Source: Telopea speciosissima
Lineage: Eukaryota; Streptophyta; Magnoliopsida; Proteales; Proteaceae
Direction: 5' to 3'
Length of the DNA: 64,000 nt
Assembly: GCF_018873765.1 (NCBI RefSeq)
Contig: NC_057920.1
Coordinates: 9,251,307-9,315,306 of the forward strand
The notes under the pieces were generated by a model, which was not told the DNA's origin, made no database searches, and saw nothing but the letters and a program-made list of their open reading frames with translations. The position numbers and the translations under genes are program-made. Of this stretch, positions 1-64,000 are shown piece by piece (positions within the stretch are counted from its first letter, which is position 1; each line of letters begins with the position of its first letter).

Positions 1-79
1 CATTGAATTACATATTTGTCCTTCAACTGCTATTTCATCAATCATCATGTTAATGAGAAATAGTTTTGTTGGTCCAAAG

Positions 80-1014
80 TAGGGATGTAAATGGATCGGA
101 TTCGGCTTGGATACGGATCGGATGTGATCGGATTCGAATATTCTCTAGCTAAATACAGATACCTCTAAACGGATTCAGATGGATTCAAATGCGGATCGTA
201 TTCGATTTTTCGACCATCCGTTTACATCTCTGCCTTATGTAACCCGGACCTTCCTCCTCCTGGCGGATACAATTCACTCTCAATCCATCTCTCTTAGACC
301 ATGATTCTCTAAGCTTATCCAAGAGATGTTTTTTATTTGCATTCACGCCTTTTGGAAAGAGCCGTTAAATTAAGTTATAGTTTAGGTGAAGGAAGTATGA
401 CCGCAACTGCATAACTGAAGTGGAGCTCATGGAGTTGTTCATTTGGTTTAACCGGCAGGCAGACAACCTCATTAGAAGGTTGCTCAACAGAGCTTTGGTG
501 AATCGGCATTGGGTCCATTAATTTGTCAATGCAGAAGCTGACTTTCTCAATTATGGTGTTTCAGACCACAGATTGGATTTCTTTTTTAATAAAAAATTCC
601 AAATAATAATGGGTTGCCTGGGATTTGAACCCGAAACTGGTCGGATCGAGTAGATAATTTTCTTGTTGAAAAAAAAAAAAAATTCCCTCCCCATACCATG
701 CTTGCATTTTTAAGTGCACACAGCTTTCTCTTTGTCGTAGATGTTAATTCGAGTTGGTTATTTATATAGATGATTTTCTTTTTACTTTATTTTTATGCTA
801 CTTAATTTTATTCTTTTATATTTATTCAATTTTTTTCCTCATATTCTAGAACCTGTTGAATCCTCAAGATCATTATTTACTTAATTTTTTATTTTTAAGT
901 ATTCGTTTTTTTTTTTTCTAGACAGTTTTTTTCTAGATAACTCTAAACGAATATGGATGTCCCTACACAGGTACGGTTGCGGATTCAGATTACAATTATC
1001 CATTTACATCCCTA
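80..1014. mobile_element. DNA-transposon remnant or MITE with TAGGGATGTAAATGG ends
   Basis: TAGGGATGTAAATGG at 80 is mirrored by its exact reverse complement ending at 1014 (15-bp TIR). The flanks GGTCCAAAG (71-79) and GGTCAAAG (1015-1022) look like a slightly decayed 8-9 bp target duplication, as in hAT or Mutator elements. Inside are repeated ATCGGATTCG-type phrases. A second inverted end near 216-238 (CCGTTTACATCTCTG) may mean that a smaller element is nested or that 80-238 is the original MITE. No coding sequence is visible. Confidence 0.6.
591..686 (-). mobile_element. Possible SINE fragment with tRNA-like B box
   Basis: Read on the minus strand the block contains GGGTTCAAATCCCAGG, matching a pol III B box. 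AAAAAATTCC occurs on both sides (591-600 and about 676-685). No A box or full tRNA fold is present, so it is at most a truncated SINE. Confidence 0.3.
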
Positions 1015-1033
1015 GGTCAAAGACCAAAATTAA

Positions 1034-1522
1034 GGGCTCATTTGGCATGAGTTCTATTTCAATTTCAAATTGCTTTCAAGAAAATAGTCAACAAATGGAT
1101 TTTTTATCACAAATTTGAAATTGATTTAATTGCATCAATTTGAAATATTTCAAGAATAAGAAATCTATTTGGTAGTAGAATCTCTAAGAATGGATTCTCC
1201 ATATTTCTTTCGAAGAGAGTGATGGTAATAGTAGCAGTAGTTGGTGGCAATGGCAAAGGTAGTGGCAGTAGTGCAACCATTAAGAGAAGAACGGTAGTAT
1301 TCTACTTTTTTTACATGAAATCACTACTTCACCCATCATATTGACCATGAGTTCATTAAAGAGCAAGATAGAAATCAAATAAAATAGAAATTCTAAAATA
1401 GGCCTAAACGTATTTCTTTTGATTTATATTTCACTAAAATAAAGTGTAAACATCAAACCAAACAATTTCTAAAATAAAAATCAATCAAAGAAATTGAAAA
1501 AGAAATCATACCAAATCAAGCC
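1034..1522. mobile_element. MITE-like element with GGCTCATTTGG-type ends
   Basis: The left end GGGCTCATTTGGCATGA and the reverse complement of the right end, GGCTTGATTTGGTATGA, form an imperfect TIR. The interior is AT-rich and noncoding, with a GGTAGTGGCAG-like stretch near 1255. I see no clear target duplication. Confidence 0.4.
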
Positions 1523-2118
1523 GGTTGGTGTGAAGGGTAGAGAAATCGACTGGTTTATCACTGATAAAATTGGTTACTAACCCACTTTGGTGAAATTATT
1601 TTGCCCTCATTATTCACCATACTATTTCCCTTTAGTGCCGGTAAAACATGTTACTTCACATATATATTTTTAAAAAAATGCAAAACAATGACAACTCATA
1701 AGTGACATGATGGTAAATCACTTTCAAATAATTTTAAAACCTTACTTTACCCGTAACTTACAGAACTATTGGGAATAAAACAGAAAATCAAGAAAAAAGT
1801 ACAAGTTCTAAATACACCTATAGAGGAGTCTTTCAGACAATCCCAAATACCAAAAAAAAAAACATGGAATTTCGGCATTTGTGATTGTTTTTGTTCATGA
1901 ACTTGGATCCGCTTCATAAAGAAAACAAAAGCTACTGAGGGCGGAGGATCTCGCATTGTCATGAAAGATTAAAGATGCAAAACTGAAATAATTACAAAAA
2001 ATAAGAAAAATGTGACGTCCTTAAACTACACATGTATATCTAGTTTAATCTCAAGCCAGGCACTCATCCTATCAATCTTCCCTTGGTTCCCTTGGCACCA
2101 CTGAGGCCCTGAAGCAGT

Positions 2119-5100
2119 TCAAACAGGGACTGGCAGACCCTTCTTCGCCATGCTGTCCAGAATGTCATTAAGGGCTTGACAGAGTCCCACAATCTGTAAC
2201 ATCCAATGGCAAACTATAGTAAAACAGAAAAGAATGAAGAAAGAAGCATGAAAATTGATGGACTTCAATTCCACTCAAAGTATTCATCTCATTTTACCAA
2301 TCCACCCACTCCCCAACCCCCCAAGTGAGACCAACATGGTATCGACTAGATATGAGAGTTTATTGTAATCCCCCACTAAACCCCTTCAAACTGCAAATTA
2401 CCCCACCCTCCCACACCAACCCCTCCCCCCTCAAAAAAAAAAAATAAAGGGCATACCTGTTGGTCCCATTGTTGCAGCTCTTCTGTGTCATCCTCAAAAT
2501 GTATGACACCTTCAACCTGAAATTGGGGATTCGTCAACTCAATCAATACTGCTCTTGTGCATAAAAATAACGGGAAAAGGAAAGTCAGTAGGGTACTCGA
2601 GGCTTCCAGGTCAATACCCAGTTATGGGGCATTTGGCCAACAGCATGGAAAAAAAATCAATTGTTGATTCAACAGGATCATTGTTCGACCTCTCATACTC
2701 TATTTGATTAATAGAGTCCTCATTTTTGGCCATCCTTTTGCTTTTAATGGGATCAATAGCCAGTTTGAGGGGCCTTAATCAGCAAAACTAAGGGAAGAGC
2801 TGTCTCACTTTTCTAATTTTGTGCTTGAAACTTTTTTTTCTTTTTCTTTTCTGCATCTTAGTATGTGGCTCCATGTTTGGTCTTAGAAATGTCAGCGAGT
2901 TAGTTATTGTGGCCTTGTGGGGCAGCTCATCCCCTATCCTTCTTCAATAACAGATATGAAAAAGGTTCCTACACTCCCTTCCCCCCCCCCCCAAAAAAAA
3001 AAAAAAAAAAAAAAATCAATATGAAGGCTTACAACATGCCCTAACATGGTCATCAATACACACACAAAAACAATCTCAGGTTCAACGCTTAAGGAATAAG
3101 GTTTCAGGCCGCCAGAGAAGAGGACGAAGACAGGCTTTCAGGTTGCCGGTGAAGACAGAAAAAAACAAAAAAAGGAGATTGGAGTCACTCTTTTAGGGGA
3201 ACTGGATAGGAGGAAGAAGAAGCACGTCTTAGGGCAGAAAAAAACCCAACGGTTAAGATAAACAGATTGAACCCAGACTCAAATCAACGGCCACATTGGG
3301 GCATGTCGGAAATGCTGCCCACCACGGGCATGTTGGAACCTCACCCCCTATGAGACAACATCCGAGAGTTCCCAAAATTTGTGGATGGCAATTCCCTCAT
3401 CAAAACGAATCCATGTTCAAGATTCAAAACCGCAAAGATTGCACTACAATCATAAGAAGCAAGTCAAACCTGATCAATTGATCCTCTCATTCTATCTTCT
3501 AATATCATTCTTGAAGCTATCTTTTCAGCCTGTCAAGAAAAATGAGATGAAAAGTTAATGATCATATAGAAATTAGAAATTGGATACAGATACAGCTTCT
3601 GGCATGTCAAGTATGATTTCTGACATATATTTGTAAAAGGAAACCTACACGTGTTACAAAAATTGTATGCATAGTAGGTACTTGAATACAGTTCAAATTG
3701 TCACAAAAATAAAAATGGTAGTTCAGTTCTATTAACTAAAAGACCAATCAGATAATAAGATTTTAGATTCCATCTAATATTTTGAGAGCAGCGTTTTAGC
3801 GATAACTGAAACCCCATAAGTTGAAGAAACGATAAAGAGAATCAAGACATTGGGACACAACTCAATGATTCATTCATTCAGAGAATCAGAATGCACAAAC
3901 TTGATGTCTATTTGTAAGGCCAGCTTAAATTCCAATAACTGCTCCGGAGCCAGACTTCAAGACTGCATGATGCTTCAACTTTGAAGAGAAGTGTTTCATC
4001 AAAAAAAAAAAAAAAAAAAAAAAACTTTGAAGAGAAGTGAAGCCTTTAAGTTTAAGCAATGCAAAGAAACTTTAAACCCGTTCCCCCGGATGCCATGCTT
4101 CAACATCAAACAATCTTCTGAACATGAATATAATGAAATGCAAGACCACTTTGATTTTCTTTCTAGCCACAATATCTTTTAGGCTTTGGAATGGTTATGG
4201 ATCCTCAGCCCCTCCAAACTAATTTGAGCGACAGCCAACTATTTGTTAGTTTAAAATCTTTATTGGTTCTGCACCCATGTTTCTCATTAAAGATATCTAG
4301 GTAAAATGATGGAATTATAAAGTTATGTCCCTCTTGATTAACAAAAACCACAGAAGCTGTATCTGACAACATAAATACGTCTGCAATAAGCCAATAACCA
4401 AATAGAGCTCTACTTCTACACTACCTATTGGTAGACCAAGAGAAGGGAGATATCCCCTCTCCTACATGTGGTCAAGTTAACGATCAAATAAAGAATAATA
4501 ACAATAATAAAAATTTTAAAATCTGAAGACTGATAGGTTACAAGGTATAAAGCAAAATTATTAATAGCAGATTCTAAAATTACATGTGAACATGTTGACT
4601 TTTCAATGTCTAAGTGTGTTGCTAACCCCGAATGGAAGTGAAAATAAAACAAAATTTATTTAGCCAGTATAGGTGATCAACATTTATCACATTAATGACA
4701 GTGTTGCATCTGCTCTCCCTCAAATAAAAATCCTCAAAGAAAGGAACAGATAATCAACAAAACATAATGGTAAAAATGCTACCTTCTGAGGAGCAATACC
4801 CAACAATGTGCCAAGCTCCTCAAAGCTACCAGTTACAAAATGAAAAAGGAAAAAGAATTAGTGGACTTATAAATGCATTTATACCAACCACTAGTATTAA
4901 GAAAAGATCAAAGGATGAAAAGCATCAGCATAATATTTCCAACCTTATGTTTGTGTAAAGTTTGCTCGCACTAAGAAGATTATGTTCAATCATAGCACGA
5001 TCCAACACGGTAAAATTGTCTGGCAAAAGTGCTTTCTGTTGGAAAACTACAACATGAGAATTACCATATCTTGCTCTCAAAGGTCAAAGCAATAATAAAG

Positions 5101-8100
5101 CAGCTGAAACTGAAGAAGCCAAAAAGATTGGAAACCTGATGTGCTTTTAGTTCTTCAGCAAATGCATCAATTTCTGGTTTTCTCAAAATTCTCTCCAAAT
5201 ACACCTGGTGATTTCATATAAGGGTATCATATTCCACATTCAACATTCCTTAAAGATAACAACCAAATGAAGGGAAACAGAAACTGCAACAGTACATAGT
5301 TTTGAGAATACAAGCAAGATTATACCTTCTGCAATATTGGGTAAATCTTTAACTTTGAGCAACGTTCATCCTGGCAATAAGGCCCAATTTCAGCATCAAT
5401 ATCTCATTTGAGGTGTCTACATTTCACATATCAAAGCATCCATAATATATTGTACAATTAAATTTCAAAAGCCATGGGTGGATCGAAATCAAATTAATAA
5501 TAATAAGGGAAAAAGGACTCTGTCAGGAGCAAGGCTCCAGAACCTAGAGACATTGTGGGGCGAAATGACCACCCCGCCCCATGGAAAACAGAAATCCCTC
5601 CCCTGTCGATGTTCCAAAGCACGTTCCCATTGGCCCTCATGGTGGCGCAGGGGCCACACTCCCAGAAAGAAAACTCTTCCCCCAATAATAATAATAAAAA
5701 GAGCAGCACAAATCAGCAATTAACCATAAAAAGGGAGTGTTCTAGAGATTATGGGCATTGACTCCAACTATAATTAATAATAGCAAAACTGAGACATGGT
5801 CATGGGTGTGACAGGACATGTATGGGTGCAAAGATAGGTTAATTACAAGCTTAAAGTTGTTCTAGAAACAAATCCTATGCAAACCACTAATGAGTTTCTT
5901 CTCATTCAAGGCAGAGAGTGCCCATGGTGGTGGCATTCATTTCATCTTTGAGAAGAAACCAAATTATCGCTCAAGAGATTAGAGCAAACTCATGAGAATT
6001 CTAACTTGTATGAAAAACAACAACAACAACAAACTCAGCCTTATCCCAACTTAATGGGGTTGGCTACATGAATCCAAACAAAACCAATTAAGGAAAACTG
6101 AGTTCCAACAAAAAAAGGAAAGAACAGATGGGACAAGAGAAGAGAAATGAAAAATAGAAAATGCCAAATGAGAGATGGAAATAAAAGATAAAAGATAGTA
6201 AGAGGAAAGAGGCACAACCCAGCACGACAGGAGAATCTAACTTGTATGAACTATGAAATAAAAAAAATACACATTAACTCAGTAAAAGATATATGAATGC
6301 ATGGAGGTAACACTAAGTAACTACATAAAATTATGAAATCATAGAGAATTTACATTGGGGGAATGGAGAGAAAAATAGAGGACATAGAAATTTCTTTTTT
6401 GAATGCTCCAGTAAGGAGAGCTGAGATGATTCAGATTGGAAGAACTACAAGAGCAAGGGATAGGCCTAAAATGACACTAAAAGTGGTGAGGAAAGACATG
6501 CATAGCTTTGGATTGGTAACAAGTATGACTTTGAGTAGAGTTGATTGGAGAAAAAAGATCCATGCAGCCAACAACCCCATTTAATTGGGATAAAGCTGAG
6601 TTGAGTTGTATTTATTACATGCCAAGAAGCAATTCAAGTACCACATCATGCATTAGGCTACTAACTCCAGATTTCAGAACATTCTAAAGAAATGGAATGC
6701 AAACTTGACTTGTCAACAATATTCTGAAATGTGTATACCTTATATAAAGTGGCAAGAACACGAGAACGTTGGGGACCAGCAGCAGCCAAAATTGTGCATG
6801 TAACAGCAGCGGTCAGAGCTTGCTCCAAAGCATCCTCATCTATCCACCTATGGTACATGGGGAGAAAAAGAGGCATATGATATATACATATGTGCATATA
6901 CAGTTATACACAAATAATCAAATAGTGTACACATTAATACAATAAAGGTATTGCATGCTGTTTCACTGAATATAGAAAATCATGCATTAAAGGAGATGAA
7001 CCTAGCGTTAGACCCCAGATAGAGTCCCTATCCACCTTAAGAAACTAATTCCATCACATGTCAACACTCATAATTCTCCATAAAATAACTGTCCCACCAT
7101 CCTATTCTAGTATTCTCTATAAAGAGTTATTTTTCTTTGTTTTGTTGTAGTTCTAGTTTCCATTTCCAATCCAATAGGTAACAGTAATATCTTATGGATG
7201 AAGGGGTGAACAGGGCAAAAATCATGGAGTATAAGATCAAAAAATGGATACTTCTGTTCTTTTCCTTATAACTGAGGGTAATTTGTAAATAGGAAAAGTG
7301 GGTTTTTGGGTTCCAGGTCTTATTGGAATGTAAATATGGGTGTATAGTTTTGTAGAGTCAATGGGTAAAGTATTCAGCATTCTCAGTGAACAGTTCGCTT
7401 TTTTGAGAAATATTAATATGAAATCCTTTGGATTTTCTCTATATTGTTCCAATTTTATCGGGTGTTCTCCAAAGAGAAAAATCGGTTTTACTTTTCTCTC
7501 AGAAAATAAGGAAAACAAATTCCTTCAGCTTCATCTATTTCATGCACTCTATTTCTATTTCTCCTTTATTCCCTTGATATCTAAATAGTTTCTCGAAGTC
7601 GATTCATTTCAGCAATTGCATAATGTTATTACTAAGGAACAAGAAAGAAGATTGTTGTCACATTCTTAAAGGGGTTGGAGGATGCAGCTGACAAAGGACT
7701 TAAAACACTAAAAGCATTCCATTGTAAGACATCACAACCCTTCTTCTTCCCCTTTTATCAGGGGTGGGGGAAGGTGTTGTTTCTCACAATGTCCATTTGA
7801 TGTGACATCAAAATCAACTCAGAATTAAAAGCAGTCTTCAATTGTTAACATAAAAAACATTAGAAAGAAATTTTTCAGAACTACATGCACAAGTACATAC
7901 TCATCTCCAATTTGTCGCTTTTCAATTTGAGAGATGTCATAGTAACGTAGAGCAGCTTCCAAGAACCTCCGCTTTAAATCTAAAATCCTTGCATAACAAA
8001 CCTGGAAATGGAGAGGGAAAAAAGGAACAAAATGTTTTACAAACATAATACAAGGATTTCATCTTTCCCCCTAATGCAGCCCCAACCTAGATTTCAATTA

Positions 8101-11100
8101 TTAAGAATCAAAGATCAGATAAAAAAATCCTTGCATAAAAAACCTGGAAATGGAGAGGGAAAAAAGGAATAACGTGTTTTACAAACATAATACAAGGATT
8201 TTATCCTCCCCCCCCCCCTAATGCAGACCCAACCTAGATTTCCAATTATTAAGAATCAAAGATCTGATTGGCTGCTCCACAGGCCTAGATCTGAAATATT
8301 TTCCTGACAAAGCAGGGACTGAGAATCTTGCTAGTTTGTATACTCCAGCAGCTTGTGATGAGAGAAAAGAAGAAAGCAACTAAGCTGCTGCCTAGAAAGA
8401 AAACAGACCGATAGCAGGGGTAGAGCAGAAGATCGATCTGGCAGGAAAAAGGAGAGTGAACAATACCATGAACAGTAATGTGGAAGAAAGAGAATAGAGG
8501 AGAAGAATTCTCAAAAAAATATCTCATTCATAAACTGATGATTGGAAGGTTTCCATCTCTTCAAAGGAAAACAGATTCTATTTCACTTAACTTCAACTTC
8601 CTTACATAAGTAAACTAACTTAGAAAATACTATCAGAGCTCTTAACTTTCTTAACAAATAAAACCCCAAAACAGAAACGAAATCTGATAGGACTCTTTCG
8701 CGCTACTCAAAACAAAACTAACTAGCTAAGATCTAATATTTAAAAAATCCCTTTACACGGGATATCAATGGCCTCACTAATAAAAACTTCAATAAAATAT
8801 TATAATATTAACAATACCTGAACTAATTATCAGTCTATGCTATGCGTCTAGCCTACATTATTACAATACAACTAAGTTACAGCATACAAATCAAAGGTCC
8901 AAAATAGAGGATCAAGCCACATCCAATGGTGGTGATCATAATCCTCCATTCCCCTAAAGAAAAAATAGAGGCCTTTCAACTGCAAAAATAAACAAAACAA
9001 GCTGAGAAAGAATGCTGACCTTGTACTGTAAGTTCAACACTTCATGTTGACTATTGCTAACCAAGAAAGAAGCTTTATTGATAAAAGCTTCCGCATTTAC
9101 AGCATCATCATCCTGCAAAAAAGAAGAAAGAACAGTCAACCTAGTCGCACTCTGATATCATCAATTCAGAAAAAGAAGCCTGAATTCAGATGTTCCGGTA
9201 TCACAATTGTTAGTATTGCAATCCTTCCTTGGAGGCATTCTAGTTCTCTTCTTCCTTGACATGTATGCTTCGACCTTCGAGTTTTAATAAATTTCTTTAT
9301 ACATTGAAGAGGTAAAAAAAACACACACCATTTTCTTGAAGAAGCCACATATTTAAAATTTGGCTTAGTCTGATTAAAATATCTTTCTGATAAGAAATTC
9401 TCATCGGTTGACAATGTCAAAGTACCTCAAGATATAGGCGAGCAATTTGTACGCATTTGGATAGCTTGTAGGCCTCATCAAGCATCCTAGCACAACATAT
9501 AAGGACAGTAAATTAGACCAGATGGTTAAAAGTTACCTGGTTGCAACAGGGACAGACAATATATCTGGTCCCAAGATCAATAAAAACAAGAAGCTTACTC
9601 TCTTACCTGATTCCAGAATCTAGATCAATGCCACTAAGCATTTGAGCTGCTTTTGACCACTGCTGCTCAGATTCATACAGCTCCGCAAGCTTCTCTCTGA
9701 TAATCAACACCTGCAGGTTTACAAATAGATGAAAAACTCTGAAACAGACATGCATTCAGCTTACTAAGGAAACAAATCAAATTATTACAAATTATGTTTA
9801 TTCATTTTTTATGAAATATTTTATTGGTAATATCATAATCCCTAAGGCAGAGGCCCAGAAGCAAAATAAATACATTCAGCTCCATCAATGTCTTGATCAA
9901 TTGAAATGAACAAGAGTTACACGCAGTGAGAGAGGAGATGAGAGAGAGATAATAGGGAAAGAGAGAAAATAGGGCTTCACAAACGAAGCCAGACGTCTGG
10001 CTTGAGTGAGGAAGCCTAACTCATCTCACAAGAGATAATTTAGGGATTTCAACGGTTATATCTTCTTCTCAGTGTAATAGATTAAATAGGAATACAATAA
10101 CTACTTAGTGCTGATCATGACCATAACTACCTAGTTACCATAACCTACACGATGACACCACTTCTACAGTTCTACTAACCATCTATCTCATACTCACTAC
10201 TAGATAACCACACCACCACCGCACATAATTTCCCATGCAACAGATGACTCTCATACAATAGCTTAGCTACCACTCATGCATACATGTATGCATTACAACA
10301 TATCATTAAAGTATTACAACACCTACATATTAACTAACACGTAACAACAAATTGTTACAAACGTAAATAGACACAAGAAATATAGTTAAAAGAATAAGAC
10401 TGGGCCCAAAAAAGGGGACAGGAGAAAACAAAACACATCAATGCATGAATCATGATAGCAGTAAATCTTAAAAATATGCACCTTGGGCATGGAAAGATAT
10501 GAGTTCTGACAATTTTTAAAATTTCTTTAAAAACAAGAAAATTTTTGGGGCTCATTCAATATGGGATCATAGTTCGAAAACCCGCTGAAATTTCTGAAGG
10601 GGCTGCAGAAAAGGGGTTCATTTATCGTCCTCATCAGAGTGTGTTGATCAGATAGGATATTCTGATGCTGACTGGGCTGGTGCCAATAGTAACAGAAGGT
10701 CTACCACAAGGTTTTGTACTTTTGTGGGTGGTAATCTAATCACTTGACGTAGCAAGAAACATACCACTGTGGCAAGATCTAGTGTTAAGGCTGAGTATAG
10801 AGCTATGACTCATACTGCAGTTAAGTTGATGCAGTTAAAATCTTTACTTCAAGAGTTGGGTTTTCTAGTCAACCAACCTATGAAGATGTTCTGTGACAAC
10901 CAAGCTGCTACCTACATCGCCAATAACCCGGTTTTTCATGAGGACAAAGCACATCGAGGTTGATTGTCACTTTGTGTGGAGTGTTGTCATGAAGAAACTC
11001 ATCATTACACCTTTGTATCCTCGCTGATCAACTTGGTGATATATATACCAAGCCTCTATTTGGACCTGCTTTCCATAAGAATTGTTCCAAGCTAGGCATG

Positions 11101-13305
11101 GGTGTGACCTATACGTTCCAGCTTGGGGGGAGTGTTAAATTACCAATTTATGTTGTAAGGGGTACATGCCCCATATGTACCATGGGGGTACATATGGGTC
11201 AAGAACACTGATGACGGTAACTTATGCTACTACCTTGCTTCTTTTATTAGTCTTTTAGATGGCTTATGTCTCTATTTCTGTGTTTGTGGTAGTTTCCTAT
11301 TGTAACTAGGATAGGAAGCTTCTAGTTATTCTGTTGGTTGTAATCTCTTATTATTTAAGTAAACAAGGGGGGCATATCCTCCACTCACGGTACTGTTTTT
11401 ACCAATACATAAACTCTCTTCTTCCTCCATCGTATTCTTCCTTTTGCAATACTGCTGGTTTATTAGAATTGATATTGTCACACAATGAATGCTAAAATTG
11501 TTACAACTTCAGCTTTCTTTATCATTACTAAGTTTTATTCTGGTTCTGATATTCTTCTTGAGTTCAGTTATTAATTAAGTTGCAGCCCAGCATCTCAACA
11601 CTCTTTCCAGCAGCATAATGGGTTCCTGATCACATCATGCCCTACATATTGTTCTGCACAAATAGTTATAGGACTGAGGATCACTCTTTTAGTAAGTTAA
11701 TAATATCTGGCTATAACTTACCATCTGACCAGTGGATTCTCCTATGTTAAGGTTATATTTTTGTTCCAAATATAGACCCTTCGACAAGAATATCTGGTCC
11801 ATCTGACCAGCAGATTATGAGTGTCATATTTTCCCTCTAAATCCGGTTCTTCCTAACCCTGTAGTTCTGGTTTTCCTTTGGATTCCGGGTCAATACTGTC
11901 AGGGGATTAGGATACCATTAATAACTGATCAATAAACTTTACATAGCCCTTTTCCCATTCATGATGTCTCCCCGAAGTAATAAATTCTATAAATACAACA
12001 TGCAAATAAATAAATAAAACAAAATACTACCGAGAGAAAAAGAAAATATAAACCATAACATTAAACTATGAATAAAACTTCAGAGGGATCCATTTTTTAA
12101 GGTTAAGCAAATAACTTTTCTTCCTTCAAGTGCCAGGATGTGGGGGTTGTTCTCACCAATTAAAGCAACGTGTGTCTATATTTTCTGGGTGAGGAAGACC
12201 AAAAAGTTTTTCATTTCATCACTAAAACCAGTGCCCATGGCAGACACCTCAATCTGTACCTATACAGGACACTGGTGTACATGTCCACAGACCAAATCTT
12301 GAGAAATTCATCTCTAGTGACCATTTGAGTACGACATATCTTAATTAACCTTTACTTTTCCCAGAATCGTGTGAGCCCTGTTTTATTTCTTCATTTACCT
12401 TTCCAGTTTAAACTCAAAAAAGAGTATACCTTTCTAGTTCATACATTTTTCTTTCTCTTCCCTTCTGAATTAGTCGTCATATTACGGATAGCTTCGCCCA
12501 GTTTTCTTTGTTTCTATTTTACTTTTCTCCTGAATCTTCATGTTCCTGTCTATACTTGGGGACTTCTTCTGCATGACCTCGGAACAATTTTAGAGATTTT
12601 TTTTTTCAAAAACTTTTAAAGGTTGTAAAAGCATCGATTCTTCATCTTTTAAAATTCTGAGCATCGTAAGTCACCGTACATTGCCCAAGTGATCAGGCCA
12701 GCACATCGACTGAGCATGGATATTTTGACTAAAGTGCATGTATTATCAAAGCAAGCCCAACCAAGAGACGGGGAAGAGAAAAATAACTTAGCTAACACCC
12801 ACAACCTCTATTACATAAACAGTTGGACAACGAATTACAACAATGTATGCATAGTTATAGACTTCAAGCAACAATATAAACCTTATCACTAGATAAATGA
12901 CGAGAGAAGAAAAGGGTTTGATACCGACCTGTTCCTCAAACGAAACAACTCGAGGTTGAATCTGATTAAGAGCATAATGCGCAATCTCCTTTTGGGTCTC
13001 GGGTTCCAACCTTCCCAAATCCTGCGCAAAAGTCTGCAGCAATTGTCGGGACACCACCAGGGGAACGTCGTCGGATACCACTGTCACCCAATGAATATTA
13101 CCGTGAATAAACTAGTGAGAAACTTGAAATCAACAAACTGAAAACCAACTCCAAATGGGCTATTGAAAGTATTACTGTGATCGATAAACTTCTTTGCTTG
13201 TTTGATGTCGTTGGATGCGAGAACAGACGATAGTATAAGCTTGTACTGTTCGATCTTTTGCCTCTGGTCACCGATCGCAGAGGCGTTCGCGAGGGCACTC
13301 TCCAT
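2119..13305 (-). CDS. CSN4: COP9 signalosome complex subunit 4, complete 14-exon gene
   Basis: Exons (coding, minus strand): 13305-13176, 13080-12929, 9710-9607, 9486-9426, 9112-9020, 8001-7901, 6847-6739, 5370-5326, 5204-5136, 5035-4944, 4825-4783, 3529-3470, 2516-2457, 2193-2119. All introns read GT-AG and all phases agree. The sum is 1194 nt, giving 397 aa, the usual length of plant CSN4. The protein starts [20 protein letters not shown] and ends with KKGLPVPV. The C-terminal part (roughly residues 200-365, with stretches such as [16 protein letters not shown] and [19 protein letters not shown]) is the PCI domain that builds the signalosome lid. From family knowledge, CSN4 is a core subunit of the nuclear complex that removes NEDD8/RUB from cullins, controlling light signalling and hormone responses. 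The 13305 start matches the family N-terminus and lies about 50 nt after a TATA box. Introns hold copia, RTE and MITE debris, mostly antisense. Identity is very secure. Confidence 0.96.
3994..4022 (+). mobile_element. Ultra-short LINE-type poly(A) insertion
   Basis: The 17-bp sequence AACTTTGAAGAGAAGTG occurs on both sides (3977-3993 and 4023-4039). Between the copies there is only TTTCATC followed by about 22 A. A target-site duplication plus a 3' tail and almost nothing else is what a severely 5'-truncated L1-type retrotransposition leaves. Confidence 0.65.
5507..5683. mobile_element. MITE-like insertion in CSN4 intron 7
   Basis: A GC-rich block of 177 bp is flanked by AATAATAA on both sides (5499-5506 and 5684-5691). 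Its ends are weakly inverted (GGGAAAAAGG against GGGGGAAGAG). Internally it shares phrases such as GGGCGAAATGACCACC with the element at 43607. The flanks are a microsatellite, so the target duplication is only suggestive. Confidence 0.45.
6006..6080 (-). mobile_element. RTE LINE 3'-end relic, opposite orientation
   Basis: A run of CAA repeats (about 6016-6032) is followed by CTCAGCCTTATCCCAACTTA and ATGGGGTTGGC. This is the reverse complement of the RTE tail seen at 30834 and 6580. It is only about 75 bp, so it is a relic rather than an element. Confidence 0.6.
6363..6625 (+). mobile_element. RTE-type LINE 3' fragment (C-terminus and tail), in CSN4 intron 7
   Basis: The short open frame at 6363-6584 reads [20 protein letters not shown], then [15 protein letters not shown]. 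This resembles the extreme C-terminus of plant RTE LINE reverse transcriptases. It runs straight into the conserved RTE 3' end, CCCCATTTAATTGGGATAA, then a GTTGAGTTG tail. The piece is 5'-truncated and antisense to CSN4. Confidence 0.7.
7983..8266. repeat. 142-bp tandem duplication across the CSN4 exon 6 acceptor
   Basis: Bases 7983-8124 are repeated almost exactly at 8125-8266, with a shift of 142 bp. The unit includes the first 19 bases of exon 6 and its 3' splice site, so a copied acceptor (about 8144-8146) lies upstream of the true one in the direction of transcription. The copied piece is part of the intron. Confidence 0.85.
10560..11500 (+). mobile_element. Degenerate Ty1/copia RNase H fragment with 3' LTR start, in CSN4 intron 2
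   Basis: The plus strand carries the end of a copia polyprotein: [18 protein letters not shown], then TFVGGNLIT, a TGA where Trp is expected, [20 protein letters not shown], and [18 protein letters not shown]. This is the classic copia RNase H block. Frame changes near 10640 and the internal stop show that it is dead. A purine-rich tract (11121-11132) is followed by TGTTAAATT at 11133, the likely start of the 3' LTR. The 3' boundary of the LTR is uncertain (about 11480-11510). The fragment is antisense to CSN4. No 5' LTR, integrase or RT is visible. Confidence 0.8.
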
Positions 13306-13352
13306 GGCTTGCCGAGTGATCGTCGTCGAGGTCGTACAACTCGAAACCCTAG

Positions 13353-13360
13353 TTTTTATA
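13353..13360 (-). promoter_or_regulatory. TATA box of CSN4 with overlapping telo-box
   Basis: On the minus strand TATAAAAA lies about 48-55 nt upstream of the CSN4 start codon, followed directly by CTAGGGTTT, a plant telo-box (AAACCCTAG on the plus strand, 13345-13353). Telo-boxes are known in promoters of plant housekeeping genes. The implied 5' UTR is only about 20 nt. The assignment rests on position and sequence alone. Confidence 0.55.
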
Positions 13361-14452
13361 CCCGTCGGTTATGGTGACGCTTTTGCCTCAAAACCTCGAG
13401 TGAAGCTGTAGAGTCCCTATTAACTCTCTATAATTTCCGGCCTTCCTCTCTCTGCCTTCCAGATACCCAGACGTCGAAGGCGTTTAGATGCTACCCACCT
13501 ACGGTATGTGTCATTCTTTCATATCGTGATCCTTACGGTTCCGTTTGGTTGCAATGAAAGTTAAACCTAAAAAGAAAATTTTGAGGACCATTATCTTTTT
13601 TTTTTATGAGAAAATAAAATATATTAAACTAGGAAGAAGATACATAGATATATAGTTCTTCGCAAAACAGAAAGGATCCCCTTTAGTACTAAACATTATG
13701 TCCTGTCTTATAGTATTTATATACAAAAAGTCATTTATTATAGACCCAGGCCAAGGAGTAGTAGTTGGAGATGGAAGATGATCGGCGATCCGCTGATTCG
13801 AGCACCACATTTCTTTCACCTTCAACCTTAGACTGGAGACAAGCTAAAGACCTGTACGAATACTAACTAACTCTGGTTCTAGGCAACGGGACGATTTAAT
13901 ATATCCTCTAACAAACAAAATAAACTTGCCTTCTAACAAAAAAATATAAGATCAACCTGTTAAATTTACTCCAAGAATCTGACTTCCTGCACATATTAAA
14001 CCATGAAAATTGAGGTTTGGCAGATGAAAAAAGGTAGACAATATTAGCTTCTCCTCATTACGAGAATATACATCATAGGATGAAACTACTTCAGTTTTTT
14101 CTTTAGTGTTTATTAATGATACACTTTAGATATATATATTTTTTTAACTTTACAAAGTAAAAGGAATTTTCATAACCATATATGAAAATTGGTATCAATT
14201 ACAAAAATTTCCTTTCTAGGTTAAAATTTTTCACTTCCTTCCTTTTCAATTTTTCTTGCAACTAAATAGAGTTTATGTTTTCATATATACTAGTGATATA
14301 GAAAATTAACACAAGCGTGTGCTTATTCAGTGAAAATAAGTCTTGGATTGACTTACCTATATTCGATTTTTATTCCAAAAGATTTTCATTATAATATGCT
14401 GCTTTAATGTAATATTAACATGCAATATAATGGTATTTATTGTATATTTTTT

Positions 14453-14585
14453 TTATTTTTGGAATTGGAGAGCTATGATAGGGGGGGGGGGGGATAGGGG
14501 ATGGGGATATGCCCCAGGGTGGTTTGAACTCATGACCTATTATTTGAGGAGTTGGCTTTTTGCCAACTGAGTTGATCCCTTGGGG
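14453..14585 (-). mobile_element. tRNA-derived SINE with 15-bp target duplication
   Basis: On the minus strand the 5' end carries an A-box-like ATCAACTCAGTTGGC and a B-box-like GAGTTCAAACC, and the element ends in an A-rich tail (TTTTATTTTT on the plus strand at 14451-14460). TTATTGTATATTTTT flanks it at 14437-14451 and 14586-14600. Promoter boxes, tail and target duplication together identify a SINE. A poly-G run (14481-14492, plus strand) lies inside. Confidence 0.85.
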
Positions 14586-14647
14586 TTATTGTATATTTTT
14601 ACAACTTTGGACAAAAGAACAAAGTTTTCCTCCACCATCCAAAGTTG

Positions 14648-14920
14648 GATTGGGCTCTTCTACGCGCAAGGGTGCATCAAACATCTTGTGATACGGTACC
14701 ACAACTCGCCACGTGGATGAGCTCCCCTTTGGACAGCCTAGATCGAGCTAGGAAAACTAAGCGTGGTGCAAATGCGATGTACAAGTGGATTTGTGGATTT
14801 TGAAATCTAGATTTCCAACTTGATCCAGGCCGTCCAAATGAGAGCTCATCCACGTGGCGAGTTGTGGTACCTGCCACAATATGTTTGGTGTACCACTGTG
14901 TCGTAGAGGAGTCTGATCCC
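14648..14920. mobile_element. Fold-back (long inverted repeat) element with G-box in each arm
   Basis: The left arm (14648-about 14755) and right arm (about 14815-14920) are reverse complements with mismatches. The core GGTACCACAACTCGCCACGT is identical in both arms. The flanks CCAAAGTT and CCAAAATT fit an 8-bp target duplication with one change. Each arm contains CACGTGG, a G-box core. No coding sequence is visible. Confidence 0.7.
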
Positions 14921-16022
14921 CCCAAAATTCTAGGGTTCGTAAACCTTGTAGGTTTAAGTATGTTATACCAATAATACCCTCCCGATATCCCTTACATCTA
15001 AACCTGTATCGGTGAATTGAAATTGGTTGAATGAAAACTTGGTCCAACTTTAAATTCATATTACATGGGATTGAGTTTTCTTAAGCCTCTCATTCACCGC
15101 GGGACTACGATTTGCATGGAAAGGCATTTTAGGAAACATACTAAAACCTTGTAAGGGGGTTGTGAACCCTAAGATGATGTGTACGTGTTATTTTCCTTCA
15201 CCGCATGGTGAGGGAAAACCTTGTCCACTTACAGAGAATAGGGGTGTCAACACGTAGCCTAAACTGTTAAGACTAATGGAAAAACCCAGACCGAATCAAA
15301 CTGTTCCGATGGGGTATGATGGGATTGACTAAAACCGGACCACACTGAATTGGCCAATATCCAAATTGAAAATCGAATTGAATGATAACAATAAAAAATC
15401 ATTGAGTGTGAGGTTATGAATTGGTGAATTGGTTATCCATTGGTTTCAATATTAGTGAGCAAATTTCTAGTTACAAAAACAAAGAAAATTTATAGTTACA
15501 AGGGGAATTGTTACAAATCAATGACTATAAGATTATGAATAGAAAAATTAATTTCTAACAATAGTTCCATTGATTTTGTTGTTGACTATACAAAATTAGT
15601 TGAACAATTAAATAAACGATGCAATAATAAGACTTATGTTTTTTATTTCAATGTTAGTTGTCTTCTCACCAATTAATTATCCATTGATTTCAATTTTAGT
15701 TATCCTCTTACAATGATAAACAATGATTTGAGTTGTAAGAATGATTTCACTACAAACTGTATTTATCCATTGTTTTCAATATTAGTTATCCTCCCTTCGC
15801 AATACATTTACCAAATCTTTAAAGGTTAAAGGTTATGAATGTAGGATTTGATACAAGTCTGAAAACAAATCAATGTAAATCGTTAGTAACTTGATATTGA
15901 AAAACTGAAATAAACCAAAACTGTATCAGACTGAAAACCAAAATTTCTTAACGATTTGAGTTTATCTCACATTCCTACACCGAAATCGGATCTAACTGAT
16001 CGTTTGACAACACTCTCTCACT

Positions 16023-16272
16023 CATGGTTTTAGTGCACAGTATCGGAATGAGTATCGACAACACGTAAAACCAATATGGTATCGGCCTGGATCGATAGTA
16101 TATCGGACAAATTACCATTGAAATTCCTTAAAAAATGAGTTTTATGACCATTTTACCCATTGTTTGTACCGTGATACTAATACAGTATTGACACGATATT
16201 GGTATCGGTATATAATAAAATCGATACGTATCGCCCGATACGAGCGATACGATACCAATACTTAGAACCATC
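16023..16272. mobile_element. hAT-like MITE with 8-bp target duplication
   Basis: CTCTCACT flanks the 250-bp element at 16015-16022 and 16273-16280. Its ends are imperfect inverted repeats (CATGGTTTTAGTGCA against GATGGTTCTAAGTAT). The interior is rich in GTATCG/CGATAC phrases, which recur near 59690-60180. Confidence 0.65.
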
Positions 16273-16579
16273 CTCTCACTACTAGATTTTGCTTTCGAAA
16301 TTTAACTAAAACACTGCCCAAGGTGGGGTCCACTCCCCAATTCTCTGCCCCCAATTTCTCACATGGAGGTAGAAATGACCATCCTACCTCTATCCGAAAA
16401 CACTGCCCAACATGGGGTCCACTCCCCCATTAGAGGAATTGGGGGAATTGGAGGTGATAATTATTCCACAAACTCACATCATCCAATAAGCGCGTAAGTT
16501 GCGGTGGGGGTTTGCACCTAAAAAACAAAAAAGTTACGATGGGGGTGGAGCCGGGCTCAATTCGAAGTTACACACCTGC

Positions 16580-16586
16580 TATAAAG
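16580..16586 (+). promoter_or_regulatory. TATA box of U2AF65
   Basis: TATAAAG lies about 157 nt upstream of the U2AF65 ATG at 16743, leaving an unspliced leader of roughly 125 nt that is rich in CT and AG tracts. It is supported only by sequence and position. Confidence 0.5.
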
Positions 16587-16742
16587 AGGGTAACTTTGTT
16601 GAAACCTCCATTCGTATAAGAAGTAAAAGCACTGTCTTCTCCGAAGCCCTAAAATTTCTTCAGGTTTTTCCGCCAGATTTCGCTCTGTGATTAACACCAG
16701 CGATCATACCAAGAGAAGTCGAAGAGAAATAGAAGGTTAAAA

Positions 16743-19700
16743 ATGCCGGATTACAGGGGAAGATACGACGGTAATGGCGAAGGGCTCAACGATTACAGTT
16801 CGTCACCCCAACAGAAGACTAGCAGTCACGGCGGTGCGGACGATTATAGTGACTCGAAGTCTCGGGTATCTCCATCTATTCGTCTATTTTTTTGTAGTTT
16901 TTCGTAATTTTTGTTCTTTATCTCTATGGTGCTCCCTCTTATCCATCATCCTGCGGAGGGATGAAAAAGTGGATCTTAAAGGAATTATATCACAATAGGG
17001 TTGTTATTCTCTTTATTCTGGGGTATTTTCTTTGGATTGTACTCGGTAGTCGGCACTGCTGATTTCTTATCGTAATTCGACTGAACTGTTGATTTGCTTT
17101 CTGGATGATAGTTTCTTTTATGTGTACAGTTTAATCAGAACATAGGGTTTAACTTGTCAAATTATTTGAGCTAATTTTTGTATAATTTGGTTTTTTGGCA
17201 TAACCAGAGCAAGATATTTTTTTTTGTCCCCACAAAGTTTGTATGTAAAAACGTTTTACAAGAGTTAGGGTTGCCAATAGGGTCACAATTTGGTTTAGAA
17301 TTTTTGGATTCGGACTTTGGTTATTTCTCCTGTTCTCCAATACCCTATATTTCTGTTAATGTTTCGTGGGAATACCAAGGAAAAAACTGTGATTTTTCAA
17401 TTTAGCAAATCCGAGAACGGTGTTGATCTTTATTTTATATGAATGAGTGAGGAGCTTTTGTGGAAGGGGAAGACTTGTTGTTTAGTCTCTTCACATTTTA
17501 CCAATTTTTGGGTCGGATTTTTACGGAGTAAAATAACTGATTTGTCAAACATGTTTAAGTTAGCACATGACAGATTCTCATACTGCCTACACATTAATCA
17601 TGTAGGTATTGTTGTTGAGGGAACCTCGATCAGGATTCCTAAGAGTGTTACAATCATTATCCATTTCTATTGTACCTGCTATTGAATATGGCGCTCTTGT
17701 ATTTATTACATGTAACATGTATTAGATGTGTGTTCATCTAACATTTAATTTTCCCTCTTCTTTTCAATTCTGAAGTAAGTTCATTGTTCTGAAGAAACAT
17801 TTGAATGTCAAACCATATATCTGAATTATTAGATTATACTTTTTGATTTGAATTGTTCCATTCATTTAATGTTAGAACATAATCATTTTGCCATGTGTTT
17901 TTCGACCCTTATTGATGCTACAAGACAAATGCATTGGTTCATTGCAGCATGGTTCACGTGATTATGAGAGAGAGTCTTCAAGAAGTAGGGACAAGGAAAG
18001 AGAAAAAGGGAGGGATAAGGACAGGGAAAGGGACACAGAAAAGGACAGGGACAGGGAAAGGGATCGAGACAGAGACCGTGATCGTCAGCACAGAGACCAC
18101 TTTAGGGAACGGAGTGACAGAAGGGACCGTGGTCGAGATAGAGATGACGATGATGATCATCACCGAATCCGAGACTATGAGAGGTATGATTTTGAACCTT
18201 GTTCCAGTTTCATATCCATTCCCATGGAGTATTTTAGCTATTTTAGTGACTGAAATTGGTGTTATATTTTCTGGAACCCTCTTTTGTGCAGCTGACCCTT
18301 CGATAGTTAAGTGGGAGAAGGCATCCATGCGTTCTGCTGATTCCCCCTTTCCCTCTCTTTTCTCTCTCTCTTTTTGTAGGTTGCTGTCTGTTAATAACAT
18401 AAATATGAGAAGTACATGATGAAATTCTACGTTTTGATTCATTATGATTTTCTGTTCTTCACTTTCAAAAAGCCTTAATCCTTGAGGTGAGCATTAAAGA
18501 AAAATACCTGGGTAATTGATTTTAAAAGGCCTGTGGTAGATGATTGAGGTTTGTGAGATGCAGCCTTGTGCTGTGAAAAGTTGGCAGCATGTGGCCTTAT
18601 GCATTTGGTCCATCATAATGCCGGACATTTGGTACAAAATGATCTTACGATAATGATCCTTTTTTGTTTGGGGTGGGGGAGATGGTGAATTTTTTTTTAA
18701 CTGCATTATATTCTGTTATGTCAGATCCATTGTTACATTTCCAGTCTGATATCTTAGAGATCAACATGTTTCAACTTGCATATATAGAAAATGCGGAAGA
18801 GATAAAATTAAATTTTTTTTCACTGTGGAATAAGAGTCTTAAAAACTGATGCAGTATTTACAGTAACAAATTTAAGATAACATTGCTACTCAACATGCAG
18901 TTTAGTTGAGTTTGGCTAATATTGATGGGTTTTTATTTATCAATTTTTGTTTTAATCAAAAAGCCATCCTTGTGGGTCTTGTGCTGCACTGGTGAGGCTT
19001 AGAAGAAGTGGTACGCCTCTCCTTATGGTACACCTCCGTGCTTGAATACTATGTTGCTATTAGAAATTTCGCTGAACAACTTTTGAGCATTATATTATTT
19101 TAGAGAATACCATCTAGCTGTATTTTCCAAATATCCATTGCTGAAAACTCTCAAGGCGTATGAAGTTTTTGGATCGTAGTAAGTAGATTTGATTGGTTTG
19201 ACTTTGTCATTCTAGTTCCTTATCTTCTTCCTTCTTTTATTTTTATTTTTTATCATTCCTTGTATCCTAGTCTATTAACAAGCCAAATGCTATATTAATG
19301 CTTTTTATGATTTATTGTTTCAATATATCTTGCAGGCGTAGAGACTACGATCGAGATCGAGAAGGCCGGAATCAGCATAGATCTGAATCTCGCTCAAGGG
19401 GTAGATCTCATCATAGATCAAGATCTGGTTCTCCATCTCGATCCCGGTCAAGATCAAAGAGGTAACCTTCCATGTCACAGTTCATTTCACTGTTGATTCA
19501 GGTTGAGCATGGATCTATGCCTCCTTCCAATTTAGTGTAGGTTATTTTATACGCGTTGTAGTTTGTATCCAACCTTCACTGATTTGTAGTGGTACATCAA
19601 TCGTGACTATTGTGAAACCCAGGGGGCTTGTTGTTGACATTTTTGCATTGTTTTCCATGATAAATTAGTCTGTGTTACACTACATCTCAGCAGCTGTGTT

Positions 19701-22700
19701 GATTGAGAAATACATTAGCTAATTTAGTTGAGCTCATGGAGAGAGTTTGTATGCATGCTCTTGTAATTATTTCCTTAACCATTTCTTATGGTAAAGACTC
19801 CCATTGCAACTGTTCGAGGTTGGTGTAATTTTACCTTTGGTTAATGTATTTAAAACTCTGCCAGCCATTTGCCTTTTCTAGCCTGATGTTTCTCCCATCT
19901 CGTGGTCCACTCATGGTTTGAGTTTTGCATTAGTGCAAAATTCTTGAACTCATTTTGTCCGGTTTGGTCCACTAATTGGTGGTCCATTTGTCAGGTTTGA
20001 AGGAGGACTTGTGGTCCTGTTGTCCGGAAAAATAATACATACTTGATGGTCTATCGATCAGTCATTAGATTTCAAAACACCTCTGGTCCTTGAACTAATA
20101 CTCATTTCAGGCATTGCAGACTGTTGACTGGATAGTTTGACTATGGTTTGACTGACCATCCAGTGGTCCAAAAACTTTGTTTTGGGGTTGTGTGCAGTGT
20201 GTGTGTGTGTGTGGGGGGGGGGGGGAAGAGCATGTCTGATGCATTTGAAGGATAAAGTGATATATTTTGTTATGACCAACACCTATGATAGTAATTTTAA
20301 ATTGTAATAATGATCTATGTATCTTAGTAGTCTTCCGTACATTGTTATGGTAGTCAAAACTTTTTTCTGGATTAGCTAGCTAATTTAAACTTGTCATTGC
20401 AGCAAACGGATTAGTGGTTTTGACATGGCACCTCCAACAACTGCATTGATGCCTGGAGCTGCTGCCGCCGCCGCTGCCGCCGCCGCTGCTGCAGGTGCAT
20501 AGTCTTTTTTTTCTAACTTATGCCTTTGTTTCTTTGCCAATCTATTTCTTTCCTTTAGCTTGGAGAGTCGTATCAAATTGCTTGGTATCGGTTGGTAAGC
20601 CATATTCATTTGCTTTTACATTGATAGAATTAGCAAGTCAAGGCTGCCATCTCTTGATTAGGGTCTGTTGTTTTATTTACTTTTTTATATTCATGAACTA
20701 ATTCTGAAACTGAGTGGTTTTTGGTTGTTTCTTGTTTTTGGTGTTTGTTTTTTTGTTTGTTTCTGTGTTTATGTTTTGTTGTAAGAAGGCAATGTTGGGC
20801 TACTTGTCCCACTGTGCTGCCAATGGGCGTGAGCCGACTTCTGTAGCTTTTATGTACAAGGAGGATTCAATGCACCGGTTTGATGGTTCTTGTTCGTCTT
20901 CAACCGGCACCTATTGCCTTTTTTGGTAGTCTTTACGAATATTTCGTCCATTACCTGAAAATGCTGTATTCATTTCATCTCCTTGATATATTTTGATTAC
21001 AAGAGGCTAGAACATGCTTATTTTGTTGAGCACATATGAAGATGAGGAGGTGCATATTGATCTGTTACTCATAATCAAATAGACTTAATTTTTCCTTTAC
21101 ACTGCTATTTAAGTTAATTGGCTTTTTCAGGTCAATTGACTGGGGCCACTCCAACCATTCCTGGAATGTTTCCGAACATGTTACAGTTTCCTGGACAGGT
21201 TAGTCTATTTCTTTTACATTATTGTGATATTTATATTAATGTATCAGATCAGTAAACTTCGTATTCAATGCTTCTGGATGTGTCCAGCTGGCAACCCCAC
21301 TTTTTATGCATCCTCAGGCAATGACTCAGCAGGTATGATGTATTAGTACTTGATGGGTGTAGTTCATCCCCTCTTTGAAACATTTGATGGCTAAGTATTA
21401 AATTTTCTTTTGTTTTTAGGCAACGAGACATGCTCGGCGGGTTTATGTTGGTGGCCTTCCTCCTTCTGCAAATGAACAGGTTATTCATCCTGTTGACTCT
21501 TGCCATTAGTCCAATTGTTGTTCTTGTATTGTGGCTGTTTATTCCATGAATTGTTGTGATTGTTTTGGCTTCGTTTTTTTTGGATTTGTGGTTGTGGGTT
21601 GGAGGGGGTTGTTTGGTTTAATGGGGTGCAGAGTTTCTGTTAAAGAAATTAATAAACTGCTGAGGGTCAAACTGCACAAGGTAGTTTGAATAGTTTGTGT
21701 GAATAATTGTTGTTGTTGTATGTTAAGAACTTAAGACTCAATGTATCATTTGCATTTTCCTATTTCATTGTTTCTGGAATAAGTTTAATCTTTTATTTAC
21801 TTGTGAAATCAGTATCGTTTTTCTTTCGTAACAATGATATATTAAACTCTCTTTTTGCCATCATGTGCGAAACTCTGCTAGTGTAGAAAACCAAATTCGG
21901 CAATTGAGCATGCGGTTTTTTGATATATAACCAAAGAATATGAAATTGGGAAATTTTTAAGTAAGCTTACGTCTAATTACTTCATTATGATAAATATGAA
22001 ATTTTGAGAAAGTAGATAGTTGTCACTGTTTCGGAATCAGCATCTCATTCATTTAAACTTCAGTTTTTAGGGTTAAGGAAGCTAGATGGTTGACTGTCCT
22101 CGAACATATTGTTGAGTCCCTTTGAAACTTAACAGTAGTTCTCAGAACTTGTAATCTTCTTTACTATTTTAGCCGGATGTTGTGACCTGGTATTGTTCAC
22201 TTACGATTGTCACTTTCACTTTATTTGCATAAGTACTCTCAAAAGCACCAGCTGTTTTTCAGCGTGGTTAACAGTTCTTGTTTGAAGCATTGCTAAACTT
22301 GTTGATAGTTGAAAGTCTAGATTATACAAGCTGGATGATTGGTTACTGAATCTTTATATTGTTTTTTCCTCAGTCAGTGGCAACTTTCTTCAGCCAGGTT
22401 ATGGCTGCAATTGGAGGAAACTCTGCCGGACCAGGTTTGAATTCTTGCCCCTCCTCCACCCCCACCCTTTGGTAGATTACTTTGAATTCATATAGTTTGG
22501 TACCTGTTTTTTTCAGGAGATGCTGTTGTTAATGTATACATCAACCATGAGAAGAAGTTTGCATTTGTTGAGATGAGGTCTGTTGAGGAGGCTAGTAATG
22601 CAATGGCCTTGGATGGTATTATTTTTGAGGTAGTATATTCTTTTTTTCTGTCTCAATCAACAATCCATTAGAGCACTTCATTACTTGGAATATCCCCTGT

Positions 22701-24381
22701 GGTGAAGTCAAAATGACTTCAATCCGTGCATATTTTCATTGACCTTATAATTTGACTTCTTTACGTTTATCCTTGTGTGTTGACAGGGCGCCCCAGTGAA
22801 GGTGAGGAGGCCAAGTGATTACAACCCTTCTCTTGCTGCAGCACTTGGGCCAAGTCAACCCAATCCCAATCTCAACCTAGCTGCCGTTGGATTAACACCA
22901 GGTTCTGCTGGTGGACTCGAGGGTCCTGATCGCATCTTTGTGGGTGGTCTTCCATACTATTTCACGGAAGCACAGATACGGGAACTTCTTGAATCATTTG
23001 GACCTCTTCGAGGTTTTGATCTTGTCAAGGACAGGGAAACAGGGAACTCAAAAGGCTATGCTTTTTGTGTGTATCAAGATCTGTCAGTGACTGACATTGC
23101 TTGCGCAGCTCTCAATGGAATAAAGATGGGTGATAAAACTCTAACTGTTAGACGCGCAAACCAGGGGGCTTCGCAGCCCAAACCTGAGCAGGAGAGTATA
23201 CTATTGCAGGCGCAGCAACAGGTAGCATTGCAGGTAAGGAACAATTGTCTTTCACTATTATCCATTATTATGGACGGTCTAAACCTCTTTAACTCTTCAT
23301 GTGGGGTTATAATACCATGCTGGTTGCCTTATAACTTTTTGTAGAAAGTGCATTTAGAAACTTGCTTTAAGCCTGCGGTCTTTGGGGTTATTAATGAGTG
23401 GTTTCACTTTGGCAGAGACTTGTTTTTCAAGGTGGTGCACTACCTACCAAGGTTATAAGCTTAACAGAGGTAGTTAGTCCAGATGAACTGAAGGATGATG
23501 AGGAATATGAAGACATAATGGAGGACATGAGAACAGAAGGAGGAAAATATGGTGAATTCTCAAGATTCTGATTACTTCTTTCTGTATATATTTTTTTTAA
23601 ATCATTACGCAGATATTAATCTTCTTTATCTTATATCTGTCTGTTTTACAGCCTTTTGTTGTACCACATTCTACTATAGAGATTCAGGCCTAACCCACAT
23701 GCTGAAGATCCCATAAATCTTTCTGTCTTAATCTAAAATTGGTTCTCAAACCACCCCCCCACCCCGCCAAAAAAAAAAGAAAGAGAAAAAAACCCAACCC
23801 ATCCCCCCCCCATCCAAAATTCATTTTGGTGACTTGGGATTACTTGTAAATTCTTTTTAATTTTGCTTCTGCAGGGAATCTGGTGAATGTAGTCATTCCA
23901 CGTCCAGGACCAAATGGCGAGTTATCTCCAGGTGTTGGGAAGGTTCGTGCAGAGAGATTGTCAGTAGTTTTTCTTTGTCATAATTGCAATAATATACATT
24001 TGCTATCCTGGTCCATTTGCTTTTGTGTGATGGACTATGATAGCATAGCATGGAAGAGGCTGTATCTTATTGTAAATATCCTGATCTATATGCATGATCC
24101 CGAGGCATAGAGGACAGTGCTATTTTTTTATTAGAAAGGGAGCATTTCTCCTTTTGTTTCTGACTGGTCTCAACTGCAGTCATTTTATTGAAGCCTCAGC
24201 AAAGAAAAAGAAGTCATACTGACTAGTTTTTATTGCTTCGCAGGTGTTCTTGGAGTATACTGATACAGATGGAGCCACAAAAGCCAGGCAAGGGTTGAAT
24301 GGAAGGAGATTTGGCGGGAATTTAGTCACCGCCAACTTTTATGCAGAGGACAAGTTCTCCCAGGGAGACTATGATGGATAG
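16743..24381 (+). CDS. U2AF65: Splicing factor U2AF large subunit (U2AF65), complete copy 1
   Basis: Exons: 16743-16865, 17948-18183, 19336-19461, 20403-20494, 21131-21198, 21288-21332, 21420-21479, 22374-22434, 22517-22629, 22787-23233, 23416-23551, 23875-23942, 24244-24381. Phases agree and the total of 1713 nt gives 570 aa, close to Arabidopsis U2AF65. In order: an acidic/Ser start, an Arg-Asp/Arg-Ser-rich region (about residues 42-165), SGFDMAPP and a 12-Ala run, RRM1 (RRVYVGGLPPSANEQ, about 236-318), RRM2 (RIFVGGLPYYF ... KGYAFCVY, about 356-434), and a C-terminal UHM (about 470-565, with an acidic helix DDEEYEDIMEDM and an R-x-F motif at 546-548). U2AF65 binds the polypyrimidine tract in the nucleus and recruits U2 snRNP, while UHM contacts SF1. 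Exons 3-13 lie in duplicated unit A; exons 1-2 are unique. Confidence 0.95.
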
Positions 24382-25577
24382 TTATTGCTCACTCAACATT
24401 CTCTCAAGAATTTGCAACTCACTTTCCCTCAAATTTTCTTGCTGTAACATAAGAACTAAATACATAATTTTCTTTTTCCTGTTTGGATAGATCAGCATAT
24501 TATTTCAACTAGTAAATTGGTGGTTGAATTCTGTTAGCTAGACTTGATAGTTTAGTAAACGAATTTTTTGAGCAAAACTTGTGCAGCTTAGGTAGGTTTC
24601 TGATGCTACAAATATGAGCGTCCTCCTTCCCCCCCTCCTTTGTCTTCTATCACATGTGGAAACAATTTTTTAGAACAGCCACCATTATTCAGTCTTGTGA
24701 ACTGGATTTTGCAGTTGAACACTGAATATTTGGGGAGGCATTATATAACCACCTATGAACATTACAGGTCTGAAAGAAGTGCCTTTGTCAATTTTTTGTC
24801 AACTTTGTTTGAAGTTTTCTTTCAGAAACCAATTCCCCGCTCCTTTTGGTATTTTGTGGTGGTTTTGCCCAGATATAATGATACTACTTTCTCTTCATAA
24901 AACCGAGGGTGCAGGTTTTTAGAAAACCCACTACGTGAAGGCTCATCTCCAACTGAAAACTCAGTCTCTTATAAAATATTTTGAAGCATAGATGAATGGT
25001 GATGACGGTCAAGCTTCTTTCGTGAAGTTGGTATTTCTCTAGCAGGCAACGTCATACACCCTTGCGGTCAAGTGTTAAACATTTTGGTTTTCAGTTGGAG
25101 TTCTTCCTTTTCATTTTGGGGTGAGATGCTTTGTCAGAATAAGAGCTAAATCATTTGTGCTTAAATGGCCACCTGATATGGAGCCTAAATAATTTGTTAA
25201 TCTGGTCAATGCTCTCACTACTCTTGGGGGTTTTTTTATTTAAAGGTTGTAATGATATCTTCATTAAACAAATAAAACTTCACTAGCAATCACATGTAAG
25301 TTGATGTTACAGGGTTTTGTTTTTTTTTCCGACTGTTGGGTATAGAAGATATGGTTTATTTAATTACATGTCAAATTTCAGATTCTAATTTAATTAAATA
25401 TCCCTTTGTATTGGCATGTAATGTATCTTATGAATGTCCATGCATGTGTATTAGTATATTCTAATCATCATTATGCATTCTCCCAACTCTCTGCAGAAAC
25501 TAACAGTTTAGATGGTAAACATCATGAAAATGTTCATGATTTAGAAGTGTCTTGTGACTCTCGGAAACATCACAAAT

Positions 25578-25849
25578 ATTGACACTAATAAGTAACCATA
25601 TTATGAACTCAATAATATCCAAAAACACCGAAAAAGTTGGAATTACTTATTGACACTGTTAAGTAACCATATTATGAACTCAATGGTATCCAAAAGTCGA
25701 AAATATTTATTGACACTAATAAGTAACTCTATTATGAACTCAATGATATCTAAAAAACACTGAAAAAGTCGGAATTACTAATCGACACTAATAAGTAACC
25801 GAATTATGAACTCAATAATATCCAAAAACATTGAAAAAGTTGGAATTAC
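25578..25849. repeat. Minisatellite, four units of about 60-71 bp (unit A)
   Basis: Units begin at about 25578, 25649, 25709 and 25780. Each contains GACACTAATAAGTAAC, TATTATGAACTCAA and GTTGGAATTAC-like phrases. The matching site in unit B (43932-44000) has a single unit, so the array expanded in A or contracted in B after duplication. Confidence 0.85.
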
Positions 25850-25889
25850 GAGCTGAATCTTGGATGTAGAGAACTAATGATAAACAATC

Positions 25890-26025
25890 GAGTCTAGATC
25901 CCCTACCTTGTAGGCTGTAGGTAACTATCCAAACCCATCTCACACCGTCCATGGGATGTGGGGACTACATCCAATGGATGGCGTGAAATGGGTTGGGGTG
26001 GTTACCTGCGGAGGAGGGGATTCAA
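25890..26025. mobile_element. Fold-back MITE 3' of U2AF65
   Basis: Arms around AGATCCCCTACC ... AACCCATCTCACACCGTCCA and the reverse complement of GGATGGCGTGAAATGGGTT ... GGGGATTCAATCT form a long imperfect hairpin. A shortened version lies at 44042-44152 in unit B, so it predates the duplication. Confidence 0.55.
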
Positions 26026-27018
26026 TCTCTAAACAATCTACAATTTATGCCTCCCAGTATTATTGCTTCCTTGCACATGCACGTAGGCACACACACATTT
26101 TTTAAAGGGAAAAAGAATGAAATTTGAACGTATAACACCTAAGCTTAGACATGTGGCGCGAAATGATCATCTTACCCCCATGGAAAGGCTAAAACCCCAT
26201 CTCCCATGCTTCTTGCATGTATACTCCCATTGGCCCTCACTAGTGCAGGGGTCATGCGATCAGGTAGTGCTCGTGAGCACACTCGCAAATGTGCAATGCA
26301 CATGCACACAAGGACAAGAACAGGCGTGTGTACACCCACACACATACTCATTTTAAAATACAATTTTCATCTCCACAATAAAAAAAACATCAAATTTGAC
26401 CAATTCAATTAAAATATATATCTCAATTCAGGAGAGTCTAGGGAACTGCCAGGTGTCTCAATGTCTCAAACGCCCACCTGAATCTCCTTGGCAAAAAATA
26501 TTATAAAAATAAAAATTATATAGTTATTTATTTTAGCAAAAAAGAGATTCAAAATATGGGACCATCTTTCTTTGATTTCCACCATCATACGGTCATAGGA
26601 TCCCATGCATCCCAATAAGAAAACCAAGTAAATACCAAAGACATGAAATTGGCCGAGAAAATTTTTTTTTCCTTTATTGAAGAGAAAAAATTTATTTAAA
26701 GGAAGTGACTAAAGGAGCAATTCTTGCCAGCAGGAGAAGGAAATACGAAAAAACAGAGGCATGTTAGGCCACCAAATTCGACAAAGCTTGAATTTGGAGG
26801 CACCCTTAGCTCAAAAATATGCTAACCTATTAATAGTACGAGGAACACAAAAAATGTACACTAGAAAAGTCAGAGAACAAGGAAAATAAATCATCCACAA
26901 CATGTGAAGAAAAGGGCTATGCCCCATCAGAATACATACAACATGAGATGTAGGAAAACTGTCAAGCCTCATTCCTAATTTTCCAAATTTTCCATGACAA
27001 GGATGGCCATTGAATATT

Positions 27019-27192
27019 TTATTTTATTTTTGGAGACAGGAGGGGTATCCGATTTTAGGCCGACTAAATCTTCCCTGGGCTCGTACATGAATCCCGCGCC
27101 ACGCACGAACCGGGAGCTTCTAGACCCTAGTGAGCCTCAGGTGGGTGACCCCAAGAAATTATGCAGCGGCAAAGGTTTGATCACGAGACCTC
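27019..27192 (-). mobile_element. SINE present only in unit A
   Basis: TGAATATT flanks the 174-bp block at 27011-27018 and 27193-27200. Unit B has the uninterrupted site near 45230. On the minus strand it reads with a B-box-like GTGATCAAACC, then CTTGGGGTCACCCACC, and ends in an A-rich tail. This is the layout of a common plant SINE family. It is 5'-truncated, since no A box is seen. Confidence 0.75.
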
Positions 27193-27385
27193 TGAATATT
27201 AAAATCAATAAGATCGATAATATCTTTAAAGTACGTAGATTTGAAGATTAACAAATTTTTTAAATAGGTATCATGACACTCTGAAGAATCCAAGCAAATT
27301 GGGGAGGCTCGCCAACATGCTACTAAGATGAAACAATAAAACAAAAATATGGATAACCGTTGCTAGTTCAAGATTACATAATGGA

Positions 27386-27409
27386 TTCCAACCAAAAAAA
27401 AAAGAAAAA
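27386..27409 (+). mobile_element. Ultra-short poly(A) insertion, unit A only
   Basis: AGATTACATAATGGA is duplicated at 27371-27385 and 27410-27424 around TTCCAACC plus an A-rich run. Unit B (about 45409-45423) has a single copy and no insert. It is a minimal L1-type insertion. Confidence 0.65.
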
Positions 27410-27436
27410 AGATTACATAATGGATAATTAGGAGAC

Positions 27437-27923
27437 TGTCAATCCTCTTCTCAAGATAACTCTTAAGAGGTAATTTAAGAGATAATAATATGCTTGTCTT
27501 TTCATTCATAAGGACTATTAAATAGGGTTGAATAGTCGTTACATAACTTACAATTCATGGCTCCTTCCACATCTAAATAACTAATCCACTAATGATAGTT
27601 ATCCTAATTAACTCACACTCAATATTAACTCACGCACAACACACACATAATAATTAATAAATATAAAATAATAATTAATATATATATAAATAACCTTATA
27701 ATTAGGTACCTAACAATTCTTTTCCCCTTGAAATTGTCCTTGTCTTCAAGGAAGATGGAGAGTCTTTTCTTCATCTTGTACGTTCGTTGCCGTAGAACAT
27801 AGGAGGATATTCCTGTATAGCACCGCGACAGTGGATGAATCCACCGTCGCGGCTCTGATGTCATTTGATACGTGCAAGATAATTTGAAGATAAAATAAAA
27901 TAAAAAAGAAAATATAGGAAAGG

Positions 27924-27958
<35 letters not shown>

Positions 27959-29899
27959 ATATGGGGTTTTCTAATAATCTGTTTGGCTTTTCATTCATAA
28001 TCACTATTAAATTGGACTGCATAGCCGTTACATGACTTACAACTCATGATTCCTTCCATATCTAAATAACTAACCCACCAACAATGATAGTTATCCTATC
28101 TAACTCACACTCAATATTAACTAATAATAGAATAAATTATATAAATCTTTCCTGTAATTATGCCTAATTCAAGGGATACCCCTGATGCTTTAAAAACTAC
28201 AGTCGACCAAAGAACGTTAGACTCTATTAAGTTGAATAATGAAATGACCCTACTACCCTTATACCTAAAACACTTAAAACATCTAAAACCTTTCTCCTTC
28301 TTTGCTTTGACTTACGCACATACGATTTCACGGTTTGATTTCCTTTGTCTTCCTTCAACACAGAAACATAAAACCCACTCATAAGTAAAGAAAGAAAGCA
28401 CCCAAATGCCGTACAACTTTGCCAACTCTGGATGGATAGAAGACGATGCAATCAGTGACACCAGAGTTAGTAGAATTAGCACAAGATTCTGAAGAAGAAG
28501 AAGAAGAATCAGAAGGATGAAACAGATGAGAAATACGTTCCTCCCGTGAGAATGGAAAGGGTTTCACAGAACCATTCTTCAAATTCCGTTAAGGCACAAC
28601 AAAAGTAAATGTCTCGACTCCTCAAGTTCCCGAAAACGCAACTAAAGTTGTCGATGTCGAAGATTACAGACAGAGAGAACAAGGAGAAGACAGCAATGGG
28701 TCTTCTCCTTCCTTCTCCACCTCTCCAAGTTTTCTCTTCTCTCACTTGAGTGAAAATGAGTGAAATGAGAGTGGAGATCTTCGTCGTTGGCCAGGAGAGT
28801 TGAAAGGGAAGAAATTGATGACGGGGAACTGCCGTATTGGTACGATGATGGTGCAATCCATCGCCCCACCTCCACCCCCAACCCTTGTTCTTCATCCCTT
28901 TCATCCCAATTCACCTCCTGTTCCATGATTCGCAGCATAATCAATAGATAAGGGTTGGGCTTCTTTTTACCCTTTTTCTTTTTCCCTTGCAACTCTGAAA
29001 TCCAGATAGATTTAAAGGTCCAAAGGTGATTTAATGGAACATAGGAAGGGTTTGGGAAGAAGAGATTGAAAAAAAAAAAATAATTCAATTTAGGGTGTGA
29101 ACACGCCATGAACGAGAGAGGGTCGAAGCTCTTTCTCAGAGACCTTTCTCGTCCTCTAGCATGTGACTCCCTTCTCTCCCTCTCCCTCTCTATCTCTAAC
29201 TTTTAAACTGCAATTCAGCTCTTAAACAGTTCAATTATATGGAATCTCCAAATTGAGAAGACATTAACATCAAAGTTTGTTTAGAAATTGAAGAACCGAG
29301 TTTACATTTTTCATAGTTTATTCCCATACTTGGCCTTAATTCATCAACGAATTTCTTATCCAGGTCTTATAGAGATATTGAACTCTTAGGGCATCTGTTC
29401 TTGATTTGCAAATTAGTAGTGATGTGGAAGTAATACAGGCTTTGGAAGATAGGAAATTCACACGAAAATCATGTTAGCATTTCTTTCTTTCTTTTTTTCC
29501 TGTCTAGAGAAGCATTTTTCACAGGGGTGGGTACTGGTGCTTGCAATGATGGCGCTGACAGGGGTTGGGGTTGGGGTTGGGCTGCAAGGGTGGTTGGAGT
29601 CTTACGATGGGCGGTCGCGAAGAAGGAGGAGGAGGTAAGGGTAAACATAAGGGTAAAAGGGTAATGTAACTTTCAGGTAAGGTTAACTTAGTTATTATAA
29701 ATTTATTTCTTCTATGATGTCATCACTTAACAACAATTCAAACGAAGTGGGGTCAAGTGTAACCAAGTTTGTGTAATAGGGGAGTTCTGTGAAGTTTTTG
29801 CAAAAACAGGGGTGTCCCTTAAATTAAGCAGTTACAGGGGACGTCTGTGTAATTTACTCTAGTTAATATAAATAAATAACCGTAATTAGTTACGTAACA
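27437..29899 (-). mobile_element. TRIM-like LTR miniature with a nested Mutator-like element, upstream of ssSPT-A
   Basis: On the minus strand the 5' LTR starts TGTTACGTAAC (29899) and ends GTATCA (27866), followed by a Met-tRNA-type primer site TGACATCAGAGCC (27851-27863). The 3' LTR starts TGTTAGGTACC (27715), preceded by a purine tract AAGGGGAAAAGAA, and ends near 27437. The two LTRs share long matching stretches (27492-27635 against 27980-28125). The internal region is only about 150 bp, so there is no coding capacity. The 5' LTR is split by the element at 28130-29859. A GA microsatellite lies at about 27928-27954. Flanking target duplications do not match. Confidence 0.65.
28130..29859. 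mobile_element. Mutator-like non-autonomous element (about 1.7 kb) nested in the TRIM
   Basis: The left end (GAATAAATTATATAAATC, then CAAGGGATACCCCTG) is matched, inverted, by the right end (GAGTAAATTACACAGACG, then TAAGGGACACCCCTG). The imperfect TIR is over 50 bp. The flanks CTAATAATA and TAGTTAATA are a poor 9-bp match. Minus-strand open frames of 131-155 codons (28509-29109) are Ser/Arg-rich and unlike any family I know. A captured host fragment cannot be excluded. Confidence 0.55.
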
Positions 29900-29904
29900 T
29901 TTTC

Positions 29905-32900
29905 TGCTCTCTCTGTCTCCTCTAGCTTCACTCCACTCCAAGAACTCATTTGATTCACTCATTCAGATTATCTCAAACAGCAAGAAGACAGAGGTACAAG
30001 GGGAGACGAGAAGAATTGAGAGATCGAGACGAAGTCCTGGGTATAGAATTTGTTTCTTGTTCATGTTTCAACTGCTTAGGTGTGTCATGTGTTTTAAAAA
30101 TAATCACCTTTTTGATTAGGTTTTGATTAGGTTTTTCTTGATTTGATATTGCTATTTCTTTGTTTTTATTCATTCAATTCATGCATCATACGAGTAGTAG
30201 GTATGTTTCAGTCAAGTTTTTGATCGAATCTGATCATCTGATCAAAGACAGAAGTAGTAAGAATAGATTCTTGTGGCTGACCTAGTAATTTACCTGTCTT
30301 TGTTTTTGTTTTGGCGTTTGTTACCGTGTTTTTGTTCCACATTTCATCTGTGGTGTTGGTTTGATATTAGAGAAGAACATCACTGGCTGCATTAACCCCT
30401 TTATACTCTGCATACTAGTTTTACTTCTAACATCGAGAGAGGTTGATGCTATGAAAAAAATAGCTTTGGAGAGAGTGAGCAATGAAAATCTTGCAAATAG
30501 TTTCTCTCTCTTGTTTGTGCTTGTTGTGGAGTTTATTTTTTCGTATCAATTATGAATTTCTGACAGCAACGGGTATTAAATGGTCATCAATTTTTACTAG
30601 CACTTCTGATGGCCATTTTCTCTTTTTTTCTTTCTTTTTATTTTCTGTAAATTTGCAAAATATTAAAATGTCATTAACAATATTCGTAAAATGGATGAAT
30701 ACCTGCTTGACAGAGTAATTTTTTTAATATTTGTGTTCCTTAGGCATCTAATGTAATGGAATATGGCCCTAGCTGTCATCATGTCAAGGAATTGCAAAAT
30801 CATATTTTGTATATAAGTCTCCATGTTGTCATTGCCGACCCCATTTAGTTGGGATAAGGCTGAGTTGCTGTTTTTGTTGTTGTAGTCTCCATGTTGTCAT
30901 TATCTATTTTATTTATTTTAACACATGTTGCTTCTTTAAAATCAATTAGGAGTAAACATAAGTTTTCACTTCTATTTCCTCAAGCATGTTCTATTCAATA
31001 GAGACCTCAAGCATGTGCCCTTCAACATAGACCTATAGCTACTCATGAAGGAAATGATGAAATTAGAAAGTAGAGGTGCATTAAATGTATGTTTTGATAG
31101 ACTGGAATCACATGATGAACAAAACATGTTTGATTTATTATTGGTTTTTCCCCCATGTGATGTTTATGTGGTATTGTATGACAGATCCATTGTGTAAAAA
31201 GTATAAGTAAATAATTGAACCATGGACACTAGATTTTAACCTGTCTATGTCACGTGAGCTGAATTAGTGGCTTATTGCTTTGTACTGAATCTGTATTTTA
31301 GGTTTGTGACCTTTAAAAATCTATAAAGGAATGTAGTTACCTAAAATTTTAGTTTTCATCAGCAATATATTTCTTTATGCGAGGATTTGTTGTTTTCTTT
31401 TTTGACACACTATATATATATATAGTGCATATTAGCACTATAAAATCATTGTTGCATCTACATCCATTTCCAATTTAAATGTAGCTTATTTAACAAAGAA
31501 GGCTGTAAACATCGTTTTTAGAGGAGTAGATTTATTATGTGAATGAAAACCGGAAGGCCAATAGATCTCATGCAGCAAAAAAATACATCAAAAGATATAG
31601 CACGAATACGTGTAACTTTTTTGTTTGTTTGTTTGTTTTTCTTTCTTTCTAGTCATCGATCTCTATGTGTTTGGTCCCTCTTTCTTTTCCGGTTTTCTTG
31701 TCTAGGATTGTGGATTCCTCATGTTTGTAGGTTTTTTCTCTTATAACAGTTCATTAACATTTTATGTGATCTATATGTTTATTTCTAGGTTTCAAGCCAT
31801 GAACTGGATTCAACGCATGATCTACATGTACAATGTTACTTTTGGAATGTACGTGTTGGATAGGTGGGAGCGTTACTTATTTAGTATCCTTCAATATTAA
31901 AATTTCTTTTTAATTAGTTATTTAAGGTTTATAATTGCTCAATTGAGTCTAGTATTCGGATAGAGAGCACCAAAATTTGATATTTGAATCTTCATAGTTA
32001 AAATAAGAGCTATATCTAACTCTTTATTATTTCCTCCCTTTCCATTACTTTTTTTCTGGGAATTTATTATCAACTTTATTGTTTGTCTTTTGTGTTCAAC
32101 ATAAATTGGTGATATTGAATGGATTGGGGAATCACAAAGTGTCTATGGTTGAGGATTATCCTTTTAACACCTGCAGAATAGCTTGGGTCGTAGAAAATTA
32201 GGACAATTAGGGTTCAAACTTGCAATTTGAAGAAAGATTTTGATTGGGAGATAACAATACATTGAATTTGATAATATAGAGAATTAAAGAGATCAAAGAA
32301 ATTGAATAAAAGCTATGACTGCTCTATTGCCATTCTGGAATTCCGAAATAGAGTAATTGAAATCAGTAATGAGGGTTTTAATGAGGATTTGGCTATAAAA
32401 GGGGGAAAAAAAAGGGTTTTGTTTGGGTTCTGCGGCATAGGATGGTGAAATTGGATATGGATTTCTCCAATTGTTTGAATCATTACAAGAAGGTTGCAGA
32501 TTTTAATGTCTGCTAAGGTTAGGTTATGGATGGGGGAAACTGGAGAGTAAGGGGTTCATGAGAACAGGATTGAAGAAGAGGAAAAACAGCAGAACTGTCT
32601 ACAGGAAGCACAGAACAGTACAAGGGAAATAGAGGATAGCAGTACTAAGTTCTAGAACAGTATGAGAAGAGTGGGTGATGTGAGGGTTGGTGTAGAGACA
32701 GAATAGGAGAATTAGAAAACACATTAAAGATGTGAAGAAGGAATTACAGAATATTTTAGAGAGAAGAAAAGAAGTACATGTTCAGGGCAGTTCTCTGAAA
32801 TCCTCCTTCATAGAACCCAATTTGTTCACATGGGGAGAGCAGAAATATATAACATGATCCAAACACAATGAGGCCCACCTTTTAATAACTCACAGCTTAC

Positions 32901-33353
32901 ACAAGCTCAGACTTAACCCTAAGTGAAACTAAACCCCTTATATGATTAAACTCACGTTAATGGCCCACTCTTATTGAAAAACACAAAAAGGATCCCTCAT
33001 AATGAAATTGAACACGACCGCATAGCTGGAATTTAGCAAGGCAACCCTAAACTGTTGCATCATTTTGAGGTCTTAATTTGGATTTTTTATAACTTATAAA
33101 AAATATCATGCACAAGATATCTGAGAGAAATTGTAGGTTTTAAGGGCTAATGTCATGAATGACTCATCATTTCTGGTCACCAACAATTGTCTAAGAATAA
33201 AACCTTTTTTTTGTTGTTGGGGGAGGGGGATTGGGGATTTGATGTTATTATGGTTGTGAGCTCTTAACTACTGTAGATTTATTGGTGATCGTCCTGCTAT
33301 GGTTTGTTTTCTACAATGGATCACGATCCGCAGCTGAGTTCTACAGAAGGTAA
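29905..33353 (+). CDS. Small subunit of serine palmitoyltransferase (ssSPT), copy A
   Basis: A noncoding 5' exon (about 29905-30040, donor GTATAG) is followed by exon 2 (31789-31883, ATG at 31799) and exon 3 (33277 to the TAA at 33351-33353). Coding parts 31799-31883 and 33277-33353 give 53 aa starting MNWIQRMIYMYNVTFG, then WERYLFNLLVIVLLWFVFYN and GSRSAAEFYRR. Plant ssSPTs are tiny ER membrane proteins of about this size with one transmembrane segment (here about residues 29-42). They bind LCB1/LCB2 and raise the rate of the first step of sphingolipid synthesis. Residue 7 is Met where the family and copy B have Lys, and residue 22 is Arg where Trp is usual. AG|GTAATA at 33348-33355 could act as a donor, with a conserved acceptor at 33826 giving a one-residue-longer end. 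The upstream promoter region differs from copy B. Confidence 0.85.
30816..30901 (+). mobile_element. 50-bp RTE LINE tail insertion with 18-bp target duplication
   Basis: AGTCTCCATGTTGTCATT occurs at 30816-30833 and 30884-30901. The 50 bp between is the conserved RTE 3' end (CCCATTTAGTTGGGATAAGG, then GTTG repeats). The same insert is in unit B near 46997-47063, but with the right duplication deleted, so it predates the 15-kb duplication. Confidence 0.8.
31978..32798. other. About 800-bp stretch in ssSPT-A intron 2 absent from copy B
   Basis: Unit B passes from CACCAAAATTTG directly to TCTCAGAAATCCTCC (about 48110-48135), whereas unit A carries about 800 extra bases. I see no coding sequence, LTR ends or target duplication, so a deletion in B is as likely as an insertion in A. 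Confidence 0.6.
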
Positions 33354-34179
33354 TATTTTACTCCTTTTTCCCTTGTTAGATTCCTTGAGGTCAGTTTACA
33401 TATTTCCTTTTCGGGTTTTATGGCTACAACTATTAATTTCATGGAGTCATTTTCAGTTTAGGATTTTGAAATGCGAGTCCATGGGTTTGATGAAGCTTGT
33501 ATCATTCTATTTGACTTCTGGATTTCCACTAATGGCAAGATTTCTTTACTTGGACAAACACATTAGATCTCATTAGAAGTCCATTTGGGAGAATATTTTT
33601 CCCCCCGTGAAGTCACTCTTGTGCTTGGATGATTTAAATGTAAAAAAGATGGTGTTGAATGCTTTAGAATGATTAGGAGAATGAGGTGGGCATTTAGGTA
33701 TGCATGTTCTTTGCTAAATCAAGTAAGAAAACTTTGAGTCCTTATAAATAATTTCTTTCTGCTCAATGAGAACTGGGATCGTTGTTTCCTTGGTCAAAGT
33801 TGGTGTCCTGTCTTTTCTTATGACAGGAATTGACCACCCATCAGCGACACGTTATTCCAAGAAATTAAAAGCAAACATCTGTGGACCTCTAAGGATGTTG
33901 GATGGTACTGATTGTTGTTCAATATCCCACTTATAAGTAACAAAGGTTGATGCTTCTATTTGGGAGTTGAGTTATGAATGAGAAAAATAACGAGTTACTG
34001 AACTAGGAATGAATATCTAAAACACTTAATGGCATAAGCCTTGAAAAGGATGCTGTTGTGTAATTGAGTTTGAACTTCCATATCCTTGTTTTGTGGCAAA
34101 TGGAAACCAAAAAATCGGTATTGTTCGGATGAGATTACATATTTACATTGATGCTAATGTCAGCAATGAGCTCAACAAC

Positions 34180-34311
34180 TCAATATAACCATGGCCTATT
34201 AGTTGGTGAAATTGTCAACTGATAGGTAATGAGCTCAACAACTAAATATGACCATGGCCTATTAGTTGGTGAAATTGTCAACAATGAGCTCAACCACTAA
34301 ATATAACCACT
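34180..34311. repeat. Short direct repeats at the duplication junction
   Basis: GAGCTCAACAACT, then CCATGGCCTATTAGTTGGTG and AAATTGTCAAC, occur about two and a half times before the junction at 34311. Unit B has one copy near 49505-49557. The repeat may have helped form the breakpoint or may record slippage during repair. Confidence 0.65.
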
Positions 34312-34643
34312 CCTCTCCTTATGGTACACCTCCGTGCTTGAATATTATGTTGCTATTAGAAATTTCGCTGAACAACTTTTGAGCATTATATTATTTTAGA
34401 GAATACCATGTAGCTGTATTTTCCAAATATGCATTTTTGAAAATCTCAAGGCGTATGTCTATACGTATGAAGTTTTTGGATCGTAGTATGTAAGTAGATT
34501 TGATTGGTTTGACTTTGCCATTCTAGTTCCTTATCTTCTTCCTTTAATATTTTTTTTTAATCATTCCTTGTATCCTAGTCTGTTGACTAGTCAAATGCTA
34601 TGTTAATGCTTTTTATGATTTATTGTTTAAATATATCTTGCAG

Positions 34644-37600
34644 GCGTAGAGACTATGATCGAGATCGAGAAGGGCGGAATCAGCATAGATCTGAATCTCG
34701 CTCAAAGGGTAGATCTCATCATAGATCAAGATCTGGTTCTCCATCTCGATCCTGGTCAAGATCAAAGAGGTAACCTTACATGTCACAGTTCATTTCACTG
34801 TTGATTCAGGTTGAGCATGGATCTATGCCTCTTTGTTACCCAATTTAGTGTATGTTATTCTATAAGCTTTGTACTTTGTATCCAACCTTCACTGATTTGT
34901 AGTGGTTCAGCAATCGTGACTATTGTGACACCCGGGGCCCCATTGTTGACATCTTTGCACTGGTTTCCATGATAAACTAGTCTGTGTTACACTACGTCTT
35001 AGCAGCTGTGTTGATTGAGAAATACATTAGCTAATTTAGTTGAGCTCCTGGAGAGAGTTTGTATGCATGCACTTGTCATTATTTCCTTTACCATTTCTTC
35101 TGATAAAGACTCCCATTGTAACTGTTCGAGGTTGGTATAATTTTACCTCTGGTTAATCTATTTAAAACTCTGCCAGCCATTTGCCTTTTCTAGCCTAATG
35201 TTTCTCCCATCTCGTGGTCCACTCATGGTTTGAGTTTTGCATTAGTGCATAGTTCAGCTTCAAATCCTCTTACTACTCCTTCTTGAACGCATTTTGTCCG
35301 GTTCGGTCCACTTACTGATGGTCTATCTGTCTGGTTTGAAGGAGGACTTGTGGTCCTGTTGTCCGGAAAAATAATACATACTTGATGGTCTATCGATCAG
35401 TCATTAGATTTCAAAACACCTCTGGTCCTTGAAATAATACTCATTTCAGGCAGTGCAGACTGTTGACCGGATAGTTTGACTATGGTTTGACTTACCATCC
35501 AGTAGTCCAAAAACTTTGTTTTGGGGTTGTGTGCAGTATGTGTGTGGGTGTGGGGGGGGGATGAGTATGTCTGATGCATTTGAAGGATAAAGTGATATAT
35601 TTTGTTAGGACCAACACCTATGATATTAAGTTTAAATTGTAATAATTATCTATGTATCTTAGTAGTCTTCCTAATGTAGTCCTAGGTAGGAGTAATCCCA
35701 CTAGGAACCAGGGTAATAGGATCTCTTAACAAGGCTGGCCGATTGGGACAGCTTAGGCTAATTAGGGCAGAATTAGGGTTATAAATAGGGTTTCGACTTA
35801 GGGTTTTTTTGGTAATGATTTGCAGAATTTTATGAGTCTAATGGTATAAGTTGGATCAAATTTGGTTGAGGTTGGAATTCTAGGGTTTTGGGTAGGATGC
35901 CTTATGAAAATGGACTGTTTGTAAGATCTAGGGTTTAGGGGCAGATTTTAGGAAAGAGGTTTATAGGGTATTAATGGGCAGGTCTAGGGGGTTATTTTGG
36001 TATAAAGAAGTTAGGGTTTGGATGAGTTACAAAATTCTGCAATTTAGGGCAGAATTGGATTTAGGGTTTTAGGGTTCTAATGGATCTATGGATTAATGGA
36101 AGGGGTGATAATAGGAGTAGATGGAGCTTAGGTTAGAGGATTAGAAGAAGAAGGTTAAATGCTGAATTAATAAACTACTTACTTGGAAGATTAAATCTTC
36201 AATGGTAGCAGCTTTGAAGAACTAGAAGAAGGACCTCCCGATCTACAAGATGCAAGGAGTCGGAGTCCACCAATCCCTTCACCTTGATATTACCCACAAG
36301 GTAGCCTTGATATTACTCACAAGGTTCACTTAACAGAGCAGAGCAGCAGCTATGGCAGCAAACAAAAGCTTTTTCATTAATCAAATTCGTGTCCAATGTT
36401 GGCCTCCCTTACAAACTTATATAGAAGACTCAAAAATAGACTTAGACACTAAAAAGGAATGGCCTAACCTTAGCCTTAACCTATTAGGCAACTTAAACTG
36501 ACTAGGAAACTCAAATAGACTCAAAATAGAGTCCTAATGACTTAAAACAACTTAAACTACTTAAAATAAAGAAGATTCCCTAGCAGCCAATAGGATATAA
36601 GAACCTCTTAGCCAATAGGATCACTTCACTTAAATTAAACCAATTGAACCAATTGGATGCAACCAATTTAAACCGGTTCAATTAAAAACACAAAATAAAA
36701 ACTAAGTATTGGGCTAAGCCCGTATGCAACCTATATACCCCTATTTCAGGCCCACTAAAGTGGCCTAATACATAGAAAACCCTTGGGAACAAAGGCCCAA
36801 CATATATATATCCCAACCTTACACTTATTCCCAATGAAACAAGCCCTATTTGATGATGAATCTGCATCACTTCCGTTCATCGTTATGGTAATCAAAACTC
36901 TTTTCTGGATTAACTAGATAATTTAACTTGTCATTGAAGCAAACGGATTAGTGGTTTTGACATGACACCTCCAACAACTGCATTGATGCCAGGAGCTGCT
37001 GCCGCCGCCGCCGCTGCTGCAGGTGCATGGTCTTTCTTTTCTAACTTATGCCTTTGTTTCACTGCCTATCTATTTCTTTCCTTTAGCTTGGAGAGTCGTA
37101 TCAAGTTGCTTGGTATCGGTTGGTAAGCCATATTCATTTGCTTTTACATTGATAGTTGTAGCAAGTCCAGGCTGCCATCTCTTGATTGGGGTCTGTTGTT
37201 TTATTTATTTATTTATATTCATGAACTAATTCTGAAACTGAATGGTTTTGGGTTGGTTCTTGTTTTTGGTGTTTGTTTCTATGTTTATGTTTTGTTGTAA
37301 GAAGGCAATGTTGGGCTACTTGTCCCACTGTGCTGCCAATGGGCGTGAGCCGACTTCTGTAGCTTTTATGTACAAGGAGGTAATGTAGCTCTAAATAGGA
37401 GAAGGATCCTATTAGAGGCCAAGCAATAGGATCTAAAAGGGGCTGCTGGTTTGATGGGAAGAATAGGTAAACTAGGGCAGAATTAGGGTTAGGATTAGGG
37501 ATTTGAGCTAGGGTTCTATTTAGTAATGGTGTGCAGGTCAAAAGGAAGCTAATGGGATAGGTTTTGAATAGGTTCAAACAAAAATTTAAAATTCTGAAAT

Positions 37601-40600
37601 CTTAGGGTTAGGGTTTCGGGTTTTAGGTTTTAGAAAATAGGTTGAATTTAGGGTTTGTAGTTGGAGATTGGAGTAGGGCTTTTGTTCGAGTATTAGAGGA
37701 GCTGGGGGGAAGGTTCGGTTGCAGCAGGGGGGGGTTTCTGATGGCTGGTTATGCCTAAACAGGAATTTAGGGTTTCTTGGGTTTATGGGGGATGAGGGGA
37801 TTTTAGGGTTTTGAACTAAGGATGGGGGTAGTAGTCTGGATCGAGTGTAGGACTGATGGAGGGGGAACTGTGATCAGAATTTGGTAAGATTCTGATAAGG
37901 GGTTGTTGCTGATAGGGCTTAGATGATCTAGGGTTTTACAAATTCAAACAGAAAATAAGAGGGATCGAATGGGGGGAAGAAAAATGGATGGAACAGAAAA
38001 TTAAACTTCAAATTTACAGTAGGAATCCACCGGCAGCAGCTTGAAAATTGAAGGAATCTCCCGATCTTCTCGATGCAAGGAGTCGCAGAAGTCCACCCAC
38101 CCTATCCACCTTGAGATCCACAAGGATATACACTCAGAAAGGAGCAGGAACAGCAGCAGCAACAATCGGCCAGCAGCAAAACAGTCTTTTTTTTATTCAA
38201 AATTCAATGTGGGGGAGCCTCCATGATTTACTTTATTTGTAATATGGCTTTATGCCAAATCCTAATACAACTTAATGACTTCTTCACAAAATCGTGGAAG
38301 GGAAGGAATTAAAACTAAAACTAATAACTTAAAACAGTAAAAGACCTATTTAACCCTACTAACTTAAGTTAAAAGATATCTAACTTAAAACAACTAATTT
38401 AATAGAAGATTTCATATTAGCCAATAGGATTTAAGGACCTATTAACCAATAGGAACACTTTACTTAAATTAGACGAATTGAACCAATTGGCTGCAACCAA
38501 TTCTAAACCGGTTCAGTCTAAAAACAGGAAAATAAACTAAGTATGGAGAATAATAATCCTAATCTATGGCTCCCTAATCAAGCCCTAAGTTCAGGACTTC
38601 TTCTTCTTCCTACTTGGAGCTGCATCAGGAGGATTCAATGCACCGGTTTGATGGTTCTTGTTCGTCTTGAACCGGCACCTATTGCCTTTTTTGGTAGTCT
38701 TTACGAATATTTCCTCCAGTACCTGAAAATGCTATATTCATTTCATCTCCTTGATATATTTTGATTACCAGAGGCTAGAACATGCTTATTTTGTTGAGCA
38801 CATATGAAGATGAGGAGGTGCATATTGATCTGTCACTCATAATCAAATAGATCTTAATTTTTCCTTTACACTACTATTTAATTTAATTGGCCTTTTCAGG
38901 TCAATTGACTGGGGCCACTCCAGCCATCCCTGGAACGTTTCCAAACATGTTACAGTTTCCTGGACAGGTTAGTCAATTTTTTTTAACATTATTGTGATAT
39001 TTATATTAATGTATCAGATCAGTGAACTTCTTATTCAATGCTTCTGGATGTGTCCAGCTGGCAACCCCACTTTTTATGCACCCTCAGGCAATGACTCAGC
39101 AGGTATGATGTATTAGTACTTTATGGGTGTAGTTCATCCCCTCTTTGAAACATTTGATGGCTAAGTGTCAAATTTTCTTTTGTTCTTAGGCAACGAGACA
39201 TGCTCGGCGGGTTTATGTTGGTGGCCTTCCTCCCTCTGCAAATGAACAGGTGATTCATCCTTTGACTGTTGCCATTAGTCCAATTGTTGTTCTTGTATTG
39301 TGGCTGTTTTTCTGTGAATTGTTGTGGTTGTTTTGGCTTCTTCTTCTTCTCTTTTTTTTTTTTTTTTTTTTTTGGATTTGTGGTTGTGGATAGGAGGGGG
39401 TTGTTTGGTTTAATGGGGTGCAGAGTTTCTGTTAAAGGAAATAATAAACTGCTGAGGGTCAAACTGCACAAGATAGTTTGAATAGTTTGTGTGAATTGTT
39501 GCTGTTGTTGTTGTATGTTAAGACTCAATGAATCATTTGCATTTTCCTATGTCATTGTTTCTGTAATAAGTTCAGTCTTTTATTTACTTGTGAAATCAGT
39601 ATCGTTTTTCTATCGTAACAATAATATGTTAAATTTTGAGAAAGTGGATAGTTGTCACTGTTTCGGAATCAGCATCTCATCCATTTAAACTTCAGATTTT
39701 AAGGTTGAGGAAGCTAGATGGTTGACTGTCCTGGAACATATTGTTGAGTCCCTTTGGAACTTAACAGTAGTTCCCAGAACTTGTAATCTTCTTTACTATT
39801 TTAGCCAGATGTTGTGACCTGTTATTGTTCACTTACGATTGTCACTTTCAGTTTATCTGCATAATTACTCTCAAAAGCATCAGTGGTTTTTCAGCATGGT
39901 TAACAGTTCTTGTTTGAAGCATTGTTAAACTTATTGATAGCTCAAAGTCTAGATTATCCAAGCTGGATGATTGATTACTGAATCTTTATATTGTTGTTTC
40001 CTCAGTCAGTGGCAACTTTCTTCAGCCAGGTTATGGCTGCAATTGGAGGAAACTCTGCCGGACCAGGTTTGAATTCTTGCCCCCTCCTCCTCCCCCTCCC
40101 CCACCCACACCCTTTGGTAGATTACTTTGAATTCATATATTTTGGTACCTGTTTTTTTCAGGAGATGCTGTCGTTAATGTATACATCAACCATGAGAAGA
40201 AGTTTGCATTTGTTGAGATGAGGTCTGTTGAGGAGGCTAGTAATGCAATGGCCTTGGATGGTATTATTTTTGAGGTAGTATATTCTTGTTTCTGTCTCAA
40301 TCAACAATCCATAAGAGCACTTCATTACTTGGAATATCCCCCGTGGTGAAGTCAAAATGACTTCAAACCGTGCATGTTTTCATTTACCTGATAGTTTGAC
40401 TTCTTTATGTTGATCCTTGTGTGTTGACAGGGCACCCCAGTGAAGGTGAGGAGGCCAAGTGATTACAACCCTTCTCTTGCTGCAGCACTTGGGCCAAATC
40501 AACCCAATCCCAATCTCAACCTAGCTGCCGTTGGGTTAACACCAGGTTCTGCTGGTGGACTCGAGGGTCCTGATCGCATCTTTGTGGGTGGTCTTCCATA

Positions 40601-42644
40601 CTATTTCACGGAAGCACAGATACGGGAAATGTTTGAATCATTTGGACCTCTTCGTGGTGTTGATCTTGTCAAGGACAGGGAAACAGGGAACTCAAAAGGC
40701 TATGCTTTTTGCGTGTATCAAGATCTGTCAGTGACCGACATTGTTTGCGCAGCTCTCAATGGAATAAAGATGGGTGATAAAACTCTCACTGTTAGACGCG
40801 CAAACCAGGGTGCTTCGCTGCCCAAACCTGAGCAGGAGAGTATACTATTCCAGGCGCAGCAACAGGTAGCATTGCAGGTAAGGAACAATCGTTGTTCACA
40901 TTTATCCATTATTATGGACGGTCGAAGCCTCTTTAACTTGTTTCTGTCTCAATCAACAATCCATAAGAGCACTTCATTACTTGGAATATCCCCCGTGGTG
41001 AAGTCAAAATGACTTCAAACCGTGCATGTTTTCATTTACCTGATAGTTTGACTTCTTTATGTTGATCCTTGTGTGTTGACAGGGCACCCCAGTGAAGGTG
41101 AGGAGGCCAAATGATTACAACCCTTCTCTTGCTGCAGCACTTGGGCCAAGTCAACCCAATCCCAATCTCAACCTAGCTGCCGTTGGGTTAACACCAGGTT
41201 CTGCTGGTGGACTCGAGGGTCCTGATCGCATCTTTGTGGGTGGTCTTCCATACTATTTCACGGAAGCACAGATACGGGAAATTTTTGAATCATTTGGACC
41301 TCTTCGTGGTTTTGATCTTGTCAAGGACAGGGAAACAGGGAACTCAAAAGGCTATGCTTTTTGTGTGTATCAAGATCTGTCAGTGACTGACATTGTTTGC
41401 GCAGCTCTCAATGGAATAAAGATGGGTGATAAAACTCTCACTGTTAGACGCGCAAACCAGGGTGCTGCTCAGCCCAAACCTGAGCTGGAGAGTATACTAT
41501 TGCAGGCGCAGCAACTGGTAGCATTGCAGGTAAGGAACAATTGTCTTTCATATTTATCCATTATTATGGACGGTCTAAGCCTTTTTAATTCTTCATGTTG
41601 GGTTATAACTTTTTGTAGAAGTGCATTTAGAAACTTGCTTTAAGCCTCCGGTCTTTGGGGTTATTAATGAGTGGTTTCACTTTGGCAGAGACTTGTTTTT
41701 CAAGGTGGTGCACTACCTACCAAGGTTATAAGCTTAACAGAGGTTGTTAGTCCAGATGAACTGAAGGATGATGAGGAATATGAAGACATAATGGAGGACA
41801 TGAGAACAGAAGGCGGAAAATATGGTGAATTCTCATGATTCTGATCACTTCTTTCTGTATATATTTTTTTAAAATCATTTCCCAGATATTAATCTTCTTT
41901 ATCTTATATCTGTCTGTTTTACAGCCTTTTGTTGTACCACATTCTACTATAGAGAATCAGGCCTAACCCACATGCTGAAGATCCAATCTTTCCGTCTTTA
42001 TCTAAAATTGGTTCTCACCCCCCCCCCCTCAAAAAAATAAAAAGAAAAAAAAAAAACCCAACCCATCCGCCCACCCAAAATTCATTTTGGTGACTTGGGA
42101 TTACTTGAAAATTCTTTTTAATTTTGCTTCTGCAGGGAATCTGGTGAATGTAGTCATTCCACGTCCAGGACCAAATGGCGAGTTATCTCCAGGTGTTGGG
42201 AAGGTTCGTGGAGAGATTTTGTTAGTAGTTTTTCTTTTTCATAATTGCAGTAATATACATTTGCTATCCTGGTCCATTCGCTTTTGTGTGATGGGCTATG
42301 ATAGCATAGCATTGAAGATGCTGTATGTTATTGTAAATATCCTGATCTATATGCATGATCCCGAGACACAGAGGACGCTGCTATATTTTATTAGAAAGGG
42401 TGCATTTCTCCTTTTGTTTCTGAGGGGTCTCAACTGCAGTCATTTTATTGAAGCCTCAGCAAAGAAAAAGAAATAATACTGACTACTAGTTTTTATTGCT
42501 TCACAGGTGTTCTTGGAGTATACTGATACAGATGGAGCCACAAAAGCCAGGCAAGGGTTGAATGGAAGGAGATTTGGCAGGAATTTAGTCACCGCCAACT
42601 TTTATGCAGAGGACAAGTTCTCCCAGGGAGACTATGATGGATAG
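34644..42644 (+). CDS. Headless U2AF65 copy 2 (exons 3-13 only, RRM2 exon doubled)
   Basis: Exons: 34644-34769, 36940-37022, 38900-38967, 39058-39102, 39190-39249, 40006-40066, 40162-40274, 40431-40877, 41083-41529, 41689-41824, 42136-42203, 42507-42644. Every exon is open and every GT-AG site is kept, but exons 1-2 and the promoter are missing. Exon 10 occurs twice (447 nt each, phase 0). From the first in-frame Met (36962, MTPPTTALMPG) the reading frame is 547 aa: 9-Ala run, RRM1, RRM2, RRM2 again, UHM ending at 42644. It would lack the RS domain and the U2AF35-binding N-terminus. Changes from copy 1 include R to W in the RS exon, LL to MF in the first RRM2, and G to R after the R-x-F motif in the UHM. 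It may be a transcribed chimera, a new isoform gene or a young pseudogene. Confidence 0.75.
35672..36869 (-). mobile_element. Solo LTR (1198 bp) in intron 3 of headless U2AF65
   Basis: CTTCC flanks the element (35667-35671 and 36870-36874). Unit A has the empty site. On the minus strand it starts TGATGCAG and ends CTACATTA. It has a TATA-like promoter region (TATATAAGTTTGTAAGG) before a likely R region and an AATGAAAAAGC stretch, with no primer site or gag/pol. A solo LTR left by recombination is the simplest reading. Confidence 0.85.
37381..38627 (-). mobile_element. Solo LTR (1247 bp) in intron 4 of headless U2AF65
   Basis: GGAGG flanks it at 37376-37380 and 38628-38632. The corresponding intron in unit A is uninterrupted (near 20856-20866). 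Ends are TGATGCAG and CTACATTA on the minus strand, as in the element at 35672, but the sequence belongs to a different subfamily. It matches the outer LTR starting at 61868 (CCAAGTAGGAAGAAG, GGGCTTGATTAGGGAGCC). Confidence 0.85.
40285..41588 (+). repeat. 652-bp tandem duplication containing U2AF65 exon 10
   Basis: The segment starting CTTGTTTCTGTCTCAATC at 40285 repeats at 40937. Each unit has the end of intron 9, all of exon 10 and the start of intron 10. The hybrid intron between the exons (40878-41082, 205 bp) starts GTAAGG and ends TTGACAG, so both exons are spliceable. Unit A has a single exon 10. Confidence 0.92.
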
Positions 42645-45600
42645 TTATTGCTCACTCTAACATTCTCTCTAGAATTTGCAACTCACTTTCCCTCAAATTT
42701 TGTTACTGTAACATAAGATCTAAAGACATAATTTTCTTTTTCCTGTTTGGATAGATAAGCATATTATTTCAACTAGTAAATTGGTTTCTGAATTCTGTTA
42801 GCTAGACTCGATAGTTTAGTAAATGATTTTTTTGAGCAAAACTTGTGCAGCTTAGGTTTCTGAGTCTTTTTTCAGAACACCCACTGACCCACCATTATTT
42901 AGTCGTGTGAACTGGTGATTTGGCAGGTTGAACACTGAATATTTAGGAGGCATTGTATAACTACTTTCGAACATTACAGGTCTGAAAGAGGTGCCTTTGT
43001 CAATTTTTGTCAACTTTGTATGAAGGTTTCTTTCAGAAACCAATCTACCATTCGTTTTGGTATTTTATGGTGGTTTTGCCCAGATATAATGCTAGTACTT
43101 TCTTTTCATAAAACAGAGGGTGCAGGGTTTTAGAAAACCCTCTACGTAAATGATTATCTCCAACTGAAAACTCAGTCTCTTATAACATATTTTGAAGCAC
43201 ACATGGATGGTGATGGCGGTCAAGCTTCTTTCGTGAAGTTGTACATCTCTTGTAGGCAATGTCAAACACACTTGCGGTCAAGCGTTAATCTAGTGGAGGA
43301 GGCACAATATGTTGCAACTCAGGTGTGCAAGTGGAGAACATTGTGGTTTTCAGTTGGAATTTTTCCTTTTCATGAATCCATTTGGGGGTGAGATGCTTGG
43401 TCAGAAAAAGAGCTAAATCATCTGTGCTTAAATGGCCACTTGATATGGAGCCTAAATAATTTGTTTAACTGGAAGTAAGCCCTAATGCATGATCAAATCT
43501 AGTATCTTGAGATATTGCATGTCTTAGTCTGGTCTTGAGAAGATGATAAATACCACAATTATGAAATATTATAAGGTAAAATATTTTAAGATGCTAATTT
43601 AATTAAGGGGCGTTGTTCTCTGTGCCGCAGCGCAGGCTGCGCCCAGGCACATGGGGGTGGGCGCAATGACCACCCTGCCCCCCTGAGTGGCAGGCCCATG
43701 TGCTTGGCCGCAGCCTACGCTGCAACCCAGAGAACATTCTCCCTTTAATTAAATACCCCTTTGTATTGGCATCTAAAGTATCTTATGAATGTCCATGTAT
43801 GTGTATTAGTATATTCTAATCATCATTATGCATTCTCCCAACTCTGTGCAGAAACTAACAGTTTAGATAGTAAACATCATGAAAATGTTCATGATTTAGA
43901 AGTGTCTTGTGACTCTTGGAAACATCACAAATATTGACACTAATAAGTAATCATATTATGAACTCAATAATATCCAAAACATCGAAAAAGTCGGAATTAC
44001 GAGCCGAATCTTGGATGTAAAGAACTAATGATAAACATGAGTCTAGATCCCCTCCCCTGCAGGTAACTACCCCAACCCATCTCACACCGTCCATGGGATG
44101 TGGGGACTACATCCAATGGATGGTGTGAAATGGGTTGGAATGATTGGGGTCCAATTTCTAAACAATCTACCAATTTACATTGCTTCACACGCACAAATGC
44201 ACATGCAAGTAGGCACACACATACACACTGTTTAAAGGAAAAAAGAACGCAACTTGGACGTGTGGCACCTATGTTTAGACACATGGCGTGAAATGATCAC
44301 CCTGCCCCTATGGAAAGGCTGAAACTCCATCTCCCATGCTTCTTGCGTGCATACTCCCATAGACCCTCACTAGTGCAGGGGTCATGCGACCAGGTAATGC
44401 ACGTGAGCACACGTGTAAATGTGCAATGCACATGCACACAAGGACAGGAACAGGCGTGTGTACACCCACCACACACATACACTCTCATTTTAAAATACAA
44501 TTTTCATCTCCACAATAAAAAAAACATTAAAATTGACAAATTCAATTAAAAAATATATCTCAATTCAGGAGAGTCAAGGGAACTACCAGGTGTCTCAATG
44601 TCTGAAATGCCCAACCTGAATGTCCTCGGCACAAAACATTAGAATCATGTCTTCGAGAAGGCCGGCAACGGCAAGCATCATATTTGCTATCTTTTCTCTT
44701 TAACTTAGAAAATAAATATGAGAATAAAGAAAATAGAGAATAAAGAAAATAAAAAATAAAGTAAATACCAAAGCTAGGGTAAAAAATGAGAGCAACAAGA
44801 GAAAAAATTTATTTAAAGGAAGTCAGCAAAGAAACAACTCTTGCCAACAAGAGAAGGAAATACGAAAAATAGAGGCATGTTTGGTCACCAAATTTAACAA
44901 AGTTTGAATTTGGAGGCACCCTTGGCTAAAAAATGTGCTAACCTATTAGTAGTATGAAGAACATATAAAAAGTGTACAAGGAAAGAATATCGTCCTTCAA
45001 TAACTTTTTTTTTTTTTTTCTTGATTAAAAAAAAAAAAAAATTAACTAGAAGAAGATAGAAATATCTACATTGTCTTTGGTATGTACAAAATCTTTACTT
45101 CATCTGATAGCAAAAAGGGCTATCTTAATCACTTGGGTACAGTCAAAGTACTAATAGGCAGGGTTGAACATGACTAAATACAGCTCGACTCCGAGTTTTC
45201 CAAATTTTACATGACAAGGATGACCATTGAATATTAAAATTAGTAAGATCAAGAACGTCTTTAAAGCTTCATAAATATGAAAATTAACCAAATTTTGAAT
45301 TAGGTACAATGAAACTTTGAAGAATCCAAGCAAAGAGTGGAGGCTTGCCAACATGCTACTAAGAAGGATCAATAAAACAAAAATATAGATAACCATTGCT
45401 AGTTCAAGATTACATAATGGACATAAAAGATTAGAAGATAGATGGCAAGAACACAATAACGAATTGAGTGCCAAGGCATTTGAACTACAACACCATAAAA
45501 AGAGTTTAATCTCAAAAAGCAAATTGAGGTTGCAAAGCTTGGCCAAGATAGGATCAAGAGGGGGTGGGAAGCTCCACCACACGGAAAACCAAAAGTGGAA

Positions 45601-46100
45601 ATGATAAGTCAATTTCTTTTTTTTGGAGAATGATAAGTCAATTTCCTTTTAAACAAATGAAACACATGAACCCACAACACTTGGATATTATAAAGAAGTT
45701 AAAACATAACATGCTTTAAAAAAAGCCGGCATTGTGTTCAACCCTTCCCGCTCTATCCATTGGACACAGTTGTTAGTTCAAAGCCAGCGAGCGGCGTGCT
45801 CAACCCTCTCTCCCATAAAATTTAATGAAACAGGCTTTTTTGTCAAAGAATTGTATAAGTGCTTACTTTTCAAAATTTTATTTTTCCTCTAAAATATTCT
45901 GAATGAGAGCTACCAAACGGAGCCTTATTGAAACATCTCGGAAACCTATGTTCATTTTCCAAAGAATCATTTTACACGCTTTCACTCCACCTCCAGACCG
46001 CCGAGATCGTGTTGTTGCTCTTATCCTCTCTCTCTCATGCTCTCTCCAATTGTCGGATCCATGTCCCATTTCAAAGCGTGAATCCGAATGAGAAAGTTTC
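42645..46100. other. Spacer between headless U2AF65 and ssSPT-B; no gene seen
   Basis: It contains the U2AF65 3' flank, a Mutator-like MITE (43607-43743), a one-unit minisatellite (43932-44000), a truncated fold-back MITE (about 44042-44152), a GC-richer MITE-like block (44210-44480) and A/T homopolymers near 45007-45045. The stretch 45430-46100 has no counterpart in unit A. It probably holds the original ssSPT promoter, including a CT-rich leader. Confidence 0.6.
43607..43743. mobile_element. Mutator-like MITE (137 bp), unit B only
   Basis: A 9-bp duplication TTTAATTAA flanks it (43598-43606 and 43744-43752). Unit A has the empty site. The ends are inverted repeats of about 26 bp (GGGGCGTTGTTCTCTG against GGGAGAATGTTCTCTG, both followed by GCAGCG). 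Nine-base duplications with long TIRs are typical of Mutator-like elements. Confidence 0.85.
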
Positions 46101-46105
46101 GTTTC

Positions 46106-48692
46106 GTTTATGCTCTCTCTGTCTCCTCTAGCTTCTCTCGACTCCACGAACTCATTTGATTCACTCATTCAGATTATCTCTAACAGCAAGAAGACAGAGG
46201 TACAAGGGGAAACAAGAAGAATTGGGAGATCGAGACGAAGTCCTGGGTATAGAATTTGTTTCTTGTTCAAGTTTCAACTGCTTGGGTGTCATTTGTTTTG
46301 AAAATGATCACCTTTTTGATTAGGTTTTTATTGATTTGATATTAATATTTCTTTGTTTTTATTCATTCAATTTATGCATCATACGAGTAGTAGGTATGTT
46401 TCAGTCAAGTTTTTGAAACTTGATCGAATCTGATCATCTGATCAAAGACAAAAGTAGTAAGAATAGATTCTGGTGGCTGACCTAGTAATTTACCTGTCTT
46501 TGTTTTTGTTTCGGCGTTTGTACCGTGTTTTTATTCCACATTTCACCTGTGGTGTTCGTTTGATATTAGAGAAGAACATCACTGGTGTTATTTGCATTAA
46601 CCCTTTTATACTCTGCATACTAGATTTACTTCTAAGATGCTATGAAAAATAGCTTTGGAGAGAGAGAGCAATGAAAAACTTGCAAATACTTTCTCTGGTT
46701 TATGCTTGGTGTGGAGTTTATTTTTCCTATCAATTATGAATTTCTGATAGCAACGGGTATTAAATGGTTATCAATGTTTACCAGCACTTCTGATGGCCAT
46801 TTACTCTCTTTTTTTTTATTTTCTGTAAAATTGCAAAATATTAACAAGTCATTAACATTATTCGTAAAATGGATGAATAGCTGCTTGACAGAGTAATTTT
46901 TTTAATATTTGTGTTACTTAGGCATCTAATGTAATGGAATATGACCCTAGCTGTCATCATGTAATGGGATTGCAAAATCATATTTTGTATATAAGTCTCC
47001 ATGTTGTCATTGCTGATCCCATTTAGTTGGGATAAGGTTGAATTGCTGTTTTTGTTGTTGTAAACATGTCTTGCTTCTTTAAAATGAATTAGGAGTAAAC
47101 ATAAGTTTTCACCTCTATTTCCTCAAGCATGTTCTATTCAATAGAGACCTCAAGCATGTGCCCTTCAACATAGACCAATAGCTACTCATGAAGGAAATGA
47201 TGAAATTAGAAAGTAGAGGTGCATTAAATGTATGTTTTGATAGATTGGAATCACATGTTTGATTTATTATTGGTTTTTTCCCCCATGTGGTGTTTATGTG
47301 GTATTGTATGACAGATCCATTGTGTAAAAGGTATAATTAAATAATTGAACCATGGAGAATAGATTTTAACCTGTCTATGTCGCGTGAGCTGAATTGGTGG
47401 TGCATTGCTTTGTACTGAATCTGTATTTTAGGTTTGTGACCTTTAAAAATCTATCAAGGAATGTAGCTACCTACAATTTTAGTTTTCATCAGCTATATAT
47501 TTCTTTATGCGAGGATTTGTTGTTTTCTTTTTAGACACACTATATATATATATATATATATTGCATATTAGCACTATAAAATCATTGTTGCCACTACATC
47601 CATTTCCAATTTAAATGTTGCTTATTTAACAAAGAAGGCTGTAAACATCGTTTATAGAGGAGTAGATTTATTATGTGAATGAAAACTGGAAGGCTAATAG
47701 ATCTCATGCAGCTAAACAAGACATCAAAAGATATAGCACAAGTATGTGTAACTTCTTTCTTTGTTTGTTTTTTTTTTCTTTCTTTCTAGTCATCGATTTC
47801 TATCTGTTTGGTCCTTCTTTCTTTTCCGTTGTTTCTAGTCTAGGATTGTGGATCCTCATGTTTGTAGGTTTTTTCTCTTATAACAGTTCATTAACATTTT
47901 CTATGATCTATATGTTTATTTCTAGGTTTCAAGCCATGAACTGGATTCAACGCAAGATCTACATGTACAATGTTACTTTTGGAATGTACATGTTGGATAG
48001 GTGGGAGCGTTACTTATTTAGTATCCTTCAATGTTAAAATTTCTTTTTAATTAGTTATTTAAGGTTTTATAATTGCTCAATTGAGTCTAGTATTCGGATT
48101 GAGAGCACCAAAATTTGGTACTTCTCAGAAATCCTCCTTCATAGAACTTCCAATTTGTTCCCATGGGGAGTGCAGAAATATATAACATGATCCAAACACA
48201 ATGAGGCCCACCTTTTAATAACTCACAGCTTACTCAAGCTCAGACTTAACCCTGAGTGAAACTATACATCTTATATGATTAAACTCACTTTAATGGCCCA
48301 CTCTTATTGAAAAACACAAAAAGGATCCCTCATAATGAAATTGAACACGACCGCCTAGCTGGAATTTAGCAAGGCAACCCTAAACTGTTGCATCATTTTG
48401 AGGTCTTAATTTGGATTTTTTATAACTTATAAAAAATATCATGCACAAGATATCTGAGAGAAATTGTAGGTTTTAAGGGCTAATGTCATGAATGACTCAT
48501 CATTTCTGGTCGCCAACAATTGTCTAAGAATAAAACCTTTTTTTTTTGTTGTTGGGGGGGGGGGGGGAGTTGGGGATTTGATGTTATTATGGTTGTGAGC
48601 TCTTAACTACTGTAGATTTATTGGTGATCATCCTGCTATGGTTTGTTTTCTACAATGGATCACGATCCGCAGCTGAGTTCTACAGAAGGTAA
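46106..48692 (+). CDS. Small subunit of serine palmitoyltransferase (ssSPT), copy B
   Basis: The noncoding 5' exon ends at 46246 (donor GTATAG). Exon 2 is 47926-48020 with ATG at 47936, and exon 3 runs from 48616 to the TAA at 48690-48692. The coding parts 47936-48020 and 48616-48692 give 53 aa: MNWIQRKIYMYNVTFGMYML, DRWERYLFNLLVIILLWF, VFYNGSRSAAEFYRR. It keeps the family Lys at residue 7. Arg at residue 22 replaces the usual Trp of the family LDWWERYLF motif, as in copy A. Its role is the same as copy A: activator of serine palmitoyltransferase in the ER. It has kept an upstream region not disturbed by the TRIM, so it may be the better-expressed copy (inference). Intron 2 is about 800 bp shorter than in copy A. 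Confidence 0.87.
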
Positions 48693-49557
48693 TATTTTAC
48701 TCCTTTTTCCCTTGCTAGATTCCTTGAGGTCAGTTTACATATTCCTTTTCGGGTTTTATGGCTACAACTATTAATTTCATGGAGTCATTTTCAGTTTAGG
48801 ATTTTGAAATGCGAGTCCATGGGTTTGATGAAGCTTGTATCATTCTATTTGACTTCTGGATTTCCACTAATGCCAAGATTTCTTTACTTGGACAAACACA
48901 TTAGATCTCATTAGAAGTCTATTTGGGAGAATATTTTCCCCCTGTGAAGTAACTCTCATGCTTGGATGATTTAAATGTAAGAAAGGTGGGGTTGAATGCT
49001 TTAGAATGATTAGGAGAATGAGGTGGGCATTTAAGTATGCATGTTCTTTGCTAAATCAAGTAAGAAAACTTTGAGTCCATGAAAATAATTTCTTTCTGCT
49101 CAATGAGAACTGGAATCGATGTTACCTTGATCAAAGTCGGTGTCCTGTCTTTTCTTATGACAGGAAATGACCACCCGTCAGCGACAAGTTATTCCAAGAA
49201 ATTAAAAGCAAACATCTGTAGACCTCTAAGGATGTTGGATGGTACTGATTGTTTTTCAATATCCCACTTATAAGTAACAGAGGTTGATGCTTCTATTTGG
49301 GAGTTGAGTTATAAATGAGAAAAATAACGAGTTACTGAACTAGGAATGAATATCTAAAACACTTGATGGCATAAGCCCTGAAAAGGATGCTGTTATGTAA
49401 CTGAGTTTGAACTTCCATATCCTTGTTTTGTGGCAAGTGGAAACCAAATAATCTGTATTGTTCGGATGAGATTACATATTTACATTGATACTAATGTCAA
49501 CAATATGCTCAACAACTAAATATAACCATGGCCTATTAGTTGGTGAAATTGTCAACA

Positions 49558-50640
49558 CCCCCCCCCCACGCCAGCGGCGGTAAAGTAGATGTCTACAGTG
49601 CTCATTTGAAACAAACACTTAGATAGTTGAACAGAATCAAAGGCAAATGTTTTAATATCTTGTCTGCGGGAGCCATTTAGACTTGCTATTTTCCCATTCA
49701 GCTTTCACTCTAAACTTTACTCCGGTTAAACCTCTTTTATGTGCTTCACTTGTATGATTTCATTGCATCCTGTAGCTTCCATTATGTGCCATGTTATCAT
49801 TATCTCAGTGTTTCCCAATAATTTGTGATAGCTAGTGCTTGGTTTCTTCTTGTCTGATTAACCCCTTTTATTATTTTCAGCCATCTCAAGGGTCAGCTTG
49901 GAATGGGTGGGTAATCCTGGTCACTGAAGCTAGTGCTAGAATGGAAGGGCGATTTTACCCCCCTTTATTGTATTATCTGGTTTCATCAGGATCCAGTCTT
50001 TGGGATTTGTTAATATTTTACCAAATTGTTAGACAATGACATGAAGAGAACTGAGAACCGCACCAGGATACATTTTTTCCAATTAAAAGTTTCCTGGGAA
50101 GTAGCTGTCCTATGTTCGATAGTATATTATGAACTTGGATTGATTCTTTAAGGGCACATTTGGGTAAGCGGGTTTCGTTTTTTGTTTTTTGGGATTTGAG
50201 AAGTCAGCTTTACAAGTATAAAAATGTGTCTCTGGATTCTCAACGGTTGAAGCACAAGAATGTTACTGGGGTTTTCCGAAGTAGCATTTTCGGAGCTTCT
50301 TGGGCTTATGCAGTAAAGATTTCAAACATTGTAATTTACTTGGTTTTACACTTCTAAGCTTCTTGGAAGCTATCTGGAAGCTTACCAAACATGTACTAAG
50401 AGTGGAGTTTAGTATCATATAACAAGACGAATTTAACTGAGGATGAGTTTTCCTTCAGCCACGGATAATTGGAATTTATTTAGTATGGGGTTTTAGATAT
50501 GCATGGGAAGGTATCAATAGGGTATTTTGGGGAACATATTAAAACCCTATAGGGTTATTGTGGGTCTTTAGGTAATTGTCACGGAGCTAGAGTATTATTA
50601 TCCTCTACATAGGGTTCTTTATTATTTTCTCTTAAGTTCT
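49558..50640. other. Unique sequence beyond the duplication, with a MITE-like block
   Basis: No gene is recognised. About 50151-50400 is bounded by GGGCACATTTGGGTAAGC and the reverse complement of GCTTACCAAACATGTAC, a MITE-like inverted pair without an obvious target duplication. A poly-C run lies at 49557-49567. Confidence 0.4.
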
Positions 50641-51650
50641 CTAACTATGTAGGCCTATGTTAAAGATACTGCTTTCCGCACTAGCATTGGTGTGGCATAC
50701 AAATTCTCTCCACACTAACGTCATGGGAACCTTCTCCTCCTCTTCTCGTTTTACACTGAAAACTTCGAGAACGAGAGTAAGCATCATTGAGCAAAAGAGT
50801 AGCGACAATATTAAGAAGATCCTCATGAAAGAGAGGACATTCAAATACCCATATGAGGGTATGGCTAAAGCTTCTCCAACAACAGGTGAACTAAGGAACA
50901 CCAGCACAAGCATACCATCACCATCCAAAGTATAGCACGGGGATGCTGGGAGAAAGAGGAATCAATGAAAACATGAAAACTGCTTGAGCTAGGTAATCCC
51001 ACAACCCTAATAAGGGTGGGAGCATTAGAGGGGCAAGAAGAGGAGGCAAGTGGCCGACAAGAACAGATACCACCTCATACACAAAACGGTTGACCACAAC
51101 AATCCCAGGCTGAAAAGCTAGGACCGAGCTCTTGAAGAACATAGTATTTGTGAACTTCCAGATCTCCCACTCAGCCACAAAGTGAATTGTGAAACATACA
51201 TTTTACTCCCTTTTTCAAATCTAGAGGATGCGTTCAATGAAGAGCCCAATCAAAGAAAGTCCACCCAGGATAAGTTGTCGATAGCATGGATGCACATGAG
51301 GCTGCCCATGCCTATTAAGCATGAGGAGAAAAGATAAGAGCATTCTCCAGAGTCTTTGTATTAGAATCACAACAAGAGCACAAATATGAAATCACAATAT
51401 TTTTGGTGCCTCATGTTGACATTTACTCCAAGATCATTGATGCAGTCTTTCCACCACAAACTTTTGAATTTTACGGGGGACCTCAGAGTTCCATAGAATC
51501 TTCTGCACTAGTAGCTTGGGGGATCATCCCAACCCGGGAGCTTGACATTGAGTAGGAGGGGGAGAGGGTTGCACCAAGTCTATAGGCATACTTTACAAAG
51601 AAAATGCCCATTGGATGTGATCATCAGAATTGCCTCCACTCCATGATGAT
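50641..51650 (-). mobile_element. Decayed L1-type LINE 3' region
   Basis: Read on the minus strand, the stretch contains broken protein-like pieces such as AEWEIWKFTNTMFFKSSV and, in another frame, a region that resembles the zinc-finger/RNase H tail of plant L1 polyproteins. Frameshifts and stops occur throughout. The assignment is by general resemblance only. Confidence 0.4.
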
Positions 51651-52442
51651 GGAAAAGATTTCTTAACTTTGAAATGTCCCACTGTGCAATAGAAGTAATA
51701 AGCTCTGACACTTATGTAAGCGTACATAAAGGATAACAAGGGGATTGCACTATGTATTCATGGAGAGAGGGAACCCTCTTTTTTGAATTATATTGATGAC
51801 AAATATATGTATACAAATATCGCTGCTAGGTTGTGTGGCCCCTGCACAAGCACATGGGCCAACGAGAGTGCACATTGGCGCATCAATGGTGGTGTGATTT
51901 TCTCATTTCAAGAGGAAGGGACAGTCATTTCGTGTGGTCACGTGTCTGGGTGTAGGCTGCATTGACAAAGATCTTTTTCCCAATATATATTTAAATGAGA
52001 AAAGAACATTGCTTGGTCGATTGTCCCTGTACTCAGACACAAAAGCATGCGAAATTATTGCTCCGCCTATTGAAATAAAAAATCCCACCCATGTTGATGC
52101 CCTTGCATATACTCTCATTGATCCCCACACTAATATATATGCTACACGACCAAGCAGCGGTCTTTTTCAATGAAATTACATATTTGTCTCCTTATTATGG
52201 GAGGAGAGAGAAACCAATGGAGGTGTTATTGTAAGCTACTTAGTCGAACATGAAACTCAATCTCTTTAAAATTGGTATTTTTTTTCTCTTGCCAACCAAA
52301 CAGAGCCTACTACCCTAATGAAATCTCCGGTTTGGTGCTTTTTTTTTATCCTTTGCTCTGTTTGACACTTGTCTTCAGACGGTGATCCCTATTCCCTACT
52401 ACCACTTCTATGTCCAGTCTTCAGACTCTGGAATGGGGCCCA

Positions 52443-52513
52443 CCACAAACCCCCCCCGCCCCCCCCCCCCCCAAAAAAAAAAAAAAAAAAACAAACCCAA
52501 CCCACCCCCCCCG

Positions 52514-52556
<43 letters not shown>
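52443..52556. repeat. Extreme poly-C / poly-A tract
   Basis: About 20 bases of mostly C, then about 20 of A, then C/A mixtures, then an almost unbroken run of over 40 C up to 52556. Proline- or glycine-rich open frames here are artefacts of the homopolymer. The true length is likely uncertain in the assembly. Confidence 0.9.
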
Positions 52557-52559
<3 letters not shown>

Positions 52560-52993
52560 AGGACTAAAAGAATAATCTTTAACGCTCAAAACGTACGGAT
52601 CGGTATGCATTTAATAGAGTATAATCACAAGCGCAACTTTTAAAACGCTTATTCTTAATCAGCTCCCTAAAAACAAAAAACTGATTTTAGTAACCAGCTA
52701 CCCCCTACACTCTAAGATTTCTTTCACAAAATTCAATCTAGAAATATGTAGAATTGTCCAAAGAGGAGCAGTTGATTCCTACATACCTTCCAACCCTATT
52801 ATCTACAAGAGAACCAATTTTTAACCATATGTGTTCTTGTGAAGGGGAGGTTCCCACCCCCTCTCCCACTAAACCACACAGACAGGGGAGTCCGGACCCT
52901 CCACAGCAATCACGCCGTCACCCATTCAAGCTCTAATGGCCCACTTCCAATCTCCAATTCCATATTAAAAAAATAAATAAAAAAACTCCATAT

Positions 52994-53000
52994 TATAAAA
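52994..53000 (+). promoter_or_regulatory. Possible TATA box of the DUF4091 gene
   Basis: TATAAAA about 175 nt before the ATG at 53173, in an otherwise AT-rich leader. Weak support, from position only. Confidence 0.35.
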
Positions 53001-53172
53001 AACCGTCGAAAGCTTTTTGTCCAATTTTTTAAGTAAATTATAAAATCTGAAAACTACACAAATCATTTACCGATCGCCGGCATCAAAACAGGAGGTCGGA
53101 AGCTGCTACTCTGCAACTGAGGGAACTCGAAAAGAAGAAGAAGGAAAAAAAAAAACCAGCAGAAAATAAAAA

Positions 53173-54039
53173 ATGGAATTCACAGGTCCGTCAGTACAAC
53201 CCTACCTTCCTGTGCTTGTATTAGAATCCAGTATTTTGGTTAATGATGCGTTACTGGTGTCATTGTACACTAATAATCACTCCGATTATCGTTTGTCTCT
53301 CAAGGTTTTGGCCTTTTAGGTTTTTGCTTGTTATTATCATTCTTTGTAGGATTTGATCCTTACTTTTTATTTGTTCGTCATGGAATCTGATAATTCACCG
53401 GTCACAGTAATGTTTGATCTTCTGTTAACGTGGTTTCGTTAGATAGCCGTTGACAGCTCCCTGGTTTATCAGTTAATGTTATCCTGTGCTCTTAAGAGTA
53501 TGTGCCGTTATATATTATTCAAGCGTTTTGTGTATTTTCGGGGGGTTTATTTTGATGCTAGTTGAACAAGTAGTCGTGGAACTCAGTTGTTGTTCAATTG
53601 TTTTGAGGTGAGAAAATGACCAAGTGGTTTTCAATATGTGACGCTCAAAGTATATTCTAACCCATTTTTGACCAAACAGTCGTCACTTTTATTTTCATAA
53701 TGCTGGAGGGTCAAATTTTGATTCTGATATTTTTGGGGCAATTCTTCATGCTTTCTATTGCAGCCTGGGTTGAATACTCTGAGGACCAATTTGAATCTAT
53801 GTTTTGTTTTATTGTCCTACTCAGGAGGAGGAAATCCTCAGGATGGTGTACCACCAGTGGAAGGCGTTGCTGGAGGAGGGACAGGTTATGGATGGAATGA
53901 TGGTGGCTTACATGGTTCAAATCTTCTCGGTGGATCAGTTGATCCTACAAAGGTCCCATCTGGTGATTTACTGCATGTGTGGTGCATGCCTAGCACCGCA
54001 AATGTTGGACAACAAGAAACCCCTCGATCTTTGGAACCT
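53173..54039 (+). CDS. DUF4091 (GH123-like) protein, first two coding exons, 3' part not found
   Basis: Exon 1 codes for four residues plus one base (53173-53185, MEFT, donor GTCCGT). Exon 2 (53825-54039) continues in frame with GGGNPQDGVPPVEGVAGGGT, GYGWNDGGLHGSN, DPTKVPSGDLLHVWCMPSTA and RSLEP, then a strong donor GTAAGT. These stretches match the conserved N-terminus of a plant protein that, from memory of the family, has a C-terminal DUF4091/glycoside hydrolase 123-like domain of unknown substrate. The next expected block (a conserved LLAARNERESVQ-like segment) is not found in the remaining 10 kb. Either the intron exceeds 9.9 kb or the gene has been broken by the retroelements that follow. 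Confidence 0.65.
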
Positions 54040-55387
54040 GTAAGTTTGTCTGCATATTCTTTCCTTTGCACCTGGCAGGATCCAATTTAGTTTTCCTCCA
54101 ATTCAGACCTTTTGTTAATATTTCATAATGTTATGTCTATTTGTTGGTATCCAGATATATCCTATTTTCATATATGCCTGAACTTGTAACCAGCCTATGA
54201 TCAGAAAACATAGTGGTTTTGCATAATTGCTTCACATGCTCACATGTTTACAAGCAGCAAGCTGCATGCTTAAGAAGGAGGGGGGGGGGGGGGAGGGACT
54301 GCAATTTGTCTATGCATTGGTCACTCTATGGACATTCACATAGCTGACTTTGCTCATTGTATGGACATACACATTCATAGAAAGCACATCGTGAAAATAT
54401 GGTGTTTCTGCGCTTATCAGCATTAGAACTCTGTAGGGCCCTTACATCATGTAGGACCTCAGTCGTCCACATTACTTGGTTGTTCCCAGGGACTTACAGA
54501 AACTCAGCATTTCTACAATATTTAGGGAGCTTAGCCGAAAAGGATTTGGTGCTTTTAACATGTTAGATATTTCTCTACCTGTTCTGTGAAGATCGAGTAC
54601 TTAAGTGATTTCTTAGTAGATCTAGTGTTTATGGAAGTTATGCTGTTAGTCATTCAATACCTGTTTTGAGGTGTGTCCACAAGAATTGATGGGTGAGAAT
54701 GTGTTAGTTGATAATGTTTGGATGGTAAAAAGAATTTCTTGATCCCACCCCCCCAAAGGTAAAAAAGAAGTTCTTGAGTTTGTTATAAAATCCTGTGGTT
54801 GCATAGCAGATCAAGTTGCTTCCCCAGGCGGGTGATTTTGCACTTCATTCAGTGCCTTGATGATGCATGAACCACAACAAAATGAAAGGCAAAGCTTGCA
54901 TGGTGGGTAACTGATTAGAATAGGCAATGACAATTAATTATGGGAAGAGTCTATTTTAAGGGTTGGGTAAGGAGGTGGTTTATTTTAAGCATTGGAGAAT
55001 CAAAGTAATGGTAGTAAATTCCAAAGAATGGTCTAACAGTTTACATTCTGTCCCACAATATGGAAAAATTTGAAGTGAAGAACTATTACTGAAAGAGTTT
55101 TGCCTGTGTTGTCATATGTGGTATCACTGAATGGAGGGTGGTTAGGAGGAATCAGAAATGAAATTAAACATATTGTTTTTTGTTGTGCTGGATTTATGGT
55201 TTAGCAAGTATAGAACAGGAAAAAGTATCAAGATGTGGAAAGCTTAGTAATTATGCAAAAAAGCCACAACTGAGATTTTCTCTCTCTTGGATCCAGTTTA
55301 TGTGAACGATCCTAATCACTGCTAATGCGAGTTGTGCCTAGTTGTCAGGTGAGTCAGGTGACCAAGTCGCCCTTCCTTGACAAGTAT
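54040..55387 (+). other. Start of the long intron after DUF4091 exon 2; no gene seen
   Basis: Single-copy-looking sequence with a poly-G run near 54281-54294. Its last 240 bases (55144-55382) are a direct repeat of 57813-58044. Confidence 0.5.
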
Positions 55388-58044
55388 TGATGCAGGAGAA
55401 TCCTGGACCGGGCCGACCCAACTGGTGTACTACCTTGGACCGACCCAAACCCAGTTGCGTATCCAGACGGAGATGAAACTGGTCCAGTTTGAGTGTTTGG
55501 ATCTAATAGGATTTTAGGAATTTATGTTATTTGGGGAAATAATGTTTCTAGTTATTTTATTCTCTCTTTATTTTAGAAGATAGCTACTAGGGTATTTAGT
55601 TTCCAATTGTTTTTAGCTTCCTTATTTTGAATAAGTTTCCTAGTTAGATAGTGAGTCTTATTTTTAGGAATCTTTTATTTCTCTTTATATATGATGTAAT
55701 TCCCCATCATTGGAGATAATAAAGAATAAATTGAAGTTTGAGTTTGTGTGCGTGTGCACTCCCCCCCCCCCCCCCCCCTTTTCTACTGCTTCTTCTTCTC
55801 CACGGTTTCTTCTCTTTCCCCCTGCAACTCTGATTTCTTCCAAGCTTCTTTTTTCTCCTTTCCGAACCCCCTTTATCTGGTATCAGAGCCCAAACCTGGG
55901 TGAATCTCTCTCTCTTTGATTCGTCACCCTCTCAGTCTCTCTTTTCCTCATTCTGTTCTTCGTCCTCTTTTTTCTTTCTTAATTTCTTTTCTCTGCGGTT
56001 GTGACCGAATAACACCAGCAGCAACCCCACCTTCCCTTTGATTCCCGTAAAACCCCAAATCATCCGCGTATCACCCATCATTGTCGTCATCATCTCATTC
56101 TGTCCGTGACCTTTCAACCCCATCCTTCACTTCCATATTAATTAAAAAAAAAACCCCACTGTCGATTTCCAGCGACACCCCCGCCGCCCTTTTTCCTTAT
56201 GAAACGTTCCTTCAATTCCCACCCATCCCTCAACATGAACCAGAAACCCAGACCCCCTTCTGTTACACCACCGCCTCTTTTTTTTTTCCCCCACAACTCC
56301 AATTGATTTTCCCTTCACCTCAGTGTTCCATCAGCAACCGAAAAAAAAAAAAAAAGAGAATAGAAAAGAAGAGAGCGAGAGACAGAATCCACAGAAAAAA
56401 AATTTATTACATACCTGGTTCCTCTTCCTGGCCACAGTCATCTCCTCCATCGGCGTTCATCTTCGAAGTCACAACCTCTCCTTGTCAAAGTCGAACTCTC
56501 CACTGATTCCTCTGCAGGTTTTCAGCTGGTTGTCACTGGCAGAAGACAACCTCAACTCGACTTCTACTCCTTCCCATTGCACTTTAACGATAGGTTTTTT
56601 TTAAAAAAAAATTTTCTAGACCCTTTTTTACCCATTATACCCCTTAACTTCCTTTATTTCTAAGTTGTCCTTAATTTAACCATAAAAAACACCCTCCATT
56701 CTGTTCCTACTTAGTTTGTCCTTTCTGTTTCCAAAAGTACCCCGTCTTTCTCTCTCATTTCACTTTTCTCCTTTAATTTTATTACTTTCCAGGTTTACCC
56801 CTCCCTTTCCATCGTTACACCACACTTCTTTTCTTCTCTTTAAATCTACTACCTCAATGAGTCATGAACAGTGGCCCAGTATACTTCAACAACCAAGCCA
56901 TAACAGCCCTTCAAGCAAACCATAAATTGTTGAAGGCTGAGTTAAAGCTCCATGATCAGAGTTCAACCCAGGCAGTTGAAGATCACAATGAAATCAACGG
57001 TCCGATCGAAGAATTGAAATTCCATGATCAGATTTCGACCCAGGTAGTTGAAGCTCACAATGAAATCAACGGTCCGATCGAAGAATTGAAATTCCATGAT
57101 CAGATTTTAATCCAGGCAATGCCGTTGGCTGATGAACATCAAGAAAATCGTGACGGTTGATTGCGTAGTTGATCCATTTGATTATGTGCTTTCCCATGGT
57201 TACTTCAACCAAGAATTTCGGCTCGTGGATTTTATACAAGTTGAGCATGGATTGATAGTTGGCGTCGATCACACGATTTTGATTCTATTGTTCTACAAAA
57301 CTCGTGGACGAGTTTTTCTGAACTCCGGGAGAGTTGATGTAGGAGAATCCTGGACCGGTCCGACCCAACGGATGCGCTACCTTGGACCGACCCAAACCCA
57401 GTTGCGTATCCAGATGGAGATGAACCGGGTCCAGTTTGTGTGTTTGGATCTTGTAGGATTTTTAGGAATTTATGTTATTTGGGAAAATAATGTTTTTAGT
57501 TCATTTTATTCTTTCTTTATTTTAGAAGTTAGCTACTATGAATTTAGTTTCCAATTGTTTTTAGCTTCCTTATTTTGAATAAGTTTCCTAGTTAGATAGT
57601 GAGTCTTATTTTTAGGAGTCTTTTATTTCTCTTTATATATGATGTAATTCCCCATCATTGGAGATAATGAAGAATGAATTGAAGTTTGAATTTGTGTGCG
57701 TGTGCACTCCTACCCCCCTCTTCTTCTCCATGGTTTCTTCTCTTTCCCCTGCAACTCTGATTTCTTCCAAGCTTCTCTTTTCTCCTTTCTGACCCCCCAT
57801 TAAGTATAGAACAGGAGGAATCACAAATGAAAGTAAACATATTGTTTTTTGTTATGCTGGACTTATGGTTTAGCAAGTATAGAACAGGAGAAAGTATCAA
57901 GATGTGGGAAGCTTAATAATTATGCAGAAAAGTCAATACTTAAAATTTTCTTTCTCTTGGATCCAGTTTATGTGAATGATCCTAATCACTGGTAATGTGA
58001 GTTGTGCATAGTTGTCAGGCGACCAAGTCGCCCTTCCTTGACAA
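55144..58044. repeat. 240-bp direct host repeat flanking an LTR element
   Basis: 55144-55382 and 57813-58044 match closely (AGGAGGAATCA, ATATTGTTTTTTGTT, TCTCTTGGATCCAGTTTATG, CCAAGTCGCCCTTCCTTGAC). The LTR element 55388-57802 lies exactly between them. Confidence 0.85.
55388..57802 (+). mobile_element. Non-autonomous LTR retrotransposon, 2.4 kb, complete
   Basis: 5' LTR 55388-55875 (488 bp) and 3' LTR 57335-57802 (468 bp) both start TGATGYAGGAGAATCCTGG and end in TTA. AGTAT flanks the element at 55383-55387 and 57803-57807. A Met-tRNA primer site TGGTATCAGAGCC follows the 5' LTR (55878-55890) and a purine tract CTCCGGGAGAG precedes the 3' LTR. The 1.46-kb interior has no protease, RT, RNase H or integrase. 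The only notable frame, 56864-57160 (98 codons), carries an internal tandem repeat EINGPIEELKFHDQ. The style of the 3' junction (CTCGTGGACGAG, then the purine tract) recalls Ty3/gypsy. It needs proteins from another element to move. Confidence 0.88.
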
Positions 58045-58049
58045 CTATG
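58007..58049. mobile_element. 43-bp hAT-type micro-element (CATAGTTGTCA family)
   Basis: It starts CATAGTTGTCAGG and ends CCTTGACAACTATG, with flanks GAGTTGTG and GAGTTGCG (7 of 8 match). It shares TIRs with the elements at 59918 and 60195. Confidence 0.6.
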
Positions 58050-58802
58050 GAGTTGCGATCAGTTCTATTTTTAATACATGTTTTGCTCTTAAATTCAGAA
58101 CTTCTCACAACTGGACCCAGTCATCTGGATCAGTTCAAGCTTTAAAGATCCTTGTGATGTGGGAACATCCTAGAGAAAAATTGCTATAGTTTGATCGCTG
58201 ATTACAGACCATTGGATGATCTGTTTTGGTGATTTATAGAAAATTAGTTATTTCTCACTTTTAATTAGGAATTTTTTTTATTATCAAATTCATCCTTTTA
58301 GCATAATTTGGGTGCAGTTTGATAGCTTATTGAGTTGCCCTGTTCCATGAGACTAAGTTCTTGCGATTCTGAGCTATATTTGAAAAGTTATGACCAACTT
58401 TCTGAAGGGATTTGAGTCATTGATGGAATTTTGTTTTAGAATTCTAGTTAGATTACGAGTCTTCTTTTGGTCTTTTTCCCTCTCTTGAATTTGTAGTTTT
58501 GTTCAAAGGGGTAAGCACTTAGGGAGTTGCAAAACGTCACTTTAGTCATGTTAGCTAGTCTTCTAAAGAGTCAGAAAAGTCGGTCTCGGGTAGGGAATTA
58601 GGGGGTTCTATTATTGTGTTCCAAAGAGTCATTGGTGGAGTGATTTTGTTTTTGATAATGGTTACGGGAATGGTTCTCTTCCAAGTGTTTTGTTCATGGT
58701 GAACATGAGCTTATCTCTTTCTCTTTCTCTTTCTATTTGGCCTATTACTAAACAGGCTTTGTTGTAAATTTAGTTGTATCATCTTCTTAAATTTAGAATG
58801 AT

Positions 58803-59542
58803 GTAGTGGATGTTAAAAGACTTGGAGATAGGATTATACTTATCAAACTTGTGTTAGAGAAAGAGAGAGAGTCAATATTATCAGTGCTTACGCTCCCCAA
58901 GTAGGATTGGACGAAAGTAGCAAGTTACAATTCTGGGAATATTTGGATGGATTAGTGTAAGATATTAGTCAAGGAGAAAAGATTATTATAGGGGGTGATC
59001 TGAATGGATATGTAGGGAGAGATCAGGGAGGATATGAAAGTGTGCATGGAGGTTATGGATTTGGTGAGAGGAATGAGGAGGGTATCTTAGTTTTGGATTT
59101 TGCGGTTGCTTATGATCTGTCCATTGTAAACACCTACTTTGAAAAGAGAGAGGAACATTTAGTCACCTATAGAAGTGGACATCATAATAGCCAAATAGAT
59201 TTCTTCCTAACTAGAAGGTCTGACAGATTGTTTTGTAAGGACTTGAAAGTTATCCCACGGGAGAGCTTAACCATCCAACATAGATTAGTGGTCATGGATA
59301 TGCGGCTCATCATGCAGGATCGTAAGATAGGGGAGCCTATCTGCCCTAAGGTAAGGTGGTGGAACTTGAAAGGAAACTCCTTAAAGTCATTTATTGACAA
59401 AGTGGTCAAACAAAGAAAGTGGGACTTGGAGGGAGATACTAATTTGATGGGGAACAAGATGTCTACATGTATTAAGAAGGTGGCTAAAGAGGTACTAGGG
59501 GAATCGAAAGGAAAACGTCTTTCTCCTAGGGAGACTTGGTAA
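58803..59542 (+). mobile_element. RTE-type LINE endonuclease fragment
   Basis: From about 58810 the frame reads VKRLGDRIILIKLVLE, then, after a shift, INIISAYAPQVGLDES, IIIGGDLNGYVGRD, GFGERNEEG, SQIDFFLTRR and IQHRLVVMD. This is the AP-endonuclease domain of plant RTE LINEs, with the GGDLN and SQID active-site blocks. A TAA interrupts it at about 58957-58959. The longest open piece is 59042-59542 (166 codons). No reverse transcriptase follows. The RTE tail near 61101 may be the 3' end of the same element after internal loss. Confidence 0.85.
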
Positions 59543-59917
59543 TGTAAGCCTAGAATACAAAGTAAACTAACCTCAATATTATCTACAATAGGCTAGTAAC
59601 AGTTCCAGCAAAGAGTCAATGATTAACAGGAATAACAGCTAACAAGGATGCCGCAGGCCCAAATAGGGGGATTATGTATTGCGTATCGTAGGGTAATTAT
59701 AAGAGACGTATCATATTGTATCGTACCAGAGATACGTATCAAACGCTATAGATACGCATGGAAATGGTCAAGATACACATGGAAATACACTTTTGGAACA
59801 AAAACAATATAAATAAGCAATATATAACAAGTATCATTCATAAACACTAAAAGGGCTTTCTTATGGAATGTATCAATGGTATCGGTATGTATCGAACCAT
59901 ATAGGCTGATATGTATC

Positions 59918-60070
59918 CATAGTTGTCACGGCGGTAGGCGACCCAAGGCGGTGGAGAGGGTAAAAAAGCAAAGCGACACCAACCAAGCGACCAAGGGGAC
60001 CAAGGCGCCCGCATAGGCGACCAAGGGAACCAAAGCGCCTGGACGCCTAGGTGACGCCTTGACAACTATG
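59918..60070. mobile_element. hAT-type MITE (153 bp)
   Basis: Ends are CATAGTTGTCACGGCG and CGCCTTGACAACTATG. The 8-bp duplication TATGTATC is at 59910-59917 and 60071-60078. It is rich in GGCGACC / AAGGCG phrases and has no coding sequence. Confidence 0.88.
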
Positions 60071-60194
60071 TATGTATCGATACATATCGATACGTATTAA
60101 TGCACCCACGAATCTATTTATCGATCGTATTCATGGTATCGATAAGTATCAATCGTATTCATGGCGATCATGTGGACCATAGTTGGGATAAGGC

Positions 60195-61100
60195 CATAGT
60201 TGTCACGGTGTCATGGCGGTCCAAGTCGGTGGAGGGGTGTCTGATCGATATATCGACACGACACCCGCCATGGCGATCATGTCGACCATGTTTTATTTTT
60301 TATTTTCTCTATTTTTTAATGTTTTAATAGATGTATACTCAAGCCATGTTTTATTTTTTCTCTATTGTTTCTCAAGTTTTAAGGATGGAAATCTTGTAAT
60401 TCAGTAGAATCTAAGAAAGGGCATAAAAGGGTTTTGATTTAATGACTAAGGGTAAACTTGGAGGGATGTGTAAAGTATGGACAAAGGGGAATAAAAGAAG
60501 AGAAGGGTACTTTAGGAAAAAGACAAAAATAAGGGTTTGTAATAACCCACGATCAGATTATGGTTGTCTTCAACCTTATGACTTCAGCCTGGGACGGAAA
60601 ACAGCGCAGTACGAAGGAGATAACTCCTTCAACTCTTCTCGGTCCAGTCTAAATCTTCAGGCGAAGCATCGCCACATCATGTTCTATCAATTCCAGCAAG
60701 AACTCATCACAGAAATCAACTAAACAAGGAGTATTTAATCCCTGGAATCAGATCTGGCGACTTCTTAGTTGCAAGTAATCTTCAAAGGTTTGAATCTCAG
60801 GGCAAGGAAAGCTTTTGGGTGCGAACCTCTAAGGTAAGGATCGCCCTAGGGTGGTGATTCAATGCACCAAAACTCAAGCCCAATCGACTCTCTCTCAAAG
60901 GGTTCAAAACAATTCTATTGAGGGTTGCAGTCACCGACCAACAGAGAGAACATCAATGGCAAAAGAAGATGAAATTGAAGAGGGAAAGAGAGACAGGAAG
61001 AAGAAATCGAAGAGGAAAAGAGAAACAAGACGCCATGGCGTAGGTCGATATGCATGCTTCTCCAGCGCCAGGATGCCATGGTGACGCCATGACAACTATG
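60195..61100. mobile_element. hAT-type non-autonomous element (906 bp) inside an RTE tail
   Basis: It starts CATAGTTGTCACGGTG and ends GCCATGACAACTATG, with the 8-bp duplication GATAAGGC at 60187-60194 and 61101-61108. The flanking sequence rejoined reads GTTGGGATAAGGCTGAGTTG, the RTE LINE 3' end, so the hAT element jumped into a LINE tail. The interior (60440-61080) includes short frames without recognisable domains and is unlike the 153-bp member. Confidence 0.85.
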
Positions 61101-61108
61101 GATAAGGC

Positions 61109-61867
61109 TGAGTTGTTGTTGTATCTAATGTATGACTAGAATACTAGTCCCAAGTAACACCCACAAGCCAAATTAGAAACAAAGGCAAAATTCAAAGTCT
61201 TAGGAAATCAAGCCAAACCAGCCAATGGAATTCAACCAAACTTGGATCGGGTGCTTGTATGGAGGAGAAGCACTGCTGAAAGTTTCAATTGATTCTGGTG
61301 GTTGAGTTGGAAGATGTGGCAGCAAAACCAAATTAGAAGCTAAAATTCTGCAGGCCAAACCTGCCACCACTTGAGGCTCAAGTTTGGATCGAGTATAGGG
61401 CCTATTGAGGGAAGGCTTTGCTGCAAGTTTGGTGAGGTTCTGATGGACAGGTGTGAAGTTATGATGGTGGAATGAAAATAGAAGGTTTTGGGTTATGGAA
61501 CAATCTAGCCAACAGAATGGGCCAGAATTGGGATTGAATGGAGGGATTGATGGTGTGATGTTATGCTCCAAAACCCAGCAGGTTCTGATGGGGGGTTGTG
61601 GAGTTATGGGGTTCAGAAGTTGCAGCAACAGATCAACTTGCAGGTTCACCAGTAGCCTTCAATTGATTGGTCACAACCGCAACAGGTCTGGACCTTATTT
61701 GTTTCCTGATTCTGATCTTCAAGAGGTCCTCACAGCACTTGCAATATCCTTTGAATGGCAGCAGCAATAAAGGGGATCGAACAGGGTAGGGAGGATAAGA
61801 AAATAAAGAGAAGAAGACAGAGAAGATAGAAGAAGAAGGGGGTAGGGGATGGCTTTCTCAGACTGGG
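61109..61867. other. Noncoding stretch before the nested LTRs
   Basis: Short open frames exist on both strands (for example 61200-61649 minus), but I recognise no domain. Phrases such as TTTGGATCGAGTATAGGG resemble LTR-internal sequence. Confidence 0.35.
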
Positions 61868-64000
61868 TGATGCAGCACCAAGTAGGAAGAAGGTGAAGAA
61901 GAAGAAGTCCTGACGTTAGGGCTTAGTTAGGGAGCCATAGTGATGCAGGTTCATCATAGAAATTGGCCTATTTCTTTAGAAATAGGTCTAGGGTTGGGTT
62001 ATATACATGTTGGGCCTTTGATCCCAAGGGTTTTCTATGTAATAGGCCACTTTAATGAGCCTAAACTAGGGGTATATAGGTTGCATACGGGATTAGCCCA
62101 ATACTTAGTTTATTTTTATGTTTTTTAATTGAACCGATTCAAATTGGTTGCATCCAATTGGTTCAATTTAAGTGATCATGTGACTTGGTTAAGTGGTCAT
62201 GTGGTGTAAGTTGGGCTGGATTAGGACTCTATAAGTCCAGCCATGTTTTGAGTCTATTTCCTTTAGTATTCTAGTTTCCTAGTCAGTTTAAGTTAGTTAG
62301 TAGGTTAGGGATAGGGTTAGGCCATTCCTTTTTAGTGTCTAAGTCTATTTTTGAATCTTCTATGTAAGTTTGTAAGGGAGACCAGCATTGAACACGAATT
62401 TGATTAATGAAAAAAGCTTTTACTTGTTGGCTACCATTTTTGCTGCTCCTGTGCTCCTTGTGAGTGTGCATCCTTGTGGTTCTATCAAGGTGGAAAGGGA
62501 TTGGTGGAATCCAATCAATTTCTTGCGCCGTGACGGCCGAGAGGATCCCAATTCGAAGGTGGTTCTATCCTTCATTTCTGTCCAAGCTACTGCTAGTGGA
62601 TTTCTGCTGCAACTTGTTCATTAATTTCTTCTTCTAATCCTCTACTCCCTTCCCCAATTGATCCCCCTTTATTTTTGCTTGAATTCCATTAAACCCTAGT
62701 TTTCAACTTAGATCCTAAAACCTCAAACCCAAACCCTAACCCTAAAATTCTGAAATTTAAATTTTGATTCAAAACTTATTAAAATCTGTTTTAATAGCTT
62801 CCCTAAGCATGCCTATTAAAATCAGATGTACATTACCCTATTCCCCCATACCTAACCCTAGAATTTAACCTAAAAACCGTGATTCTGCCCAATCAAGCCA
62901 GCAGCCCTTTTAGATCCTATTGCTTGGCCTCTAGTGGGATTTTCTCCTATCTAGAGCTACATTACATAGCTTGGTTTACATTCTAGTATTTCCATTCCAC
63001 ACTTAGTTTATTTTCTGTTAGTTAAATTGAACCGGTTTAAATTGTTTGCATCCAATTGGTTCAATAGGGTCAATTTAAGTTATTTAGCTAAGTGTCTTTA
63101 AATTTAAGTTATTAGGGGTAGATAGGTCATTTTACTGCTTTAAGTTATTAGCTTTAATTTTAATTCCTTCCTTCCATGATTTATCAAGGGCGAGGTTATT
63201 TTATACTAGGATTTGGCTATTGGCCCTCTATTATAAAATTAGAAAACGTGGGAGGCTCCCCACTGTTTATTTGAATTAAAAAATGGAGCTTTGCTTGTTG
63301 GCTGCCATTGTTGCTGCTCCTTGCTCCTTTGTGAGTGTGCATCTTTGTGGATCTCAAGGTGGAAAGGGACTGGTGGAATCCGGTTGACTCTTTACGCCGT
63401 GACGGCTGGGAGGATCTTCTTCAGCTGGAAGTTGGTTCTATCTTTCTATCAAATCGTTGCTGCCTGCATTGAAGAACTCCTTCAACAAGTATATTATTTA
63501 TTTAATTACAGTCATTCCCTTCTTCTCCTAGCCCTCTACAGTCCATCCCCATCATTCCCCTTTTATTTTATTGAATCCTTTAAACCCTAACCAGCATCTT
63601 CCCCCAATTGATCCCTTTATTTTTAATTTGAATTCCCATAAACCCTAGTTAGTCTTAATTCTGTCCAGACCTATTCCTCATCAGAATCCTCTCATTCTTT
63701 GACCGCAGCTTCTCCTCAACACCCCTATACTCGATCCAAGCTGCTGCTCCTTCCCATCACTCAAACCCTAATTCCCCTCATTCACATAAAACCCCAAAAC
63801 ACCCTAAATTCTGTAAAACCCAATTCAGCCATCAGAAAACCTTCATATTACAGTCGAACATCCTCCTCCCTGTTTAGAAAACTCGACCTCAGCCCGAGCC
63901 CTTAGATCCCACTCAAAACCCCAAATTTGACCTAAATTCTAAAACCCAAAACCCGAAACCCTAACCCTAGAATTTCAGAATTTTAATTTTTTGTTTAAAC
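61868..64000 (+). mobile_element. LTR of the 37381-type subfamily, interrupted, running off the window
   Basis: It begins TGATGCAGCACCAAGTAGG at 61868 and continues GGGAGCCATAG to 61940. After a nested solo LTR it resumes at 62964 and is collinear (inverted) with 37381-38627 up to the window end. About 140 bp should remain outside. Whether it is solo or part of a full element cannot be seen. Confidence 0.75.
61941..62963 (+). mobile_element. Solo LTR (1023 bp) nested inside another LTR
   Basis: CATAG flanks it (61936-61940 and 62964-62968). It starts TGATGCAGGTTCATCA, ends CTACATTA and matches the solo LTR at 35672-36869 in the opposite orientation (TGTTGGGCCTTTG, CCAAGGGTTTTCTATGTA). Confidence 0.88.

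Follow-up and report, generated by a model that had tools for sequence, protein, structure and literature searches.

The window, a 64,000-nucleotide stretch of the Telopea speciosissima genome, most likely contains a genuine chimeric gene that would mainly serve to give a promoter and 5' exons to a headless copy of U2AF65. The sequence of events begins with a 15.3-kb tandem duplication that ended in U2AF65 intron 2 and in the last intron of ssSPT, both genes being on the + strand. As a result, ssSPT-A (exons s1 and s2 and their donor) runs across one composite intron into U2AF65-B (its acceptor and exons 3-13). Transcription would start from ssSPT-A, and removal of the 1294-nt composite intron would yield an mRNA for a 649-aa protein. 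The RRM1/UHM part would thus still be made, either as a fusion or from a downstream Met such as that in exon 4. Taken whole, from the duplication and composite intron to the predicted fusion mRNA and promoter supply, this account is probable rather than secure.

Tandem duplication and its junction

U2AF65 and ssSPT are same-strand (+) neighbours, and the ends of a tandem unit of about 15.3 kb lie inside both genes. The copy termed ssSPT-A lacks its last exon because the duplicated unit stops (at about 49556) short of it; this absence, together with the unit ends, places the two breaks within U2AF65 intron 2 and within the last ssSPT intron. The elements of the duplication are as follows.

19013-34308, +: tandem unit 1, with U2AF65-A from part-way through intron 2 as far as exon 13, ssSPT-A minus its last exon, and about 90 bp of junction repeats (self-comparison, end alignment)
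34309-49556, +: tandem unit 2, with headless U2AF65-B followed by ssSPT-B as far as a point inside its last intron (self-comparison, end alignment; about 6% substitutions in the U2AF65 introns)
34220-34308, +: junction stretch of about 90 bp of local repeats, preceding unit 2, which starts at 34309 (end alignment)
16743-24381, +: complete U2AF65-A, 13 coding exons, 570 aa, with exons 1-2 (16743-16865, 17948-18183) left of the duplicated unit
47936-49914, +: complete ssSPT-B, 63 aa, three coding exons (47936-48020, 48616-48688, 49881-49914), the last right of the duplicated unit

The outer flanks keep a complete U2AF65-A and a complete ssSPT-B, while the middle joins ssSPT 5' exons to U2AF65 3' exons. 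At the junction itself (34308/34309) the orphan donor of ssSPT-A faces the orphan acceptor of U2AF65-B, with matching phases. No long homology between the two unit ends was seen in the end alignment. The U2AF65 introns of the two copies differ at 6.1% of sites (213/3467). The ten that were compared span 4.2-7.3%, and gene conversion is therefore no explanation for how alike the A and B exons are. Insertions also differ between the units, and two of them sit in copy-B introns.

The predicted fusion reading frame

The first-pass annotation had proposed an in-frame fusion created by the duplication, and as far as DNA and splice sites go the proposal is borne out more strongly than it was first argued, both sites being normal and orphaned. 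The exons concerned, all on the + strand, are these.

31799-31883, +: ssSPT-A coding exon s1, which opens the fusion reading frame (fusion model; Pfam PF11779 on the fusion)
33277-33349, +: ssSPT-A coding exon s2; its terminal donor is the one found ahead of s3 at the three other loci (locus comparison)
34644-34769, +: U2AF65-B exon 3, whose acceptor at 34644 is orphaned (fusion model)
36940-37022, +: U2AF65-B exon 4, acceptor AAG (CAG in copy A), 9 nt shorter than in A and in frame (A/B comparison)
38900-40274, +: U2AF65-B exons 5-9 including RRM1 (38900-38967, 39058-39102, 39190-39249, 40006-40066, 40162-40274; fusion model, domain search)
40431-40877, +: U2AF65-B exon 10a, first copy of RRM2 (self-comparison, domain search)
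41083-41529, +: U2AF65-B exon 10b, second copy of RRM2 (652-bp internal tandem duplication, 97.2% identical)
41689-42644, +: U2AF65-B exons 11-13 (41689-41824, 42136-42203, 42507-42644), UHM region and stop (fusion model)

Joining 33349 to 34644, as had been suggested, does give 158 + 1792 = 1950 nt, or 649 aa plus a stop, with matching phases and both RRM2 exons included; the frame is open over all 1950 nt of the ssSPT-A exons and U2AF65-B exons 3-13. The donor reads cagaag|gtaata after 33349 and the acceptor atcttgcag|gcgtag at 34644, and every junction of the model is GT-AG. Counting against the model is the AAG acceptor of copy-B exon 4. The fused intron would measure 1294 nt, its intact counterparts being the last intron of ssSPT-B (1192 nt) and intron 2 of U2AF65-A (1152 nt). 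An intron of identical position and phase precedes exon 3 in both U2AF65-A and the full-length C4 paralogue. The phase match by itself is a one-in-three event; the case draws its weight from the fact that both are normal splice sites and that one duplication stripped each of its partner.

The headless copy begins with coding exon 3 of 13, not with exon 5 as had been thought, and in lacking exons 1-2 it lacks a complete N-terminus. The predicted fusion protein carries an SPT_ssu-like domain (PF11779) at residues 1-44 (54.7 bits against a cut-off of 29.8) as well as four RRM_1 stretches, and matches the U2AF_lg profile (TIGR01642) at 713.9 bits against a curated cut-off of 310.3. A 26-base spliced-junction pattern (up to 3 mismatches), as a retrocopy of the fusion mRNA would leave, was not present in the genome, a result that says little on the existence of the transcript.

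Loss of the last ssSPT exon

Four loci in the genome have both s1 and s2, and three of them (ssSPT-B, C10a and C10b, the last two both on C10) also have the last coding exon (SHLK...LG); only ssSPT-A is without it. The peptides are SHLKGQLG in ssSPT-B, SHLKVKLG in C10a (read by eye) and SHLKVMLG in C10b, and the Arabidopsis ssSPT (7yjk_C) has RHL at the corresponding place, close to the chain end. A tblastn search of the window for the ssSPT C-terminal exon matched 49879-49911 only, with nothing between 33350 and the junction. The donor at which ssSPT-A had been said to end is thus real, being the normal donor of the last ssSPT intron, and what the annotation had taken for the end of the coding sequence reflects loss of the third coding exon. 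Of the two alternative ends that it had named, the local TAA (after FYRR) corresponds to retention of the last intron. The other, an exon at 33827, was rejected as a natural ssSPT end: in C10a, one of two paralogues, its AG acceptor is not where the alignment would put it, and conservation of the segment does not clearly exceed that of other parts of the intron.

Similarity between ssSPT-A and ssSPT-B begins at 29901, and a stretch just inside it is a likely exon.

29980-30040, +: probable 5' UTR exon of ssSPT-A, with a putative start and its donor at 30040/30041 (context by eye)

Further upstream, compared back to 27386, the sequences of the two copies are unrelated, and therefore the promoter region of one of them has changed. 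Against the paralogue flanks that were compared, the A version gave two matches (20 and 27 bases); otherwise neither version matched. Within the coding sequence the two copies differ by 3 nonsynonymous and 0 synonymous changes, ssSPT-A having Met7 and Val19 where ssSPT-B has Lys7 and Met19.

Tests for constraint on the headless copy

The pairwise A/B Ka/Ks outside exon 10 (0.144) might pass for strong constraint, a reading that was rejected. When changes were assigned by outgroup, 8 of the synonymous ones outside exon 10 fell on copy A and 3 on copy B, and a codon model with free branch lengths gave an omega of 1.14 for copy B, neutrality (omega 1) not being rejected (p 0.93). Rates were therefore recalibrated with introns. 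Under intron-calibrated neutrality, copy B outside exon 10 (RRM2) has 5 nonsynonymous changes where 14.4-16.3 are expected (P 0.0042-0.0011; P 0.025 if both ambiguous sites are counted as nonsynonymous in B), and with branch lengths set by introns the codon model gives copy B an omega of 0.36 or 0.32 (p 0.007 or 0.002). Divided along the gene, in a split made post hoc after the data had been seen, exons 3-5 have 4 nonsynonymous changes (4.4-5.0 expected) and exons 6-9 plus 11-13 have 1 (10.0-11.3 expected). Both exon 10 copies have an omega of 1.0-1.2, and constraint was not detected in the two RRM2 exons, exons 3-5 or ssSPT-A. In simulated neutral decay, 0.4-0.6% of runs kept a frame with neither stops nor frameshifts; at a low indel rate the figure was 5%.

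A copy on chromosome 4 (copy D) seemed headless in the first 60 kb and was considered as a recurrent case until matches to exons 1-2 were found further upstream; on those matches it is, in layout, an old full-length copy. It was kept out of all rate tests, and its exon 4 and exon 10 boundaries are poor.

Alternative explanations

Near-identical units in tandem order are a known assembly fault, and the duplication could in principle consist of haplotype copies set one behind the other. This is hardly credible here, since the units carry different insertions and their 6.1% intron difference is far above the heterozygosity of 0.76% that PMC13080361 gives for the likely source species. A more serious competitor, possible yet distinctly less probable than a working chimeric gene, is that the composite gene is a silent relic, untranscribed or without a protein, its open frame owed to chance and youth. 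The free-branch omega near 1 fits such a relic, as do the unconstrained RRM2 copies, exons 3-5 and ssSPT-A, the unrelated upstream regions and the two insertions within copy-B introns. Against it stand the near absence of nonsynonymous B changes in exons 6-9 and 11-13, with the caution due to a post hoc split, and the rarity with which neutral decay leaves an intact frame.

It is also conceivable, if unlikely, that U2AF65-B is made alone, from a promoter within or close to the junction and a start at ATG 34615 or the exon 4 Met, with ssSPT-A a separate gene truncated at its local TAA. ATG 34615 shares its frame with exon 3 (MIYCLNISCRRRDY...), and the constraint seen lies wholly in exons 6-9 and 11-13. 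A truncated ssSPT-A could moreover work, since a core of 33 residues is described as required for activation by human ssSPTa (PMC6148460). That said, the ATG is inherited intron sequence that U2AF65-A has too, a promoter near the junction is purely putative, and the exon 3 acceptor is intact, downstream of an unpaired normal donor.

Membrane topology

Of the two roles put forward by the annotation, provision of a promoter plus 5' exons is the likelier, and tethering of a splicing factor to the ER is a weak proposition. A review (PMC6148460) places ssSPT N-termini in the cytoplasm and suggests a single membrane span; on that basis the U2AF part would be expected in the lumen unless the topology flips. 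No constraint, moreover, is seen on the ssSPT-A part or on exons 3-5. The fusion has a net charge of +4 after the span and +1 before it, compared with +2 and +2 in ssSPT-B. It is quite improbable that the 649-aa protein is made and kept, with a U2AF65 body and its two RRM2 modules carried on an ssSPT membrane anchor whose Arg-rich flank turns the helix so that the RNA-binding part, anchored in the ER or inner nuclear membrane, would face the cytosol or nucleoplasm.

Relation to known systems

In read-through (cis-spliced) chimeric transcripts, two same-strand neighbours are placed on one RNA. The fusion model does the same, but here the locus is rearranged in the DNA itself, at 34308/34309, and therefore no terminal exon has to be skipped. 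In Drosophila yakuba, tandem duplications create chimeric gene structures and shuffle regulatory elements (abstract of Rogers et al. 2017, PMC5460883). The present locus resembles those chimeric genes in having arisen by partial tandem duplication; unlike them it lies in a plant, has both ends in phase-matching introns, involves other partner genes and is described at the DNA level. Like the plant U2AF65 large subunit family, copy B has an RS stretch, RRM1, RRM2 and a UHM region, whereas its missing exons 1-2, its doubled RRM2 and, if spliced as modelled, its ssSPT N-terminus set it apart. Intact ssSPT-B conforms to its own family (PF11779), matching Arabidopsis 7yjk_C over residues 1-55, and ssSPT-A departs from it by the loss of the last coding exon. 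Literature searches found no paper on U2AF together with ssSPT and nothing related on Telopea speciosissima and U2AF; those for a fusion or duplication of U2AF65 and serine palmitoyltransferase, judged by titles and abstract openings, returned none on an ssSPT-U2AF65 fusion.

The locus offers a clean natural case of exon shuffling through tandem duplication, with two intron breaks, matching phase and both parents intact alongside. The age of the fusion is set by the intron divergence of about 6%, and the steps from junction to new gene are directly testable. If expressed, the gene would join two unrelated cell systems, and its relaxed double RRM2 exon would represent a second round of domain shuffling inside one gene.

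Structure of the duplication and the fusion reading frame

The first-pass annotation had proposed that the duplication created an in-frame fusion of ssSPT, the small serine palmitoyltransferase subunit, and the splicing factor U2AF65. Gene models rebuilt from sequence gave the same coordinates and arithmetic:

U2AF65-A: complete gene, 13 coding exons, 570 aa
U2AF65-B: headless duplicate, starting at exon 3, with exon 10 present twice (10a and 10b)
ssSPT-A: coding exons s1 and s2
ssSPT-B: coding exons s1, s2 and s3, 63 aa

Joining ssSPT-A s1 and s2 (158 nt) to the U2AF65-B exons (1792 nt) across the junction 33349/34644 yields an open frame of 1950 nt encoding 649 aa, in which Pfam recognizes an SPT_ssu-like domain spanning residues 1-44 together with four RRM_1 stretches, versus three in U2AF65-A. 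The duplicated unit starts at about 19013, within U2AF65 intron 2, and U2AF65-B therefore lacks exons 1 and 2; it stops at about 49556, inside the intron preceding s3, which is why ssSPT-A lacks s3. Mid-duplication there is a normal donor without its own acceptor and, 1294 nt downstream, a normal acceptor without its own donor. The loss of s3 together with these orphan normal splice sites argues that the joint is more than mere coincidence of phase. Local repeats of about 90 bp lie at the junction, where no long homology between the two unit ends was seen. At the DNA level, then, the frame, the unit ends and the normal donor/acceptor pair support a genuine chimeric gene, splice-ready, in frame and made by tandem duplication.

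The lost ssSPT exon

Since s3 of ssSPT-B (49881-49914) was initially chosen by eye, its match within the window is circular as support. Independent support comes from Arabidopsis and from other loci of this genome. The Arabidopsis subunit 7yjk_C aligns with residues 1-55 of the reconstructed ssSPT-B, having RHL opposite SHL, and the match runs to residue 76 of the 77 in its chain. A whole-genome search returned 12 ssSPT matches, all scored: four are the s1 and s2 exons of the window itself, four are those of two paralogues on contig C10, and C4 accounts for one, an s2 remnant with no s1 detected in the 9.9 kb around and before it. The other three (two on C2, one on C6) are weaker and fall outside the count of loci with s1 and s2. 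In both C10 genes, C10b having been spliced by script and C10a inspected by eye, s3 recurs behind a tttcag acceptor, with gtaatt or gtagtt as the s2 donor. All told, s3 is present in three of the four loci having s1 and s2, ssSPT-A being the exception.

Divergence of the copies

Across 3467 aligned intron sites, U2AF65-A and U2AF65-B show 213 differences (6.1%), and a three-way comparison with the C4 paralogue over 2048 intron sites assigns 66 differences to A and 45 to B, with 17 ambiguous. The insertions also differ between the two units. This divergence and the unit-specific insertions make misplaced haplotypes unlikely.

One insertion in a U2AF65-B intron (35664-36874) is 97% identical to C4:14753484-14754700; within it, 36262-36871 matches 61939-62512 of the window at 77% identity on the other strand. 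The ssSPT copies differ by 1.2% (6/499) between 33000-33500 and about 48340-48840, with 4-5% in neighbouring windows; conversion or constraint may account for the low value near s2. Contig C4 holds two more U2AF65 copies in tandem (C4:14722418-14746886, the more diverged and more spread out, and C4:14750723-14765033), and the lone s2 exon (C4:14829091) lies some 64 kb beyond the pair, so that the gene order looks common to C4 and C5, the window itself being C5:9251307-9315306.

Predicted expression

RNA from ssSPT-A would be expected to join s2 to exon 3 of U2AF65-B, since the interval between them has no other known genuine acceptor. The least consequence would be donation of a promoter and 5' exons to the headless U2AF65, and the predicted chimeric gene is likely transcribed. 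ssSPT-A and ssSPT-B have unrelated upstream sequences (27386-29900 and 45422-46106, respectively), the two copies sharing just about 140 bp before the first donor; the promoter region has therefore changed in one of them. An acceptor at 33827, previously suggested as an alternative for ssSPT-A, was rejected, its position not being conserved in both paralogues.

Selection on copy B and the nature of its product

Outside exon 10, copy B has five nonsynonymous and three synonymous changes and copy A one and eight, with two sites ambiguous. The intron-calibrated neutral expectation for copy B is 14.4-16.3 nonsynonymous changes versus the five observed (P 0.0042-0.0011; 0.025 with both ambiguous sites assigned unfavourably). 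A codon model with branch lengths set by introns gives omega_B of 0.36 or 0.32 outside exon 10 (p 0.007 or 0.002), with exons 10a and 10b at 1.0-1.2; with free branch lengths, omega_B = 1 is not rejected (p 0.93) and omega = 1 is rejected for U2AF65-A (p 1.5e-5). Split post hoc, exons 6-9 and 11-13 carry one nonsynonymous change versus 10.0-11.3 expected, and exons 3-5 carry four versus 4.4-5.0, as under no constraint. Neutral decay of 1512 nt was simulated in 4000 runs per setting with exon 10 counted once. The sequence stayed free of stops and frameshifts in 0.4-0.6% of these under the main indel rate and in 5% under a low one; the rates derive from 25 intron gap events, a number that we halved ourselves, with 80% assumed frame-breaking. 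Between ssSPT-A and ssSPT-B, 156 nt hold three nonsynonymous differences and not one synonymous, a comparison that is uninformative about selection. We read this as probable continued use of RRM1 and UHM in copy B; such use is not demonstrable for either RRM2 copy, the RS part or the ssSPT leader. A 652-bp internal tandem duplication (40285-41588, 97.2%) doubles the exon for RRM2, which is of phase 0-0, and the two resulting exon copies differ by nine nonsynonymous and three synonymous changes.

A splicing factor tethered to the ER, as envisaged in the first-pass annotation, is an unlikely product of this locus, given a natural topology that would make the U2AF part luminal: the review PMC6148460 gives ssSPT N-termini a cytoplasmic location and suggests a single span. 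Natural insertion would therefore leave the RS region, the RRMs and the UHM inside the lumen of the ER, and no action in splicing would be possible there. The net charge of the fusion is +4 after the span, in an Arg-rich stretch, and +1 before it (+2 and +2 in ssSPT-B). Under the positive-inside rule, this stretch could turn the fusion helix. A soluble headless U2AF65, which would come from transcripts skipping s1 and s2 or from translation at Met 103 (exon 4), matches the constraint pattern equally well.

Codon 19 of ssSPT-A (31853) encodes Val, where ssSPT-B has Met, and aligns with the Met before LEPWER in human ssSPTa; this fits the Met25/Val25 position, which PMC6148460 describes as one of acyl-CoA specificity. 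The C10b paralogue has Gly at the matching residue.
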